A stretch of DNA of 64,000 bases, taken from positions 1-64,000 of the forward strand of contig JAGXHW010000012.1 of NCBI GenBank assembly GCA_024635995.1, written 5' to 3'. Origin of the DNA: Clostridiaceae bacterium (GTDB lineage Bacteria > Bacillota > Clostridia > Peptostreptococcales > Tindalliaceae). Under the pieces are notes generated by a model. The model had not been told where the DNA came from and searched no databases. It saw only the letters and a program-made list of their open reading frames with translations. Shown here piece by piece: positions 1 through 64,000 of the stretch. Both the position numbers and the translations under genes were made by a program. Numbering within the stretch: the stretch's first letter is position 1; every line of letters begins with the position of its first letter.

Positions 1-112
1 TTCAACAACACCATTTTAAATATTCTAAGAGCTCTTAATTTTGAAAGTGCTTAATAAGCCTCGTATTGAAGCGACATTAGAACTGAAATATTCAGGCCAT
101 TCCTTTCAAAAC

Positions 113-610
113 TCAACATAGGCATTTTTCATACACTCCTCGATAAGGGTATTTTTCAGACAATTTCATAATGACAGACCTGGCCTTTTTGATAATCTTC
201 GCAGCAAGAAACACATATTTCAAACGAAATGTTTTTATTTGCTATCTGTATTCAGAGATGTCAAGGTAATCAAACTTAGATAACAGAAACAGATTGTACG
301 ATAACATCATCATTTGAAATACGGCTTCATTTGCCCAAAATGATTTTAGCAGAAGGTGGCCTACTGCCATGTCATATTTTGCTTCTTTGATGTAATTTTC
401 AGCATTACCCCGCTTATCTATACCTATGAAATATCCGCAGAGCATGGTCTTAATATGATTCATTTTGATTTTGTTTACAGAGTCACTCTCAAAGATGAGA
501 TTATTTTCAATCATCTCAAAAATGGCATTGTTTTTTACATTCTCTAGCAGAAGGAAAAGTCCTGCATTTGAGGTTAGATTTTTAGCATTAAAATCAATTT
601 TATTAATCAT
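113..610 (-). pseudogene. IS1380-family transposase remnant
   Basis: The minus strand reads as the N-terminus of an IS1380-type DDE transposase (from MINKIDFNAKN, with AAAGGAG just upstream of the ATG at 610). It jumps after FIGIDKR directly to the C-terminal part (GNAENYIKEAKYDM, then ANEAVFQMMMLSYNLFLL). An in-frame TAG at 242-244 follows SEYR, where family members carry Gln. The same frame then continues as IKTFRLKYVFLAAKII to a natural stop at 113-115. Family members are about 430-450 residues, so roughly 270 central residues with the catalytic core are missing. Both the deletion and the stop make it inactive. Identification is from recalled family sequence, not a search. Confidence 0.75.
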
Positions 611-700
611 AAGCCATCTCCTTTGCAGCGTTTCTATTGCTATATTCTTACCCAATGAGCAAGGCAAAAAAATATAAATAGGATCTTTCTGCTGTTATTT

Positions 701-723
701 TCTTTCACCCAATGGGTGAAAGA
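701..723. repeat. 10-bp inverted repeat upstream of the IS remnant
   Basis: TCTTTCACCC and GGGTGAAAGA form a perfect stem round a 3-base AAT loop, about 90 bp upstream of the transposase remnant. A second short inverted match flanks it (ATAAATAGGA near 675-684 and TCCTATTTAT near 793-802). These could be the remains of the element's upstream end, but I cannot fix its terminal repeats. Confidence 0.4.
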
Positions 724-841
724 TCGGTTTTGGCTTAATCATTATTACAGCTTGCTTTAAGGGCTATTTCGATGTCTCACACGTAGAATCTAGGTCCTAT
801 TTATCCTCCTTTTTCAAAATAAGCCGAATGACCGGCATCAT

Positions 842-1099
842 TTATCCTCCCGCTGATAAAAACCTCAGCCTGAATGCCTTTACATAATGAGTCACTGGTT
901 CTTCACTGCCTAGAAAGGTAATTTCTGTGCGTTGAAAGTGTAAAGATCCCATTTTTTCAATCCATGTCCTCTCAATGGTAACCAGACAATCATCGGAAAA
1001 ATAAATTTGACCTGTCGTTTTGCTTGTTACGCTTTTCAAATATGCCTCTATCTCGGTGATTGGCGCACTGCTTACAATTGTTTCTTGATAATTATCCAT
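842..1099 (-). CDS. Hypothetical protein (85 aa)
   Basis: Short reading frame with a good Shine-Dalgarno (GAGAGGTG, 4-5 nt before the ATG). The product is soluble, with no signal peptide, membrane segment or cysteine pair. It is mildly acidic at the start, and its middle looks like alternating beta strands (GQIYFSDDCLVTIERTW). I do not recognise the family. It stands alone between the IS remnant and a divergent membrane-protein gene, so context gives no function. The ribosome site and length support a real gene. Confidence 0.55.
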   Translation of the reverse strand: MDNYQETIVSSAPITEIEAYLKSVTSKTTGQIYFSDDCLVTIERTWIEKMGSLHFQRTEITFLGSEEPVTHYVKAFRLRFLSAGG

Positions 1100-1166
1100 G
1101 TTTCACCTCTCAAAAATATACTACCCAATGACAAAATGATTAAATGATAATGTTTATTAACTTGCC

Positions 1167-1195
1167 TTGACCTTTGCACATTCATCAGGTACAAT
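1167..1195 (+). promoter_or_regulatory. Sigma-A-type promoter
   Basis: TTGACC (1167-1172), a 17-bp spacer and TACAAT (1190-1195) give a good vegetative promoter facing the 105-aa gene at 1310. The predicted start near 1202 leaves a leader of about 105 nt. Assigned by motif only. Confidence 0.5.
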
Positions 1196-1309
1196 GAAGT
1201 GAGTCATTGAATTTCGAATTGCAATTTAGAATGTGTTCCAACTCATTATTAGGGTATCTATACAATACAGGGACATCAAAGTTATAACCTTGCCTTTGGA
1301 GGTGAAGAA

Positions 1310-1627
1310 ATGGATACAATTCTTTATTCTGTTCTAAGAATTACCGTTATGATCTTGATATTGCGAACTTTGTTTCGCCTGTTTGCTTATCCCAAAACAA
1401 AATCATTTCGGTTTAATATCAAGCAACGCGATCAAAAAACCTCAGTAGATGACAACGCCAGCCAGGAAACACACAAAAAAGCCTTTACTGCTGAAATGGT
1501 GATTGATAAAATACATGGTTCAAAAATCGCAAAACATCAGGCGTATATAATATTAGACAGCGATAATAATCCTGTGTATTTCAGTTCTTGGGACGATCGA
1601 CAATCATACATTCAAGAAAGCTTTTAA
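1310..1627 (+). CDS. Small membrane-anchored hypothetical protein (105 aa)
   Basis: Begins with ATG after GGAGGTG. Residues about 5-27 form one hydrophobic segment (LYSVLRITVMILILRTLFRL), followed by a basic, polar linker and a soluble C-terminal half (AEMVIDKIHGSKIAKHQAYI). The C-terminal part resembles the small cytoplasmic modules found behind a single N-terminal anchor in clostridial proteins, but I do not recognise a named family. It has its own promoter (1167-1195) and ends at a strong terminator, so it is a monocistronic unit. Confidence 0.6.
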   Translation: MDTILYSVLRITVMILILRTLFRLFAYPKTKSFRFNIKQRDQKTSVDDNASQETHKKAFTAEMVIDKIHGSKIAKHQAYIILDSDNNPVYFSSWDDRQSYIQESF

Positions 1628-1648
1628 CCTGATAACCACTGCTCATAA

Positions 1649-1681
1649 AAAACCTCGAAGATCTTACTTCGAGGTTTTGTT
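1649..1681. terminator. Bidirectional terminator
   Basis: AAAACCTCGAAG pairs perfectly with CTTCGAGGTTTT across a 6-nt loop, and T-rich flanks lie on both sides. It sits between the converging ends of the 105-aa gene (stop near 1627) and the HAD gene (stop at 1687), so it can serve both strands. Confidence 0.85.
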
Positions 1682-1686
1682 TTGTC

Positions 1687-2163
1687 TTATTTGTTTAACG
1701 TAGCCTTAATGCGCTTAGGATGTAAAAAAAGGTCCAGTGCTTTATGAATGTCCATCACAACAATGTCAGTTTTCTCAAATAATTTCCCATAACAGCCCTC
1801 ATCGCCTATGACTGCAATTGATAAGCCTGCGGTTTCACTCATCATTACATCATTATATCCATTTCCAATCGTCGCTGTAGATTCAGGGTTACTGCCAATA
1901 ATATATTTCTGCTTCATTACTCCAGCGTCACCATTTGTAAACCTTATGGTTTCAACCCCTGCGCCAGCCATTTGATTATCTACTGTTCCATAAGTGTCTC
2001 CTGTCAGAACTACCACCTTTACTACTTTACTTACTGCCATGAGTTTACGCTTTATACCTGGCACTAACACTCCATCCACAGCCAATGTACCGTTAAAATC
2101 AATAACTATTGTTTCAATAAACCGTTTTTCATCACCATGATAGTTAATTTTGATCACTGTCAT
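1687..2163 (-). CDS. HAD-superfamily hydrolase, soluble P-type-ATPase-like
   Basis: HAD-fold phosphohydrolase of about 158 aa. Visible motifs are DFNGTLA (motif I; the second Asp of the usual DxD is Asn), VVLTGDTYG (motif II) and GNGYND (motif IV). This compact form without a cap matches the 'soluble P-type ATPase' group (COG4087) related to the phosphorylation domain of metal-transporting ATPases. The substrate is unknown. An ATG at 2211 is also in frame, but only the ATG at 2163 has a proper AGGAGAG at 5 nt, so I use that. The lemA stop lies about 50 bp upstream, so the two are probably cotranscribed. Confidence 0.75.
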   Translation of the reverse strand: MTVIKINYHGDEKRFIETIVIDFNGTLAVDGVLVPGIKRKLMAVSKVVKVVVLTGDTYGTVDNQMAGAGVETIRFTNGDAGVMKQKYIIGSNPESTATIGNGYNDVMMSETAGLSIAVIGDEGCYGKLFEKTDIVVMDIHKALDLFLHPKRIKATLNK

Positions 2164-2214
2164 AACTCTCCTTACTTCAAACAGCCAGCTAACGACTGTC
2201 TTTTTGTTCATCTA

Positions 2215-2781
2215 TTAAAACTCAACTTTTACCGCTTCACGATCAGACGTTTCAACAGCTTCGAAGTATGGAATGTGATCAAACCCCATGAAACCGGCCA
2301 ATACGTTGCCAGGAAACGTTTGAATTTTAGTATTGTATTTCATGGTCGTATCGTTGTAAAATTGCCTGCTGTAAGCAATTTTATCTTCCGTTTCCGCCAA
2401 CTCCCCCTGCAGCTTGGAAAAATTCTCACTTGCTTTTAGCTCAGGATATGATTCAGCGACTGCGAACAATGATTTCAATGCCCCTGAAAGTGCATTCTCT
2501 GCCTGTTGTCGCTGTTCAATGGATTGTGCATTCAATGCTTCCGATCTTGCCTTCGTCACATTTTCGAAAGTTTCTTTTTCATGCGATGCATAACCTTTCA
2601 CTGTTTCAACCAAATTTGGGATAAGATCAGCTCTCCTCTTAAGCTGAACATCTATTTGTGCCCATGCGTTCTGAACAAAATTTCTTAATTTTATGGTGGA
2701 ATTGTAAAAACTAATCAAAGCAAATATCAACAGTGCAATTAATACAATTACAACTAATGTTACAGTTAACCCCATTGTCAT
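2215..2781 (-). CDS. lemA: LemA family protein
   Basis: One N-terminal membrane helix (about residues 5-27) is followed by the LemA helical bundle. Diagnostic stretches are [39 protein letters not shown] and [18 protein letters not shown], ending in a proline/aromatic segment ([15 protein letters not shown]). The family is a membrane-tethered coiled bundle of uncertain function, often encoded beside a TPM-domain protein, which is absent here. Three adjacent ATGs follow AAAGGAG; the middle one (2781) has the best spacing. The downstream HAD gene appears to share the transcript. Confidence 0.85.
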
Positions 2782-2939
2782 CATCTCTCCTTTGATTTCT
2801 GTTCCATTGGTTTCATCCTTTACTTTGTTGAACCAACAAATTTCTTCGATAGTTCATCATACCATAAACTGTTAATGAATAAACAGGGTTACCCAGCGTC
2901 TTTATAATTAATTATACTTCAAAAGTTACTTCGGACAGC

Positions 2940-2970
2940 AAAAAAGCAGGATAGTATAAATACCCTGCAG
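2940..2970 (-). terminator. Terminator of the thioredoxin reductase operon
   Basis: Read on the minus strand, GCAGG...CCTGC forms a stem (2947-2951 with 2965-2969, extended by two A-T pairs past one mismatch) followed by TTTTTTGC. It lies 11 bp after the disulfide oxidoreductase stop codon. Confidence 0.65.
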
Positions 2971-2980
2971 CCTTTGTTCA

Positions 2981-3637
2981 CTATTGAACTGATATTTGTG
3001 TTTTTTCAATTTCTTCCATAAATACTTCCAGTGATTGATTGCCAACAAATTCATATTGGTCGTTAATCACAATTTTGGGAACACTGGAGACATCAAATTT
3101 TCCTGACAAATCATTAAAAGTTTGAGCTTCAATCATCTCAGCTTCCACGTGAGGGTTCATCAAAGCCAGTTTGTGCGCCTTTTCAACAGCTCCTGGGCAA
3201 TGAGGGCACCCCAGTGTAACAAAAACTTTGATGTTTACAGGTTTTGTGATAGCCGAAAGCCTGTCAGCCACTGCTTCAGGCAGAGGGATCCCCGCACCTG
3301 AAACCTCCAGTATACCTTTAACAAAAGAATTAATCTCATGGCCCGCAGGAATTCCATTGAACTTGATTCTTTGATACTCTTCCTTATGGTCAAGCAACAC
3401 GATGGATGGAACAACTTTCACTTGAAATTTTTCTGCAATATCTTTATTTTTATCTGCATCATAACGTTTTAAATGTAATTTATCACTGGTCTCAACCAAT
3501 TCATTTAAAAAACTGTCAGTTTCTTTGCAGGTTTCACATTCACTTTCTTTTGTAAACAAGGCAATGGTCACTTCCGTCTTCATGTTTTCGAATACTTGTT
3601 GCAATTGTGTTGTTACCTCTTTATTAAGCAATTTCAT
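2981..3637 (-). CDS. Two-domain thioredoxin-fold disulfide oxidoreductase (PDO-like)
   Basis: 218 aa made of two thioredoxin-fold units. The first carries the redox pair CETC near residues 34-37 and the cis-Pro loop VVPSIVLL. The second carries CPHC near residue 144 and VPKIVIN. This is the layout of protein disulfide oxidoreductases (and the N-terminal part of AhpF), glutaredoxin-like proteins of anaerobes and thermophiles. Its start overlaps the thioredoxin reductase gene by 14 nt, so the reductase is very likely its electron donor, giving a NADPH-driven dithiol relay. It could serve a peroxidase or a cytosolic thiol pool; no peroxidase is encoded nearby. Confidence 0.85.
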   Translation of the reverse strand: MKLLNKEVTTQLQQVFENMKTEVTIALFTKESECETCKETDSFLNELVETSDKLHLKRYDADKNKDIAEKFQVKVVPSIVLLDHKEEYQRIKFNGIPAGHEINSFVKGILEVSGAGIPLPEAVADRLSAITKPVNIKVFVTLGCPHCPGAVEKAHKLALMNPHVEAEMIEAQTFNDLSGKFDVSSVPKIVINDQYEFVGNQSLEVFMEEIEKTQISVQ

Positions 3638-4637
3638 TGATTAATTCCTCCTCATTTGATAAATAATTAATATATTCACTTGCTGACAATGCGGCTTTTG
3701 CCCCATCACCAGCAGCTATAACTATTTGTTTATAGTGGCCTTCCACAACATCACCTGCCGCAAATATCCCAGGTACATTTGTTTGCATTTTTGTGTCAGT
3801 CAATATCTCTCCACGATCATTCATTTCTACAAAACCGTTCACAAGTGAAGTATTTGGTGTATATCCCACTTCAACAAACACACCGTCTGCCTGAATGTCT
3901 CGCTCCACTTGAGTGTTCTTGTTTTTCACACGTACACCCTTGACTCTATTTTCCCCAAGAACTTCCAAGATTTGGGTTTCCAGATAAACGTCGATGTTAT
4001 CCAAATCGTTCATACGGTCAATCAGTATTTGATCTGCCCTGAGCAGACTACGATGAACAAGTGAAACCTTTTTAGCGATTTTTGACAAATCAATGGCAGC
4101 TTCAACCGCCGAGTTGCCTCCACCTGCAACTATCACTTCTCGATCCTGGAACAAAGGTCCATCACATATGGCACAATAAACAACCCCTTTTCCTGCTAAT
4201 CTGTTTTCACCTTTCACACCCAATGTGCGATGAGTGCTTCCAGTGGCAATAACAACCGTTTTTGCCCTGATGGCATTCCCCTTTTCCAGGACAACAAGCT
4301 TTGCCTTGCCTTGGTTACTAATTTCAATAACTTTTGTATCTTTTATCACAGATAAATCCAATGAGATGGCGTGATCATAAAACATATGGGAAAGTGCTTC
4401 ACCTGAAATAGAGGAGAATCCAGGATAATTTTCAACCGATGACGTATCATTCACTTGACCACCAATACTACTGCCTATCACGATGGTTTTCAAGCCTTTA
4501 CGCTGTGCGTAAATTCCAGCGCTTAATCCGGCAGGTCCTGCACCAACAATCACCACGTCAACGTAATTAGGCATGGTTTGTTCCGATACATTTTCATTTC
4601 TGTTATTCATAAATCCAACGTCAAACTGTAAATCCAT
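3624..4637 (-). CDS. trxB: Thioredoxin-disulfide reductase family flavoprotein
   Basis: FAD/NAD(P) pyridine nucleotide-disulfide oxidoreductase, about 337 aa. It shows an N-terminal FAD Rossmann motif (VIVGAGPAGLSAGIYAQRKG), the thioredoxin reductase active site CAICDG, a second dinucleotide motif (VAGGGNSAVEAAIDLS) and the C-terminal FAD motif GIFAAGDV. The NADPH-binding HRSLLRADQ stretch carries the basic residues expected for NADPH. A longer GTG start at 4646 exists, but the ATG at 4637 follows AGGAGTGAG at proper spacing. About 25 residues precede the FAD domain, longer than in E. coli TrxB. First gene of a two-gene operon with the PDO-like protein. Confidence 0.9.
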   Translation of the reverse strand: MDLQFDVGFMNNRNENVSEQTMPNYVDVVIVGAGPAGLSAGIYAQRKGLKTIVIGSSIGGQVNDTSSVENYPGFSSISGEALSHMFYDHAISLDLSVIKDTKVIEISNQGKAKLVVLEKGNAIRAKTVVIATGSTHRTLGVKGENRLAGKGVVYCAICDGPLFQDREVIVAGGGNSAVEAAIDLSKIAKKVSLVHRSLLRADQILIDRMNDLDNIDVYLETQILEVLGENRVKGVRVKNKNTQVERDIQADGVFVEVGYTPNTSLVNGFVEMNDRGEILTDTKMQTNVPGIFAAGDVVEGHYKQIVIAAGDGAKAALSASEYINYLSNEEELINEIA

Positions 4638-4700
4638 TAATCTCACTCCTGACTATAAGTTGCGCAAGTGACGCTACTTGAATTTTTGATTAAAAAATCA

Positions 4701-5438
4701 TTAATCGCTACCGTAACGGCTAATTATTTTACTTACAGCAGATTCTGATAATCCCCCAAAAAGATTTCCCAATTCTTTCAGGCTCAAGGTGCTCTCTATT
4801 CGGAACCTGCGAATCAACTGGTTTCGATAATGTTTATCCTTCTTAAGTTCCTCTTTTGTTAACATGCTGATATGAAGTAAATGTGTTAGCTTTTCTTGTG
4901 CATCTTCCTGAGTTTGAATGCAGTTATCACACTGATTCTGCACAATTTCATTCATTATGGTTATGTCTTCTCTTGTCTTAATGTCACTGACATCCAATGG
5001 TACCAGCGTGTCTTTATTCAACCCTCTGTAACAACAGAAACTGTTGTATGGATCCGGTCCGTTGTCATGAAAATTCGATCTTCGATGAATCAATGCCATC
5101 AAATTCAGCAATGCTTCTTTTGTTTCAATTATTTCGCTCCGATACCTGTCTTTAAACAGTTGTTCCGGACATTTAACATGCATAGCGTAAGCAATGTTGA
5201 TGCTCTTCATTATCTTCGAAATATCTCCTCCCTGAAGATTCAGAACAAGATGATATTCGTTAGGTTCAGACGCGCAATATGCATACAATTTAAATTGATA
5301 TTTTTCCTTAGCCTTTGACACGATCTTCAACCATTTTTCCCGGTCTTCCCGGCTTGTGAATAATGGCCTTTCGTTAGCACCTCGTTGAAAGATATGATAG
5401 ATACCATAAATGTGTTTTATTCTTGCCTGGCGAGCCAT
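4701..5438 (-). CDS. REP-type (Y1, IS200-like) transposase relative, probably catalytically altered
   Basis: The first 150 residues match the REP-associated/Y1 transposase fold: YHIFQRGANERPLF, FKLYAYC, GDISKIMKSINIAYA, LFKDRYRSEII. The C-terminus ends in a DnaA/HTH-like helix pair (SLKELGNLFGGLSESAVSKI), common in Firmicute members. The usual histidine-hydrophobic-histidine metal site reads NEYHLVL, so the first His is Glu. The stretch that normally reads YIHxNP reads LIHRRS. I infer loss of strand-transfer activity or domestication. Start ATG has AGGTG upstream. Upstream, on the minus strand, lies a GGGGACGGTAC stretch (5490-5500) resembling REP-type ends. Confidence 0.7.
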   Translation of the reverse strand: MARQARIKHIYGIYHIFQRGANERPLFTSREDREKWLKIVSKAKEKYQFKLYAYCASEPNEYHLVLNLQGGDISKIMKSINIAYAMHVKCPEQLFKDRYRSEIIETKEALLNLMALIHRRSNFHDNGPDPYNSFCCYRGLNKDTLVPLDVSDIKTREDITIMNEIVQNQCDNCIQTQEDAQEKLTHLLHISMLTKEELKKDKHYRNQLIRRFRIESTLSLKELGNLFGGLSESAVSKIISRYGSD

Positions 5439-5503
5439 CTAATCACCTGCCTTGATAGTTAGTATATACTAGAAAATCATGTTTGTCAAGTACCGTCCCC
5501 ATA

Positions 5504-6289
5504 TTAATTTGAATCTTCTTCCATCAGGCGAATCCACGTTCGGTCACCAATGCGAGAAATTGTAACAGTGGCGTCGAAAAACCTGCTCAAGACCTCAGAT
5601 GTTAGTATCTCTTCTGTGTTACCCTTTTCATAAACCTGGCCTTTCTTTAAGAGGAGTGTTTTGTTAAATACTGGTAAGATTTCTTCTGTTCGGTGTGTTA
5701 CATAGACCAACGTGGGCGCATTTGGTTCTCTCCCCAATTGATCAATGAATCTTAGTAAGTTTTCCCTGGCAAAGATGTCCAAGCCTGTACAGGGTTCATC
5801 CAATATCAATAATTGAGGTTTTGCCATCAATGCTCTGGCGATTAATACTTTTTGTTTTTCCCCCTGGGACAGTGTTTGATAAGTGCGGTGAGCAAATGCA
5901 CTGCAACCCAAATGGTTTAATAGACGCATTGCCTCATCCTGATCCTCATCTGAGGGATCTTCGAACAAACCAATCATGGCCTTCTTGCCACTGATGACAA
6001 TTTCAGTGGCTGTTTCTGTCACGTATAATTTTTCCTGCAATGATGTGCTAACCCACCCGATGAACTTTCTTAATTCTCGTAAATCATAGCTTCCAAATTG
6101 ACTACCCAACACTGTAACCTTCCCTGTAGAGGGAAAAAGATATCCATTGATCATGTTTAGCAATGTGGTTTTCCCCGATCCATTTAACCCAAGAATAGCC
6201 CAATGCTCTCCTTTACTAACTTTCCAGCTAATATTTTTCAACAGGTAATCCCTGCCTCTCCATAATGAAACATTTTCCAGATTAATCAT
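5504..6289 (-). CDS. ABC transporter ATP-binding protein (YlmA-like)
   Basis: Single nucleotide-binding domain of 261 aa. Walker A is GLNGSGKTT (about residues 34-42), the signature is LSQGEKQK, Walker B is LLILDEPCTGLD and the switch His is in YVTHRTEE. Overall it resembles the COG1119 / YlmA group, ATPases often encoded without a cognate permease. No membrane or binding protein is adjacent here either, so the partner is unknown. The start has AAAGGAG at a good distance. A stem-loop about 105 bp upstream (6394-6448) could act in its leader. Confidence 0.85.
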   Translation of the reverse strand: MINLENVSLWRGRDYLLKNISWKVSKGEHWAILGLNGSGKTTLLNMINGYLFPSTGKVTVLGSQFGSYDLRELRKFIGWVSTSLQEKLYVTETATEIVISGKKAMIGLFEDPSDEDQDEAMRLLNHLGCSAFAHRTYQTLSQGEKQKVLIARALMAKPQLLILDEPCTGLDIFARENLLRFIDQLGREPNAPTLVYVTHRTEEILPVFNKTLLLKKGQVYEKGNTEEILTSEVLSRFFDATVTISRIGDRTWIRLMEEDSN

Positions 6290-6393
6290 TTCTCTTTCTC
6301 CTTTAACAACGTATATAAATGATAGAAGTACCCCCCAGAATAAAAGAAAATAAACATGCTACTATTCTATCAGAAATAACAACTTTTTACACA

Positions 6394-6448
6394 AAAAGCC
6401 CCTTAATACCATCGTCTGTTGTGAAACCGGATAGTAAAAGAGGCCTTT
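6394..6448 (-). other. Stem-loop in the ylmA-like / EamA divergent region
   Basis: On the minus strand AAAGGCCTCTT pairs with AAGGGGCTTTT (11 bp, two G-U) over a loop of about 33 nt, followed by a short T run. It lies between two divergent genes and upstream of the ABC ATPase start, so it would be a leader attenuator or the end of an upstream transcript. The 315-bp region (6290-6604) otherwise shows only AT-rich sequence, with no convincing promoter hexamers. Confidence 0.35.
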
Positions 6449-6604
6449 GCAATCAAACATTACCATTTTTGCTAAAATAAACAAAAGTGTATGACCAGGC
6501 TTCGCATGAAACAATGTTTATCAAGTACAAAACCCTTTTAAAAAAACATTTTTTAGGTTATGCTGTAAAAAGGTTATCCTCTATTTATTAAAGGATGGAT
6601 ATAC

Positions 6605-7453
6605 ATGAATATTGCTACAAAAGCTCGATATCAGATGATGGCTGCCGCTTTTTTGTGGAGCCTCGGTGGTGTTTTAATCAAACTGGTTGAATGGAACCCA
6701 CTGGCAATCGCAGGCATGCGAAGCTTTATCGCTGCAATTGTCATTTTTCTGTTTCTCAAAAAGCCTGTGTTTACCTGGTCAAAAACACAGATTGGTGCTG
6801 CAGTGGCTTATGCTTGTGTGATGATTTTCTTTGTTACATCTACTCGTCTTACAACAGCAGCAAATGCTGCATTGTTTCAATTCACATCGCCCATTTACAT
6901 AGGTATTTTCAGCTTCTTTGTTTTACGGGAAAAAGTGACCCGTATTGATTGGATGGCCATACTGCTGGTTATGGTTGGTATGGGACTTTTCTTTCTGGAT
7001 GATTTAAGCTTTTCACATTTTTGGGGTAATGTTGTGGGCGTTTTTACAGGAATCAGTTTTGCAGTCATGGTACTCCTCTTAAGAAAACAGAAAGATGCCA
7101 GACCAATGGAATCTGTATTACTGGGAAACATATTGGCTGGAGTAATAACGCTTCCTTTTATGTTTCAGTCAATGCCCTCTGTCCCCAGTTGGATTGGATT
7201 GTTTTTGCTGGGTACCGTACAACTTGGCTTGGCCTATGTACTCTATGCCACTGCCGTCAAACACTTAAGCGCCATCGAGAGCGCTTTGATTCCGGTTATT
7301 GAACCTTTATTCAATCCAATATGGGTGTTACTATTCGTAGGTGAAACTCCTGGAATCTGGACATTCTTTGGTGGAGTTCTTGTGGTAGGTGGTGTCACTG
7401 GAAGGTATCTTTTCAACCTCAGATTACAAATTGCTGAACGAAAAAAAATATAA
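6605..7453 (+). CDS. EamA (DMT superfamily) transporter
   Basis: 282 aa with about ten hydrophobic segments in two repeated halves, the plan of the drug/metabolite transporter EamA family. Typical stretches are MMAAAFLWSLGGVLIK at the start, LTTAANAALFQFTSPIY in the first half and HLSAIESALIPVIEPLFNPI in the second. Substrates in the family are amino acids, nucleobases or drugs; nothing here fixes which. AAAGGATGG precedes the ATG. The tungstate-type permease starts 50 bp downstream on the same strand, so the three genes may form an operon. Confidence 0.85.
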   Translation: MNIATKARYQMMAAAFLWSLGGVLIKLVEWNPLAIAGMRSFIAAIVIFLFLKKPVFTWSKTQIGAAVAYACVMIFFVTSTRLTTAANAALFQFTSPIYIGIFSFFVLREKVTRIDWMAILLVMVGMGLFFLDDLSFSHFWGNVVGVFTGISFAVMVLLLRKQKDARPMESVLLGNILAGVITLPFMFQSMPSVPSWIGLFLLGTVQLGLAYVLYATAVKHLSAIESALIPVIEPLFNPIWVLLFVGETPGIWTFFGGVLVVGGVTGRYLFNLRLQIAERKKI

Positions 7454-7502
7454 TCAGTACGTCAATGGTCTGTCAAAACATATTTTTTGGAGGATTCCCA
7501 CC

Positions 7503-8192
7503 ATGCAAAACATTTTCGAAGGTATCAAAGATGCACTAATACTGCTCACCACATTGGATCCTGAGTTTTACGCCATTGTCCGGCTGTCATTGTTTGTCTC
7601 TTTGACAGCCACAGTATTAGCCAGTATTATTGCAATTCCGTCTGGCATTGTTATAGGAATAAAGGATTTTCCTGGCAAAAAAATAATCATACGAGTTATT
7701 TATACTTTAATGAGCATGCCTCCGGTTGTTATTGGTTTAATCATTTTTCTGTTATTATTACGAAGCGGCCCATTTGGCCATTACCGCCTGAATTTCACAC
7801 CCACTGCCATGATCATTGCCCAATTCTGTTTAGTAACCCCCATCATTACGGGTGTGGTCGTTAATGGTACAAAAGAGAGGGGTCAGGACATTCGGGAACT
7901 GGCCAGAACCTTCGGTGCATCACGAACCCAAACCCTATGGCTGTTGATCAGAGAACTTAGAATAAACATCATGTCAGCCATCGTAACAGGGTATGGTCGT
8001 GCCATTTCAGAAGTTGGTGCAGTAATGGTTGTAGGCGGTAATATCAGAGGCCATACACGTGTCATGACCACCACCATCGCCATGCTTCGAAACATGGGAG
8101 AATACTCACTAGCCATCGCAACGGGCATCGTGTTACTTCTTATCTCCTTTTTTATAAATTCATTGCTATATTACTGGCAACAGGAGCGATAA
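7503..8192 (+). CDS. tupB: Tungstate-type ABC transporter permease TupB
   Basis: 229-aa integral membrane protein with about five or six helices and the permease EAA-like loop ELARTFGASRTQTLWLLIRE. The stretch GRAISEVGAVMVVGGNIRGHTRVMTT is the family's conserved segment near the C-terminus. Length and sequence fit the TupB/COG4662 group (tungstate or molybdate uptake). The ATG at 7503 follows GGAGG; an in-frame start at 7389 would overlap the EamA gene. The ATPase gene follows after one base. The binding protein TupA, which normally leads the operon, is not present. Confidence 0.85.
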   Translation: MQNIFEGIKDALILLTTLDPEFYAIVRLSLFVSLTATVLASIIAIPSGIVIGIKDFPGKKIIIRVIYTLMSMPPVVIGLIIFLLLLRSGPFGHYRLNFTPTAMIIAQFCLVTPIITGVVVNGTKERGQDIRELARTFGASRTQTLWLLIRELRINIMSAIVTGYGRAISEVGAVMVVGGNIRGHTRVMTTTIAMLRNMGEYSLAIATGIVLLLISFFINSLLYYWQQER

Positions 8193-8193
8193 T

Positions 8194-8901
8194 ATGAAGA
8201 TTCAAGGAACAGGGATCACGAAAGCATTTAACAGAAAAACTGTCCTCGATATAAACAACTTCACTGTTGAGGATGGGGACTTTTGGGGAATTATAGGACC
8301 CAACGGATCTGGAAAAAGTACTTTGTTACGCTTAATTTCCAAACTCACAGAACCATCCTCCGGAGAAATCACTTATGAACCAAGAGACAAAGAACAATCC
8401 ATCAAGCGCTCGATGACTTTGGTTTTTCAGAAACCATACCTTTTAAGAACATCAGTTTATAATAACGTTGCCTATCCACTCCAAATTCGCCAGATCCATC
8501 CTACAGAAATACGCCGAAAAGTGGAAGAAATGTTAACTTCTTTTCAGATTGAATCTTTAGCTAACCAAAAAGCCTGGACTTTATCCGGAGGAGAAGCTCA
8601 GAAAGTTGCTTTAGCCAGAGCACTCGTCTTTAATCCTGAGTTAATTATGCTGGATGAACCAACGGCTAACATTGACCCTGCATCCATTATGTTGCTTGAG
8701 GATCGACTTCGTTCTCATTACCAGAAATCTAAACCTACCGTTCTTATGGTGACTCATAATTTACAACAGACCAAAAGGTTGTGTAATAAAGTCGCTTTCA
8801 TGTATGAAGGAAAAATCCATGATTATGGTTCTATTGAACATGTGTTTGGTCCTGATGGTACCTCGCTTGTAAAGTCATTTATTCAGCAAGGAATCATTTA
8901 A
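8194..8901 (+). CDS. tupC: Tungstate-type ABC transporter ATP-binding protein TupC
   Basis: 235-aa ATPase with Walker A GPNGSGKST, Q-loop LVFQKPYLL, signature LSGGEAQKVALARAL, Walker B LIMLDEPTANIDP and switch His in MVTHNLQQ. Its gene starts one base after the tupB stop, so the two are translationally linked. Import of tungstate or molybdate would supply the molybdenum hydroxylase encoded at 31.9-35.5 kb. That link is inferred, and the pair would need a binding protein encoded elsewhere. Confidence 0.85.
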   Translation: MKIQGTGITKAFNRKTVLDINNFTVEDGDFWGIIGPNGSGKSTLLRLISKLTEPSSGEITYEPRDKEQSIKRSMTLVFQKPYLLRTSVYNNVAYPLQIRQIHPTEIRRKVEEMLTSFQIESLANQKAWTLSGGEAQKVALARALVFNPELIMLDEPTANIDPASIMLLEDRLRSHYQKSKPTVLMVTHNLQQTKRLCNKVAFMYEGKIHDYGSIEHVFGPDGTSLVKSFIQQGII

Positions 8902-8911
8902 CCTATACGCT

Positions 8912-9604
8912 CTAAAGCCTAAATTCCACCTTTACACATTGGCCCAGGATTTGAACCTGATCCACAGAATATCTGGCGGGCTCTTCGTTATGTGCCCCCG
9001 ATGATATAGTCATTTTGTTATTGTCTTTCCAAATTTTTCTAATAATCCGATGTCCTTCCACTTCAATGAGCATCAATTTTCCATTGATGACCTCTTCTGT
9101 TTCACAAATCATCACCACATCGTCTTTTTTAACCCTAAGGTGCACCAGCTGGTCATCGGCAACCCGATAAAACCTGGTTTTATTCCAGGGACAACCTTCA
9201 ACATTTTTGCCCAAAACGGGTATTTCTTTTGTAGCCACCGTCTTGCCCGTTAACAAATCAATCACTGGAAATTGCTTAATAATATGTGCCAGGGCGTCTG
9301 ACCATTGATCGTTTGGTTCTATTATCACAGTCTCCTTTTTCACTGACACTCTTTTTTTATCTGCTTCATTTAATTGCTTTGACTGCACATCCATTCTCGA
9401 CAAATTTGCACCCTGCTGCAACAGATCAACATCAACACCCAACACCTTGAATATTTTTTGAGCTGACAGTTCATTTATGACTTTCTTTCCAGACTCAATC
9501 AGCTTAATGTAGTTTTCTGACAGCCCACATTTCTTTGCCAGTGTTTTCTCCGATATTCCCGCTTTTATCCTCCCGTTTTTTATCTTTTCTGCGATAAGGT
9601 TCAT
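8912..9604 (-). CDS. XRE-type regulator with a degenerate S24 (LexA-like) domain
   Basis: About 230 aa. Residues 5-60 form a helix-turn-helix of the XRE family (RIKAGISEKTLAKKCGLSEN, then YIKLIESGKK). A linker leads to a C-terminal LexA/CI-like beta domain (RFYRVADDQLVHLRVKKDDV). The catalytic serine normally in a GDSM motif is absent (ADDQL), and the expected lysine position reads HRIIRKI. I therefore expect DNA binding and dimerisation or ligand sensing without self-cleavage. The ATG at 9604 follows AAAGGATGG; the longer frame to 9700 has no ribosome site. Divergent from the methyltransferase gene. Confidence 0.75.
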   Translation of the reverse strand: MNLIAEKIKNGRIKAGISEKTLAKKCGLSENYIKLIESGKKVINELSAQKIFKVLGVDVDLLQQGANLSRMDVQSKQLNEADKKRVSVKKETVIIEPNDQWSDALAHIIKQFPVIDLLTGKTVATKEIPVLGKNVEGCPWNKTRFYRVADDQLVHLRVKKDDVVMICETEEVINGKLMLIEVEGHRIIRKIWKDNNKMTISSGAHNEEPARYSVDQVQILGQCVKVEFRL

Positions 9605-9742
9605 CAACACCATCCTTTCAATACAGCTCGCTGCTAGCGCCATTATATCATGAGACTCCTTGGCACTAAGACCATTATTTTTGTCTATTTGAAAGATCAA
9701 GGGGTATTAATAATATATCTTTATTATGAAGGGGCGATGCAC

Positions 9743-10339
9743 ATGGCATATTCATTTTATGATGTACTCATGAAGCCGTTGGAAAACAGAATACTGCGCA
9801 GGGCACGAAAAAACCTGGTTTCTCATGCTCATGGTGTTGTGCTGGAAATAGGCGCGGGTACAGGTGCAAATTTAAACCACTATCACTTTAAACACATAGA
9901 CCAATTAGATGTTTTAGACGTATCTCTGCAGCAACAGGTACTCGACTATGAATACCCTGACTACCTGCCTGTCCGCTTCATTGAAGGGCAAGCTGAATCT
10001 CTGCCTTTTACAGATGATTTATATGATTATGTTATCATTACCCTGGTTCTTTGCTCAGTGGCCGATCTAGAGGCAAGCCTGGACGAAGTGTTTCGGGTGT
10101 TAAAACCAGGAGGAGCTTTTATTTTTATTGAGCATGTACTTCCCGAAAACAGATTTCTTCATAACCTGTTTCACCTGATCACACCTCTATGGAAAAAAGT
10201 GGCACATAATTGTCATTTAAATAGAGAAACCCTGAAGTCAATTGAAACTGCAGGGTTTAATACAATTAATTTATATCCTGTTCATAAGGATATTTTTGTC
10301 GGTGGGATAGCCACAAAACCATTAACGACTGAGTTCTGA
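9743..10339 (+). CDS. Class I SAM-dependent methyltransferase
   Basis: 198 aa with motif I VLEIGAGTGANL, the acidic end of strand beta-2 (LDVLDVS), a post-I segment (GQAESLPFTDDLYDYV) and LKPGGAFIFIEH. This is the methyltransferase type-11 (UbiE/Mettl7-like) fold acting on a small molecule or lipid; the substrate is unknown. Start chosen at 9743 because AAGGGG lies 8 nt upstream; the ATG at 9737 is too close. Its last 18 nt overlap the 3' end of the convergent sigma-54 activator gene. Confidence 0.85.
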   Translation: MAYSFYDVLMKPLENRILRRARKNLVSHAHGVVLEIGAGTGANLNHYHFKHIDQLDVLDVSLQQQVLDYEYPDYLPVRFIEGQAESLPFTDDLYDYVIITLVLCSVADLEASLDEVFRVLKPGGAFIFIEHVLPENRFLHNLFHLITPLWKKVAHNCHLNRETLKSIETAGFNTINLYPVHKDIFVGGIATKPLTTEF

Positions 10340-12103
10340 CATCCTCCTTCTTCCAGGTTTAGTGATTCCGAGCTCCTTGATTCTTCGATAAAGAGTAGAT
10401 TCACTTATTTCAAGCAATTCAGCTGCTCTTCTTTTTCCTTCTAAGCTATGTCCAGTCAATTGAAGACACTCTTCAATAATTTCTCTTTCTTTTTCCTGAC
10501 TTTGGTACTTTAATGGTTTAATGTTTCCTTTTTTACGCTGCCACTGCTGGATCCGAATTGGCAGGTTATCCAGGGTAATCATATTTCCCGTTTCAAGTGT
10601 TACTGCGTACTCAACCACATTTTCCAATTCCCGTATGTTGCCTGGCCATTCATACTCATACAGTAAATCCAGTGATTTGTTTTCAAATCCTACTATTTCT
10701 TTATGATTTAAAGTACAATATTTTTCCATAGCGCTATCTAACAAAACCTTGATGTCATCTTTTCGGTTCCTTAAAGGTGGGATATGAAGTGGAATCACAT
10801 TTAATCGGAAAAACAAATCTTCCCGAAACTGTTTTTCGCGAATCATTTTTTCCAGATTCCGGTTGGTTGCAGCAATCACACGCACTTTTATGGGTAATGG
10901 ATACGTACCGCCAATTCTCTGCACTTCCTTATTCTGTAGTACATGAAGTAATTTTACCTGCAGATGTAATGGCAAATCTCCTATTTCATCCAGAAATAAG
11001 GTTCCTTCATTGGCTAATTCAAACTTGCCCGCTTTTCCTGCTTTATTGGCACCTGTGAAAGCGCCTCCTTCGTACCCAAACAATTCAGCTTCCAGTAATG
11101 TGTCAGGTATAGCGCCACAGTTGATGGTAACCATTGGTCCCTGACTGACAGGGCTTGCAGAATGAATTGCCCTTGCCAGTAAACCTTTTCCTGTGCCACT
11201 TTCTCCAGTGATCAGCACGGTAGAATGATAGGCAGCGATCTTTGTTCCCTTTTCTCTCAATTCAACCATGGATTGACTGGTCCCCAGTAATTCACTAAAA
11301 GAGGACTCATTCCCTAATTCAGTCAATTTGGCTGCCATTTTTCTCACTTCTACCATGTCCCTAAATGAAACCACTGCGCCGGATGATACATCCCTTAGTG
11401 GTGACAGGCTGGTTAAAAATCTATTGACATTTTTATCTCGGTCCACCATTATTACTTCATGATCAAAGTAATTTTCCCTATTTATCAATACTTCTTTCAA
11501 GGGCAGGTCAGGCCAAAGATCATACAAACTGCTCCCTATTAGCTTATCCCGTGGTGTTTTCAGTAGTGATTCAGCCATTCTATTGACAGAAGTAACCCTG
11601 CCCTCCTGGGAAACGGAAATGATGCCATCATGGGTTGATTGGAGAACTTCATTCATCAGCATGGCCATTTCATTTTCCGCAACCTTAGAAGCTAATAAAC
11701 CAGACATGCTTTTTATAAACTGTAACAGGCTTTCTTTTTGACTCAATAATCGGTCACGCTGGCGTTCATTAAAGGCCACCAGCCCCATGAGCCCGATTAC
11801 GTTACCATCCAAAATAATCGGGCAACACACTTCTGCCAATTCATCTTCTTTGGGGCCGTATGTTTCATAATTACTGACTTCTTCAATAATGTACGTTTTA
11901 CCCGTTTTAAGCGCTTCTGCATACAAGTAACCTGATTCCAAATCCCCGTTTTCTTCCTTTGTACCAATTTTTTGCCGATACCGGCCAGTACCCGCTACAA
12001 TGGTCAGAAAATCGTCAGTGAATTCTGTTTCTATCCCTAACGCGGCTGTGATCGCTTCCGCCACTTCCTGGACTGTGTCCTGGATTTGAAATAAACGGGT
12101 CAT
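10322..12103 (-). CDS. Sigma-54-dependent transcriptional activator with GAF and PAS domains
   Basis: 593 aa. An N-terminal GAF-like sensor (about 10-140, with CCPIILDGNVIGLMGLVAF) is followed by a PAS domain (about 145-255), the AAA+ sigma-54 interaction domain with Walker A GESGTGKG, the GAFTGA loop and FLDEIGDLP, and a Fis-type C-terminal HTH (RRAAELLEISESTLYRRI). It activates RpoN promoters in response to a small ligand. It lies 24 bp downstream of the nhaC-type gene on the same strand, so it probably controls that transporter. I found no clear -24/-12 site upstream of nhaC. ATG at 12103 preferred over a GTG at 12112. Confidence 0.9.
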   Translation of the reverse strand: MTRLFQIQDTVQEVAEAITAALGIETEFTDDFLTIVAGTGRYRQKIGTKEENGDLESGYLYAEALKTGKTYIIEEVSNYETYGPKEDELAEVCCPIILDGNVIGLMGLVAFNERQRDRLLSQKESLLQFIKSMSGLLASKVAENEMAMLMNEVLQSTHDGIISVSQEGRVTSVNRMAESLLKTPRDKLIGSSLYDLWPDLPLKEVLINRENYFDHEVIMVDRDKNVNRFLTSLSPLRDVSSGAVVSFRDMVEVRKMAAKLTELGNESSFSELLGTSQSMVELREKGTKIAAYHSTVLITGESGTGKGLLARAIHSASPVSQGPMVTINCGAIPDTLLEAELFGYEGGAFTGANKAGKAGKFELANEGTLFLDEIGDLPLHLQVKLLHVLQNKEVQRIGGTYPLPIKVRVIAATNRNLEKMIREKQFREDLFFRLNVIPLHIPPLRNRKDDIKVLLDSAMEKYCTLNHKEIVGFENKSLDLLYEYEWPGNIRELENVVEYAVTLETGNMITLDNLPIRIQQWQRKKGNIKPLKYQSQEKEREIIEECLQLTGHSLEGKRRAAELLEISESTLYRRIKELGITKPGRRRMSELSR

Positions 12104-12127
12104 TTTCGTCACTCCTTTATATTGCAG

Positions 12128-13621
12128 CTATGCCATTATATACCCGGCAACCAGGAACGCTACAGCAGATAAAGCCGCACCCAACATCCCATAAGGCAGT
12201 TGTGTAATGGCATGTCTAAAGTTATCGCAACCTGTGGCTGCAGATGATAAAATCGTCGCATCCGAATAAAAACAGATGTGACTTCCCCAAACACCTGCTG
12301 AAGTGACAGCTCCCACTGCCAGAAATGGATCGGCTCCCAGCGCAGTCGCCAATGGAATAACGATAGGCAGGGCAATGACATACATACCCCAACTGATACC
12401 CATGATAAACTCAGTAATCCCAAAGGTAATAAAGATGACCAGAGGAAACAGTTGCGGCGTCATAAACTGCCGTCCTATGTCGATAACGTAATCAATAAAA
12501 CCTATTTGATCGCTGGCATCAGCAAAGAAGTAAGCCAACACAACCAATATTAATGGCGCCAACATATTGCGTAATCCCAGTAAAGTCATGTCCATAAATA
12601 CTTCTGGTGTTATAATGTTTCTGACAATATAATATACAAAAATGAATCCCATGGTGGCAAGCACACCCATTTGCATGTCTAATTCGAAATAAATTGTAGA
12701 ACCTATGAGGAACAAAATTGGTAAAAAGAAATTCAACACACTGGCATTGTCAGAAACTTCAAATTGTTCTCCAGCTTTCATGTCAATTTTTTCTGATCCC
12801 GGAGGCGCCAATACACCGGTTTCCTGTGCTCTTTGTTCTGCTTTTTTCATTGGACCGACAATGGGTATGACTCCCACGATCACCAACGGTACAATTAATG
12901 CTGCAAACCAACCGTAAAAGTTATAAGGGATCGTCCTGATGAAATAAGCGATTCCCTCTCCACTGGGTGCCATGCCATATTGTTCCATGAGGCTTGATAT
13001 GAAGATAGCCCATGTAGAAATTGGAATTAGGACACATACAGGCGCCGCAGTGGAGTCAACAACATAAGCCAGAAATTCCCTGGAGACTTTGTGTTTGTCG
13101 GTGATAGGTGACATTGAGGAACCAACGGTTAAACAGTTAAGGTAATCATCCAAAAATATGACCACTCCCAAAAGCCACGTCCAAAGAAGTGTGCTCTTCC
13201 TTGTTTTGGCTCTCCTGGCCACCCATTCACCGAAAGCTTGTGCTCCACCGCCACGTTCAACCAATGCAATGATGCTTCCCATCAATCCACAAACAATAAA
13301 CAACCATGCGATGTCTTCATTCATGAGGATGTTTAAGAATGATTCACTGACAGGCGAGAAAAAATCACCCTTGTATTTCATTAGGAAGCCTAAAAGCCCT
13401 CCTAAAATCAGTGATTCAAAAATCCGCTTGGTGTAAAATATGTACACAAGAAGAAATGCAGCAGGAATTAAAGTCAAAATACCGAAGTTTTCCATCTCAG
13501 CTGGGATCATAAAAACAACCAGTGCAAAAAAAACGGCTAATATTCCATAAACAATCAGTGTTTTTTTGAACCCATCTGTTCCAAACTTATCCGACAAAGC
13601 TTTTTTATCTGATGCTTTCAT
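12128..13621 (-). CDS. nhaC: NhaC-family Na+/H+ antiporter
   Basis: 497-aa polytopic membrane protein with about 11-12 helices. The core signature of the NhaC family is clear: FLDDYLNCLTVGSSMSPITD, then VVDSTAAPVCVLIPISTW, and near the C-terminus GVWGSHICFYSDATILSSAA. Family members exchange Na+ for H+ or couple organic acids (malate/lactate) to Na+. The neighbouring sigma-54 activator with a ligand-sensing GAF domain hints at a regulated metabolite exchanger. The start is the ATG at 13621 behind a long purine run (AAAGGAGGAGGGG). An 80-codon in-frame extension lacks protein-like sequence. Confidence 0.85.
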   Translation of the reverse strand: MKASDKKALSDKFGTDGFKKTLIVYGILAVFFALVVFMIPAEMENFGILTLIPAAFLLVYIFYTKRIFESLILGGLLGFLMKYKGDFFSPVSESFLNILMNEDIAWLFIVCGLMGSIIALVERGGGAQAFGEWVARRAKTRKSTLLWTWLLGVVIFLDDYLNCLTVGSSMSPITDKHKVSREFLAYVVDSTAAPVCVLIPISTWAIFISSLMEQYGMAPSGEGIAYFIRTIPYNFYGWFAALIVPLVIVGVIPIVGPMKKAEQRAQETGVLAPPGSEKIDMKAGEQFEVSDNASVLNFFLPILFLIGSTIYFELDMQMGVLATMGFIFVYYIVRNIITPEVFMDMTLLGLRNMLAPLILVVLAYFFADASDQIGFIDYVIDIGRQFMTPQLFPLVIFITFGITEFIMGISWGMYVIALPIVIPLATALGADPFLAVGAVTSAGVWGSHICFYSDATILSSAATGCDNFRHAITQLPYGMLGAALSAVAFLVAGYIMA

Positions 13622-14066
13622 TGGATCAACCCCTCCTCCTTTTACTCGATCATCATGGCTGCTTACGACTAAACTTTCCCCCTTCAACCTGCAGCAAGGT
13701 ATGATTTGACCATTGATATCAATAATGCATAGATCATGCCGGATTTTTTGAATCAGGTCTGTTGAAGTAATATTTTTGGTTTTTATTGTCAAACTTGAAT
13801 GGAACTTACTGTTTGTAATGGATTCCCATCGAAATCCCGACAGAAACAAAAGCCCATGCAACTAAGAATATTAAATTGTTATATATATATCATTTAAATT
13901 AATCTCAAATCTGAAAATTCAATCATTTATTTCTTGAATCATTGAAATACAGCTTTTTTATATTTGTCATATTTGACAATTATATCTAAATTATAAGATA
14001 TATTAAATTTTGACGCTTATAAGTGTTAATAGTTTGTCTTTTACATCAAACAATAATACTTTAATC
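13622..14066. other. AT-rich intergenic region
   Basis: About 445 bp between nhaC and the terminator after fchA. It should hold the nhaC promoter. I see a TTGTCA-TATT-TGACAA inverted repeat at 13964-13979 and long AT tracts, but no confident sigma-A or sigma-54 hexamers. The 80-codon open stretch next to nhaC appears to be chance. Confidence 0.4.
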
Positions 14067-14105
14067 AAAAAACTGATCCGCACGTGTTAAACAGATCAGT
14101 TTTTT
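14067..14105. terminator. Terminator downstream of fchA
   Basis: AAAAAACTGATC (14067-14078) pairs perfectly with GATCAGTTTTTT (14094-14105) across a 15-nt loop. On the minus strand it follows the fchA stop by about 20 bp and ends in a T run. Confidence 0.85.
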
Positions 14106-14125
14106 ATACTTTACACTGAGATGAT

Positions 14126-14752
14126 TTATAATTGCTCTTCGACAGTCTTATAAAGGTCATCAGCAAATTGCAAATTATCCTTCAGGAGCTTTTCGCCTTT
14201 CTCAGCGTATTCAGCAACAAATGCCTCGTCCTTAATACTACCCAGATTAATTTTCACATTGAGCCAGGCTCCCTGCATGGCAGCTTTCAATCCCAGTGCA
14301 CCTACTCCAAGGTCACTGACTGCATTGGGGTTTGAATGACCCATCGCTTTTTGGAGTACCATTAAGGTTTTGGCTGCCTCTTCCATCATCTGATACGGTA
14401 CGATCGTTGCTTCCTTCAGTGCGTTTTGCATAGCTTTTTTTCTGAGTGCTTTCTCTTCGTCAGTTGATTTAGGCATAGAAAGAACAGCGCCTACGGCATT
14501 GTAAACTTGGGTGTCCTTCTCAATCAGATCATTAAATGAGTTAATTAGGACATCGGTTTCTTTAAGAACTTCCTTCATAAGTTCTTCATGTTCAGCGTAT
14601 TTTTCTTTGCCTGTTGTCAAGTTGGCTACCATTGATACCAACGCAGTACCCAACGCACCAAAAAGAGCAGATGCACTCCCTCCGCCAGGCGCAGGCGCCT
14701 CTGATGCCAGCATGTCTACAAAATCTTTCGTTTTCAGTTCAGTTAATCTCAT
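14126..14752 (-). CDS. fchA: Formimino-THF cyclodeaminase / methenyl-THF cyclohydrolase family
   Basis: 208-aa all-helical protein of the FTCD C-terminal family, recognised by APAPGGGSASALFGALGTAL near the start and by VPYQMMEEAAK and NPNAVSDLGVGALGL later. The family converts 5-formimino-THF to 5,10-methenyl-THF and ammonia, or acts as cyclohydrolase. In purine- and histidine-fermenting anaerobes this feeds one-carbon units towards formyl-THF and ATP. It is monocistronic here with its own terminator. It would take the product of the formiminotransferase encoded at 46.9 kb, which is a separate polypeptide in this genome. Confidence 0.85.
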   Translation of the reverse strand: MRLTELKTKDFVDMLASEAPAPGGGSASALFGALGTALVSMVANLTTGKEKYAEHEELMKEVLKETDVLINSFNDLIEKDTQVYNAVGAVLSMPKSTDEEKALRKKAMQNALKEATIVPYQMMEEAAKTLMVLQKAMGHSNPNAVSDLGVGALGLKAAMQGAWLNVKINLGSIKDEAFVAEYAEKGEKLLKDNLQFADDLYKTVEEQL

Positions 14753-14848
14753 AGAAAAACCCCTTCCTTTATTATTCTCATTCTACCCTACCAATTTCCT
14801 CTTCAGGTGTCAATGTTGATTATCTACAAATTACTTGTAAAATAATGA

Positions 14849-14877
14849 TTGACATCCATCTGATAATATCGTATTAT
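14849..14877 (+). promoter_or_regulatory. Promoter and likely operator of the arsR-type gene
   Basis: TTGACA (14849-14854), a 17-bp spacer and TATTAT (14872-14877) make a near-consensus vegetative promoter. A perfect inverted repeat, ATAATA-TCG-TATTAT (14863-14877), covers the -10, the position expected for ArsR-type autorepression. Confidence 0.65.
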
Positions 14878-14934
14878 TCTAATATACGGATTGTTATACA
14901 TTTTTATCATATGGATCTTTAAGGAGGACTTTAC

Positions 14935-15228
14935 ATGTCCCTAAGTAAACACTCTCCAGACGTTTTTCAGGATGATGCTGATTTCCTGAAGGCAATGGGA
15001 CACCCTATACGGCTATGTATACTTCACTACCTTTCAACAACTGCGACCAGTAATGTACGTTTAATGCAAGAATGCATAAGCGTGCCACAATCCACCTTGT
15101 CTCAACATCTTAGTGTTTTACGGTATGCAGGCATCGTGATTGGACAGCGAAATGGAAATGAGATAAACTACCAGATTTCTGATCAGCGAGCAATACTAAT
15201 ACTACATTTGTTTAATAATGAATCATAA
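14935..15228 (+). CDS. ArsR-family transcriptional repressor
   Basis: 97-aa winged-helix regulator. FLKAMGHPIRLCILHYL and QSTLSQHLSVLRYAGIV are the ArsR helix-turn-helix hallmarks. Only two cysteines are visible (residues 28 and 47) and the metal-binding ELCVCDL motif is missing, so it may sense a thiol, persulfide or sulfur compound rather than a metal. That fits its downstream neighbour, a CoA-disulfide reductase with a rhodanese domain, 45 bp away. AAGGAGG lies upstream of the ATG, and the promoter carries a palindrome over the -10. Confidence 0.85.
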   Translation: MSLSKHSPDVFQDDADFLKAMGHPIRLCILHYLSTTATSNVRLMQECISVPQSTLSQHLSVLRYAGIVIGQRNGNEINYQISDQRAILILHLFNNES

Positions 15229-15273
15229 ACAGTCTTAAAATGCCCATTATTTAACGGAGAGGACGTTGTAAAA

Positions 15274-16986
15274 ATGCGAAAAAAAATTGTTATTATCGGT
15301 GGTGTGGCTGGCGGAGCTTCTGCCGCTGCACGTTTAAGGAGAATGGATGAGCATGCAGAGATCATTCTGCTTGAACGAGGAGAATTTATCTCATTTGCAA
15401 ACTGCGGATTACCCTACTATATAGGAGGAACCATTGAGGATCGTGACGACTTGCTGGTGTTGAAAGCAGAAGATATGTCTAAAAAATTTAATTTTGATGT
15501 CAGGCCTTTCAACGAAGTAACCTCCATCAATAGAAACAGTAAAACTGTCACTGTTAAAAACCTTATCACAGGAAAAGTTTATGAAGAAGCCTATGATAAT
15601 GTTATTCTTTCCCCTGGCGCCAGTCCGCTTAAACCACCCATTCCCGGTTTAAATGATGCTGATAATGTATATACATTACGAAATATTCCTGATACTGATC
15701 TAATTAAACAGAAGGTTGACACAATCCAGGTTCAAAATGCTGTTGTCATAGGTGGAGGTTTTATTGGCGTTGAAATGGCGGAAAATCTTATTGATAGAGG
15801 CATCCACGTAACACTGGTGGAAATGCTGGACCAGATCATGGCTCCACTGGATTTTGAAATGGCTTCTGTCCTACACAATCATTTAAGAGAAAAAGGTGTG
15901 AACCTGATACTCTCTGATGGCGTAAAAGCCTTCCACAAAAACGGCGCTGAAATAGAGCTTAACAGCGGAAAGTTGATTTCAAGTGATATCACAATGCTGG
16001 CAATTGGTGTGAAACCGGAGAATCAACTGGCTAAAGATGCCGGTCTTGATCTGGGTGATCGCGGTGGTATAAAGGTTAACAAACATATGCAAACTTCAGA
16101 TCCCCACATTTATGCAGTGGGAGACGCCATTGAAGTAACCGACTATATAACAGGCTTGCCAACGATGATTCCTCTTGCCGGACCTGCAAACAAACAAGCT
16201 CGTATTGCTGCAGATAATATCTGCGGTCGTATTGCCACTTATTCTGGTACAATGGGCACCGCTGTTGTAAAAGTGTTTGATATGACAGCCGCTTCCACTG
16301 GGATTAACGAGAAACGACTGCGTCAACTTGATTTGCCTTTCCAGGCGTTGCACATTCACCCCGGTTCTCATGCCGGTTATTATCCTGGCGCTAATTCAAT
16401 CACCATGAAGCTACTATTTGACCCTACGAATGGCAAAATATTGGGCGCCCAGGCGGTTGGATGGTCAGGAGTGGAAAAAAGGATTGATGTCATCGCCACT
16501 GCCATCAAAGGTGGTTTAACTGTATCTGATTTGCAGGAACTTGAACTATCCTATGCTCCACCTTATTCTTCTGCAAAAGATCCTGTCAATATGCTGGGTT
16601 TTGCAGCCACCAATGTTATTGAATCTCTCACCGATTCTTTTCAATGGTATGAAGTGGATGGATTGGTTAGTCAAAAAGCTATTATGATTGATGTGCGCGA
16701 TGATAATGAGCATGAGACTGGGTCTATTGATCAGTCTCAGTTGATTCCTCTTAACCAGCTGAGAAACCGCCTGAGTGAAATACAGAAAAATCAACCCGTC
16801 TATGTGTATTGCCAGGTTGGTATCCGCGGTTACCTGGCCAGTAGAATATTAAAACAACATGGCTTCACTCAAGTAAAAAACCTAGATGGTGGCTATCGAA
16901 CCTATATGGAAGTATTCCGTCCAGATGTTCGAAACCAATTTGAAACACAAGTGAGTGAATCCGGTGTGGCAAAAGTTTTAGTTTAA
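15274..16986 (+). CDS. CoA-disulfide reductase with C-terminal rhodanese domain
   Basis: 570 aa. The N-terminal 450 residues are a flavin-dependent disulfide reductase with FAD motif IIGGVAGGASAAARLRRMD, the single redox cysteine in SFANCGLPYYIGG, a second dinucleotide motif (VVIGGGFIGVEMAENL) and VYALRN-type contacts. Residues about 470-560 form a rhodanese domain with active site CQVGIRGY. This CDR-Rhd fusion reduces CoA disulfide or per/polysulfides with NAD(P)H. It is probably controlled by the ArsR protein encoded just upstream. GGAGAGG precedes the ATG, and a very long hairpin follows the stop. Confidence 0.9.
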   Translation: MRKKIVIIGGVAGGASAAARLRRMDEHAEIILLERGEFISFANCGLPYYIGGTIEDRDDLLVLKAEDMSKKFNFDVRPFNEVTSINRNSKTVTVKNLITGKVYEEAYDNVILSPGASPLKPPIPGLNDADNVYTLRNIPDTDLIKQKVDTIQVQNAVVIGGGFIGVEMAENLIDRGIHVTLVEMLDQIMAPLDFEMASVLHNHLREKGVNLILSDGVKAFHKNGAEIELNSGKLISSDITMLAIGVKPENQLAKDAGLDLGDRGGIKVNKHMQTSDPHIYAVGDAIEVTDYITGLPTMIPLAGPANKQARIAADNICGRIATYSGTMGTAVVKVFDMTAASTGINEKRLRQLDLPFQALHIHPGSHAGYYPGANSITMKLLFDPTNGKILGAQAVGWSGVEKRIDVIATAIKGGLTVSDLQELELSYAPPYSSAKDPVNMLGFAATNVIESLTDSFQWYEVDGLVSQKAIMIDVRDDNEHETGSIDQSQLIPLNQLRNRLSEIQKNQPVYVYCQVGIRGYLASRILKQHGFTQVKNLDGGYRTYMEVFRPDVRNQFETQVSESGVAKVLV

Positions 16987-16988
16987 TA

Positions 16989-17051
16989 ACAAACGCTCCC
17001 CATAAGGATGACAGTTTAAAAAGGACTGTTATCCTTATGGGGAGCGTTTGT
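16989..17051. terminator. Very long perfect hairpin between converging genes
   Basis: A 21-bp perfect stem (16989-17009 with 17031-17051, GC-rich core CGCTCCCC) is extended by one G-U and five further pairs (ACAGT/ACTGT), round a 9-nt loop. It lies between the ends of the CoA-disulfide reductase gene and pyrD. There is no clean T run, so termination on either strand is likely but not textbook; it may also block or stabilise transcripts. Confidence 0.7.
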
Positions 17052-17084
17052 GTTCCTTGACCTATTAAACATAGCATATATTTT

Positions 17085-18023
17085 TTATTGATGTGCCCTT
17101 CCAATCAATTGGTTAATATCATTAATCTGGTGGTTCTCTAAGTAATCTCTCATCCCTTGTAACACATCCAGACAAGCTGTCGGGTTAACAAAATTTCCAG
17201 TGCCAACAGATACGGCAGTTGCCCCCGCCAATATAAATTCTATAGCATCATCGCCATCCATAATCCCACCCATTCCAATGATGGGTATGTTGACAGACTG
17301 ATAAACCTGCCATACCTGTCGTAAGGCAATAGGTTTAATAGCCGGTCCTGATAAACCACCAAAAACCTGTTTTAACACTGGTTTTTGCTTGTGTATGTCG
17401 ATTGCCATTGCCAAGACAGTATTGATCATGGATACCGCATCAGCTCCCCCAGCTTCTGCCCTTCTGGCGATGTATCCAATATCAGTCACATTGGGTGATA
17501 ATTTGACAATGATTGGCAAATCAGTGGCTTTTCTTACAGCAGAAGTGATCAATTCCACCATTTCGGGATTTGTTGCAAAAACTTCTCCCCCACGGTGAAT
17601 ATTAGGGCAGGACACATTGATTTCCATCGCATCAACACCTTTTTCCGTGGACAGTCTCTTTGACATGATCACAAACTCTTCCACACTGTTTCCCGATATA
17701 TTTGCTATCACTTTTGTTTTGTACTGGTTGAGAAACGGCATTTCCTCTGCAATAAATTTCTCAATGCCAGGGTTCTGCAGACCAATGGAATTGATGATCC
17801 CCATTTCCGTTTCCACAATGCGAGGTGTGGGATTTCCTTCTCTCGCTGCCGGGGTTAACCCTTTCACAGCGATGGCACCCAGCTTATCCAAGTCTATGTA
17901 CTCCGCATATTCCCTTCCAAACCCAAAAGTTCCGGAAGCCGCGATGACGGGGTTATCCAGCACAAGGCTTTTACATCCTTTAACCCTTGCAGGTATGGTC
18001 ACCCTCATTCCTTTAGTTTTCAT
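17085..18023 (-). CDS. pyrD: Dihydroorotate dehydrogenase B, catalytic subunit
   Basis: 312-aa FMN-dependent TIM barrel. Visible family motifs include NPVIAASGTFGFG at the start, VSCPNIHRGGEVF with the catalytic Cys typical of class 1B, PIIVKLSPNVTDI and IIGMGGIMDGDDAIEFILAGA. It oxidises dihydroorotate to orotate and passes electrons through PyrK to NAD+. Its start overlaps the pyrK end by 11 nt. It is last in the carA-carB-pyrK-pyrD operon. Confidence 0.95.
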   Translation of the reverse strand: MKTKGMRVTIPARVKGCKSLVLDNPVIAASGTFGFGREYAEYIDLDKLGAIAVKGLTPAAREGNPTPRIVETEMGIINSIGLQNPGIEKFIAEEMPFLNQYKTKVIANISGNSVEEFVIMSKRLSTEKGVDAMEINVSCPNIHRGGEVFATNPEMVELITSAVRKATDLPIIVKLSPNVTDIGYIARRAEAGGADAVSMINTVLAMAIDIHKQKPVLKQVFGGLSGPAIKPIALRQVWQVYQSVNIPIIGMGGIMDGDDAIEFILAGATAVSVGTGNFVNPTACLDVLQGMRDYLENHQINDINQLIGRAHQ

Positions 18024-18813
18024 GAAAAATTACCTCCGATGCCTTGAAAACAGGACCTTCCTTACAGGCTTTTTCATAATGACTTCCTGCTTCATCTCTT
18101 ATTCTCACTACGCATCCTAAACAGGCCCCAACGCCACAGGCCATCTTTTCTTCCAGGGAAACCCACGCGTTTACACCGGCATACTCACAAATTATTGCCA
18201 CTTTGTGCATCATAATTTCCGGTCCGCAGGTAAGCACCGCATCAATTTTTTCTGATGAAATCATTTCTTCCAACACTTCTGTTGGATATCCTTTGTTGCC
18301 TACGCTGCCATCCTCTGTTGAGATGTATGTTTTAACCCCCAGACGCTTAAAATCACCTTCCAGCATGGCTCTATGTTTATCTGCATAACCTAAAATAACA
18401 GTTGTCTGAATATCTTTTTCCACCAGTCTTTCTGCAGTAAACAGCAACGGAGCTGCACCCAGACCACCACCAATCAGCACAACATGGTGAGGTTTGGTGT
18501 CCGGCAATGAAAAGCCAGTACCTAAGGGGCCCAGTATTCCCACCTTTTTTCCTGGCAGGTCCAAGGCCATGATCGTGGTTCCTTTTCCAACAACAGCGTA
18601 TAATAATGATATGGTACCTTGTGCCAGGTCAATCCGATGAATGCTGAATGGTCTTCTCAGCAAAGGGTCGCCTGTTTGATTGATTTTAACATGAACAAAC
18701 TGGCCAGGCTGTGATGTTCTTAATAAATCTTCATCTGTTTTGATGACCATACGGTAACAGCCTTCATACATCTTTTCCTGGTACAGTATTTCACCAGTGT
18801 ATTCTTTTTTCAT
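18013..18813 (-). CDS. pyrK: Dihydroorotate dehydrogenase B, electron transfer subunit
   Basis: About 266 aa. A ferredoxin-reductase-like FAD domain (RRPFSIHRID, RxxS motif) leads to an NAD-binding half (LIGGGLGAAPLLFTAERL) and a C-terminal [2Fe-2S] site whose cysteines are in MACGVGACLGCVV and YEKAC. It forms the PyrD2-PyrK2 enzyme with the next gene. I take the ATG at 18813, 10 nt after GGAGGG; an upstream in-frame ATG would lengthen it by a few residues. Translationally coupled to pyrD. Confidence 0.95.
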   Translation of the reverse strand: MKKEYTGEILYQEKMYEGCYRMVIKTDEDLLRTSQPGQFVHVKINQTGDPLLRRPFSIHRIDLAQGTISLLYAVVGKGTTIMALDLPGKKVGILGPLGTGFSLPDTKPHHVVLIGGGLGAAPLLFTAERLVEKDIQTTVILGYADKHRAMLEGDFKRLGVKTYISTEDGSVGNKGYPTEVLEEMISSEKIDAVLTCGPEIMMHKVAIICEYAGVNAWVSLEEKMACGVGACLGCVVRIRDEAGSHYEKACKEGPVFKASEVIFHEN

Positions 18814-18853
18814 GCGAATGACACCCTCCATCTCCAAACACCGACCCCTCTAA

Positions 18854-21800
18854 TTATCCTTCCAAACCTGTTACTTTGAATGAAATTGATTTAAGTACCT
18901 CCAAAACAGCTCTCGCTGTGTCCATGGAAGTCACACATGGCACTCCTGATTCTACGGCTGCTCTTCTGATTTTAAACCCATCACGTTTTGGTTGCTTGCC
19001 TTTTGCCGGTGTGTTAATGACCAAATGGACCTTTTCCTCTTGAATAAGATTAAGAAGGTTCGGGCTATCTTCTCCAATTTTTCGTGTTTCTTTTACTTGG
19101 ATACCCGCTTGTCTCAGCGCCAATGCTGTTCCTTTAGTGGCAAAAATGGAAAACCCAATTTCCCATAGTTCCCTAATAATGGGAATGGCTTCGTCCTTAT
19201 CTTTATCGGCAATGGTGACCAGTATATTGCCATCTGTCGGCACTTCTAATCCAGAAGCTGTTAATGCTTTGTATAATGCCTTGGGGTACAGTTCATCCAT
19301 ACCGATTGATTCACCAGTTGATTTCATTTCAGGTCCCAAGGATGTGTCCACCTCAATGAGCTTCGAGAAAGAAAACACAGGTGCTTTTACAGCGTAACCC
19401 GGTCGCGACGCTGCCAAACCAGCTCTCCAGCCCTGTTGTGGCAACGACTCCCCCATAACCGCTCTTGTGGCGATGGAGATCATGGGGATGCCGGTGACTT
19501 TACTCAGAAAAGGAATGGTACGACTTGAACGGGGATTCACTTCCAGAAGGTACACCCTGTTATACCTGATAACAAATTGAAGGTTAATCATACCCTTCAC
19601 TTGCAGGGCTTTCGCCAGCCTTGATGTATAATCCATAACCGTTTCCTGCATGTGACGGTTCAGGTTAAGAGGCGGGGTTACTGCAATACTGTCACCGGAA
19701 TGGACACCAGCCCGTTCAATGTGTTCCATAATGCCTGGTACCAGTATTTGCTCTCCGTCTGATATAGCGTCCACTTCCACTTCCATACCCTGAAGGTACT
19801 GGTCCAACAAGACAGGGTGTTTTGGTGACACCAAGGCTGCATTGGTCATATATTCATCCAGCTCCTCCATTGAGTAGAGTATCTCCATGTTTCTACCTCC
19901 TAATACATAGGAGGGTCTGATCACCAATGGAAAACCTATCTCCTTTGCGCATATGACAGCTTCTTGTTCTGATCTGGCCGTTTTTCCATATGGCATTGGT
20001 ATGCCCAGTTGTTGCACAAGTTGATTGAACTTGTCCCTGTCTTCTGCAGCATCAATATCTGAAACAGTAGTTCCCAAAATTTTTACACCTGCTTTTTCCA
20101 GTGAATCTGCCAAGTTAATGGCAGTTTGTCCGCCAAATTGAACAATGACACCCTCCGGTTGTTCCATTTCGATAACATTCAACACATCTTCAGTGGTCAA
20201 CGGTTCAAAATAAAGACGGTCCGACGTATTAAAATCAGTACTCACTGTTTCAGGGTTGTTGTTGATGACGATGGATTCAATTCCCATCTCCCGGAGTGCC
20301 CACAGTGAGTGAACCGTACAATAGTCAAATTCAACTCCTTGTCCAATACGAATCGGGCCTGATCCTAGAATCAACACTTTTCGTTTTTTGGTTGGAAAAG
20401 CTTCATTCTTGCCTTCATAACTACCGTAAAAATAGGGTGTTACTGCCGGAAATTCTCCTGCACAGGTGTCCACCATGTGATACGAAGGGATAATTCCTTT
20501 ACCAATGCGATACGACCGGAACTCTTTCTCCGTTGTGTTCAATAAATCAGCAAGGTGTTCATCTGAAAAGCCCATTTTTTTTGCTTCTTTCAGCACACGA
20601 TCAGGAAGTTGATCCATGGATAGCCCTAAAAGTTTCTTTTCAAAGTCTGTTATGATCTTGATTTTTTCAAGAAAAAACGGGTCCATTCCTGTCATTTCGT
20701 TGATTGGCTCAATCTCAACCCCTCTGGCCAAGGCTGTGGCAATATAAAAAATACGTTCATCGTCTCTCACTGCAATTCGATCCATCAATTGTTCTATCGA
20801 CAGATCATCAAGCCCACAAATGACCAGGCTGCTTCTGTTCAGTTCGAGAGAACGCACTCCTTTTAGAAGCGCGGCTTCAAAACTGCGATCCAAGGACATG
20901 ACTTCTCCTGTCGCTTTCATTTGTGTTCCCAAACTTCTATTGGCCAAGGCAAACTTATCAAATGGCCAGCGAGGAAATTTCAGGACAACATAGTCCAATG
21001 CAGGTTCAAAGGCCGTGTGGCCCATTCCTGTGATGGGGTTGGGAATTTCGTCCAGATGGAGGCCAATGGCAATTTTCGTGGCAATACGGGCGATGGGAAA
21101 TCCCGTTGCTTTAGAAGCCAATGCACTGGACCGGCTTACCCTTGGGTTTACTTCAATGACCACGTAGTCCATGCTATCCGGGTGCAGCGCATATTGTACA
21201 TTGCATCCACCCTCTACCCCAAGTGCACGAATAATCTTCAGGGATGCACTGCGAAGCATTTGATATTCCCGGTTCGCCAGGGTTTGACTGGGTGCCACCA
21301 CAATGCTGTCACCCGTGTGAACACCCACAGGATCAACATTTTCCATGCTGCAAATAGCGATACAAGTGTCGTTGCCGTCTCTCATCACTTCAAATTCAAT
21401 TTCTTTCCAGCCCGAGACACATCGTTCCACTAATATCTGGGTTACCCGGCTGCTCTTTAACCCAATTCTCCCAATTTCTCTTAGTTCTTCTTCACTGGCG
21501 GCTATTCCTCCGCCAGTACCGCCCATGGTATAGGCTGGCCGGACAATGACCGGGTATCCAATTTCAGCAGCAAATTCCAGGGCATCCTCTAATTTGTTGA
21601 CAATTTTGCTTAAAGCGATCGGCTGATCAATGCTCTCCAGCATCTGGTTAAAAAGCTGTCGGTCCTCTGCTTTTTGGATGGCTTCCACCTGTGTCCCTAA
21701 CAGGCGAACCCCTTCTGCATCCAGAAAACCTTCTTCAGCAAGTTCAACTGCCAGGTTCAGCGCCACTTGTCCACCAAGCGTTGGTAAGAGACCCTCTGGT

Positions 21801-22045
21801 TTTTCTTTTCTGATTATTTTCTTGATGAATGGAATCGTCAATGGCTCCATGTAGACCCTGTCAGCGATCCCTGGATCAGTCATAATTGTGGCGGGGTTGC
21901 TGTTAACCAAAATCACTTCAATTCCTTCTTCTTTTAAGGCCATGCACGCCTGGGTGCCAGCATAATCGAATTCTGCTGCCTGGCCAATGATGATGGGTCC
22001 TGAACCAATTACCATCACCTTTTTAAGCGTCTTATTTAAAGGCAT
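18854..22045 (-). CDS. carB: Carbamoyl-phosphate synthase large subunit
   Basis: 1063 aa, the normal full length. Two homologous ATP-grasp halves are visible, beginning VMVIGSGPIIIGQAAEFDYA and, near residue 550, VLILGSGPIRIGQGVEFDYC. Metal/ATP sites include EVNPRVSRSSALASKATG and EVNPRSSRTIPFLSKVTG. The C-terminal allosteric (MGS-like) domain contains STKGTALAL-type sequence (FATKGTALALRQAG). Makes carbamoyl phosphate from bicarbonate, glutamine-derived ammonia and two ATP. Its start overlaps carA by 10 nt. The promoter-proximal PyrR leader implies control by UMP. Confidence 0.97.
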   Translation of the reverse strand: MPLNKTLKKVMVIGSGPIIIGQAAEFDYAGTQACMALKEEGIEVILVNSNPATIMTDPGIADRVYMEPLTIPFIKKIIRKEKPEGLLPTLGGQVALNLAVELAEEGFLDAEGVRLLGTQVEAIQKAEDRQLFNQMLESIDQPIALSKIVNKLEDALEFAAEIGYPVIVRPAYTMGGTGGGIAASEEELREIGRIGLKSSRVTQILVERCVSGWKEIEFEVMRDGNDTCIAICSMENVDPVGVHTGDSIVVAPSQTLANREYQMLRSASLKIIRALGVEGGCNVQYALHPDSMDYVVIEVNPRVSRSSALASKATGFPIARIATKIAIGLHLDEIPNPITGMGHTAFEPALDYVVLKFPRWPFDKFALANRSLGTQMKATGEVMSLDRSFEAALLKGVRSLELNRSSLVICGLDDLSIEQLMDRIAVRDDERIFYIATALARGVEIEPINEMTGMDPFFLEKIKIITDFEKKLLGLSMDQLPDRVLKEAKKMGFSDEHLADLLNTTEKEFRSYRIGKGIIPSYHMVDTCAGEFPAVTPYFYGSYEGKNEAFPTKKRKVLILGSGPIRIGQGVEFDYCTVHSLWALREMGIESIVINNNPETVSTDFNTSDRLYFEPLTTEDVLNVIEMEQPEGVIVQFGGQTAINLADSLEKAGVKILGTTVSDIDAAEDRDKFNQLVQQLGIPMPYGKTARSEQEAVICAKEIGFPLVIRPSYVLGGRNMEILYSMEELDEYMTNAALVSPKHPVLLDQYLQGMEVEVDAISDGEQILVPGIMEHIERAGVHSGDSIAVTPPLNLNRHMQETVMDYTSRLAKALQVKGMINLQFVIRYNRVYLLEVNPRSSRTIPFLSKVTGIPMISIATRAVMGESLPQQGWRAGLAASRPGYAVKAPVFSFSKLIEVDTSLGPEMKSTGESIGMDELYPKALYKALTASGLEVPTDGNILVTIADKDKDEAIPIIRELWEIGFSIFATKGTALALRQAGIQVKETRKIGEDSPNLLNLIQEEKVHLVINTPAKGKQPKRDGFKIRRAAVESGVPCVTSMDTARAVLEVLKSISFKVTGLEG

Positions 22046-23106
22046 AAATGACCCTCCTCCAGTAATGATTGGAATACGTTGAATATGGAAACTGAATCTT
22101 CTGGTCCAGGGGATGCCTCCGGATGATATTGAATGGAAAACACAGGCAGTTGAAGGTGTTTTAGTCCTTCAATTGTATTGTCATTCAGGTTTATGTGAGT
22201 AACGCGTAAAAACGCTGGAAGGGATGATTCCTCCACGGTGTAACTGTGGTTTTGTGAGGTTATCTTTATTTTTCCTGTTTCCAGGTCTTTCACCGGGTGA
22301 TTTCCTCCCCTGTGTCCAAAGGGGAGTTTAATGGTTTTTGCTCCACATGCAAGGCTAATTAATTGGTGTCCCAGGCAAATACCCATCATGGGCAGCTTTT
22401 TGGCCATTAATATTTTGATATTGTCTATGGCCGTGGTTAAATCTTCCGGATTCCCTGGCCCATTGGATAATAGCACACCCCTGGGGTTGAAAGACAATAT
22501 TTGTTCTGCTTCTGTTTGAGCTGGAAACTGGGCTATGTAATAACCCCGTTTAATCAGGTGATGAAGAATAGAAGTCTTTACCCCATAATCCAACAGTGCA
22601 ATCTTTATACATTCAGGATTACCATGGTATAGGATTTCCCTGGTAGTGACCTGTTTTACTGGATCGGGCAATGGTTTTAGTAAATCTGTCATGTCCAATG
22701 GATCACCTTCAGATAGAATAACACCTCTCAAAGCACCTTTTTCCCGAATATGAAGTGTTAAGGCCCTTGTGTCGATTCCTTCGATTCCCGTGATTTCATT
22801 TTCTGCCAGATAAGTGTCCACATTTCCTTTTGACCTAAAATTGCTTGGCGTTCGACACAATTCTTTTACCACCAGCGCATTAACCTTTGGACTGATGGAT
22901 TCCACATCTTCCCAGTTAAACCCATAATTACCTACCAAGGGATATGTCATTACAACCATTTGGTTAACATAGGACGGATCTGTCAGAATTTCCTGGTATC
23001 CCGTCATGCTGGTGTTAAAAACCATTTCGCCCTTTACCCGGTTTTTCGCGCCAAACAGTGTGCCTTCAAATTGTGTGCCATCTTCAAGGTGCAATATTCC
23101 CCTCAT
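22036..23106 (-). CDS. carA: Carbamoyl-phosphate synthase small subunit
   Basis: 356-aa glutamine amidotransferase subunit. The N-terminal domain has VFNTSMTGYQEILTDPSYVNQ; the class I GATase domain has LLSNGPGNPEDL, MMGICLGHQLISLACG with the nucleophilic Cys, and QYHPEASPGPEDS with the catalytic His-Glu. It hydrolyses glutamine and channels ammonia to CarB. ATG follows GGAGGAGG. First gene of the pyr operon, directly after the leader described at 23140-23326. Confidence 0.97.
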   Translation of the reverse strand: MRGILHLEDGTQFEGTLFGAKNRVKGEMVFNTSMTGYQEILTDPSYVNQMVVMTYPLVGNYGFNWEDVESISPKVNALVVKELCRTPSNFRSKGNVDTYLAENEITGIEGIDTRALTLHIREKGALRGVILSEGDPLDMTDLLKPLPDPVKQVTTREILYHGNPECIKIALLDYGVKTSILHHLIKRGYYIAQFPAQTEAEQILSFNPRGVLLSNGPGNPEDLTTAIDNIKILMAKKLPMMGICLGHQLISLACGAKTIKLPFGHRGGNHPVKDLETGKIKITSQNHSYTVEESSLPAFLRVTHINLNDNTIEGLKHLQLPVFSIQYHPEASPGPEDSVSIFNVFQSLLEEGHLCL

Positions 23107-23139
23107 CTTATTCCTCCTCCATCTTCATGTAATATACGC

Positions 23140-23176
23140 AAAAAATCCTTGATGTCTTTAAGACAGCAAGGATTTT
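23140..23176 (-). terminator. Attenuator terminator in the pyr leader
   Basis: On the minus strand AAAATCCTTGCTGTC pairs with GACATCAAGGATTTT (one mismatch) round a short AT loop and ends in TTTTTT. It lies 34 nt before carA, so premature termination here would shut down the pyr operon. Confidence 0.85.
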
Positions 23177-23183
23177 CTTTCCA

Positions 23184-23224
23184 CTCGCGCAAAGAACCTT
23201 CCTTTGCGCGAGAAAGGAAGGTTC
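23184..23224 (-). promoter_or_regulatory. Two mutually exclusive leader hairpins
   Basis: Two perfect stems share one strand. Stem A pairs GAACCTTCCTTT with AAAGGAAGGTTC (23213-23224 with 23194-23205, 12 bp, 7-nt loop). Stem B pairs CTCGCGCAAAG with CTTTGCGCGAG (23202-23212 with 23184-23194, 11 bp, 7-nt loop). They cannot coexist. They lie between the PyrR loop and the terminator and look like part of the antitermination switch. Confidence 0.75.
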
Positions 23225-23248
23225 AGGAAGTCAGTACCTGTTTATATT

Positions 23249-23279
23249 CCTTACCAGTCTCACGGGACCAGTTTAAAGG
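23249..23279 (-). promoter_or_regulatory. PyrR-binding loop in pyr mRNA leader
   Basis: The minus-strand RNA reads GGUCCCGUGAGACU, close to the PyrR consensus ARUCCNGNGAGGYU, with hexaloop CCGUGA (CNGNGA) closed by GUC/GAC and an outer CCUU/AAGG stem. UMP-bound PyrR binding here would favour the downstream terminator. Where pyrR itself lies is not visible. Confidence 0.8.
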
Positions 23280-23296
23280 ACCATTTAATTTTATTT

Positions 23297-23326
23297 ATCT
23301 TATCAAACTTACAGTCTGTGTGTCAA
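23297..23326 (-). promoter_or_regulatory. Promoter of the pyr operon
   Basis: On the minus strand TTGACA (23326-23321), an 18-bp spacer and TAAGAT (23302-23297) precede the PyrR loop by about 20 nt, giving a leader of roughly 185 nt before carA. Confidence 0.55.
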
Positions 23327-23453
23327 GCTACGCTATTTAATAGCTATTTATAATCTCCACTTTTTCTAAGCCTGATTTAAGTGAAAGGAAACGGGTATTT
23401 CTCATGTAGTTGGCTGTGAAACACTAAAAACCACATAATGAGGAGAGATACGC

Positions 23454-23861
23454 ATGTTACTATGGATTCGGATTTATCTGGTGGCTGTTGTGGTTTTTTT
23501 TGGTATTGACTTGGTCTGGCTGGGTATTGTCGCTCAACGTTTTTATCAAAATCAAATTGGTTTTTTACTATCCCCAAAAGTTAATTGGACGGCGGCCATT
23601 TCATTCTATTTGTTATACATTATAGGACTTCTTTATTTTGCTGTTCGTCCGGCATTACTGAATAACAGTTGGCAAACAGCTCTGTTAACAGGAGCTTTCT
23701 TTGGCTTTATCACCTATGCAACTTATGATCTGACTAATTTGGCCACCCTGAAAGATTGGCCATTGCTGGTCACTGTTATTGACCTGATGTGGGGAACAAC
23801 CTTGGGAGCTTCAGTTTCCACCGTCACCTACCTCATCGTGAAACGATTGAACTGGTTCTAA
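23454..23861 (+). CDS. DUF2177 family membrane protein
   Basis: 135 aa with four hydrophobic helices. The N-terminal VVFFGIDLVWLGIVAQRFY and the central GFITYATYDLTNLATLKDWP match the DUF2177 family of predicted inner-membrane proteins of unknown function. GAGGAGAG precedes the ATG. It is a single gene facing the convergent GH31 gene, whose stop lies 2 bp beyond its own. No functional hint from context. Confidence 0.8.
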   Translation: MLLWIRIYLVAVVVFFGIDLVWLGIVAQRFYQNQIGFLLSPKVNWTAAISFYLLYIIGLLYFAVRPALLNNSWQTALLTGAFFGFITYATYDLTNLATLKDWPLLVTVIDLMWGTTLGASVSTVTYLIVKRLNWF

Positions 23862-23862
23862 C

Positions 23863-26034
23863 TCATTGGTCTATCAACAATTCACGCTCTTCCCTACTGC
23901 CGTCAGGACCCATCAAGATCAAGTGTAATTTTCGTAATGTATGATTTCCTTTGTTCTCGATGGTCACGGCAAATTGGTTGTGTTCATAAACCACCCTGAT
24001 CACAACCTCTGCATAATCGCCCTTCACATAGTTTCTGGTAACGCCATCATCATCGAAATAAACGTAGACGGCTTCATCGGAAACATACCCAAGTACAGTT
24101 AGTTCAGACAGGTCCAAATTGTCCACATTCATCGCTGGTTTTGAAAGGATCAACAGGCTGTTCTTCCTGATGAAAATAGGTGTCTCCTCCAATGCCAGCT
24201 CAATATAATGAATCCCTTTTTCCACAATCTCAGTCTTTTCGATTTTCTCTGTAACAGCTTTCCACATCAGCATATCTTCAGGAACATACACATACCTCCC
24301 CTTGGCATTTTCCCGGTAAACGGGTGCTATCATCAATGATTCTCCCACCAATAACTGATCCTCCACCTCGCTGGAAAAATCATCCTCATATTCAAAGCAT
24401 AATGGCATAAAGAATACACCATGCTGTATCACTGCTTTCATGTATTCACTGTATAGATAAGGGATCAGGGTATAACGTAGTTTTATGATGTTTTTCAGAA
24501 TACGTGTTATTTTTTCGTCAAAGGCAAACGGTTCCTGTGCCCTGGTATTCAAAGCAGAATGATTTCTGAACAGTGGTGTAAACAAGCTTAACTGACTCCA
24601 TCTTACAAGCAACTGCCCATTAGCGTCACCACTAAAACCCCCTGTATCACCACCTGTGTACAAGATACCACATTGGTTTATGGCTGGCATCATTTGCAGG
24701 TTCAGCAAAATGTGTTCCCACCAGGAATAATTGTCACCTGTCCAAATGCCGGCATACCGTCCCTGTCCAATGGTTGAAGCTCTTGAAAACAAAAGAAAAC
24801 GTCGATCCGGATCAATTTCCTTCAAACCTTCTGCTGCTGATCTTGTCATATTATAACCATATAAATTATGAACTGACTTATGGTTGATCAACGTACCTTC
24901 CATTTGATGGTAAAACTTTTTGTAATCATCAGGATGGTTAAACAATGACTGAAATGCATGGGTTAACCCAAAGAAAGAATGAATGTTAAGGTTCTCTCCT
25001 TCGCTCTGTTTCGCCATGTCAATGGTGCTTTGCATCCTGTCCTCAGTGTAAAAAATGGAAGGTTCGTTCATATCATTCCAAAAGCCTTCAATACCCATGT
25101 CAACCAACACTTTATACTTTAACCCAAACCAACGCCGGGCTAGTGGGTTTAAAAAATCAGGAAAGTGAACTTTGCCCGGCCACACAGCTGCAACAAAAGG
25201 TTCCTGTTGATTGTTCAAGCAAAAAAACTGGTTTTTCACGCCCTCCTCATAAACCTCATAACCCTGTTCAATCTTAACACCTGCATCAATGATGGGGATC
25301 AGGCGGATGCCTTTGTTTTTCAATTCTCTTACATACGATTCAAATTTTGGAAATTTGTGTTGATCCACGGTAAAATCCTTGAAATCTTCCATATAATCAA
25401 TGTCCAAATAGACCGCATCGCAAGGTATCTCATTCACTTCAAATGCTCGAAGGATTTTATCCACTTCCTCTTTCGTGCCATAACTCCACCTGGACTGCTG
25501 GTATCCGAAGGCCCACTTAGGAGCCGCGTAGGAATTACCCATTAAGCTTCTAAATGACAGTGTTAATTCTTTCAAAGTGCCATGTTGAAAAATGTAGAGA
25601 TCAGCATGTACATCATTAATGGTGATGTACATTTCATCATGAACGGTATGTCCAATATCGTAGGTGATTTTCCCCGGGTAATCGATGAAAAGACCAAAAG
25701 GTGTATCTCCGGCGACTAATAGAAAGTTATGTGCTCCATAGAGAGATTTTTTATCCGGTGTGTGAATGGGATCATCAGTACAAAAAGATTCATACAGGCC
25801 ACCACGTTTGTTCATCCCACGAACATTTTCGCCTAATCCCAATACTTTTGTAGCCTCACCCATGATATATGACAATTTAATGGTGTTTTCCTTTTCTTCA
25901 ATTTCCAGAGGAAGTGATGGTAAGGTCTGTAGCTCCTCTGCATTTTGAATGTCATATTCAAGGCTTTCTGTATCAATCGGCTTTCCATAACGTAATCTAA
26001 TACAATGGTTGTTTACTCTAACTATTTTCACCAT
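23863..26034 (-). CDS. Glycoside hydrolase family 31 (alpha-glucosidase type)
   Basis: 723 aa, cytoplasmic (no signal peptide). The GH31 catalytic barrel shows the nucleophile Asp in GFWNDMNEPS (near residue 321) and the acid/base Asp in GIWTGDNYSWWEH (near 432), with upstream PKWAFGYQQSRWSYG and DAVYLDIDYMEDF. A C-terminal beta domain follows. Expected to cleave alpha-linked glucosides or xylosides; exact specificity is not readable. No sugar transporter or regulator lies beside it. AAGGAGG precedes the ATG. Upstream is an unrecognised secreted protein gene on the same strand. Confidence 0.93.
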   Translation of the reverse strand: MVKIVRVNNHCIRLRYGKPIDTESLEYDIQNAEELQTLPSLPLEIEEKENTIKLSYIMGEATKVLGLGENVRGMNKRGGLYESFCTDDPIHTPDKKSLYGAHNFLLVAGDTPFGLFIDYPGKITYDIGHTVHDEMYITINDVHADLYIFQHGTLKELTLSFRSLMGNSYAAPKWAFGYQQSRWSYGTKEEVDKILRAFEVNEIPCDAVYLDIDYMEDFKDFTVDQHKFPKFESYVRELKNKGIRLIPIIDAGVKIEQGYEVYEEGVKNQFFCLNNQQEPFVAAVWPGKVHFPDFLNPLARRWFGLKYKVLVDMGIEGFWNDMNEPSIFYTEDRMQSTIDMAKQSEGENLNIHSFFGLTHAFQSLFNHPDDYKKFYHQMEGTLINHKSVHNLYGYNMTRSAAEGLKEIDPDRRFLLFSRASTIGQGRYAGIWTGDNYSWWEHILLNLQMMPAINQCGILYTGGDTGGFSGDANGQLLVRWSQLSLFTPLFRNHSALNTRAQEPFAFDEKITRILKNIIKLRYTLIPYLYSEYMKAVIQHGVFFMPLCFEYEDDFSSEVEDQLLVGESLMIAPVYRENAKGRYVYVPEDMLMWKAVTEKIEKTEIVEKGIHYIELALEETPIFIRKNSLLILSKPAMNVDNLDLSELTVLGYVSDEAVYVYFDDDGVTRNYVKGDYAEVVIRVVYEHNQFAVTIENKGNHTLRKLHLILMGPDGSREERELLIDQ

Positions 26035-26068
26035 TTAGCCTCCTTGCTATCTCACATACCCTGCTCTC

Positions 26069-27490
26069 TTACTCCTTTAGGTTCATACCGTACTTTTTCA
26101 GTGCCATCATCACCACTATTGTTACAACCCCCAAGACTGCCAACACCAATCCTACCGGTATAATCAGCAACAAAATATATGGGTTGCTGAACGTTTTGAT
26201 TATGCCTGTTTCAGGTTTATCTCTGTGATACATTCGAAAAATCAGGTTTTTATTGGGCAGTGATTCATAGTAGGCTGAATAAGATCCATCATACTGGTTT
26301 TTTGTCATGTCCAGGCTGCTTTCCAATAAATAAGGCTGTTCCTGATGCGGATAAATGTGGATAGTTAGATTTTGAAAATCTTTCCATTCCCTGGCAGGAT
26401 TCAGCAGATACACCACTAAAGCACTATACCTTGACGTGTCGGTACGGTCTTGTGATGTTTTTGCTGTGTACTCAACCCTTACCTCTCTGACACTCCCGGG
26501 TGCAAAGTTAACATTATAAATTAATGCTCCCACATATGAGTGATAGAAATAAGATTCAAGTATATCATCTTCTAACTGAGCAACCGCAGAATCAGATGCA
26601 ATGAAATCATCAATTTTTTTTACGAGATACTCAAAATAAGTTTCCTCATTTCCCGCAGGTTCGTTGTGGATCCGTTCCTCAACCCAACCATCAAGTAGTT
26701 CGCGTGCTTTAATGGTCTCAGAATGCATCGTAACAGAAGCTGTAACGTTCAGCTGTTCTTCATCGATTGGCTCTCCCAGAACATACAGCACGAGGTTTTG
26801 CCTGTTTTCTACATTTACAGTATTTTCGATCCATCTGCCAAAACTGCCGGTTCCTTTGTTGTTCCATGAATGAAAAGCAAACCCCGATGCCATCAATTTG
26901 CTTAGTGCAGGGTTAATCTGGTAATCAATATTCATTTCGTACCTCTCATTTTTCAAAGGAGCACTAAAGGTAATGACCTGTATTTCATCATCGCTGTTAA
27001 AATGGTTCAATTCAACAGTGTTTTCATTCCATGAAGACAATAGCTCATTAATGTCCAAAGCACTGGCTCTTGTGATATAATCTCCATCGTTATGAACTGA
27101 AGAGACACCATATTGACTTCCTGTATAGTCTTGTAACCGCAAGGCTTTAAAATCAACAGCCTTACCATCGACTGAGATACTGACAGTATTTAGAAAGTTA
27201 GAAGCTGGGATCGTGATCAGAGGGAACATCATCTTCTGATTAATGGCAGTATCAGTTCTATTCACCATTTTATACACTACCTGAACATCCACGCTGTACG
27301 GATCATCCTTACGAAAATCAAAAACCAGCAGCTCTTCTTCAACACCGATCTCTGTCGATCCCGCAGGTATCATTGTAAAAACCGGGTCCTCTTCGTAAAT
27401 GATGGGGCCGGCATTACCATATATCCAGCTATGGGAGAACATCACCATGATGATCGCCCACAACAAACAGTTCATAATTCTGCCTTTCAT
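26069..27490 (-). CDS. Unrecognised secreted protein with C-terminal membrane anchor
   Basis: 473 aa. An N-terminal signal peptide (about residues 5-25, ending near IYGNAGP) is followed by a long extracellular part rich in beta-type sequence (residues about 45-420) and one C-terminal transmembrane helix (NPYILLLIIPVGLVLAVLGV) with a short basic tail. Patterns such as LVFDFRKDD and RVEYTAKTSQDRTDTSRY resemble surface proteins whose beta-sandwich domains describe 'wing' repeats, but I know no named family. Its gene ends 35 bp before the GH31 start, so they may be cotranscribed. AAAGGAGAG precedes the ATG. Confidence 0.7.
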   Translation of the reverse strand: MKGRIMNCLLWAIIMVMFSHSWIYGNAGPIIYEEDPVFTMIPAGSTEIGVEEELLVFDFRKDDPYSVDVQVVYKMVNRTDTAINQKMMFPLITIPASNFLNTVSISVDGKAVDFKALRLQDYTGSQYGVSSVHNDGDYITRASALDINELLSSWNENTVELNHFNSDDEIQVITFSAPLKNERYEMNIDYQINPALSKLMASGFAFHSWNNKGTGSFGRWIENTVNVENRQNLVLYVLGEPIDEEQLNVTASVTMHSETIKARELLDGWVEERIHNEPAGNEETYFEYLVKKIDDFIASDSAVAQLEDDILESYFYHSYVGALIYNVNFAPGSVREVRVEYTAKTSQDRTDTSRYSALVVYLLNPAREWKDFQNLTIHIYPHQEQPYLLESSLDMTKNQYDGSYSAYYESLPNKNLIFRMYHRDKPETGIIKTFSNPYILLLIIPVGLVLAVLGVVTIVVMMALKKYGMNLKE

Positions 27491-27501
27491 TCTATCTCTC
27501 C

Positions 27502-27635
27502 TTTATCCGATGATTACCACCGCTAAGACTCCCTCTTTTGCAAGAGGGAGATAAGCGGTGCTACGTCCCTGGATAACGCATTCTAACCTTCTGATGGAGT
27601 TAAAACTCCACCAGAAGCTAAGAATCCTGTTTATG
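27502..27635. repeat. Structured dispersed repeat, copy 1
   Basis: 134 bp sharing its start (TTTATCCGATGA), a central hairpin and its end (CCTGTTTATG) with a copy at 61677-61769. The hairpin is ACCGCT-aagac-TCCCTCTT, loop TTGC, AAGAGGGA-gata-AGCGGT. A second palindrome TGGAGTT-AA-AACTCCA lies at about 27595-27610. Copy 1 has about 40 bp between the two that copy 2 lacks. It looks like a non-coding mobile element of the IS200/IS605 or MITE kind. Confidence 0.75.
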
Positions 27636-27726
27636 ACGATCATTGAGTCATGTGGTTATATTAACTTTTTTTTAATTATAACACAGGTTCATCCGATGAC
27701 TACCTGGCAGATTAACATTCAGGGTC

Positions 27727-27754
27727 AAAAAAGATCCCGCTTGGGATCTTTTTT
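27727..27754 (-). terminator. Terminator at the end of the purine locus
   Basis: AAAAAAGATCCC (27727-27738) pairs perfectly with GGGATCTTTTTT (27743-27754) round GCTT. It begins right at the stop codon of the 2-hydroxyacid dehydrogenase and marks the 3' end of the long minus-strand gene series. Confidence 0.9.
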
Positions 27755-28729
27755 TTATGCGTTAACTACATTAATGGGGTCACCCTTAAGATAATGACGA
27801 ATGTTGATGGCTGTCAAACTCATGAGACGTCTTCTGGCTTCTATGGGAGCCCAGGATATATGCGGTGTAATAATGCAGTTTGGTGCATGTAACAATGGAT
27901 TATCCTTTTTTATTGGCTCAGCTGACACCACATCAAGTGCCACACCTCCAACTTTTTTATCTTCCAGTGCCTGAACAAGGTCTTCTTCTACAATGAGTGG
28001 TCCCCTTGATGTGTTGATAATTCTTACACCATCTTTCATGGTTAAAAGACTCTCACTGTTGATCATTCCAGATGTTTCAACGCTTAGGGGACAATGCAGA
28101 CTTATAAAATCCGACTGTTTAAAAAGTTCATCCAATAAAACATAATGAACATCCTCCAACCCTTTTACTTCCTTTGGATGCGGGGTGTGAACCAGAATCT
28201 TCATCCCCAATGCTTTGGCAATACGGGCTGTCGCCTGCCCAATTCTTCCAAAACCTACAATCCCCAATGATTTGCCCTCTAATTCGATTAATGGGAACTT
28301 CCAAAAACTCCAATCGGGGTTGTGTGACCATTCGCCATTCTTAACAGCGTTACCATGGGCACCCACGTGATGACACAACTCCAGCATTAAGGCAATCGCC
28401 ATCTGAGCAACAGACGCGGTGCCATAGGTGGGAATATTGGCAACGATGATTCCTCTTTTTTTTGCAGCTTCCACTTCAACAATGTTATAGCCCGTGGCAA
28501 GTACACCAATATATTTTAAATCAGGAAGTAAGGCCATAGCTTCCTCGAGAACCGGTGTCTTGTTTGTCAGTATGATGTCCGCTCCAGAAGCTCTTTCTAT
28601 GACTAATGGTTGGGATGATTGATCATAACCTGTTCGATCATAAACCTGCAAATCACCAAATGCTTCCACTTCTTCCCATGATATATCACCAGGATTGAGT
28701 GCATATCCATCAAGGACAACAATTTTCAT
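27755..28729 (-). CDS. D-isomer 2-hydroxyacid dehydrogenase (glycerate/hydroxypyruvate type)
   Basis: 324 aa of the D-2-hydroxyacid dehydrogenase family. The NAD site is SLGIVGFGRIGQATARIAKALG; the catalytic Arg, Glu and His lie in NTSRGPLIVEE, VVSAEPIKKDNPL and ITPHISWAP. Closest in feel to hydroxypyruvate reductase/glycerate dehydrogenase. Last gene of the purine locus, about 95 bp after mocA. Glycine from purine breakdown can give serine and hydroxypyruvate, so a role in that branch is possible but unproven. AAGGAGGG precedes the ATG. Confidence 0.88.
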   Translation of the reverse strand: MKIVVLDGYALNPGDISWEEVEAFGDLQVYDRTGYDQSSQPLVIERASGADIILTNKTPVLEEAMALLPDLKYIGVLATGYNIVEVEAAKKRGIIVANIPTYGTASVAQMAIALMLELCHHVGAHGNAVKNGEWSHNPDWSFWKFPLIELEGKSLGIVGFGRIGQATARIAKALGMKILVHTPHPKEVKGLEDVHYVLLDELFKQSDFISLHCPLSVETSGMINSESLLTMKDGVRIINTSRGPLIVEEDLVQALEDKKVGGVALDVVSAEPIKKDNPLLHAPNCIITPHISWAPIEARRRLMSLTAINIRHYLKGDPINVVNA

Positions 28730-28824
28730 CCTTAACCCTCCTTGATTGTTACAAAATCAGATAATCTACTTTACACACTATAGTATTGACATGTTTATAC
28801 AGTACAATGATTATCATCAAGTTA

Positions 28825-29415
28825 TTACTCAGGCATCAGGTTGATGTAGGCTGAATATGTATCCGCGTCCAGGCCTGCCTTTTGATCCTTGATTTCTATA
28901 AAAACCACCTGATCCAAGTGCTTTTTGACGACTTCCCTGCCTCCATGATCTCCATGAATTTCCATTAAAGCTTGATAGTAGTGTTTTGGAAACAGCACAG
29001 GGCTGCCTGGATTGTCCCCATAAAGTGGTACAATGATTCTATCCGGTTGAACTTCCCATGCTGCAATGATTTCATTTATCACAAGAGCGTTTATATATGG
29101 CTGGTCACCCATAAAAAAGAGGCAACACTTGCTGTTTTTAGAGATATGATGCAGTCCTGCTTTTATTGATTCACTCTGTCCAGTTGCAGCTGATGGATTA
29201 TGTACTGCTTTTGTAATGCTCTTACGTACCAGTTGTTCAATCTCACTTTTTCGGTAAACTAAAATATGTTCTTCCACCTGAGATTTTGATACAGCCTGCG
29301 CGACTCTTACAATCATGGGAACACCTTCTACCGGTAGCAACAGCTTTTCCTGTTCCATTCTCGTTGAAAACCCTGAAGCCAGCAAAATTCCAGATATCAA
29401 AGCTGTTCCCCCCAT
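28825..29415 (-). CDS. mocA: Molybdenum cofactor cytidylyltransferase (MocA-like)
   Basis: 196-aa nucleotidyltransferase of the MobA/MocA type: GILLASGFSTRMEQEKLLLP is the NTP-binding start, FFMGDQPYI the metal-binding segment and GNPGSPVLFP-like (GDNPGSPVLFPK) the end. MocA converts Mo-molybdopterin to the cytosine dinucleotide form used by hydroxylases of the xanthine dehydrogenase family. The gene overlaps yqeC by 19 nt and lies in the same operon as the hydroxylase subunits, so it very likely matures that enzyme. The exact start is unsure because no strong ribosome site is seen. Confidence 0.85.
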   Translation of the reverse strand: MGGTALISGILLASGFSTRMEQEKLLLPVEGVPMIVRVAQAVSKSQVEEHILVYRKSEIEQLVRKSITKAVHNPSAATGQSESIKAGLHHISKNSKCCLFFMGDQPYINALVINEIIAAWEVQPDRIIVPLYGDNPGSPVLFPKHYYQALMEIHGDHGGREVVKKHLDQVVFIEIKDQKAGLDADTYSAYINLMPE

Positions 29416-30158
29416 ACTAATTCAAACGTTGCAGGATTAAATGACGTTAAGACAAATTTGTCTATGCCTACATTCTCATTTTTAAGTTTTTCAATGAGCC
29501 TGCTTCCTTGAGTCTTATTACACTCATAATCTGCCTGGTTCAACACAAGTACTTTTTTTGCCCCAGAAGGGGTGCTTTTAAATAGCCCGATAGGATTTTT
29601 AATAAGCCTGACAAGATGTTCTGGTTGTATAGAATCATCTGTATTAGCCTGCACAACATGTCTAAACTCATCAACCCGATGCACCCATTGGTTATTGATC
29701 GGTTTGTTTAACGCGCTTAATCCTATGACACCCACCACTGTTGTTGATTCCACAGCAATCACTGGTTCATGTTCAGCCGGTGCTTTAACAGGTCTCCGTT
29801 TTGAACCATCCGCCTCAATCAGAATAGTATCGAATAACTCTGTTTGAACCACCTTTGTTAAACATGCTGTTGAAACGCCCAGCAACTTATTCTCCGGGCT
29901 CAAGGATCGACCCCACACTGTTATGGTGTCTGGTTTAACACCCTTATTATCAAGTCCACTCAGAAGATTTGGTCTGATCACCATGATGTCCCATAAAGAT
30001 GGCACTGGTTTATATATGGCAGTTGTTGTGGTGATGAGTCTTTTTTGATGACTCAGTTCCTGGCTTAACGCAAATAAGATGGTGGTTTTTCCTCCAGCAC
30101 CGACAAAGGAAATCACTGCTGGCTTACTGTCATCAACACCTATAAGGTCACGGAACAC
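29397..30158 (-). CDS. yqeC: YqeC family selenium-dependent hydroxylase maturation protein
   Basis: 253 aa with a P-loop near the N-terminus (VGAGGKTTILFALSQEL), then LIEADGSKRRPVKAPAEHEP, the strongest signature of the YqeC family. This family occurs with YqeB and selenium-dependent molybdenum hydroxylases and is thought to help insert selenium into the cofactor. Its presence beside mocA and the hydroxylase suggests that the purine hydroxylase is of the labile-selenium type. GTG start after AAAGGAGAGG. yqeB and selD are not in the window. Confidence 0.87.
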   Translation of the reverse strand: MFRDLIGVDDSKPAVISFVGAGGKTTILFALSQELSHQKRLITTTTAIYKPVPSLWDIMVIRPNLLSGLDNKGVKPDTITVWGRSLSPENKLLGVSTACLTKVVQTELFDTILIEADGSKRRPVKAPAEHEPVIAVESTTVVGVIGLSALNKPINNQWVHRVDEFRHVVQANTDDSIQPEHLVRLIKNPIGLFKSTPSGAKKVLVLNQADYECNKTQGSRLIEKLKNENVGIDKFVLTSFNPATFELVWGEQL

Positions 30159-30194
30159 AGGTATCCTCTCCTTTACAGATCACCAGTGATCAAC

Positions 30195-31922
30195 TTATTC
30201 TTCCCAGACATTAATATCGATGAATTGAAAACGATCTACGTCAAACAAGCCCATATCAGTGAGTTTAAGCTGAGGGATTACCGGCAGGGCCAGGAAGGAT
30301 AATAACATAAAAGGATCAATGTTCCTGCTTACGGTCAGTTCCTTCCAGGCAATTTCCAGCATACATTTTAGTTGATGGTTGACCTCTTCCAGTGATTTAT
30401 TCGACATTAACCCTGCAATGGTTAAAGGCAAAGTTTGTATCACGTTGCCCTGGCTGCATATTGTGATACCACCACCCACCCGGTTAATTTCTTTTATCGC
30501 TGTCAACATATCTTCATCGTTGTCTCCAATCACAATCAGGTTATGTGAATCATGACCTATTGTGGTTGCAATGGCTCCGTTTTTTAAACCAAACCCTTCC
30601 ACCAAGCCCAACCCAATATTTCCTGTAGCATTATGACGTTCGATCACCGCCATCTTGAGAATATCCAATCGTTTGTGGTAGGTAAACTCACCCTCCACAA
30701 CATTGACTTTTCGTACTGTTTTTAACGTCACAAGACTGTGTGGTTGAAGCTGGATCACGTTAACAATGTCTGAAGACAGTTTCAACACCAATGATTCCTT
30801 GTTTATCTCTGGCAGATGAACTGAGTTTGCAACCATGGATCCTTCCTGATGATGTGTGTCAAACAATGGTTTACCGTCCTCGGCTACTAAGCGGCCTTTT
30901 TTAAACACCATTTTTGCATCAAAATGAATCAAGTCATCAAAAATCACCAAATCAGCCAGATACCCTGGTGCCACAGCTCCCACCTGTTTCAAGCCATAGC
31001 ATTCAGCTGCGTTCAGTGTCGCCATACTGATTGCTGCAATAGGGTCAATGCCTTCTTTAACGGCCATACGCAGGTTGTTATTAATATGACCACGTCTCAG
31101 CAGGTCTTCAGGATGTTTATCATCTGTACAAAACAGGCACCGCCTCATGTTTTCCCGTGAAACGACCTGGATCAGTTCCTTCAGATTCATTGCAGCGGAC
31201 CCTTCTCTAATCAAGATATACATACCCTGTCTTAACCGGTCAATCATTTCTTCTTTCGTGGAACATTCATGTTCTGTTTTAATGCCAGCAGCCACATATG
31301 CATTAAGTTGATGCCCCTTAAGGTTGGGGCCATGACCGTCAATCACACGATTTTCTGCACCTTTGATTTTTTCCAATATTGATTCATCCGCATTGACCAC
31401 ACCCGGATAGTCCATCATTTCACCCAGGCCCAATACTCGTTTATGTTTATAAAGAGGCGCAAGTTCCCTTGCTGTTAACACTGCTCCTGCATTTTCAAAA
31501 TCAGTTGCAGGAACACAGGAAGGCAGCATGACGAAAACCTGTAATGGTAGTTTTTCAGTGGCTTCCAATATATAGTTAATGCCTTTAACACCAGCCACAT
31601 TGGCGATTTCATGTGGGTCAGCGATCACCGTGGTGGTACCAAGCGGTACCACCGCTTTGGCAAACTCAGCAGGAGACACCATGGCTGACTCCAAGTGCAT
31701 ATGGCCATCAATGAGCCCTGGAGAAAGATATTTTCCCTTTACATCAATTTCCGCTTCACCCTCATAACTGCCAACACCTGCGATAAAGCCATCCTGAATA
31801 GCTACATCGCCTTCCATAATTTCAAAAGTAAACACGTTTATGACACGTGCATTCTTCAGCACTAACTCAGCTTTTTTCTTTCCAGAAGCAACATGAATAC
31901 GGTTTCTGATGCTATTTTCCAT
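30195..31922 (-). CDS. ade: Adenine deaminase (canonical paralogue)
   Basis: 575 aa, normal length for Ade. The amidohydrolase barrel shows GLIDGHMHLESAM, IADPHEIANV, GLGEMMDYPGV, VIDGHGP, EHECST and FCTDD, and the C-terminal Ade domain has GHDSHNLIVIGDNDEDM. It deaminates adenine to hypoxanthine with a binuclear metal centre. All motifs that differ in the second paralogue at 38.4 kb are intact here. The start overlaps the hydroxylase M-subunit gene by 11 nt. The enzyme would feed hypoxanthine to the hydroxylase. Confidence 0.95.
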   Translation of the reverse strand: MENSIRNRIHVASGKKKAELVLKNARVINVFTFEIMEGDVAIQDGFIAGVGSYEGEAEIDVKGKYLSPGLIDGHMHLESAMVSPAEFAKAVVPLGTTTVIADPHEIANVAGVKGINYILEATEKLPLQVFVMLPSCVPATDFENAGAVLTARELAPLYKHKRVLGLGEMMDYPGVVNADESILEKIKGAENRVIDGHGPNLKGHQLNAYVAAGIKTEHECSTKEEMIDRLRQGMYILIREGSAAMNLKELIQVVSRENMRRCLFCTDDKHPEDLLRRGHINNNLRMAVKEGIDPIAAISMATLNAAECYGLKQVGAVAPGYLADLVIFDDLIHFDAKMVFKKGRLVAEDGKPLFDTHHQEGSMVANSVHLPEINKESLVLKLSSDIVNVIQLQPHSLVTLKTVRKVNVVEGEFTYHKRLDILKMAVIERHNATGNIGLGLVEGFGLKNGAIATTIGHDSHNLIVIGDNDEDMLTAIKEINRVGGGITICSQGNVIQTLPLTIAGLMSNKSLEEVNHQLKCMLEIAWKELTVSRNIDPFMLLSFLALPVIPQLKLTDMGLFDVDRFQFIDINVWEE

Positions 31923-32919
31923 GTAGCTGCTCCTTCCTATCCATCTCTTTTATGGCAACCAGTAAGTTGTCCGGTGTCACAGGGATTGTTGTCATGCGGA
32001 CACCCACAGCGTCATAAATTGCATTGAGTACAGCTGGCGCCACTCCTAACATGACTGGTTCACCTATTCCCTTAGCCCCATAGGGCGCTGTCGATTCAGG
32101 TGATTCAATGATCATTTTTTCCAAGTCAGGAATGTCCATGGAAGTGGGAATTAAATAATTGGAAAATCGATCATGCTTTATTTTTCCTTCATTAAGGTTA
32201 ATGTCTTCCATTAATACATAGCCCAGTCCCATGGCAAAACCTCCATCCATCTGGCCTTCTATAAGTTTTGGGTTTACTGCCCTTCCGACGTCCTGTGCAC
32301 ATACTGCCTTAACGATGTTAACTTTTCCCGTGTCCGTATCCACTTCCACTTCGATGCCATATACATTGAAGGTATAAGGCCAATATGGATTCCCCTGACC
32401 AGTTTCATCGTCAAGCTGTGTGGTCATGGCAGTGAAGCTGTCTTCACCAGTTATTTTTAATTCTCCGGCCAATAATGCTACTTCCTTGAAACTAAGGGTT
32501 TTATTATGATCGTTTGTATGAAATACTTTACCACTATCAATCAGAATACGTTGAAAATCTTCTTCTTGCCAGTGTTTTGCTGCTAAGATTTTTATTTTAC
32601 GAATCAACGCCTCAGAAGTCCTCTTAACTGCGTTTCCTGTGTTATAGGTTTGTCTGCTGGCTGCTGCGGTGCCCGCATCCGGGGTTTCGTCGGTATTTTC
32701 ACATACAAAGTTAACTTCTACCATGGATAACCCTAACGCTTCAGCAGCGATTTGGCTTAGCACTGTTTTAGCTCCCTGCCCCACTTCAGTAGCACCAACA
32801 TAGACAGTTACAGCTCCATCTTTTTCAAGCTGGACCCTTGCTCTTGAAACATCCGGAAAACCATTACCATAACCTGTTCCGTAAAAGGTACAGCCGATTC
32901 CCTTGCCTCTTTTTTTCAT
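31912..32919 (-). CDS. Molybdenum hydroxylase, C-terminal half of split large subunit
   Basis: 335 aa matching the second half of the molybdopterin subunit of the xanthine dehydrogenase family. It begins IGCTFYGTGYGNG and carries the cofactor contacts EVGQGAKTVLSQIAAEALG and GTAAASRQTYNTGNAV, and the catalytic Glu in YGAKGIGEPVMLG. The N-terminal half is the preceding gene; they share an ATGA overlap, and the second start has its own GGGGGTG site. Together they total 758 residues, the length of the single-chain subunit. This split resembles nicotinate dehydrogenase NdhL/NdhM. Purine context favours xanthine, hypoxanthine or urate as substrate. Confidence 0.88.
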   Translation of the reverse strand: MKKRGKGIGCTFYGTGYGNGFPDVSRARVQLEKDGAVTVYVGATEVGQGAKTVLSQIAAEALGLSMVEVNFVCENTDETPDAGTAAASRQTYNTGNAVKRTSEALIRKIKILAAKHWQEEDFQRILIDSGKVFHTNDHNKTLSFKEVALLAGELKITGEDSFTAMTTQLDDETGQGNPYWPYTFNVYGIEVEVDTDTGKVNIVKAVCAQDVGRAVNPKLIEGQMDGGFAMGLGYVLMEDINLNEGKIKHDRFSNYLIPTSMDIPDLEKMIIESPESTAPYGAKGIGEPVMLGVAPAVLNAIYDAVGVRMTTIPVTPDNLLVAIKEMDRKEQLHGK

Positions 32920-34187
32920 TTTGTCACCCCCAAATCTACATCATAGGCCATGTTCATTTTTTCAGCCACGGCTTTGATGCACTCTTCCAGGGGGACACTT
33001 TCAGTGAGTTTTTGCCCTGTGGCAGTTGAAGATCCCACTTTAAAAATATTTTTCAGTCGAAACACAACTGGGTTCATTCCAAGCTTTTCCGCCAGCATGT
33101 CCATTTGCATCTCGTGGCCGATAGGCACTTGCGTAGCACCAAACCCTCTCATAGCACCTGCAAATGGATTGTTGGTGTAAAGGCTGTACCCGTTAATTTT
33201 CACATTGGGTATTTCATAGGGTCCGGTAGCATGAACACCTGCTTTTCGCAGTACATTGATGGCCCATGAGGCATAGGCTCCCGTGTCCGAAAAGATGGTT
33301 ACTTCTGTGGCCAATAATTTCCCATTTTTGTCAGCGCCGGTTTTAAATCGCATAGTCATTGCATGTCGCTTTGCATGAGCATAAAATGACTCTTCCCGAG
33401 AATACGTGGTTTTGACCGGCATTTTAAGCGTTTTAGCTGCCAAAGCCAGGTGAATTTGCATGGTGACATCTTCCCGGCCGCCAAAGGCTCCCCCAACGGC
33501 AGGATTGATCACTTTCACCTTGTCGACGGACATTTTCATGGCTTCAGCGATTTCAAGCTGATCAAAATGAGGGTATTGTGTCGCCGCACAAACCACCAAT
33601 TTTCCTCCACTTTCTTCATAAGCAATACCGGATTCAGGCTGCAAAAAAGCATGATCCACCATAGGTGTTCTGTATTCCTGTTCAACAATTATATGGCTTT
33701 GTCTAAAGCCTTCTTCAACATCACCTTTGTTCAGCTTAAAATGATAAACTAAATTGCCCTCTTCGTGAACCTTTGGTGCACCCGGTTGCATTGCCTCTTC
33801 AGGGTCGAAAACAGCTGGCAAATCCTCATAAGCCACCTCAATTTCCCTCACTGCTTTTTCAGCATTTTTTTCTGTGTCAGCAACAACAAAAGCCAAAGGA
33901 TCTCCAATACGTCTTACTTTGATGGCATTGAACACTTCATGGTCCTTAAATAAAACCCCATGAGCATTGTGAGGTACATCAACAGCCGTAAAGATCTTTA
34001 TGACCCCATCCATTTTTTCCGCTTTGGATTTGTCCAGGTTGAACAATGCGTGAGCATGGGTGGAACGAAGGGTCTTTCCATACACCATACCATCCATGCG
34101 AAGGTCTTCCGGGTACAACGCCTTTCCTGTTACCTTAGAATGTCCATCCACTCGAATTTCATTTTGTCCCACGACGCGCAGTGCCAC
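32916..34187 (-). CDS. Molybdenum hydroxylase, N-terminal half of split large subunit
   Basis: 423 aa starting with GTG (34187) behind AAAGGAGG. The sequence VDGHSKVTGKALYPEDLRM opens the aldehyde oxidase/xanthine dehydrogenase 'a/b hammerhead' domain (about 10-120). Cofactor-binding stretches include GAFGGREDVTMQIHLALAAK and GAMRGFGATQVPIGHEMQMD with the conserved Arg. It stops after DLGVTK, where the next gene begins in another frame. The start overlaps the iron-sulfur subunit gene by 29 nt. An open frame extending to 34454 lies over that gene and is not coding. Confidence 0.88.
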   Translation of the reverse strand: MALRVVGQNEIRVDGHSKVTGKALYPEDLRMDGMVYGKTLRSTHAHALFNLDKSKAEKMDGVIKIFTAVDVPHNAHGVLFKDHEVFNAIKVRRIGDPLAFVVADTEKNAEKAVREIEVAYEDLPAVFDPEEAMQPGAPKVHEEGNLVYHFKLNKGDVEEGFRQSHIIVEQEYRTPMVDHAFLQPESGIAYEESGGKLVVCAATQYPHFDQLEIAEAMKMSVDKVKVINPAVGGAFGGREDVTMQIHLALAAKTLKMPVKTTYSREESFYAHAKRHAMTMRFKTGADKNGKLLATEVTIFSDTGAYASWAINVLRKAGVHATGPYEIPNVKINGYSLYTNNPFAGAMRGFGATQVPIGHEMQMDMLAEKLGMNPVVFRLKNIFKVGSSTATGQKLTESVPLEECIKAVAEKMNMAYDVDLGVTK

Positions 34188-34668
34188 TGTCAGATTCCTC
34201 CTTTTCCAGTGTTTCTGCTGCTTTTTCAATTGCTTCAGCAATTTTGTTGTAACCTGTGCATCTGCACAGGTTACCTGATATCGATTCGCGAATATCATGT
34301 TTGCTGGGTGCAGGGTTTTTATCCAAGAGTGCTTTTGCAGACAACACCATGCCTGGAGTGCAAAAACCACATTGGATTGCACCCTCTTCAAGAAAAGCCT
34401 GTTGGATGGGATGCAGTGTACCATCCTCCCGGTCAAGGTTTTCGATGGTTTCAATTTTTTTGCCCTCAGCCTGGAATGCTAAAACAAGGCACGAATTGAC
34501 AACTTCTCCATCCATTAAAACCGAGCAGGCACCACATTCTCCTTCACCACAGCCTTCTTTAGTGCCTGTCAGATTAAGCGTGTTGCGGATCAAATCCAAT
34601 AGCCTCAGATCTTCCTCTATCTCAACCGTGTATTCTTTGTTGTTCACATTAAAAACTGCCTTTCTCAT
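34159..34668 (-). CDS. xdhC: Molybdenum hydroxylase, 2x[2Fe-2S] subunit
   Basis: 169 aa. A plant-type ferredoxin domain binds the first cluster through CGEGECGACSVLMDG and a distal Cys; the helical domain binds the second through CGFCTPGM and CRCTGY. These are the standard eight cysteines of the XdhC/NdhS/CoxS family. It passes electrons from the molybdenum centre to the FAD subunit. Overlaps the FAD subunit gene by 20 nt and the L-subunit start by 29 nt, showing tight translational coupling. Confidence 0.93.
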   Translation of the reverse strand: MRKAVFNVNNKEYTVEIEEDLRLLDLIRNTLNLTGTKEGCGEGECGACSVLMDGEVVNSCLVLAFQAEGKKIETIENLDREDGTLHPIQQAFLEEGAIQCGFCTPGMVLSAKALLDKNPAPSKHDIRESISGNLCRCTGYNKIAEAIEKAAETLEKEESDSGTARRGTK

Positions 34669-35548
34669 AAATCATCCTCCTCTCCATGTCTTCAAGAGCC
34701 TCATCCAGGGCTTGTTTAAACACACCCTGAACAGCATAACGCTTAAAATTCATTGTGCTTCTACCAGCTAGTCGTTTCATTGTGCTTTCTTCTAAAAACG
34801 CTGCCACTTCTGCAAATAAGCTGTTATTCAGGCACTTTCCTTTCATGAACCTTTCCACATCCCATTCCCGTTGTGCTTTAATACCTAAGGCACCACTGGC
34901 AATTCGTACGTTTTGACACATATCGTTTTCGTCCCATTCAACATAGACGGCCAAGGATAAACGGGCAATGGCCAGCGCATTTCTAACACCCAGTTTACTA
35001 AAGCCAAGCCCTTCGTTGGGGTTGAGTTTTTGAAACCTTATCTTTTCAAGAAGCTCGTTCGACTTCAGAAGTGTTTCCTCTTTTCCAGTTATGAATTCTG
35101 ATAATGGCAATACCCTGGTCTGTTGCTTACTCTTTAGGACCACCATGGCATCCATTGCCAGTAGAGGTGGCAGCATATCTGCAGCAGGTGAAGCATTACA
35201 AATATTGCCGCCAACAGTAGCGCGGTTTCTGATCTGTGGAGAACCAATAGATCTGGCTGCTTTGGCAATGGCAGATAAACTATGATTAAAAAATACATGT
35301 TTCTCAATGTCGGTAAAGGTGGCGGTACTTCCCAGTTCAATGGTGTTTTTTTCCTCTTTTATTTCTCTTATTTCAAGTATTGATGATATATCGATGAGTA
35401 CCGGAGGTGATACATTCCCTTCCCTCATTTGTATAATAAGATCAGTTCCTCCAGCTACTATTTTTGCCTCATCTTGATATTGATCTAGTAAATTGAGTAT
35501 TGAGTCTGTGTCCTTTGCCTGATACACATTTTGTACCAAATCTCTCAT
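34649..35548 (-). CDS. xdhB: Molybdenum hydroxylase, FAD subunit
   Basis: 299 aa of the CO dehydrogenase/xanthine dehydrogenase FAD family: AGGTDLIIQMREG and ATVGGNICNASPAADMLPPL are the two FAD pyrophosphate-binding loops, and the C-terminal cluster-facing domain follows. It accepts electrons from the iron-sulfur subunit and passes them to NAD(P) or ferredoxin. Gene order FAD, FeS, large-N, large-C is the F-S-L-M order known for clostridial nicotinate dehydrogenase. The gene starts 10 bp after the amidohydrolase stop. Confidence 0.93.
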   Translation of the reverse strand: MRDLVQNVYQAKDTDSILNLLDQYQDEAKIVAGGTDLIIQMREGNVSPPVLIDISSILEIREIKEEKNTIELGSTATFTDIEKHVFFNHSLSAIAKAARSIGSPQIRNRATVGGNICNASPAADMLPPLLAMDAMVVLKSKQQTRVLPLSEFITGKEETLLKSNELLEKIRFQKLNPNEGLGFSKLGVRNALAIARLSLAVYVEWDENDMCQNVRIASGALGIKAQREWDVERFMKGKCLNNSLFAEVAAFLEESTMKRLAGRSTMNFKRYAVQGVFKQALDEALEDMERRMIYEKGSF

Positions 35549-35557
35549 CCTTCCCTG

Positions 35558-36898
35558 TTACTTGATGACCCCGGCATTTATGATCTGCTCTTTTATTACT
35601 CGATTAGCATCCTTTAGCAGAGTGTCTTCATCAATGGTCGTCAGCGTACGGTTTTTCAGGACAACGTTGCCGTCAATGATGGTTGTGTGAACATCAGCTG
35701 ACGTTGCTGAATAAACCAACTGCGACACGATATCGCCAGCTTCCCATGGTGCAATGTGAGGAACAGCCAGGTTCACAAGTGCTATGTCTGCCAATTTTCC
35801 CACTTCCAGGCTGCCTAATTCATTTTCTTTACCCATGGCTTTCGCTCCGCCCAAGGTTGCCATTTCAAAAACAGTGGCTGCCGGCATGGTTGTAGGATTT
35901 AATAACCTGGCCTTCTGTATGAGTGCTGCATGACGCATTTCCCTGAACATATCCATGTTATTGTTGCATGGTGCTCCATCGGCAGCAAGCGATACCTGTG
36001 CGCCCATCTCCAACAGCTCAGGTATTTTTGCAATACCAGATGCCAGTTTCATATTACTCGAAGGGCAGTGTGCTATGTGAGTGCCTGTATCTGCCAATAT
36101 CTTCATTTCTTCGTCATCCAGCCAGATGCAGTGGGCCAACACAAGGTTTTCTCCAGTTAAACCAAGTTTATGCAGGTAATTGATGTTCCGCATGCCTCTG
36201 TCCTTCTGTACCAGTTCAATTTCACCCCGGTTTTCAGATGCGTGCGTGTGAACTTTCACGCCGTATTCAGAAGAAAGCTCCTTTACCCGCTTCAAAAGAT
36301 CGTCAGTGCAGGAAACCACAAAACGCGGTGCAAAAGCGTACTCAATGCGTCCATTGGCTGTACCATGCCATTTTTTCAGCAGCCTTACACTTTCTTCAAC
36401 GGATTCATGGGTATCTTCCATCAATGATGCTGGCACACCGTTACCATAATCCATCATGCATTTGCCGGAAATGGCACGATAACCTGTTTCCTGCAACGCT
36501 TCAAACGCTGCGTCTGTATGATGCACTGTTTCCATGTCAATGATTGATGTGGTGCCACCCCTTATTAATTCACCTATACCCAATTTTGCAGAGATATAGT
36601 TGGATTCTGCCGTGTGAGCACCCTCCAGCGGCCATACCCGCTTCTTTAGCCAGTCCAGCAATTCTAGATCATCCGCCTGACCCCGTAGCAGTGTTTGTGT
36701 TAAATGAATATGTGTTTGTATAAGCCCCGGAATCAAAACCAGTCCAGCAGCATCAATCACTTCGCAGTTCTCTGCCTTAATTTCAGGTGCTATGGATGAA
36801 ATACGATTTCCTTCAATTAACAGATCGCCTCTGAAAATATCTCGATTTCGATTCATTGTCACTAATTGTCCATTTTTTATCAACAGCCGTTTCATCAT
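35558..36898 (-). CDS. Amidohydrolase, guanine / 5'-deoxyadenosine deaminase type
   Basis: 446 aa of the TrzA/SsnA/MtaD amidohydrolase group. Metal ligands appear in IQTHIHLTQTLLRG, KVHTHASEN, LAHCIWL and the Asp of LAADGAPCNNNMDMF. The pattern ADDLELLDWLKKRVWP and the AHCPSSNMKLASG segment are shared by deoxyadenosine/SAH deaminases and by several guanine deaminases. In this purine operon, immediately upstream of the hydroxylase, guanine to xanthine is the most useful reaction. Aminoimidazole deaminase or an imidazolone hydrolase are other possibilities. AAAGGGG precedes the ATG. Confidence 0.8.
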   Translation of the reverse strand: MMKRLLIKNGQLVTMNRNRDIFRGDLLIEGNRISSIAPEIKAENCEVIDAAGLVLIPGLIQTHIHLTQTLLRGQADDLELLDWLKKRVWPLEGAHTAESNYISAKLGIGELIRGGTTSIIDMETVHHTDAAFEALQETGYRAISGKCMMDYGNGVPASLMEDTHESVEESVRLLKKWHGTANGRIEYAFAPRFVVSCTDDLLKRVKELSSEYGVKVHTHASENRGEIELVQKDRGMRNINYLHKLGLTGENLVLAHCIWLDDEEMKILADTGTHIAHCPSSNMKLASGIAKIPELLEMGAQVSLAADGAPCNNNMDMFREMRHAALIQKARLLNPTTMPAATVFEMATLGGAKAMGKENELGSLEVGKLADIALVNLAVPHIAPWEAGDIVSQLVYSATSADVHTTIIDGNVVLKNRTLTTIDEDTLLKDANRVIKEQIINAGVIK

Positions 36899-36998
36899 AA
36901 CGTAACCCCTTTCAATTTAAACTCAGCAGCAATAATCATTTGTGTTCTCAGTAATTGATTAAAGCTGATCAACATAAATTGGTTCATGGATGGGACAA

Positions 36999-37029
36999 TG
37001 CCCCAAGAATCATTAAGATCCTCAGGGCA
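36999..37029 (-). other. Hairpin separating the permease and amidohydrolase genes
   Basis: TGCCCTGAGGATC pairs with GATTCTTGGGGCA (13 bp with several G-U) over TTAAT, in the 161-bp gap between the permease stop and the amidohydrolase start. No T run follows, so it is more likely a processing or stability element, or a leaky end, than a full terminator. Confidence 0.4.
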
Positions 37030-37059
37030 CTGGGTTTCTGTCAGTTTGTCTGACCTAGG

Positions 37060-38370
37060 TTATCCCACGATGAATTTTAAAATAAACAGAATGGATAGGA
37101 CGACCATGATGATAGATACATCTTTCAATTTACCGGTCAATATTTTCAAGGCTGTGTAGGAAACCATACCGAACACTATTCCTTCTGCGATACTGTAGGT
37201 CAGAGGCATCATGATGATGGTCAGAAACGCAGGAATCGATTCAGTATAATCATCAAAGTTTATTTTCTTGATCGGTGTCATCATGAACAGTCCCACAAGT
37301 ACCAACGCAGGTGCTGTTGCTGCTCCAGGAATCATGATAAAGAGTGGTGAAAAAAGAAGAGCCACTACGAACATCCCTGCCGTTGACAGTGCTGTTAAAC
37401 CAGTACGGCCGCCTTCAGACACACCGGCAGCACTTTCAACATAGGTGGTAACAGTGCTTGTTCCAAGACAGGCACCAGCCGTTGTTCCTACAGCATCTGC
37501 AAAAAGAGCTTGTTTTGCCTTTGGCAGGTTGCCACTTTCATCCAACATGTCCGCTTTGTCAGCCACACCTACCAGTGTGCCAATGGTATCAAACATGTCG
37601 ACAAACAACAACGTAAAGAGAATGATCACCATGTCCAATGACAGAACCCTTGAAAAATCGAATTGAAAGAGAATCGGTGATAATGATGGGGGCGCAGAAA
37701 TAATGGATGTAGGGAGTTGTGTCAGTCCCAAGGGAATGCCAATAATTGTTGTAATAAAGATTCCGATAAGCAGCGCGCCCTTAATGCCTTTGGCTAGCAA
37801 AATACCTGTAATGATCAGACCAAGCAAAGCAATGATAGCGCCAGGGGAAGTCATATCGCCCAGAGCTACTGTTGTGGCCGGGTTAGCTACAATCACACCA
37901 GCGTTGCTAAAACCTATAAAGGCAATAAATAATCCAATACCCACTGAAACAGCGTGTTTAAGGTTCATGGGAATTGCCTTCACAATGGCTTCACGTACAT
38001 TCAGCAGGGTTAACGCAATAAAGATTAAACCTTCAATAAATACTGCGGCCAATGCCATCTGCCAGGAATATCCCATTCCCAGTACAATGGTATACGCAAA
38101 GAATGCATTTAATCCCATACCTGGGGCCAGCGCAAAAGGATAATTAGCATAAAAGGCCATGACCAGTGTTGCAATGATCGAAGAAACTGCCGTAGCGGTA
38201 AATACAGCACCAAAATCCATACCTGCATCTGATAAAATCAACGGGTTTACAATTAATATGTATGCCATTGTCATAAAGGTAGTGATTCCCGCCAGCACTT
38301 CAGTTTTTGTGTCAGTGTTATGCTCTTTCAGTTTAAATGTTTTTTCTAAAAATCCTTCATTTGTGCTCAC
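37060..38370 (-). CDS. NCS2-family purine permease (adenine/guanine/hypoxanthine type)
   Basis: 436 aa with about 12-14 membrane helices. The AzgA/PbuG subgroup is shown by GITTFMTMAYILIVNPLILSD, NYPFALAPGMGLNAFFAY, VDMFDTIGTLVGVADKA and GTSTVTTYVESAAGVSEGGRTGL. These carriers import adenine, guanine and hypoxanthine with protons. Its place between the two halves of the purine locus makes it the likely uptake system. GTG start, 7 nt after AAGGAGG. No purine riboswitch is visible upstream, since it follows the deaminase gene directly. Confidence 0.92.
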   Translation of the reverse strand: MSTNEGFLEKTFKLKEHNTDTKTEVLAGITTFMTMAYILIVNPLILSDAGMDFGAVFTATAVSSIIATLVMAFYANYPFALAPGMGLNAFFAYTIVLGMGYSWQMALAAVFIEGLIFIALTLLNVREAIVKAIPMNLKHAVSVGIGLFIAFIGFSNAGVIVANPATTVALGDMTSPGAIIALLGLIITGILLAKGIKGALLIGIFITTIIGIPLGLTQLPTSIISAPPSLSPILFQFDFSRVLSLDMVIILFTLLFVDMFDTIGTLVGVADKADMLDESGNLPKAKQALFADAVGTTAGACLGTSTVTTYVESAAGVSEGGRTGLTALSTAGMFVVALLFSPLFIMIPGAATAPALVLVGLFMMTPIKKINFDDYTESIPAFLTIIMMPLTYSIAEGIVFGMVSYTALKILTGKLKDVSIIMVVLSILFILKFIVG

Positions 38371-38400
38371 ATTGACGCCTCCTTATAGTTGTAATTCCAT

Positions 38401-40212
38401 TTACTCCACCACTGGAGGTAAAATTGTGAAGTTGTTTACATCAACCAGACCCTGGTCTGTGATCTTCCACTTTGGACTGGTAGACAAGGCCAAAAACGAA
38501 AGATGCATAAACGGCGCATGCACTTTGCAGCCTAATTGATCTTTCACTGTTTTCTCCAATGAGGCAATCTTTTGACTGACTTCATGACCATTCAGTTCGT
38601 CGGTGATCAATCCTCCCACCGGTAAACGCATGTCATCAATCACCCTGCTGTTCTTCACTACTGCTATACCGCCCCCCATCTCAATCACATGATTCACTGC
38701 CATTACCATGTCTTTCAAACTTGTACCCACCACCATGATATTATGGGTATCATGGGCAACACTCTCAGCAAAAGCGCCCTGTTCAAGACCAAAGCCCTGA
38801 ACAAACGCTTTGCCGATACTTCCGTTTCGGCCATATCGTTCGATGCAAGCAATTTCAAGCACATCTTGCCTGACATCGGGAAGTACAACTCCTTGTTGTG
38901 CTCTTACAGTAAATTCAAGAGACTCAGATAAGTTCTGGTCAGGAATCAATCCGATGCAACGTACAGTTGCGTCCTGGCTTTCACTCCTGATGGCTAAGTC
39001 TTCTTCGATCAACGGTTTTCTCTTGACAGAATTTTTCACTGTCTCCGGATAAGTATATTCAGACAAGTCAATCAACAACTCTCCCTGGGAGGCTGCCAGT
39101 TTGCCCTCCAGAAAAACTGCCTCCACGGTCATTTCATTTAAATCATCAATCACAGCTATGTCAGCCAGCATGCCAGGTGATAGTACACCCCTGTCCTGAA
39201 AACCAAAATAAGTCGCCGGGTTAATGGTAACCATTTGGATTGCCACTGCCGGATCAATGCCTTCTGCAATGGTTCTTTTTACAATTTCATTCATATGTCC
39301 CAGTTTTTCCAGGTCTTCCGCAACCATATCATCCGTAGCAAGAATACAACGACGCGAGTCCAGTTTGTTTTCTGTTATCGCACGAATGCATTCGGCCATA
39401 TTACGCTGGGTTGATCCTTCTCTCATAAAAACATACACACCCTGCCGAAGTTTTTCCACACATTCTTCTTTTGTGGTGGTTTCATGGCAGGAACATATGC
39501 CGCCTGCTACAATAATATGTGCTGCCAACTCTGCCCCAAAAAGTTCCGGAGCATTACCATCAACTATTTTTCCGATGCTTCTGGCATAGGTTGAAGATGC
39601 CAGCAGGTCTGTTACAATGTCCGGTGTATTTCGGTAAACATGAGCAGCATTACTAAAACCCTGGAGCTCTCCAATACCAATTACGTTAGGATAATGCAAA
39701 ATTTCTTCCATATCCTTCGAACTGACATCGTAACCGGCTGTTTCCAAGCCTGGACAGTCTGGTGTCAGTGATGGCACTACAAGACTTACATGATTGGGAA
39801 CCAAACTGGCCTCTTCAGCCATGGCTTTCATGCCAACAGGGCCCAATGCATTTCCTATTTCATGGGGATCAGCAATCAGTGTCGTAGTACCCGAAGGAAT
39901 AGACAATCGTGAAAATTCTGTGATCGTCAACATGCTGCTTTCAAAATGCATATGTGAATCCATGAATCCCGGGGACAATGTCTTTCCTCTTACATCCACT
40001 GTAATGGTGTTTGGACCAATCAGAGAGGCTGTATCACCCACCAATAAGATATACTTGCCTTTAATAGCAATATCAGCATGGTATATCTCTGCTGTGAGCA
40101 CATTCACCACTTGTCCCCCATGCAATACAATGTCTGCATGGTCACGGTCCGACATTAACACATCAACCAACTGACGATATTCCATTGCCTGTTTCATCCA
40201 TTTAGCACTCAT
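38401..40212 (-). CDS. Divergent adenine deaminase paralogue encoded beside the shell genes
   Basis: 603 aa with the full Ade architecture: GFMDSHMHFESSM, IADPHEIGNA, the amidohydrolase barrel and the C-terminal domain with AHDTHNIMVVGTSLKDM. Three active-site stretches of Ade are changed: GLGEMMDYPG reads GIGELQGFSN, DGHGP reads DGNAP (His lost), and CTDD reads ATDD. So a different substrate is likely. Sitting directly after the BMC-P gene, it is a candidate for deaminating 4-aminoimidazole, or opening imidazolone. The ATG at 40212 follows AAAGGAGGG; a longer open frame to 40419 overlaps the BMC-P gene. Confidence 0.85.
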   Translation of the reverse strand: MSAKWMKQAMEYRQLVDVLMSDRDHADIVLHGGQVVNVLTAEIYHADIAIKGKYILLVGDTASLIGPNTITVDVRGKTLSPGFMDSHMHFESSMLTITEFSRLSIPSGTTTLIADPHEIGNALGPVGMKAMAEEASLVPNHVSLVVPSLTPDCPGLETAGYDVSSKDMEEILHYPNVIGIGELQGFSNAAHVYRNTPDIVTDLLASSTYARSIGKIVDGNAPELFGAELAAHIIVAGGICSCHETTTKEECVEKLRQGVYVFMREGSTQRNMAECIRAITENKLDSRRCILATDDMVAEDLEKLGHMNEIVKRTIAEGIDPAVAIQMVTINPATYFGFQDRGVLSPGMLADIAVIDDLNEMTVEAVFLEGKLAASQGELLIDLSEYTYPETVKNSVKRKPLIEEDLAIRSESQDATVRCIGLIPDQNLSESLEFTVRAQQGVVLPDVRQDVLEIACIERYGRNGSIGKAFVQGFGLEQGAFAESVAHDTHNIMVVGTSLKDMVMAVNHVIEMGGGIAVVKNSRVIDDMRLPVGGLITDELNGHEVSQKIASLEKTVKDQLGCKVHAPFMHLSFLALSTSPKWKITDQGLVDVNNFTILPPVVE

Positions 40213-40240
40213 CGATTTGTTTATTCCCTCCTTTCCATAA

Positions 40241-40513
40241 TCATTCTGCCACATCAATAGAATCAATAATTCCGACAATTGATGCATCAATAGGTGATTG
40301 CGGTTTGTTTGCTGCATGCCGTGACGCACTTCCTGTTGCATATAGCACGATTTCGCCAATACCAGCACCAACAGTATCGACAGCAACCAGTGGTTCACCT
40401 TTTGCTTGTCCATTAACATAGGGTTGCGTTAAAAGGAGTTTAAACCCGACAAGGCGTTCATCTTTTCGAGTTGCAGTGACTGTTCCAATAATTTTTCCAA
40501 TGCGCATATTCAT
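40241..40513 (-). CDS. BMC-P shell vertex protein (EutN/CcmL family)
   Basis: 90 aa, the full size of the pentameric vertex family. MRIGKIIGTVTATRKDERLVG, AVDTVGAGIGEIVLYATGSA and the closing VGIIDSI are family hallmarks. Pentamers cap the twelve vertices of a bacterial microcompartment. It is the only BMC-P gene in the window. The start may be at the first or second Met after GGGAGAG. Flanked by the flavoprotein-like gene and the divergent deaminase. Confidence 0.93.
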   Translation of the reverse strand: MNMRIGKIIGTVTATRKDERLVGFKLLLTQPYVNGQAKGEPLVAVDTVGAGIGEIVLYATGSASRHAANKPQSPIDASIVGIIDSIDVAE

Positions 40514-40534
40514 CTCTCCCTGCCAATTGCCCGG

Positions 40535-41320
40535 CTATTTCCAGTGAAATTGAATTCCACGGGCAACAGCGGTGTCTTTCGCCAAAGGCGTAACAATCGA
40601 TCCTTGCGGTATATTCAATACAGTTTCATTGACTGGTAATGATAAGATGTCTTTTTCAGTAATGATCTTTTTCACGACAACACCCGCATTACCACCATTA
40701 ACCATTGTATCAGGCCTGTTGTTATTCCCTCGTAATCCTTCTGTCATTAATTCAGTCGGTCGTACCATGTTTTTAACGCCCAGCTTCAATAACTGGGTTA
40801 TGGTTTCTTCCATAAATCGATTCAAATGAGTGTTTAACGTTGGTCTTCCATGGTACGTGCGAAGACTCTCCATGTCCATATAAACTGGGATACTGTCCCA
40901 AAGCGCCTGCCAAAGTAGATTTGGAATCAGACCATCCTGGATCCCCATGACCAACTTTCTAGCGGTATTATGTGTAATCATCGGCGCAATGACACATTTC
41001 AAATGTCCCATATTATACATCTTCAGCTGGTTCATGTCCCGTCCTATGATTTGCCTGGGTTTTAACTGACCCACAATTCTGTCAGCGTTCATCAATGCTT
41101 CTGCATTGGCAGAAAAAGCCAAATCGAAACACCAGCCTTCATTCTTCAACACTGTTAAATCTTGTAGTGTTTCGTCAAGACCAATGGGATTGCCTGCAAA
41201 CAAAACCAGCATCGAAGGACCCTTCAACGAGTTTATGCCCTGAACCTTTTCGCCAGGCAGACTGCCTATCTGAGCTGATAAATGAGCCAATATTTGCCGG
41301 GTCTGATTCGATTGATTCAT
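40535..41320 (-). CDS. Flavoprotein-like protein of the microcompartment locus
   Basis: 261 aa. LVLFAGNPIGLDETLQDLTVL opens a Rossmann-like fold, and CVIAPMITHNTARKLVMGIQD resembles the Asn-Thr cofactor loop (MITHNTAxK) of the flavoprotein/UbiX/phosphopantothenoylcysteine decarboxylase superfamily. The C-terminus (about 200-261) is a separate small domain (VLNIPQGSIVTPLAKDTAV). Similar proteins occur in other microcompartment loci, where the role is unclear; flavin delivery or reduction inside the shell is one idea. It might act with the UbiD enzyme, but a true UbiX is encoded separately. GGAGGG precedes the ATG. Confidence 0.6.
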   Translation of the reverse strand: MNQSNQTRQILAHLSAQIGSLPGEKVQGINSLKGPSMLVLFAGNPIGLDETLQDLTVLKNEGWCFDLAFSANAEALMNADRIVGQLKPRQIIGRDMNQLKMYNMGHLKCVIAPMITHNTARKLVMGIQDGLIPNLLWQALWDSIPVYMDMESLRTYHGRPTLNTHLNRFMEETITQLLKLGVKNMVRPTELMTEGLRGNNNRPDTMVNGGNAGVVVKKIITEKDILSLPVNETVLNIPQGSIVTPLAKDTAVARGIQFHWK

Positions 41321-41360
41321 ACGTAACTCCCTCCAGACCTAGACTGCTGATCTACCTTGT

Positions 41361-41639
41361 TTACTCTGTTTTGTTTAAAATAACCCGCTCAACTTCCGCG
41401 TGAGGACGAGGTATGACATGTACAGAATGAAGTTCGCCTACTGCACGTGCTGCTTCAGCACCTGCGTCAGTGGCCGCTTTAACAGCTCCTACATCACCTC
41501 GAACCATTATTGTTACCAAACCAAAACCAATTTTTTCGTACCCTTCAATGGTAACACTTGCTGCTTTTACCATTGCATCCGCTGCTTCAATGGCACCTAC
41601 CAAACCTTTTGTTTCAATCAATCCTAATGCTTGACTCAT
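41361..41639 (-). CDS. BMC-H shell protein, PduA-like, with Phe at the pore
   Basis: 92 aa, one BMC domain. [37 protein letters not shown] and [12 protein letters not shown] are almost PduA. The pore loop is KIGFG, where PduA has KIGSG, so a Phe near residue 39 should narrow or gate the hexamer pore. AAGGAGG precedes the ATG. Confidence 0.95.
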
Positions 41640-41667
41640 TTAAAATGCCTCCTTTTCTCTTATCATT

Positions 41668-42033
41668 CTATTTTTCTTTTGAACTCTTATCATGTGTTGA
41701 TGTTTTTGGTTTACTTTGTTTTTTGCCTGTGTTTGCAAACTTGTCCTTATTGAAGGATTGAATTAGTTTTTCCACTTCTTCATGGGGTCTTGGTATCACA
41801 TGGTACGATAAAATTCTGCCAGATTTTGATGCAGCCGCTACGCCTGCATCAACGCCCGCCTGCACAGCTGCCACCTCGCCTGCAATGTGAACCGTTACTG
41901 ATACAGCCTTGCCTGCACCGATGACTTTCTCAAACCCCACCAAGGTAACTTCTGCGGCTTTACAGGCTGCATCCACAGCTGCCATGGCTGCTGTTAAACC
42001 AATGGCTTCCATCAGTCCTACTGCTGATCTCAT
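41668..42033 (-). CDS. BMC-H shell protein with basic C-terminal tail
   Basis: 121 aa: a BMC domain of about 90 residues (AVGLMEAIGLTAAMAAVDAA, VIGAGKAVSVTV pore region, YHVIPRPHEEVEKLI) plus a 28-residue tail rich in Lys, Ser and Thr (NTGKKQSKPKTSTHDKSSKE). Tails of this type in shell proteins have been linked to cargo binding or positioning. The pore residue corresponding to PduA Ser40 is Ala. GGAGGTG precedes the ATG. Confidence 0.93.
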   Translation of the reverse strand: MRSAVGLMEAIGLTAAMAAVDAACKAAEVTLVGFEKVIGAGKAVSVTVHIAGEVAAVQAGVDAGVAAASKSGRILSYHVIPRPHEEVEKLIQSFNKDKFANTGKKQSKPKTSTHDKSSKEK

Positions 42034-42063
42034 CTACACACCTCCCTGCTCCTGTGACACACT

Positions 42064-42342
42064 TTATCTGGATGTATGCGCCAACTCAGACAGCGAAATC
42101 ATTCTACCTGTTGAATCACTGACTGATGTATTTTTACATTCAACTTTAGTTGATGTCACCAATGGCTTGTCCGGATAAAGATTATTTCTTAAGTGAATCA
42201 AATCGATGAGCATTTGCTCTTCCTGTGGGTTAACATTCACCGGGGTCTTGACATGATTCACCGTGTTATGTTCCTGATCAACATTTTGTCCCGCTTTTTC
42301 TGCCAAGTTCTTTAGCATTTGCTGAGCGAGTTGGTTTGCCAT
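42064..42342 (-). CDS. Small microcompartment-associated protein with helical N-terminus
   Basis: 92 aa, unrecognised. Residues 2-19 (ANQLAQQMLKNLAEKAGQ) form a likely amphipathic helix. A Val/Asn/Pro linker of about 20 residues follows, then a second helix (PQEEQMLIDLIHLRNNLYPD) and a Ser/Thr-rich tail. The helix-plus-linker layout is that of encapsulation peptides, which bind cargo to shell hexamers, but no enzyme domain follows. A scaffold or adaptor is possible. It lies between two BMC-H genes with its own AAAGGTGG site. Confidence 0.6.
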   Translation of the reverse strand: MANQLAQQMLKNLAEKAGQNVDQEHNTVNHVKTPVNVNPQEEQMLIDLIHLRNNLYPDKPLVTSTKVECKNTSVSDSTGRMISLSELAHTSR

Positions 42343-42355
42343 GATTTCACCACCT

Positions 42356-42619
42356 TTATTCCATTAACGCTTCCAGCTCTTCGTGAGGCCTTGCAATGAC
42401 ATTAACAGCTATGATTTCCGCCAGTTTTTCCGCTTCAAGACGTCCATGATCCACAGCAGCCTGAACAGCGGCAACCTCACCTTCGATAATGACTGCAACA
42501 ATACCTGAGCCTACATAATTGAAATCAATAATTTTAACATTAGCTGATTTCACCATGGTATCAGCGGCCTGTATCGCAGCTACCAGGCTTCTTGTTTCAA
42601 TAAATCCAATTGCTTGCAT
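42356..42619 (-). CDS. BMC-H shell protein with canonical pore
   Basis: 87 aa BMC domain: QAIGFIETRSLVAAIQAAD, pore loop VGSGIVAVI, GEVAAVQAAVDHGRLEAE and VIARPHEELEALME. The pore Ser (residue 38) is the common residue, unlike the two other BMC-H proteins here. It is the first shell gene after the UbiD gene, 18 bp downstream. Confidence 0.95.
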   Translation of the reverse strand: MQAIGFIETRSLVAAIQAADTMVKSANVKIIDFNYVGSGIVAVIIEGEVAAVQAAVDHGRLEAEKLAEIIAVNVIARPHEELEALME

Positions 42620-42637
42620 ATGCTGTGATCACCATCC

Positions 42638-43996
42638 TTACTTTTTATCTTCCTTAGGAAAATACCGATCGATTTTTACTGTTTCATATCCCGGGATCAC
42701 TGCTTTGTAAAACTTCTCTCCCTGTTCTCCTGTGGGTCTTGTCGCATCCAGACCCATTTTGTCCGTTATCCCCCGCAAACCATTAGAGGGGTCAAGTACT
42801 GAACCCACAGCACCCGGTATTATCACCAGGTCCTGCCCAGCCTGGAAACGAGTGGCAATGGCCCATTCCACCGCATCTTGACTGTATATATCCACATCAT
42901 CATCAACAATGACCACATGCTTCAAATCCTTATTATTTCCAAGAGCTGTTATGATGGCACTTTTCGCCTGTCCCGGTGACTTTTGTCTAATGGATGCCAC
43001 AGCGTGGAACCTGCATCCCCCTGACACAGTTACATTCACATCTACAACATCCACAATATTTTTCAGGGCACCATATAACTCCATTTCCCTGATCAATCCG
43101 TTTGATAAATGTTCCTCTCTACAGGGAAATGCTACCTGAAAGATAGGATTGTTGCGGTGCATAACAGCTTTTATCTCTGCAATGGGATGGGGTCCCACAC
43201 CTCCATAATAGCCCATCAATTCGCCAAAAGGTCCTTCTATTTTCCGCTTGTGAGGCGGCATAATGCCCTCAAGTACAATTTCGGCATAAGCAGGCACTTC
43301 CAGGTCAACACTGGTACATTTCACCAGTTCAAGTGGTTCTCCTCGCAGAGCGCTGTCAACTTCATATTTATCAACCCCATAAATAGCGCTGCTTATTTGG
43401 GATGCCAGCAGCAGACTATGGTCATAACCCAACACCACAGCGATTTCGAGTGGTTTGTTCAGTTCTTCCATCTCGCTGTATTGCTGCTGAGCCAGCGGTG
43501 AAGCTGCCAATACACTGATTTCATTTCCACCATTGATTTGAAGGCGTCTCACGGATATATGTGTCTTTTCAGTCTTTGGGTCCTTCAAAACAACTATTCC
43601 TGACGTTATATAGGTTGAAGAATCCAATTCATGAAATTTAGGAATGGGAAACATACGCTGCAAATCAATACGGCTTGTGATAATGTTTTCAGTGACAGGT
43701 CCTTTTTTTAAGCGTTTTGTCGGTTGAGGATTCGCCACTGCCGCCATCATCTTAAACAACCTGTCTTCTTTCGTCATATCCATGATGTCGTAATAGATTT
43801 CCCGGTCACCAAAGAGTGCTCCTGCCACTGGCATCCGGTAGCCTTTCACTTTTTCAAATAAAACAGGCACTTCATTTTTATAATGTTTTAGCACTGCTCC
43901 CAGTTCATACACAGGGTCAACTTCAACATGACATGTTTTAAGGTTTCCTTTGTTTTTTAGAGCGTTAAGCGTTGCCCGGAGCATTTGTTTTTCCAC
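42638..43996 (-). CDS. UbiD-family decarboxylase, proposed aminoimidazolecarboxylate decarboxylase
   Basis: 452 aa of the UbiD family, which uses prenylated FMN to decarboxylate aromatic or unsaturated acids. Landmarks are RMPVAGALFGDR, ITSGIVVLKDP, EIVLEGIMPPHKRKIEGPFG (the E-G-P-F-G cofactor region) and VVIVDDDVDIYSQDAVEWAI. In the classical clostridial xanthine route 4-amino-5-imidazolecarboxylate loses CO2 to give 4-aminoimidazole; this enzyme fits that step. It is encoded just before the shell genes, so it is the most likely cargo. GTG start with AAGGAGGG at good spacing. A possible promoter lies 50 bp upstream. Confidence 0.85.
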   Translation of the reverse strand: MEKQMLRATLNALKNKGNLKTCHVEVDPVYELGAVLKHYKNEVPVLFEKVKGYRMPVAGALFGDREIYYDIMDMTKEDRLFKMMAAVANPQPTKRLKKGPVTENIITSRIDLQRMFPIPKFHELDSSTYITSGIVVLKDPKTEKTHISVRRLQINGGNEISVLAASPLAQQQYSEMEELNKPLEIAVVLGYDHSLLLASQISSAIYGVDKYEVDSALRGEPLELVKCTSVDLEVPAYAEIVLEGIMPPHKRKIEGPFGELMGYYGGVGPHPIAEIKAVMHRNNPIFQVAFPCREEHLSNGLIREMELYGALKNIVDVVDVNVTVSGGCRFHAVASIRQKSPGQAKSAIITALGNNKDLKHVVIVDDDVDIYSQDAVEWAIATRFQAGQDLVIIPGAVGSVLDPSNGLRGITDKMGLDATRPTGEQGEKFYKAVIPGYETVKIDRYFPKEDKK

Positions 43997-44046
43997 AGAG
44001 TCCCTCCTTCCATGAAAGATGAAATGGGATGAAATACATATGCCTC

Positions 44047-44055
44047 ATTATACCA
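44047..44055 (-). promoter_or_regulatory. Extended -10 promoter ahead of the UbiD-shell genes
   Basis: The minus strand reads TGGTATAAT, a perfect extended -10. No good -35 lies at the usual distance. The start near 44040 would give a 45-nt leader to the UbiD gene and allow the shell genes to be expressed separately from the upstream catabolic genes. Confidence 0.45.
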
Positions 44056-44091
44056 TAGGATTGGCATTAAATATCTCATAAACTAAACTTC

Positions 44092-44649
44092 TCACACTGT
44101 ACCCCAAGGTTTAAAAAGTTGATGGTCAATACCAAATTGATCCAGTGAGCGGCCTACCATAATCGAAATAATATCTTCCATGGTTTCAGGATGATGATAA
44201 AACCCTGGTGATGCAGGCATAATGATAACGCCCATTTTTGCCAGTTTCAACATGTTCTCAAGGTGTATGACACTCAGAGGTGTTTCTCTGGCGACCATCA
44301 CCAATTTTCTTTTTTCTTTGATGACTACATCTGCAGCACGGGTCAGTAAATTATCTGATACGCCATTGGCTACCGCAGCAAGTGTTCGCATAGAACTTGG
44401 AATAATGATCATTCCGTCTGTCTTAAAAGATCCGCTGGAAATAGGTGCGGCAAGGTCTTTATTGTTGTGGGTAACAGAGGCTAAATCACTTAACTCTTCC
44501 AGGTTCATGCCACATTCATGCTGCACAACATATTCTCCCATGGTAGAGACCACTAAGTGGGTCTCAATGTTAAGTTGTTTCAATACCTGCAAGAGTGCAA
44601 CACCATAGATGGCGCAACTTCCTCCTGATACCCCTACAATGATTTTCAT
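44092..44649 (-). CDS. ubiX: UbiX-type flavin prenyltransferase
   Basis: 185 aa, full length. KIIVGVSGGSCAIYGVALLQ is the FMN-binding start; SGSFKTDGMIIIPSSMRTLAA and VMVARETPLSVIHLENMLKL contain the flavin and dimethylallyl-phosphate contacts. UbiX makes prenylated FMN, the obligatory cofactor of UbiD enzymes, and here it lies directly before the UbiD gene. The Met at 44649 is used; the longer frame has no ribosome site. Confidence 0.92.
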   Translation of the reverse strand: MKIIVGVSGGSCAIYGVALLQVLKQLNIETHLVVSTMGEYVVQHECGMNLEELSDLASVTHNNKDLAAPISSGSFKTDGMIIIPSSMRTLAAVANGVSDNLLTRAADVVIKEKRKLVMVARETPLSVIHLENMLKLAKMGVIIMPASPGFYHHPETMEDIISIMVGRSLDQFGIDHQLFKPWGTV

Positions 44650-44685
44650 AGTGCCACCTCTTCCCTCATGCATGGTGTGAAAATC

Positions 44686-44731
44686 AGGGAAGTCTTGAAA
44701 GCTGCAGCTTGAGCTTATAAAAGACTTCCCT
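44686..44731 (-). other. Intercistronic hairpin upstream of ubiX
   Basis: AGGGAAGTCTT (44686-44696) pairs perfectly with AAGACTTCCCT (44721-44731). The loop holds a further palindrome, AAGCTGCAGCTT. It sits in the 100-bp gap between the isochorismatase-type gene and ubiX. With no T run it may be an mRNA processing or stability element, or a partial terminator separating the hydrolase genes from the shell genes. Confidence 0.6.
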
Positions 44732-44749
44732 TCTCCATTACTTATGACT

Positions 44750-45352
44750 CTATTCTACTTTATTTTCCGCGTCGCCGCCACCCAACCAAGGGTCTTCGCC
44801 TTTTTCCCAGGCATCGATATATTCATCAAGGGACATGACCTTCGTAAAAATGCTGAGGTCAACCAAACCATGTTCGTGCATGGCCTGGGTTTTTGAAGCG
44901 CAACCATCACTAAGGGTTATGACTTTATAGGCATTGGCCAGGGCGTCGGTGGCAGTGCTTCTTACACAAACGTTAGTCCAAACACCTGTGACGACCACTG
45001 TGTCAATGTTTTCCTCTTTTAAATAAAGGTCCAGGTCTGTGTGAGCAAATCCACTGTGTCTTCTCTTTTTAATAACGTATTCGTCACCCTCTGGATATAA
45101 TTCAGGGATAAAATCTGAACCCCACGTACCTTCAACGGCATGTCTGGGACGAACCCTGAAATCTGCATCATGCTTTCGGTGAGCTTCCTGGATGTGCACT
45201 AAATGAATGTCATCATCCTCACGTTCGCGCACCCATTTAAACAATTTCTGTAGGGGCTCAATGATGTCATCTCCACCTGGGCATCGTAGTGAAGCTTTTT
45301 CTCCAATAAAGTCATTCAACATATCAATCACTAAAATCGCATGTTTTGGCAT
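44750..45352 (-). CDS. Isochorismatase-family amidohydrolase, proposed ureidoimidazolecarboxylate hydrolase
   Basis: 200 aa cysteine hydrolase. The Asp-Lys-Cys triad is visible: Asp10 in ILVIDMLNDF, Lys near 95 in EYVIKKRRHSGF and Cys129 in TGVWTNVCVRSTATDA. The family includes N-carbamoylsarcosine amidase, ureidoacrylate hydrolase and nicotinamidase, so hydrolysis of a ureido group is natural. In the xanthine route, 4-ureido-5-imidazolecarboxylate is cleaved to aminoimidazolecarboxylate, CO2 and NH3. Position between the ring-opening hydantoinase and the decarboxylase supports this. AAGGAGGAG precedes the ATG. Confidence 0.8.
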   Translation of the reverse strand: MPKHAILVIDMLNDFIGEKASLRCPGGDDIIEPLQKLFKWVREREDDDIHLVHIQEAHRKHDADFRVRPRHAVEGTWGSDFIPELYPEGDEYVIKKRRHSGFAHTDLDLYLKEENIDTVVVTGVWTNVCVRSTATDALANAYKVITLSDGCASKTQAMHEHGLVDLSIFTKVMSLDEYIDAWEKGEDPWLGGGDAENKVE

Positions 45353-45412
45353 TCTTACTCCTCCTTGTTAATACTTTCTTCAGATATCAATGTTCAGCGT
45401 ATTGAGACTACA

Positions 45413-46861
45413 TTATGATCGAAAGTCCACACCTGTAAAAGTAATGGTTCGGTCAAGTTTTTGGATGCTTTGACGCTTAACAAACTCTCCGAATCCAGGC
45501 TGGCCAATAACACCTTTTTCATCATCGTACACTACCGTGCCACGAACAACGGTTTTAACAGGCTTGCCTTTCAATTTTATGCCGTGAAGCGGGTTGTATT
45601 TGGCCATGGAGTAGGTTTTCTTTTGATCGATAGTCCATTCTTTGTCCAAATCAATGATGGTAAAGTCAGCATCTGAACCAATGTGCATTGCACCTTTTTT
45701 TGGATACAGACCATACTGTTTTGCAGCGTTGGTACTTAACACTTCAACCATTCGGCTTAGTGAAATTCGGCCTTTGTTGTAACCTTCACTTACCATAATA
45801 GGCACCAGGGTTTCAACTCCGGGAATACCCGGAAAGGCAGTCCAAATGTCAAGTTCAAGGTCGCCCACTTTGCCTTCTTTTTCAGTGGCGATTTCATAAG
45901 GTGCATGGTCTGTACCCATAAAATCAACACTTCCATTTCGAAGCCCTTCCCACAGTACTTCATTGTCTTTTTTTGTTCTTAATGGTGGTGCAATCTTGGC
46001 AAATTGTTTGTGTTCAGTCATTGCATCCTGATAGTTAAGCATCAGGTAATGAGGGCAAGTTTCAGCGGTAACGTCCAAGCCTTTCTTTTTCGCCTCTCCA
46101 ACAAGTTTTGCACCAATACCCGTGCTCATGTGTACAATGTGTAAACGGGCGCCCGTTTCCTCTGCAAAACTGATTCCCAACTGGATGGCAGCTTTCTCTG
46201 CCAATTCCAATCTGGCTTCGGCCCATGCCGGGCCATCCGTACGACCTTCAGCTTCAAACTTCTTAACATAATAGTCGCACATTGCATAATTCTCAGCATG
46301 AATACCCACAACCAACCCTGTTTTTGCAACTAGTTTAAAAGCTTCCAGCATTTCAGGGTCCGTGACTCTTTCATAGGTTGGCACAGATGGTGTCATATAA
46401 ACCTTAAAAGCGCACACACCGTAATCAGCCTGTTCTTGGACAATGTCATACTTTCCTGCACGAATGTCTTCACCGGTGACGCCACCCCAGAAAGCAAAGT
46501 CAATCACAGCTTTGTCCTTGATTTTATTTAATTTGCTTTCCAGCTCAGGAATACTTCTCACAGATGGTTTTGAACAACAAGGCATGTCCATAATGGTGGT
46601 TAGTCCACCGGCTGCTGCAGATTGGGTGCCTGTTAAAAAGTTTTCTCTGTGCTCAAACCCGGGGTCCATGAAATGGGTGTGAGAGTCAAAGCAACCGGGA
46701 ATGGTTAAGTTCCCCTTGGCATCGATTTCATTGGCATATTCAATACCATCCAGTTCAGTCACAAAACCAGCCACTTTTTCATCCTTCACAAGAATGTTTG
46801 TTAATACCATGTCATCTCCCTGAGGAATTCGTGCGTTCTTAACAACAACATCTACTTTCAT
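45413..46861 (-). CDS. Cyclic amidohydrolase (AllB/dihydropyrimidinase family), proposed xanthine amidohydrolase
   Basis: 482 aa. Binuclear metal ligands are in CFDSHTHFMDPG, the carboxylated Lys in AFKVYMTPS, VGIHAEN, IVHMSTG and MGTDHAPYE. By sequence alone it would be called allantoinase or dihydroorotase. No urate oxidase or allantoate hydrolase lies nearby, and the genes around it continue from an opened xanthine ring, so hydrolysis of xanthine to 4-ureido-5-imidazolecarboxylate is the better guess. AGGAGGAG precedes the ATG. A TATAAT hexamer (minus, 46884-46879) could mark an internal promoter. Confidence 0.83.
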   Translation of the reverse strand: MKVDVVVKNARIPQGDDMVLTNILVKDEKVAGFVTELDGIEYANEIDAKGNLTIPGCFDSHTHFMDPGFEHRENFLTGTQSAAAGGLTTIMDMPCCSKPSVRSIPELESKLNKIKDKAVIDFAFWGGVTGEDIRAGKYDIVQEQADYGVCAFKVYMTPSVPTYERVTDPEMLEAFKLVAKTGLVVGIHAENYAMCDYYVKKFEAEGRTDGPAWAEARLELAEKAAIQLGISFAEETGARLHIVHMSTGIGAKLVGEAKKKGLDVTAETCPHYLMLNYQDAMTEHKQFAKIAPPLRTKKDNEVLWEGLRNGSVDFMGTDHAPYEIATEKEGKVGDLELDIWTAFPGIPGVETLVPIMVSEGYNKGRISLSRMVEVLSTNAAKQYGLYPKKGAMHIGSDADFTIIDLDKEWTIDQKKTYSMAKYNPLHGIKLKGKPVKTVVRGTVVYDDEKGVIGQPGFGEFVKRQSIQKLDRTITFTGVDFRS

Positions 46862-46939
46862 CTTTTCTCCTCCTCGTTATTATACTGATATAATCAAGTC
46901 TACAATAATCTTAGAGTCTAAATCAATTTTCTTCACCCT

Positions 46940-47848
46940 TTATTTCATCAGGTGTGTTTCAAGAATTTGTTCTTTCCTGAATCCTTCCAGTCCCAGGAAA
47001 AATTCAAGCGAATTTAATAAGTGATCCAGTTTTACAGGTCCTACAATTTCTGACCCTGTGACAGCCACCCCATACCTTGCAGCCTCTTGTTTTACAAAAT
47101 TAAATGTTCTGTACAAAGGCGTTACACTGCAGTCAAACATATTCATAGAGACAACAACACCAGCATGTTCAGGAAATTTGATACCTACCGCACGGACAGT
47201 TGAAAATCCGCCACTAGGTCCCCGCACGCCTTTTGCAATGGTTTTAGCAATAGACACATCTTCTGTTGCCAAAAACACATTGTAAGCTGTCAACCCTTCA
47301 ACATCGGCACTCACAATAGTGGCTCCAGCCGTTGCATGTAAAGCAGCGGGACCAAGGTCAGGTTTTCTTTCATCAGTGTGAGCAACCTCTTTAAGACCTT
47401 CGTATTGCCCTTTTCGAATAAATGACAAGGACTTGCGGTCTTCATTCCTGGCATTTTCACCAGAAAAAAAGACAGGCACATCATAGCGATCGTATACTTC
47501 TTGTCCGATTTCTTCTGCCATGGTGACACATTCTTCCAATGTGATATTCTTAAAGGGAAATAGAGGAATGGTATCTTGAGCACCAATGCGTGGGTGACTT
47601 CCCTGTTGTTCTTCCATGTTGATGAGTTCGTAACTCTTACCAGCCATTTCCAGCAGCGCTTCCTTTAAGGGAGCAGGTTCGCCAATCACAGTGATGACCG
47701 TTCGATTAAAATCGTGCTCTGGTTCAACACTTACCAACATAATACCCTCTTTGTTTTTAAGGGTACCCGCCACTGCTTCGATTACCTCTTTTCTTCTACC
47801 GTCACTAAAATTTGGAACAGCTAACACATATTGTTTTTCAATAGACAT
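46940..47848 (-). CDS. Formiminotransferase (glutamate/glycine formiminotransferase family)
   Basis: 302 aa of the FTCD N-terminal family: LAVPNFSDGRRKEVIEAVAG, DFNRTVITVIG and SHPRIGAQDTIPLFPFKN with the catalytic His. It transfers a formimino group to tetrahydrofolate. In histidine degradation the donor is formiminoglutamate; in xanthine fermentation it is formiminoglycine, giving glycine. No hut genes are present and the operon is purine-related, so formiminoglycine is favoured. The ATG at 47848 lies 7 nt after AAGGAGG; an upstream TTG is too close. The cyclodeaminase partner is encoded separately at 14.1 kb. Confidence 0.87.
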   Translation of the reverse strand: MSIEKQYVLAVPNFSDGRRKEVIEAVAGTLKNKEGIMLVSVEPEHDFNRTVITVIGEPAPLKEALLEMAGKSYELINMEEQQGSHPRIGAQDTIPLFPFKNITLEECVTMAEEIGQEVYDRYDVPVFFSGENARNEDRKSLSFIRKGQYEGLKEVAHTDERKPDLGPAALHATAGATIVSADVEGLTAYNVFLATEDVSIAKTIAKGVRGPSGGFSTVRAVGIKFPEHAGVVVSMNMFDCSVTPLYRTFNFVKQEAARYGVAVTGSEIVGPVKLDHLLNSLEFFLGLEGFRKEQILETHLMK

Positions 47849-48197
47849 CAAACCGCCTCCTTCTTTTATACCTTTTATGCTTATTACTATTTTTCAACAG
47901 ATTCAGAAAAATTCCTTTATTAATTATTTACAAATTTTGTGGTGTAATAATCAGTGTTAACGTTATCATTTTGTAATTAACTTACATAATTTTGCTGTTT
48001 AGCCATGTCTGACAGAAACAATGATATGCTTAGATTCATGATTTCATGCTGGGTCTCACTATATAACGCAAAATTTCATTCATACATCACAGCCTCTGGC
48101 TGTGGTTTCGTCTTAGTTGTACTTTTATTTTCCTCCGTGTATACTGTTTGTAAGCAGCGCTTATCAGAAAAACCGATTATTCCAAGGAGGTATAACA
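47849..48197. promoter_or_regulatory. Divergent control region of the purine locus
   Basis: 349 bp between the formiminotransferase (minus) and the cyclase-family gene (plus). On the plus strand TTGTAC (48117-48122), 17 bp and TATACT (48140-48145) form a plausible promoter, and a TAAGC-AGC-GCTTA palindrome (48151-48163) covers the start site. A hairpin CACAGCC-TCT-GGCTGTG lies at 48088-48104. No clear promoter is seen for the minus strand. PucR, encoded at 48.9 kb, is the obvious candidate regulator. Confidence 0.5.
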
Positions 48198-48890
48198 ATG
48201 GCACTTCGCTTGATTGATCTTTCTCAGGAAATTTTTCAAGGCATGTCTGTCTTTCCCATGCATCAACCCACCTTTATCATGACGAACATGACCCATGAAT
48301 CCAATAAACAGGCAACCGGCAGTCAAAAGGTTGGTTTTTCAGCCCGCAATTTATTAATCAGCGAACACGGAGGCACACATTCCGATGCGGTGTGGGAATA
48401 CAAACCTGAAGGGGCAACCATTGATAATATGCCACTGACACATTTTTGGGGCAGCGCAATATGCATTGATGTGTCTCATATTCCACCCAACCGTCGCATA
48501 GAACCCCGCGACCTCCAAGAGGCAGTGCGCAAATCAGGACAAAATCTTCAGGCTAGAGATATCGTTTTGCTTTATACCGGTCATTTCGAACGTTATTTTG
48601 GCACAGATCAATGGCAGACCACCTACAGTGGTTTAAGTTATGAAGGCGCAAAATGGCTTGCTGAACAGGGTGTTGTTAACATAGGCGTTGATGCACCTGC
48701 CATTGACCATCCGGAAGACATTGATTTTTCCGGACACTTGGTGTGCGGGGAATATGACATAACAAACACCGAAAACCTATGTAACCTCAACCTTGTTGTT
48801 AATCGGCGCTTCTTATACATGGGGTTGCCCTTACGAATCAGGGATGGTTCCGGTTCACCTATAAGAGCGGTAGCCCTTTTAGAAGATTAA
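48198..48890 (+). CDS. Cyclase-family metal-dependent hydrolase
   Basis: 230 aa of the cyclase/kynurenine-formamidase-like family, with the metal motif SEHGGTHSDAVWEY, VLLYTGHFERYF and VVNIGVDAPAIDHPEDI. The family opens or hydrolyses amides and lactams with Zn or Mn. It is divergent from the purine operon and shares its control region. Steps without an assigned enzyme are 4-aminoimidazole deamination and 4-imidazolone ring opening; the latter suits this chemistry. ATG at 48198 follows AAGGAGG; the longer frame covers the promoter. Confidence 0.8.
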   Translation: MALRLIDLSQEIFQGMSVFPMHQPTFIMTNMTHESNKQATGSQKVGFSARNLLISEHGGTHSDAVWEYKPEGATIDNMPLTHFWGSAICIDVSHIPPNRRIEPRDLQEAVRKSGQNLQARDIVLLYTGHFERYFGTDQWQTTYSGLSYEGAKWLAEQGVVNIGVDAPAIDHPEDIDFSGHLVCGEYDITNTENLCNLNLVVNRRFLYMGLPLRIRDGSGSPIRAVALLED

Positions 48891-48908
48891 CCTACTTCAC
48901 CTATAATG

Positions 48909-48947
48909 GCCTCTTCGAGAAACCCACGGTTTCTGAAGAGGTTTTAT
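48909..48947 (+). terminator. Terminator after the cyclase-family gene
   Basis: CCTCTTC-g-AGAAACC pairs with GGTTTCT-GAAGAGG (14 bp with one bulged G) and is followed by TTTTATTT. It overlaps the end of the convergent pucR gene. Confidence 0.8.
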
Positions 48948-50599
48948 TTATGGAGTAATTTCTTTATCTTCAGCGCCACTTCAAGGTTCAATCTATCTTT
49001 ATGATTGCTCAACTTCATACCTGTTATTCGTTGGATACTTTCCATTCTGTACAGGGTTGTGTTGTAATGTGTGAATAGTGAATCAGCCGTTTTTCGCAAA
49101 TTCCCCCCTTGCTCATAGTAGCATTCAAGGGTTCTCACCAACTCGGTGGATTTTTTTTCATCGTAGTCAACAAGGGGCTGTATTGTGCCCTCATAAAACT
49201 TGAGCAATTCAGCCTGAAGTGACGGCTGGCATAAAATTTTATAAATGCCCAACTGCTCAAAGTAAGCCAGGTCGTGTTCTTCAACCAACGGTCCATGCTG
49301 AATAGCCCTGATGGCATCAACATAGCTTTTTCCTGCATTTTGAAGGCCTTTGTAATAGCGTCCTATGCCAATCCTAAAATCTATTTCAACAGGGTATTCG
49401 TGTTTTTTTTGATTCATGTGCAGACCAAATACATCGACTAGCTCTCTCACTGTCTCTTCTTCGGAATCGGAAAAGAGAATATTAATACTATCTGTTTTAC
49501 CCACCAGGAGAGTTTGAACAAAATGGTCTCGAACGAATAATTCTGTTTCTCTGGTCAACCAACTCATTTTTTGGATAAGATTTTCAGACAGATCAGCTTC
49601 AGACCGTCCTAGCTGCACCACTACCACCATGTAAAAATCGTTCCGATTTAGCTTAAAATGACCTGCCTTTTCCAATGCCTTTTCTTTTCTTTTTTCATCC
49701 ATCGAGATGAGATCTTCAAAAAACTCTGCCCTATAACGGTTTTCAACCTCTCTAACAGAGATTTGCCTCAATATTTCCAACGCCATGGTTGTAGAAGCAG
49801 ATTCAAGCACCGATAAATCAAATCCACCTAATGGTGTTTCAATGGACCAAGCCATTAAATAACCTGCTACCTGGTTTTTCACCAACAGTGGCATAATCAT
49901 CCTGCGTATTTGTTTCTTTTGCAGTGAAACCACGGATTCTATGAATCGGTTTTCTGCTCCTTTTCGTTTTACCTGTTTCAAAAAACGCTGCGCATCTTCC
50001 AAAAGAAGACGGCGTATCTCATCGGACACCTGTTCTAATTCAACCAAGGTTTCATCCGTCTCCATCATAATAACCAACACAGGATTTTGAATGTTTTCAG
50101 ATACAACATGCAATACTTCGCGTATTCCACCACCCTCTAGCATTACATTCATCAATTGTTCGTGAATCTTTTCAATTCTTTTTAACAGAGAGGCCTGTTT
50201 ATTAAATATTTCCTGAAAGATGGGTGTCATGATTTCAGAAAATGGCATTGAATCATGGAGTTCAATGATTGGAAAGTTTTTACTGTTTGCCAGCTCAATT
50301 ATTTCTGGATGCAGTTTTTTGAGATAGGGTTGTAATTTAATACCTATGCCTGCCAGTCCCATTTCAGCCGATTTGCTGACAAGACGTTTCTGCTCCTTTA
50401 TTTCATCCTGCTTGAAAGAATAAGCAGTGGTCAACAATAATTCTCCCGCTTCCACCCAGTTTAGGATGTCAGGGTCTGCCATGATGTTTACATTAGAAAC
50501 TGTATTGCGAACACCTCCAAAACCCGCAATCAGTTTGCATTTTTTCATGCAATCCATTTTCATAACATCCTCTATGGAAATGCCGTTACTTCTTCGCAT
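48944..50599 (-). CDS. pucR: PucR family purine catabolism regulator
   Basis: 551 aa. The N-terminal PucR sensor domain (about 8-130) includes GEFLL-type sequence (NWVEAGELLLTTAYSF) and MGLAGIGIK. A central region of CdaR/GGDEF-like type is followed by the C-terminal HTH_30 domain (LECYYEQGGNLRKTADSLFT, HYNTTLYRMESIQRITG). PucR proteins respond to purine breakdown products and activate ureide/purine genes. Convergent with the cyclase-family gene and adjacent to the 20-kb purine locus, so it very likely controls it. AAGGAGG precedes the ATG. Confidence 0.92.
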   Translation of the reverse strand: MRRSNGISIEDVMKMDCMKKCKLIAGFGGVRNTVSNVNIMADPDILNWVEAGELLLTTAYSFKQDEIKEQKRLVSKSAEMGLAGIGIKLQPYLKKLHPEIIELANSKNFPIIELHDSMPFSEIMTPIFQEIFNKQASLLKRIEKIHEQLMNVMLEGGGIREVLHVVSENIQNPVLVIMMETDETLVELEQVSDEIRRLLLEDAQRFLKQVKRKGAENRFIESVVSLQKKQIRRMIMPLLVKNQVAGYLMAWSIETPLGGFDLSVLESASTTMALEILRQISVREVENRYRAEFFEDLISMDEKRKEKALEKAGHFKLNRNDFYMVVVVQLGRSEADLSENLIQKMSWLTRETELFVRDHFVQTLLVGKTDSINILFSDSEEETVRELVDVFGLHMNQKKHEYPVEIDFRIGIGRYYKGLQNAGKSYVDAIRAIQHGPLVEEHDLAYFEQLGIYKILCQPSLQAELLKFYEGTIQPLVDYDEKKSTELVRTLECYYEQGGNLRKTADSLFTHYNTTLYRMESIQRITGMKLSNHKDRLNLEVALKIKKLLHK

Positions 50600-50687
50600 G
50601 AAATACCTCCTTGCTGTTAATTATATTCATACAATGGTCATATGATTTAGCTGCAACATCCTTTTATACTATTATATCTTCATATCC

Positions 50688-50718
50688 GTGAATGTAAATT
50701 GATTTGTGTAACATTCAC
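50688..50718. promoter_or_regulatory. Inverted repeat upstream of pucR
   Basis: GTGAATGT (50688-50695) and ACATTCAC (50711-50718) are perfect inverted repeats 15 bp apart; an inner TTGTG...CACAA overlaps the right arm. They lie about 90-120 bp before the pucR start. The remaining intergenic region (50600-50967) shows AT-rich stretches and nothing else I can name. Possible operator. Confidence 0.45.
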
Positions 50719-50967
50719 AAATTATTTCCCTGAACATCAATAAAGAGTGCCAAGATTTGCTACATTATTGTACATACTTTACCATGTAAACCCTTCTTAT
50801 ACAATTTATTAATGTCTTTAAAAAAGCTACTTACGCTGCACTTTTGCTACTGTACTCGCTGCTACCGAATTATGCATGCGCCTAGACAGACTTTGTTTTA
50901 TGGCTACAATTTTGTGGTGGGTTAAATGATCATTACCGTCATCGCTGATTAACTCAATTACGCTCAA

Positions 50968-51006
50968 TAAAAGAAGGCCTGCCTTGTATTGCAAGCCTTC
51001 TTTATT
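50968..51006 (-). terminator. Terminator of pckA
   Basis: On the minus strand AAAGAAGGC pairs with GCCTTCTTT, with an inner CTTG/CAAG extension, and the right arm runs into TTTTATT. It lies about 30 bp after the pckA stop. Confidence 0.7.
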
Positions 51007-51034
51007 GAACGTGATAATGTTAAGTATTACTCAG

Positions 51035-52714
51035 TCACTTCATCGTTGAGATTTCATTTTCATTTAAAGTGCTGTGTAATTGTGATATCACTGAATAAAG
51101 TGATTTAACCGCCTCAGCCGGCAAAACGTCAACACTATTCTTATGTGTCTGTCTGCTTTCAATAAACTGGATGCGTTGGACAAAATGCTTTATGAAAGAC
51201 TGCCTGTATTCTGTCTTGTCCAAATCAGTGTCAAATCCGTCCACATCCATGATTTCGAGTTCATCGAAAGGACCCCACTGTTTAAAATGAGCATTTCCTT
51301 CGATAATGGATTCAATGGCCCCTAATGTGTGTTGAGGCTCAACTTTTTTGCCCGTAAAATGACCCGTATTAAGTACATAACAGTCCACCCCGTCATCAAA
51401 TAGTGTTTTGAAAAGCTTATAGTCCACGCTTAGAGGATATGTTCTAAAGGGGTTGGCGTATGGTTCAACCACCAGTTTATCCGGATCAACACCTTCAGCC
51501 AGTTTCTCCGCTGAGGTTCTTTTCGTTGCCAGTGTTGCTCCCATCACTGATCCCAGGGCCGAGCCTTTAATCTTGAGGATTGGAGGTATAGTAGGGTCTT
51601 TCATTATCCAGAATATGGAATTGATGGGTTCGTCTATTTTATCAACTCTGTCTGGCGTCCAAAGTCTCGATTTTATTGCCCTCCCATTTCCATTCCGAAG
51701 GTCCTCTGTGACTGGGTATACTTTTCCATCTGTGTGCATAATAGCACCATTGTTTTGGATCGTCAGAATATATTTGTTGTCCGGACTGTTCATTGGATAA
51801 TCCTGGGTTTTGTCAAAATATGCCGGTTCAAGTGCGATGGATGATTTATCATCGACATTGATAATAAATGCATCATCATGCAAAACGGTAATGTTGTATT
51901 TGTTGTCATGCTTGGCATGTGTAATGGTTGATTTCCCTGATCCTGAAAGCCCAAAGACAGCAATGGTATGTTTCTTACCTGGTAAATTATAGGTTTTCAA
52001 CCCACCATGGCAGGCTGCATAACCATTTCTTGCAGCGGTGCCCCATGCCAACGTCAGCGTACCCTTCTTAAATTCACCAAAATATTTCATCCCCAAAATG
52101 GCTGCACAGTTATGCGTTGGATCAAAAAATGCCAATCCCATAGGATGATCAGGATGGCTCCAGTCAGGGTCTGTAAAAACCATAATATCTCCTTCAGGGA
52201 TTTTCTTTGAGTATTTGTAGATTTCTGAATAAACCTCATTCACATACTGAAAATTCAACATCCAGCTATACAAAATGTTTTCATGGTTTTCCGGAATCAG
52301 AAGATGTGCTTTTATCATGAAATTACGGTGTAATCCTATGATGACCTCACCCTGGTACATCTTTTTCATCCTTGTGTTATAGATTGCATCACGAATGATG
52401 GCTGATATTTTGACCAAATCAACACCTTCCTGCCCGAGAATCTTCCTGGCTGCAGCGGCCCGGCCAAAGGTATTGCCATCATTAAAGAGTAAAGCATGGG
52501 CATTTTCAGGCAAACCTTGTTTTTCAGCTTCAAAAACACGTATACCTGTCAGTTCGATGGTTCCCGGACTCTGACGCGCCCTTTCATAAGCGTAAGCAAC
52601 GGTTTTGACATTTTCAACGTTGTTTTGGTAAAACGCAGTTTGAATAGTTGTGCGCATCTGGGATTTTATTATGTCAAAATCTTCCTGACATGTGAATCGA
52701 TTTATTGTGCTCAT
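51035..52714 (-). CDS. pckA: ATP-dependent phosphoenolpyruvate carboxykinase family
   Basis: 559 aa. The P-loop is FGLSGSGKST (about 252-261) with the second kinase motif VLHDDAFIINVDD and the substrate region ARNGYAACHGG. The PEPCK Arg-rich C-terminal loop (TYPLSVDYKLFKTL, VLNTGHFTGKKVEPQ) follows. It interconverts oxaloacetate plus ATP with PEP plus CO2. It has about 20-30 residues more than E. coli PckA. The ATG at 52714 lies 7 nt after AGGAGG. Near the purine locus it would link glycine/pyruvate carbon with PEP, but it is probably an independent unit. Confidence 0.88.
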   Translation of the reverse strand: MSTINRFTCQEDFDIIKSQMRTTIQTAFYQNNVENVKTVAYAYERARQSPGTIELTGIRVFEAEKQGLPENAHALLFNDGNTFGRAAAARKILGQEGVDLVKISAIIRDAIYNTRMKKMYQGEVIIGLHRNFMIKAHLLIPENHENILYSWMLNFQYVNEVYSEIYKYSKKIPEGDIMVFTDPDWSHPDHPMGLAFFDPTHNCAAILGMKYFGEFKKGTLTLAWGTAARNGYAACHGGLKTYNLPGKKHTIAVFGLSGSGKSTITHAKHDNKYNITVLHDDAFIINVDDKSSIALEPAYFDKTQDYPMNSPDNKYILTIQNNGAIMHTDGKVYPVTEDLRNGNGRAIKSRLWTPDRVDKIDEPINSIFWIMKDPTIPPILKIKGSALGSVMGATLATKRTSAEKLAEGVDPDKLVVEPYANPFRTYPLSVDYKLFKTLFDDGVDCYVLNTGHFTGKKVEPQHTLGAIESIIEGNAHFKQWGPFDELEIMDVDGFDTDLDKTEYRQSFIKHFVQRIQFIESRQTHKNSVDVLPAEAVKSLYSVISQLHSTLNENEISTMK

Positions 52715-52911
52715 AACCATCCTCCTGAACTTATTTTTTTATATTATGAAGCTACCATATTCTCAACACAAACTCAAGAAGAAACTAAATTCCATCTTAC
52801 TTGTACAACTATTATTGTTTAGATATAATCATTTTTGTAAGTTGCTTTTTTGATAGATATTAAGATTTGCAGATCGTTTATTAACTTTTGCTGTAGGAAG
52901 AAGGTGAAACC

Positions 52912-53622
52912 TTGTCGGATAGAGTCATCGGCATTTTAGGTGGTATGGGCCCAGAAGCCACTTGGGATTTATTTGGACGAATCCTAAAATTAACACCTGT
53001 GAAAAAGGATTCTGATCATCATCACATCATTATCGACAGCAACAGCAAGATTCCAGACCGTACTATGGCAATTCTGAAAAGCGGGATAAGTCCTGTGAAT
53101 GAAATGATTGCAACAGGAAAGCGTCTAGAAAAGGCAGGCGCTTCATTCATTCTTATGCCCTGCATGACAGCCCACTATTTCATAGAACCTGTCAGAGAGG
53201 CACTCTCCATTCCTGTTGTAAACGCCTTTTCATTATTACAATCATATATTTATTCGCTTGCTGTACAGCCGGGCACAATAGCAGTGTTAGCTACCAGTGG
53301 CAGTTTAAGTTCCGGTCTTTATGAAAATTATTTATCCGGCTATAATTTATATATACCTCCTGAAGACATCCAATCAACCCAGGTGATGGATGTTATTTTT
53401 GGAAGTGATGGTATCAAGGTAGCGGGGGTAACGACACATAATGTTAAAAGACTAAGCAACATGATACTTCATTGTAAAGAGTCAGGTGCTGACATTGTTA
53501 TTGCAGGTTGCACTGAAATCGGTCTTGCGTTAAAGAACCAAACTATGCCTTTGCCCGTCATCGATCCACTGGATCTGTTGGCAGCTGAAGCTCATCGCAT
53601 TGCCTCAAATCCAAAAATCTAA
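52912..53622 (+). CDS. Aspartate/glutamate racemase family protein
   Basis: 236 aa. IGILGGMGPEATWDLFGRIL opens the fold; the two catalytic cysteines are in FILMPCMTAHYF (usually PCNTAH, so Asn is Met here) and VIAGCTEIGLAL. It interconverts D- and L-aspartate or a related amino acid without cofactor. Start TTG after a GGAAGAAGGTG run. Monocistronic, with a strong terminator starting at its stop codon. Confidence 0.87.
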   Translation: MSDRVIGILGGMGPEATWDLFGRILKLTPVKKDSDHHHIIIDSNSKIPDRTMAILKSGISPVNEMIATGKRLEKAGASFILMPCMTAHYFIEPVREALSIPVVNAFSLLQSYIYSLAVQPGTIAVLATSGSLSSGLYENYLSGYNLYIPPEDIQSTQVMDVIFGSDGIKVAGVTTHNVKRLSNMILHCKESGADIVIAGCTEIGLALKNQTMPLPVIDPLDLLAAEAHRIASNPKI

Positions 53623-53670
53623 CGCAACCCCTTTCCTATTTAGACCACTTCGGAAGGGGGTTGCGTTTCA
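53621..53670 (+). terminator. Terminator after the racemase gene
   Basis: AACGCAACCCCTTTCC (53621-53636) pairs with GGAAGGGGGTTGCGTT (53652-53667), 16 bp with one G-U, over a 15-nt loop. Only a short T stretch follows. It begins inside the stop codon. Confidence 0.75.
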
Positions 53671-53694
53671 AACCAATTATCCTGTTTGCTTTGT

Positions 53695-54312
53695 TTATAC
53701 TTTCCAGTCACCGTATTCCATGTAAGTTACCGTTTTCTTCTTTATATCCGCCCCGTATAGTTTTTCAACAACATGCAAGCTTAAATCAATGCCAGCAGAA
53801 ATACCTGCAGAGGTCATGACCCGGTCGTTATCAATCCATCTCTTATCCCGGTTAATGCGCGTTCTTGGCGATGCTTTTTCAAGAAGATGAAACACTTCAT
53901 GATGTGTTACTGCTTCCAGGTCTTCCAACAAGCCCGCCTTACCCAACAAAATTGAACCGCTGCAAACCGACATTGTTATGTGCCCATTTTTGTGTACTTG
54001 CTTAATCCACTGAATCACCTTATCGTTGTTAACCTCTTTTCGTGTTCCAACTCCTCCAGGAATCACCAGCAAATCAATTGGTGGATGATTATCGAAGCTA
54101 TAATCCACCATAGCTTTCAATCCATTAATGGTCTGAATAGGCCGTCCGTCTTCACTCAGGGTAAACACCTGAAACATACGGTACTGGTTTAACTCCGCAG
54201 TGACAGAAAAAACTTCATATGGACCAGCAAAATCCAGGAGTTCCACTTTGTTGAATAAATAAATCCCAACTGTCAATAAACCTTGTTCATTGCTATTTTC
54301 TGACTTATCCAT
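53695..54312 (-). CDS. DJ-1/PfpI family protein
   Basis: 205 aa with a class I glutamine amidotransferase-like fold. The nucleophilic Cys is in ITMSVCSGSILLGKAGLL, with LLVIPGGVGTRKE upstream carrying the acidic/Gly elbow and VMTSAGISAGIDLSLHVVEKL downstream. The layout is close to isonitrile hydratase and other DJ-1/PfpI members, whose substrates vary. No partner gene indicates the role. GAGGGGGTGA precedes the ATG, and an ABC exporter gene lies 15 bp upstream, so the two may be cotranscribed. Confidence 0.85.
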   Translation of the reverse strand: MDKSENSNEQGLLTVGIYLFNKVELLDFAGPYEVFSVTAELNQYRMFQVFTLSEDGRPIQTINGLKAMVDYSFDNHPPIDLLVIPGGVGTRKEVNNDKVIQWIKQVHKNGHITMSVCSGSILLGKAGLLEDLEAVTHHEVFHLLEKASPRTRINRDKRWIDNDRVMTSAGISAGIDLSLHVVEKLYGADIKKKTVTYMEYGDWKV

Positions 54313-54327
54313 ACAGTCACCCCCTCA

Positions 54328-56061
54328 CTATGCAACCACCACAGGTACTTTGCTGAACTGAGCCTTGTACAATCGTGTGTAATAACCGTTCTGTTTGAGT
54401 AGTGATTCATGACTTCCTTCTTCAACAATTCCCTCATCCGTTAGCACCATGATTTTATCTGCGTTTTGAATGGTGGCTAACCTGTGAGCAATCACCAGCG
54501 TTGTTCTTTGTGATGACAATGCTTCCAGAGATTTTTGAATCAGTTTTTCCGTTTCGTTATCAAGGGCCGATGTTGCTTCATCCAGGATGAGAATGGGTGG
54601 GTTCTTCAGGAATATTCGGGCAATTGATAACCTTTGCTTTTGCCCTCCTGATAACATGATGCCCCGTTCTCCAATATAAGTATCATACCCGTTTTCCAAT
54701 TGAATAATAAACGTATGGGCGTTTGCTTTTTTTGCAGCTTCAATAATCTCGTCTTCTGAGGCATCCAGGTTGGCATATGCGATATTGTCCCTGACAGTCC
54801 CTGAAAATAGAAATACGTCCTGCTGCACAATACCTATGTGTTTTCTCAATGAACGTTGTGTGAAACTTTTAATATCTCTGTTATCAATGGTGATCAGACC
54901 TGTTTCGACTTCATAAAACCGGGGAATTAAATTGCACAAAGTTGTCTTACCCCCGCCTGATGGGCCAACCAGCGCCACTGTTTCTCCCGGCTTCGCCGTA
55001 AAACTGATGTTTTTAAGCACGTGTTCTCTGTTGTTATAACTAAATGTTACATTATGAAATTCAATATCACCATTCACGTCACTAATGTCTTTGGCGCCAG
55101 GCTGGTCTTTAATATCAGGCTTAATTTCAAGGGTTTCCATAAACCGGTGAAATCCAGCCATTCCTTTTTGATAGTTTTCAACCAAAATGGTCAGTTTTCT
55201 CATGGGCTGTAAAAACATTGACACATACAGCAAAAATCCTACCAACTGGCCAATAGACATAGATCCCTGGTATATAAAAATACCTCCAAAAGTGATCACA
55301 GACAGGTTAATAATATTCGTGAAAAAATTAATGCCCGCAAAAAATTCTGCCATTACTTTCAAAGCATTTTCCTTTGAAGTTCTGAATTCCTCGTTTCCTT
55401 TTTTGAATTTTTTCTCTTCATAAGCTTCATTTGTAAAGGATTTAACCACTCTAACGCCAGAGATGCTGTCTTCCACCTGGGCGTTTATATCCGCCAGTTT
55501 TTGCCTCATATTTCGGAACGCTGCCTGCATGCGTTTATTTTTTCTCATGGTAAAGGTCATGACAATCGGAATCAGTATGAAGGTGATAAGTGTTAATGGT
55601 AAATGAATGGATGACATGATGACAAAGGAACCTGCCAATGTAACAAAAGCGATAAACAAATCTTCAGGGCCGTGATGAGCAAGTTCAGATATTTCATTCA
55701 GGTCATTAACAAGCCTTGACATAACGTGCCCGGTTCTGGTGTTGTCAAAATAATTAAATGAAAGGGTTTGTAAATGCTGAAACAAATCCTTTCGCATATG
55801 ATATTCCATCCTGATTCCCAGTACATGCCCCCAGTAATCAACAACAAACTGTAAAATGCTCCTCAGTACAAAGAATAGTAACATGCCTCCTGAGATCATC
55901 AATAGCAGACGAATATTTCCACTTGGCAATACCTCGTCGATCATTTTTTGAACAACAAAGGGAAATACAAGATCCATTAGAGCAGTTAGAAATGCACACC
56001 CAAAATCCAATGAGAACAAAGGTAAATGAGGGCGGTAGTAACTGATAAATTTTCGTATCAT
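54328..56061 (-). CDS. ABC exporter, fused permease and ATPase (MsbA/MdlB type)
   Basis: 577 aa half-transporter. Residues 1-310 hold six membrane helices of the ABC type-1 domain. The ATPase has Walker A VGPSGGGKTT (near 365), Q-loop GIVQQDVFLFSG, signature MLSGGQKQRLSIARIF, Walker B ILILDEATSALDNETE and switch His in VIAHRLATI. It exports a lipid, peptide or drug as a homodimer. No second half-transporter is adjacent. AAAGGTGA precedes the ATG. Confidence 0.93.
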   Translation of the reverse strand: MIRKFISYYRPHLPLFSLDFGCAFLTALMDLVFPFVVQKMIDEVLPSGNIRLLLMISGGMLLFFVLRSILQFVVDYWGHVLGIRMEYHMRKDLFQHLQTLSFNYFDNTRTGHVMSRLVNDLNEISELAHHGPEDLFIAFVTLAGSFVIMSSIHLPLTLITFILIPIVMTFTMRKNKRMQAAFRNMRQKLADINAQVEDSISGVRVVKSFTNEAYEEKKFKKGNEEFRTSKENALKVMAEFFAGINFFTNIINLSVITFGGIFIYQGSMSIGQLVGFLLYVSMFLQPMRKLTILVENYQKGMAGFHRFMETLEIKPDIKDQPGAKDISDVNGDIEFHNVTFSYNNREHVLKNISFTAKPGETVALVGPSGGGKTTLCNLIPRFYEVETGLITIDNRDIKSFTQRSLRKHIGIVQQDVFLFSGTVRDNIAYANLDASEDEIIEAAKKANAHTFIIQLENGYDTYIGERGIMLSGGQKQRLSIARIFLKNPPILILDEATSALDNETEKLIQKSLEALSSQRTTLVIAHRLATIQNADKIMVLTDEGIVEEGSHESLLKQNGYYTRLYKAQFSKVPVVVA

Positions 56062-56167
56062 TGCGAGTTCACCTTTCGGTTCATTAAACTATCTTCATAT
56101 GACAATGTGTTATTTGCTCAAATGATTGTAACATAGATTCGAATTCCGGGCAATGAGTTAGCCGCAT

Positions 56168-56206
56168 AGAAAAACACCTCCCGTTAAAGTACAGGAAGGT
56201 GTTTTG
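56168..56206 (-). terminator. Terminator after the unrecognised 420-aa gene
   Basis: On the minus strand AAAACACCTTCC pairs with GGGAGGTGTTTT (one mismatch) over about 13 nt and ends in TTTTTCT. It lies 10 bp past the stop codon at 56217. Confidence 0.8.
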
Positions 56207-56216
56207 AATGATTGTG

Positions 56217-57479
56217 CTATCGACGATGTAGTTTTGGAGCACCAATGAAGGATAATCCATTTTCTGTCAGTGCTCTGGCAGTGTTATTAACAGCTTGGTG
56301 TTTATCCATATAATTTTGCTGAAGATTTTCCATATCATCGTTTTCCATGATTTCTTCCTTAAGACGGAAATAATCCAGTATACTGGAAGGGTGTTCTCTC
56401 GTAACCTCTACATCAGGGTCTCCACCTTCGTGCTTGGCCGCTATATTGGGAACACTTTGTGCAAGTTCAATCAACTCATCCCTGCGGTTATAGGGCTGTT
56501 TCACAATGGACTGATATGTTTCAGTGATGTGATGTTCGATTCTCACATTATTCTCCAAATCCAACTGGTTTCTAATAAAACTACTTAATTCGATGGTTTT
56601 ATTGTCAACTGCATTACTCAGGTTAAAGCCCACTAATGGTGTTGTGCCATCGTCCCTGGAAAACAGTTTTGCCATTAACAATGTCCATAAAACGGAATAA
56701 GGGTTATCATTTCCCATGAATACTGAAATTTTAAATTCAATGTCAATACCCAGTTTGTGAATAATGTAGGCAATGAACACTGTACCAGGATTAATGTTTA
56801 ATACTTGCTTAACACCATAATTTGTATAATAATACAAGTATTCATCAATCCACTTCAAAGGATGATCATTGGGTTGACCAATACCTCCAAAGTATCCGGT
56901 GATTGTTTCAGGACCGTCTAGATGAACGTTTGACCCATCTGTTCCCTTGGTGTCCAGTGTTTCCACATAACTGGCCCCTACAATTTGCATTGCAGCAGCG
57001 ATGGCCAATGTATCCCCCTGGTCATTCTCCTGCTCTTTCATATTTCTCACTCGAATGTACCTGCCAGGCATGATTTCATCATGCTCGATGGCCGACTTTG
57101 CTTCTTCGATTAACCAGGGGAAATATTGTAAAGCACTTATTTCCAGTGTGACAGCATTTGCCTCGTTAAAATACTTTCTGGCAGCCTCATCACCGAACAC
57201 TTTTTGGCGATAATCTGATACGGAGATAAACGCCTGTTGATCTCTTTTAGATGTCAGCCATTCCAGGTCTTTGAGATAGGGTGAATTCATTTGATCCAGA
57301 CGATTAACCAGATTTTCCAGTTTTCTTGCTTTCCTGGCTATTTCGTTAATTTCAGATGGCGTTCCATACTTACCTATGATCCTTTGGATGTCTCTCATCA
57401 AGGGGTTATTCCTATCCAACAAAAAAGTATTAATCTCATCAAGGCGGGCAGCATCAATACATAAATTTTTCATATCCAT
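56217..57479 (-). CDS. Unrecognised conserved-looking protein (420 aa)
   Basis: I do not recognise this family. Residues 1-110 are helical and charged (RKARKLENLVNRLDQMNSPY). From about 140 the sequence alternates strands and helices in a barrel-like manner: GDTLAIAAAMQIVGASYVET, HLDGPETITGYFGGIGQPND, VLNINPGTVFIAYIIHKLG, TTPLVGFNLSNAVDN, RIEHHITETYQSI and VPNIAAKHEGGDPDVE. The His-rich IEHHIT and AAKHEGG segments look like a metal or phosphate site. No signal peptide or membrane helix. AAGGAG precedes the ATG; it is monocistronic with its own terminator. An enzyme of an anaerobe-specific pathway is possible. Confidence 0.75.
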   Translation of the reverse strand: MDMKNLCIDAARLDEINTFLLDRNNPLMRDIQRIIGKYGTPSEINEIARKARKLENLVNRLDQMNSPYLKDLEWLTSKRDQQAFISVSDYRQKVFGDEAARKYFNEANAVTLEISALQYFPWLIEEAKSAIEHDEIMPGRYIRVRNMKEQENDQGDTLAIAAAMQIVGASYVETLDTKGTDGSNVHLDGPETITGYFGGIGQPNDHPLKWIDEYLYYYTNYGVKQVLNINPGTVFIAYIIHKLGIDIEFKISVFMGNDNPYSVLWTLLMAKLFSRDDGTTPLVGFNLSNAVDNKTIELSSFIRNQLDLENNVRIEHHITETYQSIVKQPYNRRDELIELAQSVPNIAAKHEGGDPDVEVTREHPSSILDYFRLKEEIMENDDMENLQQNYMDKHQAVNNTARALTENGLSFIGAPKLHRR

Positions 57480-57738
57480 GAACCACTCCTTATAATAAAT
57501 TTACATGAATAAAATTATCTGTAAAACCTATATACCCCCCCCCACATCTTTTTTCGACACTTCTCATTATAATGATCATATCGCAATTATCTGAATCATT
57601 CAAATATTTTTTTGATTGGTGTCCTTTTGATTGGTTACATATCTAATCTTCCTTGCATTTTCTTTGGAACCTTTGAGACATCTCGTCGTCTAAATGAATA
57701 TAAACCGTGAGAAATGATTCTATGGAGGAGGGCTTCAT

Positions 57739-58710
57739 GTGAAAAATAAGTGGTATTCAGTTAAACTCATCCTTATCCAATTTTTGATTTTTTCTATGTT
57801 GTTCATGATCACCGGATGTGGAAGCAATGACAACTCGATGTATGAAAATGATACTGCGGGGTCAGCGGAAGAACGCAGCATGGAAGGAGAAATGGCACCT
57901 GCGGAACCAGCTTCGCCTGCTCCTGATAGTGATGCTTCTTTGAGCGGCGATGGATTCTCGCTGGGACAAACTGTCGAAATTGGCCACAAGATTATTTATT
58001 CTGGAGAAGTAATGATGGAAACACTCACCTTTGAAGAATCTGTTGAGCAGATCCAGCACTACGTTAATGATATAGGTGGTTTTGCTGAATCTTCATTTGT
58101 TGAGGGGCGACGCATCATGGAGACGTCAAGACCACCAAGAAGAACCGCTGTTTTCACCTTTCGTATTCCTCAACAGCGGTTTCATACCTTTTCAGAGAAT
58201 CTCAAGGAATTTGGAAATGTACTGTCTTCCAGTACACACGGAGAAAACATTACTGAAAGGTACTTTGACACAGAGGCACGGTTGGAAAGTTTAGTCATTC
58301 AACAGGAAAGAATGCTGAGTTTGCTTGAAAGAGCAGAAAATATCGAAGATATATTACGAATTGAATCTGAATTGACAAACTTGCGCTACCAAATAGAAAA
58401 CCTCACCGGTACACTTCAGAAATGGGATAACCTGGTTCAGTTTTCAACGATTCGTGTAGAGGTTCGAGAAGTTGACCAGGAAACACCGGATCCCGAGACA
58501 GCCACCTGGTTTGATGAAATTGGTGAAGCTTTTAAAGATTCCGTTTTGGCTGTTATCAAAACACTACAGAACATTGTCATATTTCTCATCATGGCGGTAC
58601 CCTTTGCATTGATATTCATTCCTGTGTTTTTTATTCTGCAAAAACTCTATCACTTATACCGAAACAGAAAGAACAAGAATAAAACATCCGATGATAACCA
58701 GCAACAATAG
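57739..58710 (+). CDS. DUF4349 lipoprotein
   Basis: 323 aa. The lipoprotein signal ends MLFMITGCGSN, with the lipobox Cys near residue 27. A low-complexity acidic/Pro linker (residues about 30-80) precedes the DUF4349 domain: FRIPQQRFHTFSENLKEFG, then a coiled-coil RIESELTNLRYQIENLTGTL, then a C-terminal membrane helix (IVIFLIMAVPFALIFIPVFF) and basic tail. Family function is unknown; it is a cell-surface protein. GTG start 8 nt after GGAGGAGG. Monocistronic with a strong terminator. Confidence 0.88.
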   Translation: MKNKWYSVKLILIQFLIFSMLFMITGCGSNDNSMYENDTAGSAEERSMEGEMAPAEPASPAPDSDASLSGDGFSLGQTVEIGHKIIYSGEVMMETLTFEESVEQIQHYVNDIGGFAESSFVEGRRIMETSRPPRRTAVFTFRIPQQRFHTFSENLKEFGNVLSSSTHGENITERYFDTEARLESLVIQQERMLSLLERAENIEDILRIESELTNLRYQIENLTGTLQKWDNLVQFSTIRVEVREVDQETPDPETATWFDEIGEAFKDSVLAVIKTLQNIVIFLIMAVPFALIFIPVFFILQKLYHLYRNRKNKNKTSDDNQQQ

Positions 58711-58740
58711 TTCGTGTAAAACTATTCGCGGCAGAACATA

Positions 58741-58788
58741 AAAGACACAGCGTTTCAATACGAATTGAAACGCTGTGTCTTTTTTTTA
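58741..58788 (+). terminator. Terminator after the DUF4349 gene
   Basis: A perfect 19-bp stem (58741-58759 with 58764-58782, core ACACAGCGTTTC) round ACGA is followed by a T run to 58788. Confidence 0.93.
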
Positions 58789-58869
58789 CATGTACATCTA
58801 GGGACATAGCTCCGCCTATACACTTCATGCAGAAGAGAGAGTTTTATCGGTGGTAGTCCTCAGTTAAAT

Positions 58870-59694
58870 TTAGAAACAAACCAATAAACCACCTATACCA
58901 GCATGCGTGCCGATCACAGGCCCCATGGTTGTTAACATCACTTCTTTTGGATTGAATTTGTTAATAATTTCATCTTTTAACGCAAGAGCTTCATCAAGGC
59001 AATCACAATGTGTTATTGCAACAATTTGATTTTGATAATCCTTCTGTTTCTTTTCCATTTCTTCAATAAGTAATCGAATTGCTTTTTTCTTTCCCCGGAT
59101 GGTTTTAAGAATTTTTACATACCCATCTTCAACATGAACCACTGGTTTCAGGTTTAACAGATTAGCCACAAACTCTTTTGGCTTACTTACCCTTCCACCT
59201 TTCACTGCATTTTCAAGGGTTTCCAGATATACAACAACTCTCATATGATCCCGGTATTCCTTTAACTTTTCAACGATGGAAGATGTTTGCATACCTTCTT
59301 TCATCAATTCATAAGCTTTTAAGACCTGCAAGCCAACACCAATAGATCCTGAAAGTGTATCAAAGACCTCAATGTTATTACCAAGTTCTTCTCTCACCAT
59401 TAAAGCACCTTCTATGGTACCGCTTAATTTAGATGAAAGGTGGATGCTAAGTACTTCTCCATGCTGACGGATTCCTTCGCGAAAAGCATCCATGTAACTC
59501 TGGGGTGACGGTTGTGATGTCTTGGGTAATGTTGGTGAAGCCGCCATTTTTTCAAAAAATTCATGATGTGTCAGGTTAACCCCATCAATGTATTGCTTAC
59601 CGTCTATTTCAATTTGTAGTGGGACCACCAAAATACCCAACTTCTCGATCAACTCCCGAGGCAAATCACAGGAACTGTCTGTTACAATTTGCAT
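58870..59694 (-). CDS. DegV family fatty-acid-binding protein
   Basis: 274 aa, full length. MQIVTDSSCDLPRELIEKLG and TSQPSPQSYMDAFREG are the DegV start and the fatty-acid carboxylate loop; IHLSSKLSGTIEGALM and AHTD-like (GTHAGIGGLLVCF) complete the fold. DegV/FakB-type proteins bind a fatty acid for phosphorylation by FakA. AGGAGG precedes the ATG. It is last in a possible series with the thioredoxin-like and BaiN-type genes upstream. Confidence 0.92.
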   Translation of the reverse strand: MQIVTDSSCDLPRELIEKLGILVVPLQIEIDGKQYIDGVNLTHHEFFEKMAASPTLPKTSQPSPQSYMDAFREGIRQHGEVLSIHLSSKLSGTIEGALMVREELGNNIEVFDTLSGSIGVGLQVLKAYELMKEGMQTSSIVEKLKEYRDHMRVVVYLETLENAVKGGRVSKPKEFVANLLNLKPVVHVEDGYVKILKTIRGKKKAIRLLIEEMEKKQKDYQNQIVAITHCDCLDEALALKDEIINKFNPKEVMLTTMGPVIGTHAGIGGLLVCF

Positions 59695-59766
59695 GCTTAA
59701 TCCTCCTCAAATATCATCTTCCACCTATTCTTTGCCACTTAATTATATCATCTTTGGTCATGATTA

Positions 59767-60117
59767 TCATTGTTTTTTGCTTTTTTCAAATACATTCTCA
59801 TTGTTTTCTGACATTTCTTTCAGTCTCTTTTCCACTTCAACCAGGTCGATAAACCTGGCACTTCTAAAGATCTCTCTTCCCATATGGAATATGATCACAG
59901 CAGGCACTGTAAATATCAAATATTGTCCCGAGAGCTCTGGTACGTGATCTGCAGGGCAGTAACATGTTAAAACATCAGGAAACTTTTTCATTAAAATATC
60001 AACTTTTGGTTTAGTGGCATGACAAACCGAACAACTGTCTGTCCCGAAATAAGCTAACAGGATCGATTCATTGGTAAGTAAATCACTAAATTCCTTTATT
60101 GAGCTTACGTTTTTCAT
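59767..60117 (-). CDS. Thioredoxin-like protein with CSVC motif
   Basis: 116 aa with a thioredoxin fold. The redox pair is in FGTDSCSVCHATKPK, and a later FTVPAVIIFHMGREI contains the cis-Pro. Two further cysteines occur in VLTCYCPADH. Start ATG follows AAAGGAG, one base past the stop of the BaiN-type gene, so the two are probably translationally coupled. A redox role with that flavoprotein is plausible; no direct evidence. Confidence 0.85.
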   Translation of the reverse strand: MKNVSSIKEFSDLLTNESILLAYFGTDSCSVCHATKPKVDILMKKFPDVLTCYCPADHVPELSGQYLIFTVPAVIIFHMGREIFRSARFIDLVEVEKRLKEMSENNENVFEKSKKQ

Positions 60118-60118
60118 G

Positions 60119-61372
60119 TTATACTCCTTTACCTTTCACTTTTTTGCAGACATCTGCAACTGCCGCAAATCCTGAAGAAAATGCAAATTGCAGATTATAC
60201 CCTCCGGTCATACCGTCCACATTTAGTACTTCACCAGCAAAATACAATCCGTCAATAAGACAGGATGCCATGGAAGTTCCAGCCACTTCATCCGTCGCCA
60301 CACCACCGGCTGTCGCCATCGCTGTTTCGTAGCCTTTAACCTGCTTAATCTCCAAAGGAAGCGCTGTCATGTATTTACTGATCTCTTTTCGCTGATCACG
60401 GGTTAGGTTTCCGCATGTAAGACTTGGTGTTATTCCCGACAGTTCCAGTAACCGATCAATCAATCTTCGAGGCACATTTTCCAGTTTTATAATAGAGTGA
60501 ACAGCCTTCTTCCCAGAAATTTCCACTAACTGTTTAAGATGTTTTTGATACATTTCCTGCTGGTCACATTTTGTCAAATTCATTGTTAAGAGATCATTCG
60601 CCTTAAAGTACCGTGCATTATTTAGTATTACCGGTCCGCTGATGCCATCATGGGTGATGAGGACATCGCCTTTAAATTCTCCTGCTTTTTTTTCATTTCT
60701 CCAAAGTTTTATTGGAATGTTTTCCAAAGAAATTCCAGCCAATCCATCAAGTGAAAAATGTTTTATTTCAAGGGCTGCCAATGCAGGTCTCGCTTCAACA
60801 AGATGATGTCCCATCATTTCTGCTAACCGGTACCCATCCCCTGTGGTTCCCAGAGAAGGATATGACTTCCCACCCGTGGCGATCAACACGTTATGTGTGC
60901 ACCACTTTTCATTCCCCGCCATCACTAAAAAATGATCGGTTTTTTTTGTGATCGAGGTTACTGTAACGCCACACAAAAGATGTTCATCCTTACAATGGAT
61001 TCTATTGAGTAACGCATTCAATATGTCTGAAGCTTTTCTGGAACTGGGAAAAACCTTACCCTGTCCAGTTACTTCCATTTGAATACCTTCACGTTGGAAC
61101 CATTTCATTAATTCCTGAGGAGGAAATAATTTGATTGCCTTTCCTGCAAACTTTGATTTTTCATGATAGTGGCTTAAAAGCACCTTCATTGGTTCGACAT
61201 GTGTAAGGTTGCATTGTCCTCCGCCAGTGACCAACAGCTTTTTTCCAGGTTTGTCATTTTTTTCCAACAATAAAAACGATAATCCATGCTTTGATGCTTC
61301 TGCAGCGGCCATTAAACCTCCAGGTCCACCGCCAATAATCATTAAGTCATACATCATTTTTGAAACCATCAT
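60119..61372 (-). CDS. BaiN/HI0933-type NAD(P)/FAD-dependent oxidoreductase
   Basis: 417 aa. DLMIIGGGPGGLMAAAEASK and LLVTGGGQCNLTH are the FAD-binding start and the family-specific GGGxCN motif; VLIATGGKSYPSLGTTGDGY, FKGDVLITHDGISGPVILN and the C-terminal MTGGYNLQFAFSSG are the other HI0933 signatures. Members reduce flavins or bile-acid/enone substrates, but most are uncharacterised. AGGAGAG precedes two adjacent in-frame ATGs (61372 and 61369). Confidence 0.9.
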   Translation of the reverse strand: MMVSKMMYDLMIIGGGPGGLMAAAEASKHGLSFLLLEKNDKPGKKLLVTGGGQCNLTHVEPMKVLLSHYHEKSKFAGKAIKLFPPQELMKWFQREGIQMEVTGQGKVFPSSRKASDILNALLNRIHCKDEHLLCGVTVTSITKKTDHFLVMAGNEKWCTHNVLIATGGKSYPSLGTTGDGYRLAEMMGHHLVEARPALAALEIKHFSLDGLAGISLENIPIKLWRNEKKAGEFKGDVLITHDGISGPVILNNARYFKANDLLTMNLTKCDQQEMYQKHLKQLVEISGKKAVHSIIKLENVPRRLIDRLLELSGITPSLTCGNLTRDQRKEISKYMTALPLEIKQVKGYETAMATAGGVATDEVAGTSMASCLIDGLYFAGEVLNVDGMTGGYNLQFAFSSGFAAVADVCKKVKGKGV

Positions 61373-61379
61373 TTCTCTC

Positions 61380-61643
61380 CTAATCTAAATTACTCCGCCA
61401 TTCTTTAAGCGTCAATTTTCTTGTACCCTGAAGCACTACAGGATCATTGGCTGCAAGTTCCATTGCATCATTGTATGAGTTTGCCTTATAAATTATTAAG
61501 CCTCCGCTATGGTCTGTAAAAGGTCCCTTTGCATAAATATTTCCATTATCAATGTGCTTCTTAAGATACGCTTTATGTATTTCCAACACTTGTTCATCTT
61601 TTTCTTCGTCCACCATTTCAAGTAAAGCGGCATATAAAATCAT
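61380..61643 (-). CDS. YciI family protein
   Basis: 87 aa. MILYAALLEMVDEEKD, HIDNGNIYAKGPFTDHSGGL and AANDPVVLQG match the YciI fold, whose conserved His and Asp sit in similar places; function is unknown in most members. Start at 61643 follows GGAGGG; an upstream GTG would overlap that site. It ends 7 bp before the BaiN-type start. Confidence 0.85.
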   Translation of the reverse strand: MILYAALLEMVDEEKDEQVLEIHKAYLKKHIDNGNIYAKGPFTDHSGGLIIYKANSYNDAMELAANDPVVLQGTRKLTLKEWRSNLD

Positions 61644-61676
61644 ATAATCCCTCCACAATCAATTTGCTTCTATCTG

Positions 61677-61769
61677 TTTATCCGATGACTACGCCGCTAA
61701 GACCTCTTCTTCTGCAAGAGGGAGATAAGTGGCGTTAAACTCCACCACGAGCTAAGATTCCTGTTTATG
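61677..61769. repeat. Structured dispersed repeat, copy 2
   Basis: 93-bp version of the element at 27502-27635. It shares TTTATCCGATGA, the CCGCTAAGAC...GCAAGAGGGAGATAAG hairpin, TTAAACTCCACCA and ATTCCTGTTTATG. About 40 bp of copy 1 between hairpin and tail are missing. Its right end lies inside the LysE gene and supplies its last four codons and stop (KQES, TAG). Confidence 0.75.
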
Positions 61770-62387
61770 TCTTAATAACTGTAAAAGTCTCACGCAGCCA
61801 TATACTATTAGAATGATTCCTACACCCAGGTTTAACCATGGTGCAAAACCAAAAGAAATTGTATTGCGTAATAAAGAAAACACCACCACGGTACCTCCTA
61901 GAAACAGAGGTGTGGTGGAGCCGGCAGCGATTCCAAACAACCATAACTGCTTTCTGTTGAATCCTTTTTCGATGGACCTCGCTGTAAAAATACCTGTCCA
62001 GAAGATGATGGTCAGTGGGCTTGAAGCTGTTAAAACAAAGGCTTTGCTGAAACTGTTCGCCAGACCTGCAGTACCCTGGTTTATCGCTGTTAAGGCGTAA
62101 AGACTTGCAATTGCATCCCGAAGCATCATGTATCCAAATATAATGAGAACGACCGAGCTTGCCACTCCCATCATTTTTTTTATGCGTTCCCGTTCAAGCA
62201 ATTTTCCAACGCCCATGATTGCCAACACAATAAACAAATAGTCCACAACGGACACCGCTGCCACTGCAGCAAATCCATTGGCTGTTGAATGGTATGTGGT
62301 TAGTCCGGCAATATATAAAAATACCGGTCCAATTGCCAGCTGTAAAATCATCCCCGTGGCTAGCCCGTTGATCAGTGCGCTCCACAT
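61752..62387 (-). CDS. LysE family amino-acid exporter
   Basis: 211 aa with six membrane helices in the LysE/RhtB pattern: MILQLAIGPVFLYIAGLTTY at the start, GYMMLRDAI in the middle, LTASSPLTIIFWTGIF with the family's conserved Ser-Pro-Leu, and a C-terminal helix. It exports amino acids or similar solutes. The C-terminal KQES lies in repeat copy 2, so the native end may have been replaced. A GGGGTG site precedes the ATG. Confidence 0.88.
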   Translation of the reverse strand: MWSALINGLATGMILQLAIGPVFLYIAGLTTYHSTANGFAAVAAVSVVDYLFIVLAIMGVGKLLERERIKKMMGVASSVVLIIFGYMMLRDAIASLYALTAINQGTAGLANSFSKAFVLTASSPLTIIFWTGIFTARSIEKGFNRKQLWLFGIAAGSTTPLFLGGTVVVFSLLRNTISFGFAPWLNLGVGIILIVYGCVRLLQLLRHKQES

Positions 62388-62402
62388 TCTAACACCCCAA
62401 TG

Positions 62403-62669
62403 CTATAATATGATTTTTTCGTCAATCATACGGTCCTGGTAATAGAAAAACACCTTATCTACCAACCATCCCAACTTCAATTCTGCACGAACGGGAACGC
62501 CTTTGTCCTTTTCACCGTCAATCTCAGCAGTAAAGGTCTGGTCAAATTTATGATTGAAAAGTTTACCTCCAACCATCCCTTTCACTTCTCCATTAACAAC
62601 AAAACTGATCCCCCCAAGCGAACGATGTAACTCAAGGGTGTGTCCATTGTAATTTGTCTTTACTTTCAT
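62403..62669 (-). CDS. Hypothetical protein (88 aa)
   Basis: Small soluble protein predicted to be mostly beta strands: KVKTNYNGHTLELHRSLGG, FVVNGEVKGMVGGKL and VRAELKLGWLVDKVFFYYQD. I recognise no family. It ends 15 bp before the LysE start, so the two may share a transcript. AGAGGTG precedes the ATG. Confidence 0.6.
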   Translation of the reverse strand: MKVKTNYNGHTLELHRSLGGISFVVNGEVKGMVGGKLFNHKFDQTFTAEIDGEKDKGVPVRAELKLGWLVDKVFFYYQDRMIDEKIIL

Positions 62670-62788
62670 TTAATTCACCTCTTTACCTGTCAAGTAATTG
62701 AATACGAACGACCACATCCATTATACGCTGATTTGATCTATCTGTCGACAGGGTACTAAAATTAATTTTTTTCGGTGACTATCACTGT

Positions 62789-63190
62789 TCAAGAATCCTG
62801 TTTATCTAACCACTGCTTAATTTCTTCAATTAGTGGTTCATCTGCAGGCGTAATGCCATACTCACTCATTTGGTCCATGGTTACCCACGCCATTTCATCA
62901 TGGTCCAGCAGTTTAATCTTTCCACCAATAATATCTGTTTGTAGAGCAATTAGATGAACCTCACCCCAGTCATAGTGGTAGTCAATTTCAGCAATCGTTT
63001 CTCCCACACTAACATCAATATCCATTTCTTCCTTCAATTCACGCATGACACTATGCTCAATAGTTTCCCCAGGTTCTGTTTTTCCACCTGGAAATTCCCA
63101 GCATCCACCCATCAATTTTCCCTGTTTTCTTTTTGCAATCAGTGTTTTACCTTCTGTGTTAACAATGATCGCCACTACCACATCCATCAT
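62789..63190 (-). CDS. Nudix hydrolase, MutT type
   Basis: 133 aa. The Nudix box is complete (GGKTEPGETIEHSVMRELKE followed by EMDI), with the usual KRKQGKLMGGCWEFPGG upstream and DHDEMAWVTMDQM downstream. It resembles the 8-oxo-dGTP/CTP pyrophosphohydrolase branch. Start Met at 63190 is 6 nt after GAGGTG. The last codons (DKQDS and stop) lie in a 15-bp match to the tail of the dispersed repeat. Confidence 0.9.
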   Translation of the reverse strand: MMDVVVAIIVNTEGKTLIAKRKQGKLMGGCWEFPGGKTEPGETIEHSVMRELKEEMDIDVSVGETIAEIDYHYDWGEVHLIALQTDIIGGKIKLLDHDEMAWVTMDQMSEYGITPADEPLIEEIKQWLDKQDS

Positions 63191-63265
63191 ACTCATCACC
63201 TCATATGCCTGCAATTATAAAAAACTTGTGAACTTTTATCTTTCCACAAGTAATTTAATCAAATA

Positions 63266-64000
63266 TTATTTTGTCCATTTACGGATCATTTCGTAGATTT
63301 GTTCCAAGTCAACGGGTTTCGTTAATATATCGTCCATGCCATAGTTTAAACACATGGCTTTGTCATGCTCATTGACATAGGCAGTGAGTGCCACCACTGG
63401 CGTTCTTGATTTTAAATCTTTTTCGTATTCTCTTATCATCTTCACAGTTTCAAATCCATCCATGATGGGCATTTGTATGTCCATGATCACCAGATCATAT
63501 TTTCTGCTGGTATAACACTGTATTGCATCAAGTCCGTTGTCAACGATATCAGCTTCTATACCGAAGGTTTTTAGAATTTTTCTCATAAGCACCCTTGTTG
63601 CCTGGTCATCTTCTGCCATGAGAATTTTAATACCTTTTTGAAAAATTCCTCTTTCATTTGGTTTTGGTGAAGTTTGAAATTTTTCTGTCAACTCCTGATC
63701 AATCTCAATGATCTTCAAAGGCACTTCCAGGGTAAACGAACTACCAACGCCAACCTGGCTGGTTACCTGAACGTTACCACCCATCATTTCTACAAAACGT
63801 TTCACCAGTTGCAAACCTACCCCTGCACCTTCATACAATCGTGTGGTGCTGGAGTCTTTTTGATAGAATTGGTCAAACAGGTATGGTTGGTCCTTTTCCT
63901 CAATGCCTATGCCTGTGTCAGAAACAGTAAAAGAAAAAATTCCGATGTCCTCATAGATGCTCTTCAGTTCAGCTTTCAGACTAATTTCCCCAATCCCAGT
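63266..64000 (-). CDS. Hybrid sensor histidine kinase / response regulator, 3' part
   Basis: Partial: the frame stays open to the right edge of the window. The visible 245 codons encode the end of a histidine-kinase ATPase domain (FTVSDTGIGIEEKD, G1; then LYEGAGVGLQLVKRFVEMMG, G2) followed by a linker and a receiver domain (ILMAEDDQATRVLMRKILKT, phosphoacceptor Asp in DLVIMDIQMPIMDG, ALTAYV, and DILTKPVD). The receiver at the C-terminus of a kinase indicates a hybrid or phosphorelay kinase. The sensor part lies outside the window. Confidence 0.92.
   Translation of the reverse strand, partial: TGIGEISLKAELKSIYEDIGIFSFTVSDTGIGIEEKDQPYLFDQFYQKDSSTTRLYEGAGVGLQLVKRFVEMMGGNVQVTSQVGVGSSFTLEVPLKIIEIDQELTEKFQTSPKPNERGIFQKGIKILMAEDDQATRVLMRKILKTFGIEADIVDNGLDAIQCYTSRKYDLVIMDIQMPIMDGFETVKMIREYEKDLKSRTPVVALTAYVNEHDKAMCLNYGMDDILTKPVDLEQIYEMIRKWTK

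Follow-up and report, generated by a model that had tools for sequence, protein, structure and literature searches.

An Ade-family protein encoded beside BUF1/Xau shell genes as the probable 4-aminoimidazole deaminase of anaerobic xanthine degradation

Background

The closest described system to the locus analysed here is the BUF1/Xau cluster, which Ravcheev et al. 2019 proposed for xanthine degradation, with step 5 assigned to Amet_4572 and the opening of the imidazolone ring to Amet_4584 (PMC6620236). The published tags comprise UbiD (Amet_4581), an isochorismatase (Amet_4583), a hydantoinase (Amet_4584), FtcD (Amet_4586) and xanthine dehydrogenase (Amet_4569-68), and an adenine deaminase is nowhere named in the main text (PMC6620236). 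According to PMC12507026, the genes of the xanthinase pathway were recognised as a cluster in Clostridia and Bacilli by Tong et al. 2023; the citing paper also puts the kcat of xanthinase at 0.1 per second and reports glycine as the end product of the hydrolytic route. Contrary to the notion of an unassigned pathway, proposed gene assignments thus already exist. The abstract of Tong et al. 2023 reportedly lists four hydrolases, drawn from different families, together with a prenyl-FMN decarboxylase. Since the cluster was identified in 2023, it is probable that a function for the protein that we call AdeX has been published. The papers citing that study gave no gene-level detail, and none of the texts searched named a gene for a 4-aminoimidazole deaminase.

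Ade hydrolytically deaminates an aromatic amine, and the characterised enzymes of its family are deaminases (PMC12133300). We analysed a member of this family, AdeX, which very probably deaminates 4-aminoimidazole in the anaerobic xanthine (xanthinase) pathway and is encoded together with BUF1/Xau shell proteins. The observations behind this reading are gene content, orthology, fixed residue changes and patterns of co-occurrence and loss; the substrate, reaction and metal number of AdeX are predictions, as is its location inside the shell, which is deduced from linkage only.

Gene organisation of the locus

The window is the whole stretch of DNA that was analysed, 64,000 nucleotides long. From 48.9 kb down to 30.2 kb it carries a locus in which every gene except the first lies on the minus strand. 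This first gene encodes a cyclase-family hydrolase (48117..48890, plus strand; PF04199), the predicted 4-imidazolone hydrolase. It is followed by FtcD (46940..47851; TIGR02024 above cut-off, PF07837 and PF02971), the predicted glycine formiminotransferase, by a hydantoinase/allantoinase-like amidohydrolase (45413..46861; allantoinase and dihydropyrimidinase models), the predicted xanthine amidohydrolase or xanthinase, and by an isochorismatase-fold amidohydrolase (44750..45352; PF00857), the predicted 4-ureido-5-imidazolecarboxylate hydrolase. Further along lie the UbiX flavin prenyltransferase (44092..44673; TIGR00421 above cut-off) and a UbiD-family protein (42638..43996; TIGR00148 above cut-off), predicted to be the 4-amino-5-imidazolecarboxylate decarboxylase.

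The shell is represented by three BMC-H genes matching PF00936, BMC-H 3 (42356..42619), BMC-H 2 (41668..42033) and BMC-H 1 (41361..41639), the last encoding the most conserved protein of the cluster, and by a BMC-V pentamer protein of the EutN/CcmL type (40241..40513; PF03319, 111.9 bits). Beyond the gene of AdeX (38401..40212) are found a purine/xanthine permease (37060..38370; PF00860), an SsnA/TRZ-ATZ-like amidohydrolase that we read as accessory (35558..36898; NF005557 above cut-off), the subunits of xanthine dehydrogenase (31912..35548; XdhA/XdhB models, Fer2/Fer2_2) and, finally, the canonical adenine deaminase (30195..31922). The xanthine dehydrogenase consists of a Mo subunit (ORFs 31912-32919 and 32916-34454), an FeS subunit (34159-34668) and an FAD subunit (34649-35548). 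FchA, a formimino-THF cyclodeaminase / methenyl-THF cyclohydrolase that would serve the downstream C1 step, is encoded apart from these genes (14126..14752, minus strand; PF04961, NF045657 below cut-off).

Both the gene order and the gene set are shared with BUF1/Xau (Amet_4568-4587): BMC-H and BMC-V genes are clustered with those for UbiD, isochorismatase, hydantoinase-like protein, FtcD and permease. Among the cluster proteins scanned, which form a subset of the ORFs, no aldehyde dehydrogenase was seen. The genome G130, whose gene order matches, is taken to be Alkaliphilus metalliredigens QYMF. Counting genes from the published tags of A. metalliredigens, AdeX corresponds to Amet_4574 and the SsnA-like protein to Amet_4572. 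By this count, AdeX is not the ortholog of Amet_4572, the XauE of PMC6620236.

Several other genes of the window were noted. The two overlapping ORFs of the Mo subunit (31912-34454) also occur in A. metalliredigens, and a single ORF is present in Romboutsia (L050). YqeC, a selenium cofactor protein (29397-30158, minus strand), adjoins the purine genes, which points to a selenium-dependent xanthine dehydrogenase. A divergent phosphoenolpyruvate carboxykinase-like protein with weak family scores is encoded at 51035-52720 (minus strand). Between AdeX and the BMC-H genes, a fast-evolving, weakly flavoprotein-like protein of 261 aa (40535..41320, minus strand; weak TIGR02536/AfpA matches) occupies the same slot in most clostridial loci. 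The slot at 42064..42342 (minus strand), between BMC-H genes, is filled likewise in more than 50 loci by a small protein with no Pfam match. Its N-terminal helix carries a conserved motif, which reads M-A/V-N-P-L-A-R-x-I-M-x-N in Clostridia and M-S-E-F-M-R-x-I-V-Q-E-V in Bacilli, and its tail is of low complexity. We take it as a candidate cargo scaffold, since it resembles a protein for encapsulation or scaffolding in shells of the BUF1/Xau type.

The AdeX protein and its active site

The ORF containing AdeX is open over 38401-40419 (minus strand) and shares sequence in its upstream part with the EutN/CcmL shell gene. The start was set at the Met encoded at 40212 because the orthologs start there, giving a protein of 603 aa. 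It carries the amidohydrolase and adenine deaminase C-terminal domains expected of an Ade (PF01979 and PF13382) and scores 478.1 bits against TIGR01178, just above the equivalog cut-off of 472.5 bits, which at least 25 of the 34 AdeX proteins scanned pass; the canonical Ade of the window reaches 643 bits. This distal Ade (575 aa) is 36% identical to AdeX, and the two are the only full-length Ade-family genes of the assembly, which is about 75% complete. A previous sequence-only reading had pointed out two Ade-family genes in one locus differing at corresponding motifs, and we could confirm this, with both genes on the minus strand. AdeX displays DSHMHFES (H87, H89), IADPHE, GIGELQGFSN, DGNAP and LATDD, and the distal Ade GLGEMMDYPG, DGHGP and FCTDD.

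In YerA, the metal ligands are His87, His89, Glu179, His210, His231 and Asp283 (PMC12133300). The residues aligned with them in AdeX are H87, H89, E182, N220, H243 and D294. AdeX therefore departs from the six-residue binuclear site (H, H, E, strand-5 H, strand-6 H, D): the HxH pair, the bridging Glu, the strand-6 His and the catalytic Asp are retained, and the strand-5 His is replaced by Asn. The column of the strand-5 ligand contains Asn in 103/103 AdeX and in 0/69 other family members, which have His (65) or Cys (4). The earlier statement that the metal core is preserved must accordingly be amended, as the change from DGH to DGN alters one ligand (His210 of YerA) while five of the six stay. 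Since Asn220 stands in place of the strand-5 His ligand of Ade, the second metal site of AdeX is probably altered or absent.

Other positions distinguish AdeX as well. Its Q184, D152, Q269 and H570 stand at columns that in most Ade are occupied by Met, Ala, Ala and Thr, respectively. In the alignment of 103 AdeX and 69 other sequences, Q184, N220, D152 and Q269 are each fixed in the former and rare or absent in the latter, so that the motif changes first noticed in a single protein are not due to chance; H570 and T578 are fixed as well. T578 aligns, as read by eye, with His554 of YerA, a substrate contact in a docking model (PMC12133300). Extra residues follow strand 4, and the substrate Arg264 is conserved along with Asp294. 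We also checked proven adenine deaminases for the same changes: E. coli AdeD and A. tumefaciens Atu4426 keep His at the position of N220, Met at that of Q184 and Cys at that of A292.

According to the predicted structures, AdeX has the fold of Ade and matches 3nqb with a TM of 0.87-0.89, in a comparison that left out E. coli AdeD. N220 comes directly after strand 5 in both AlphaFold models, residue positions being derived from alignments and secondary structure. Taken together, the changes would suit a smaller, more polar substrate and perhaps a single metal.

AdeX as a separate branch of the family

Among 148 genomes of the order, 36 AdeX orthologs were detected at 71-100% identity, the next match reaching 41% or less. 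In a tree of 114 sequences, built with a quick method and showing long branches, all 55 AdeX lie on one side of a single branch (SH-aLRT 100, length 1.12), which separates them from E. coli AdeD, from the Ade encoded in the same loci and from the other branches. Where hosts are named, they belong to Clostridia or Bacilli, apart from one Synergistales genome and two Deltaproteobacteria MAGs. Distances between UbiD proteins and between AdeX proteins are correlated (r = 0.93), which fits joint inheritance, although common ancestry alone raises such values. Fixed residues, phylogeny and linkage led us to reject a plain duplicate of Ade.

In another clade of the family, DPHE is replaced by GLDE and HDSHN by PDDNN, and the strand-5 residue is Cys. 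It was found in Clostridium acidurici (L149, at about 0.54 Mb) and in L122, L123 and L124, and stands in tandem with Ade in some genomes.

Conservation and loss of the neighbouring genes

UbiD, UbiX, EutN and BMC-H genes accompany AdeX in all 61 loci with full flanks, so that its linkage to the decarboxylase that would make its predicted substrate is constant. In the same 61 loci, the xanthinase candidate and the ureidohydrolase candidate were each detected 56 times, the cyclase 52 times and the SsnA-like gene 35 times. A cyclase ortholog (62% or more) was recovered in 9 of 10 genomes searched, including 6/6 picked for having no cyclase in the locus. The SsnA-like gene, which encodes the single alternative candidate for the deaminase, behaves otherwise. 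Of 18 AdeX genomes lacking a linked copy, two have an ortholog outside the AdeX locus, and 16, several of them draft assemblies, have none genome-wide (best match 39% or less), and on this ground we reject the SsnA-like protein as the deaminase.

The absences reported here are weakened by the draft state of genomes. In four genomes (L077, L089, L097 and L098), no ortholog of the hydantoinase-like gene (best match 31-36%) or of the isochorismatase-like gene (27-41%) was detected, the two being lost together, and UbiX, UbiD, the shell, AdeX, the cyclase and FtcD are retained. The hydantoinase-like protein is disfavoured as the imidazolone hydrolase by these four genomes, which keep the downstream core without it. 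Thermosyntropha lipolytica encodes the hydantoinase-like and isochorismatase-like proteins and UbiD on one contig, and AdeX beside the cyclase on another; a search for the BMC domain found none in this genome and was positive in control genomes. An AdeX-cyclase pair with no shell genes nearby was also found in L153. We saw no encapsulation peptide that would set shell-linked AdeX apart, the N-terminal helix being the same in shell-linked and shell-free copies. FtcD, FchA and the formate-THF ligase Fhs are grouped in L097, and glycine-cleavage genes come after the core in L092.

Some loci are composed differently. In L089 and L098, the AdeX/UbiD/shell core is accompanied by an AbgT-family transporter and an M20 hydrolase in genomes without a xanthinase or ureidohydrolase ortholog, and the input substrate may not be xanthine. 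In Bacilli (L100, L106 and others), the cyclase directly follows AdeX and is itself followed by DUF1989 and an M20 hydrolase in place of FtcD, which suggests that these clusters finish formiminoglycine in another way.

Assignment of the pathway steps

The natural splits and losses of the pathway indicate that AdeX and the cyclase form a pair placed after the decarboxylase. PF04199 enzymes, kynurenine formamidase and isatin hydrolase among them, act hydrolytically on amides and lactams. Two steps remain to be shared between the two proteins, deamination and the opening of 4-imidazolone, and as PF04199 enzymes open lactams, deamination would fall to AdeX. In the resulting scheme, xanthine would be opened by the hydantoinase-like enzyme and the ureido group taken off by the isochorismatase-like enzyme. 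UbiD, with prenyl-FMN supplied by UbiX, would decarboxylate 4-amino-5-imidazolecarboxylate, and AdeX would hydrolyse the amino group of 4-aminoimidazole at its metal site. The cyclase would then open 4-imidazolone to formiminoglycine, from which FtcD would move the formimino group to tetrahydrofolate, leaving glycine. The sequence-only reading had proposed a new substrate created by pocket changes beside an intact metal core. Its non-adenine substrate holds up, 4-aminoimidazole being the compound that, by a wide margin, suits the conserved neighbourhood best, and the intact core does not.

A broader proposal is that AdeX, having lost a metal ligand that Ade otherwise keeps, uses a reshaped centre, possibly with one metal, to act on a five-membered ring, and that the core of AdeX, UbiD, cyclase and shell is a general unit for aminoimidazole processing whose inputs go beyond xanthine. 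Its second part is suggested by the loci with AbgT and M20 genes, which keep the core without the xanthine-opening enzymes, and we regard the whole as a tentative idea with somewhat the worse of the odds.

The roles of the last two hydrolytic steps could also be exchanged, AdeX opening 4-imidazolone and the SsnA-like or the cyclase protein deaminating 4-aminoimidazole. Amidohydrolases such as HutI do open imidazolones. In the 2019 scheme, deamination was the task of the SsnA-like gene (PMC6620236). We nevertheless consider this improbable, given the absence of that gene from 16 of the 18 genomes checked, the fit of PF04199 chemistry to imidazolone opening and the deaminase activity of the characterised Ade-family enzymes.

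It is more improbable still that the AdeX step precedes decarboxylation or that AdeX has a related compound (such as 4-amino-5-imidazolecarboxylate or aminoimidazole carboxamide) as its substrate: the AbgT transporter and M20 hydrolase that join the same core in some loci would allow the true substrate to vary, but the group-specific residues are fixed in all locus types. Classical work on these clostridia by Rabinowitz and Pricer reportedly placed deamination after decarboxylation, which also speaks against this reading. The route is outlined in PMC12507026.

C. acidurici does not use adenine, and its genome paper reported no candidates for the genes of the middle pathway steps (PMC3519856). 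In the genome of strain 9a (G209), the Ade-family matches number three and lie at 0.54, 1.03 and 3.04 Mb. Two of them are AdeX (72% and 69%): the match at 3.04 Mb lies in a complete shell cluster, and that at 1.03 Mb is shell-free. The match at 0.54 Mb belongs to the clade with Cys at strand 5, and none of the three is a canonical Ade. By position, we infer that they are the annotated adenine deaminase tags, and mislabelling of AdeX would explain why an organism with three annotated adenine deaminases leaves adenine unused. Gottschalkia purinilytica, for its part, grows on adenine (PMC4582583). In G217, possibly this species, two AdeX were found and no other Ade-family match or PF00962 deaminase. 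Because G217 may use adenine with AdeX only, AdeX could have some adenine activity.

That AdeX is a second ordinary adenine deaminase passing hypoxanthine to xanthine dehydrogenase is highly unlikely: fold and domain architecture, a score just above the Ade cut-off and the case of G217 speak for it, but every AdeX has Asn at the strand-5 metal His kept by E. coli AdeD and Atu4426, C. acidurici does not grow on adenine with two AdeX, and the locus already contains a canonical Ade while AdeX is tied to UbiD and the shell genes.

With AdeX read as the 4-aminoimidazole deaminase, three consequences follow. AdeX proteins passing the Ade cut-off carry in these genomes an "adenine deaminase" label when they most likely serve xanthine fermentation. 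The assignment of steps 5 and 6 would aid metabolic models of purine-degrading and purine-lowering bacteria. Lastly, the His-to-Asn swap at a metal ligand would offer a simple mutational handle on metal number versus substrate in the superfamily.

Comparison with known systems

The 2019 scheme for BUF1/Xau places Amet_4572 at step 5 and Amet_4584 at ring opening, whereas the patterns described here favour AdeX and the cyclase. Our gene set fits the enzyme list that the abstract of Tong et al. 2023 reportedly gives. AdeX resembles Ade/AdeD (COG1001; Atu4426, PDB 3NQB and 3T81; E. coli AdeD) in fold, two-domain architecture, HxH pair, bridging Glu, strand-6 His, catalytic Asp, substrate Arg and the DPHE and HDxHN motifs, and differs from them by Asn220 at the strand-5 His, by Q184, D152, Q269 and H570, and by the extra residues past strand 4. 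YerA and Bh0637, which are N6-methyladenine (N6-methyladenosine) deaminases, form like AdeX an Ade-family branch with a changed substrate, and YerA keeps the strand-5 His210 and is devoid of the third metal site of Atu4426 (PMC12133300). AdeX, unlike YerA, has no strand-5 His, and it retains the DPHE and HDxHN motifs. To these systems the present analysis adds a group-wide loss of a metal ligand, a correction of the 2019 gene assignment, an explanation for C. acidurici and the natural splits of the pathway.
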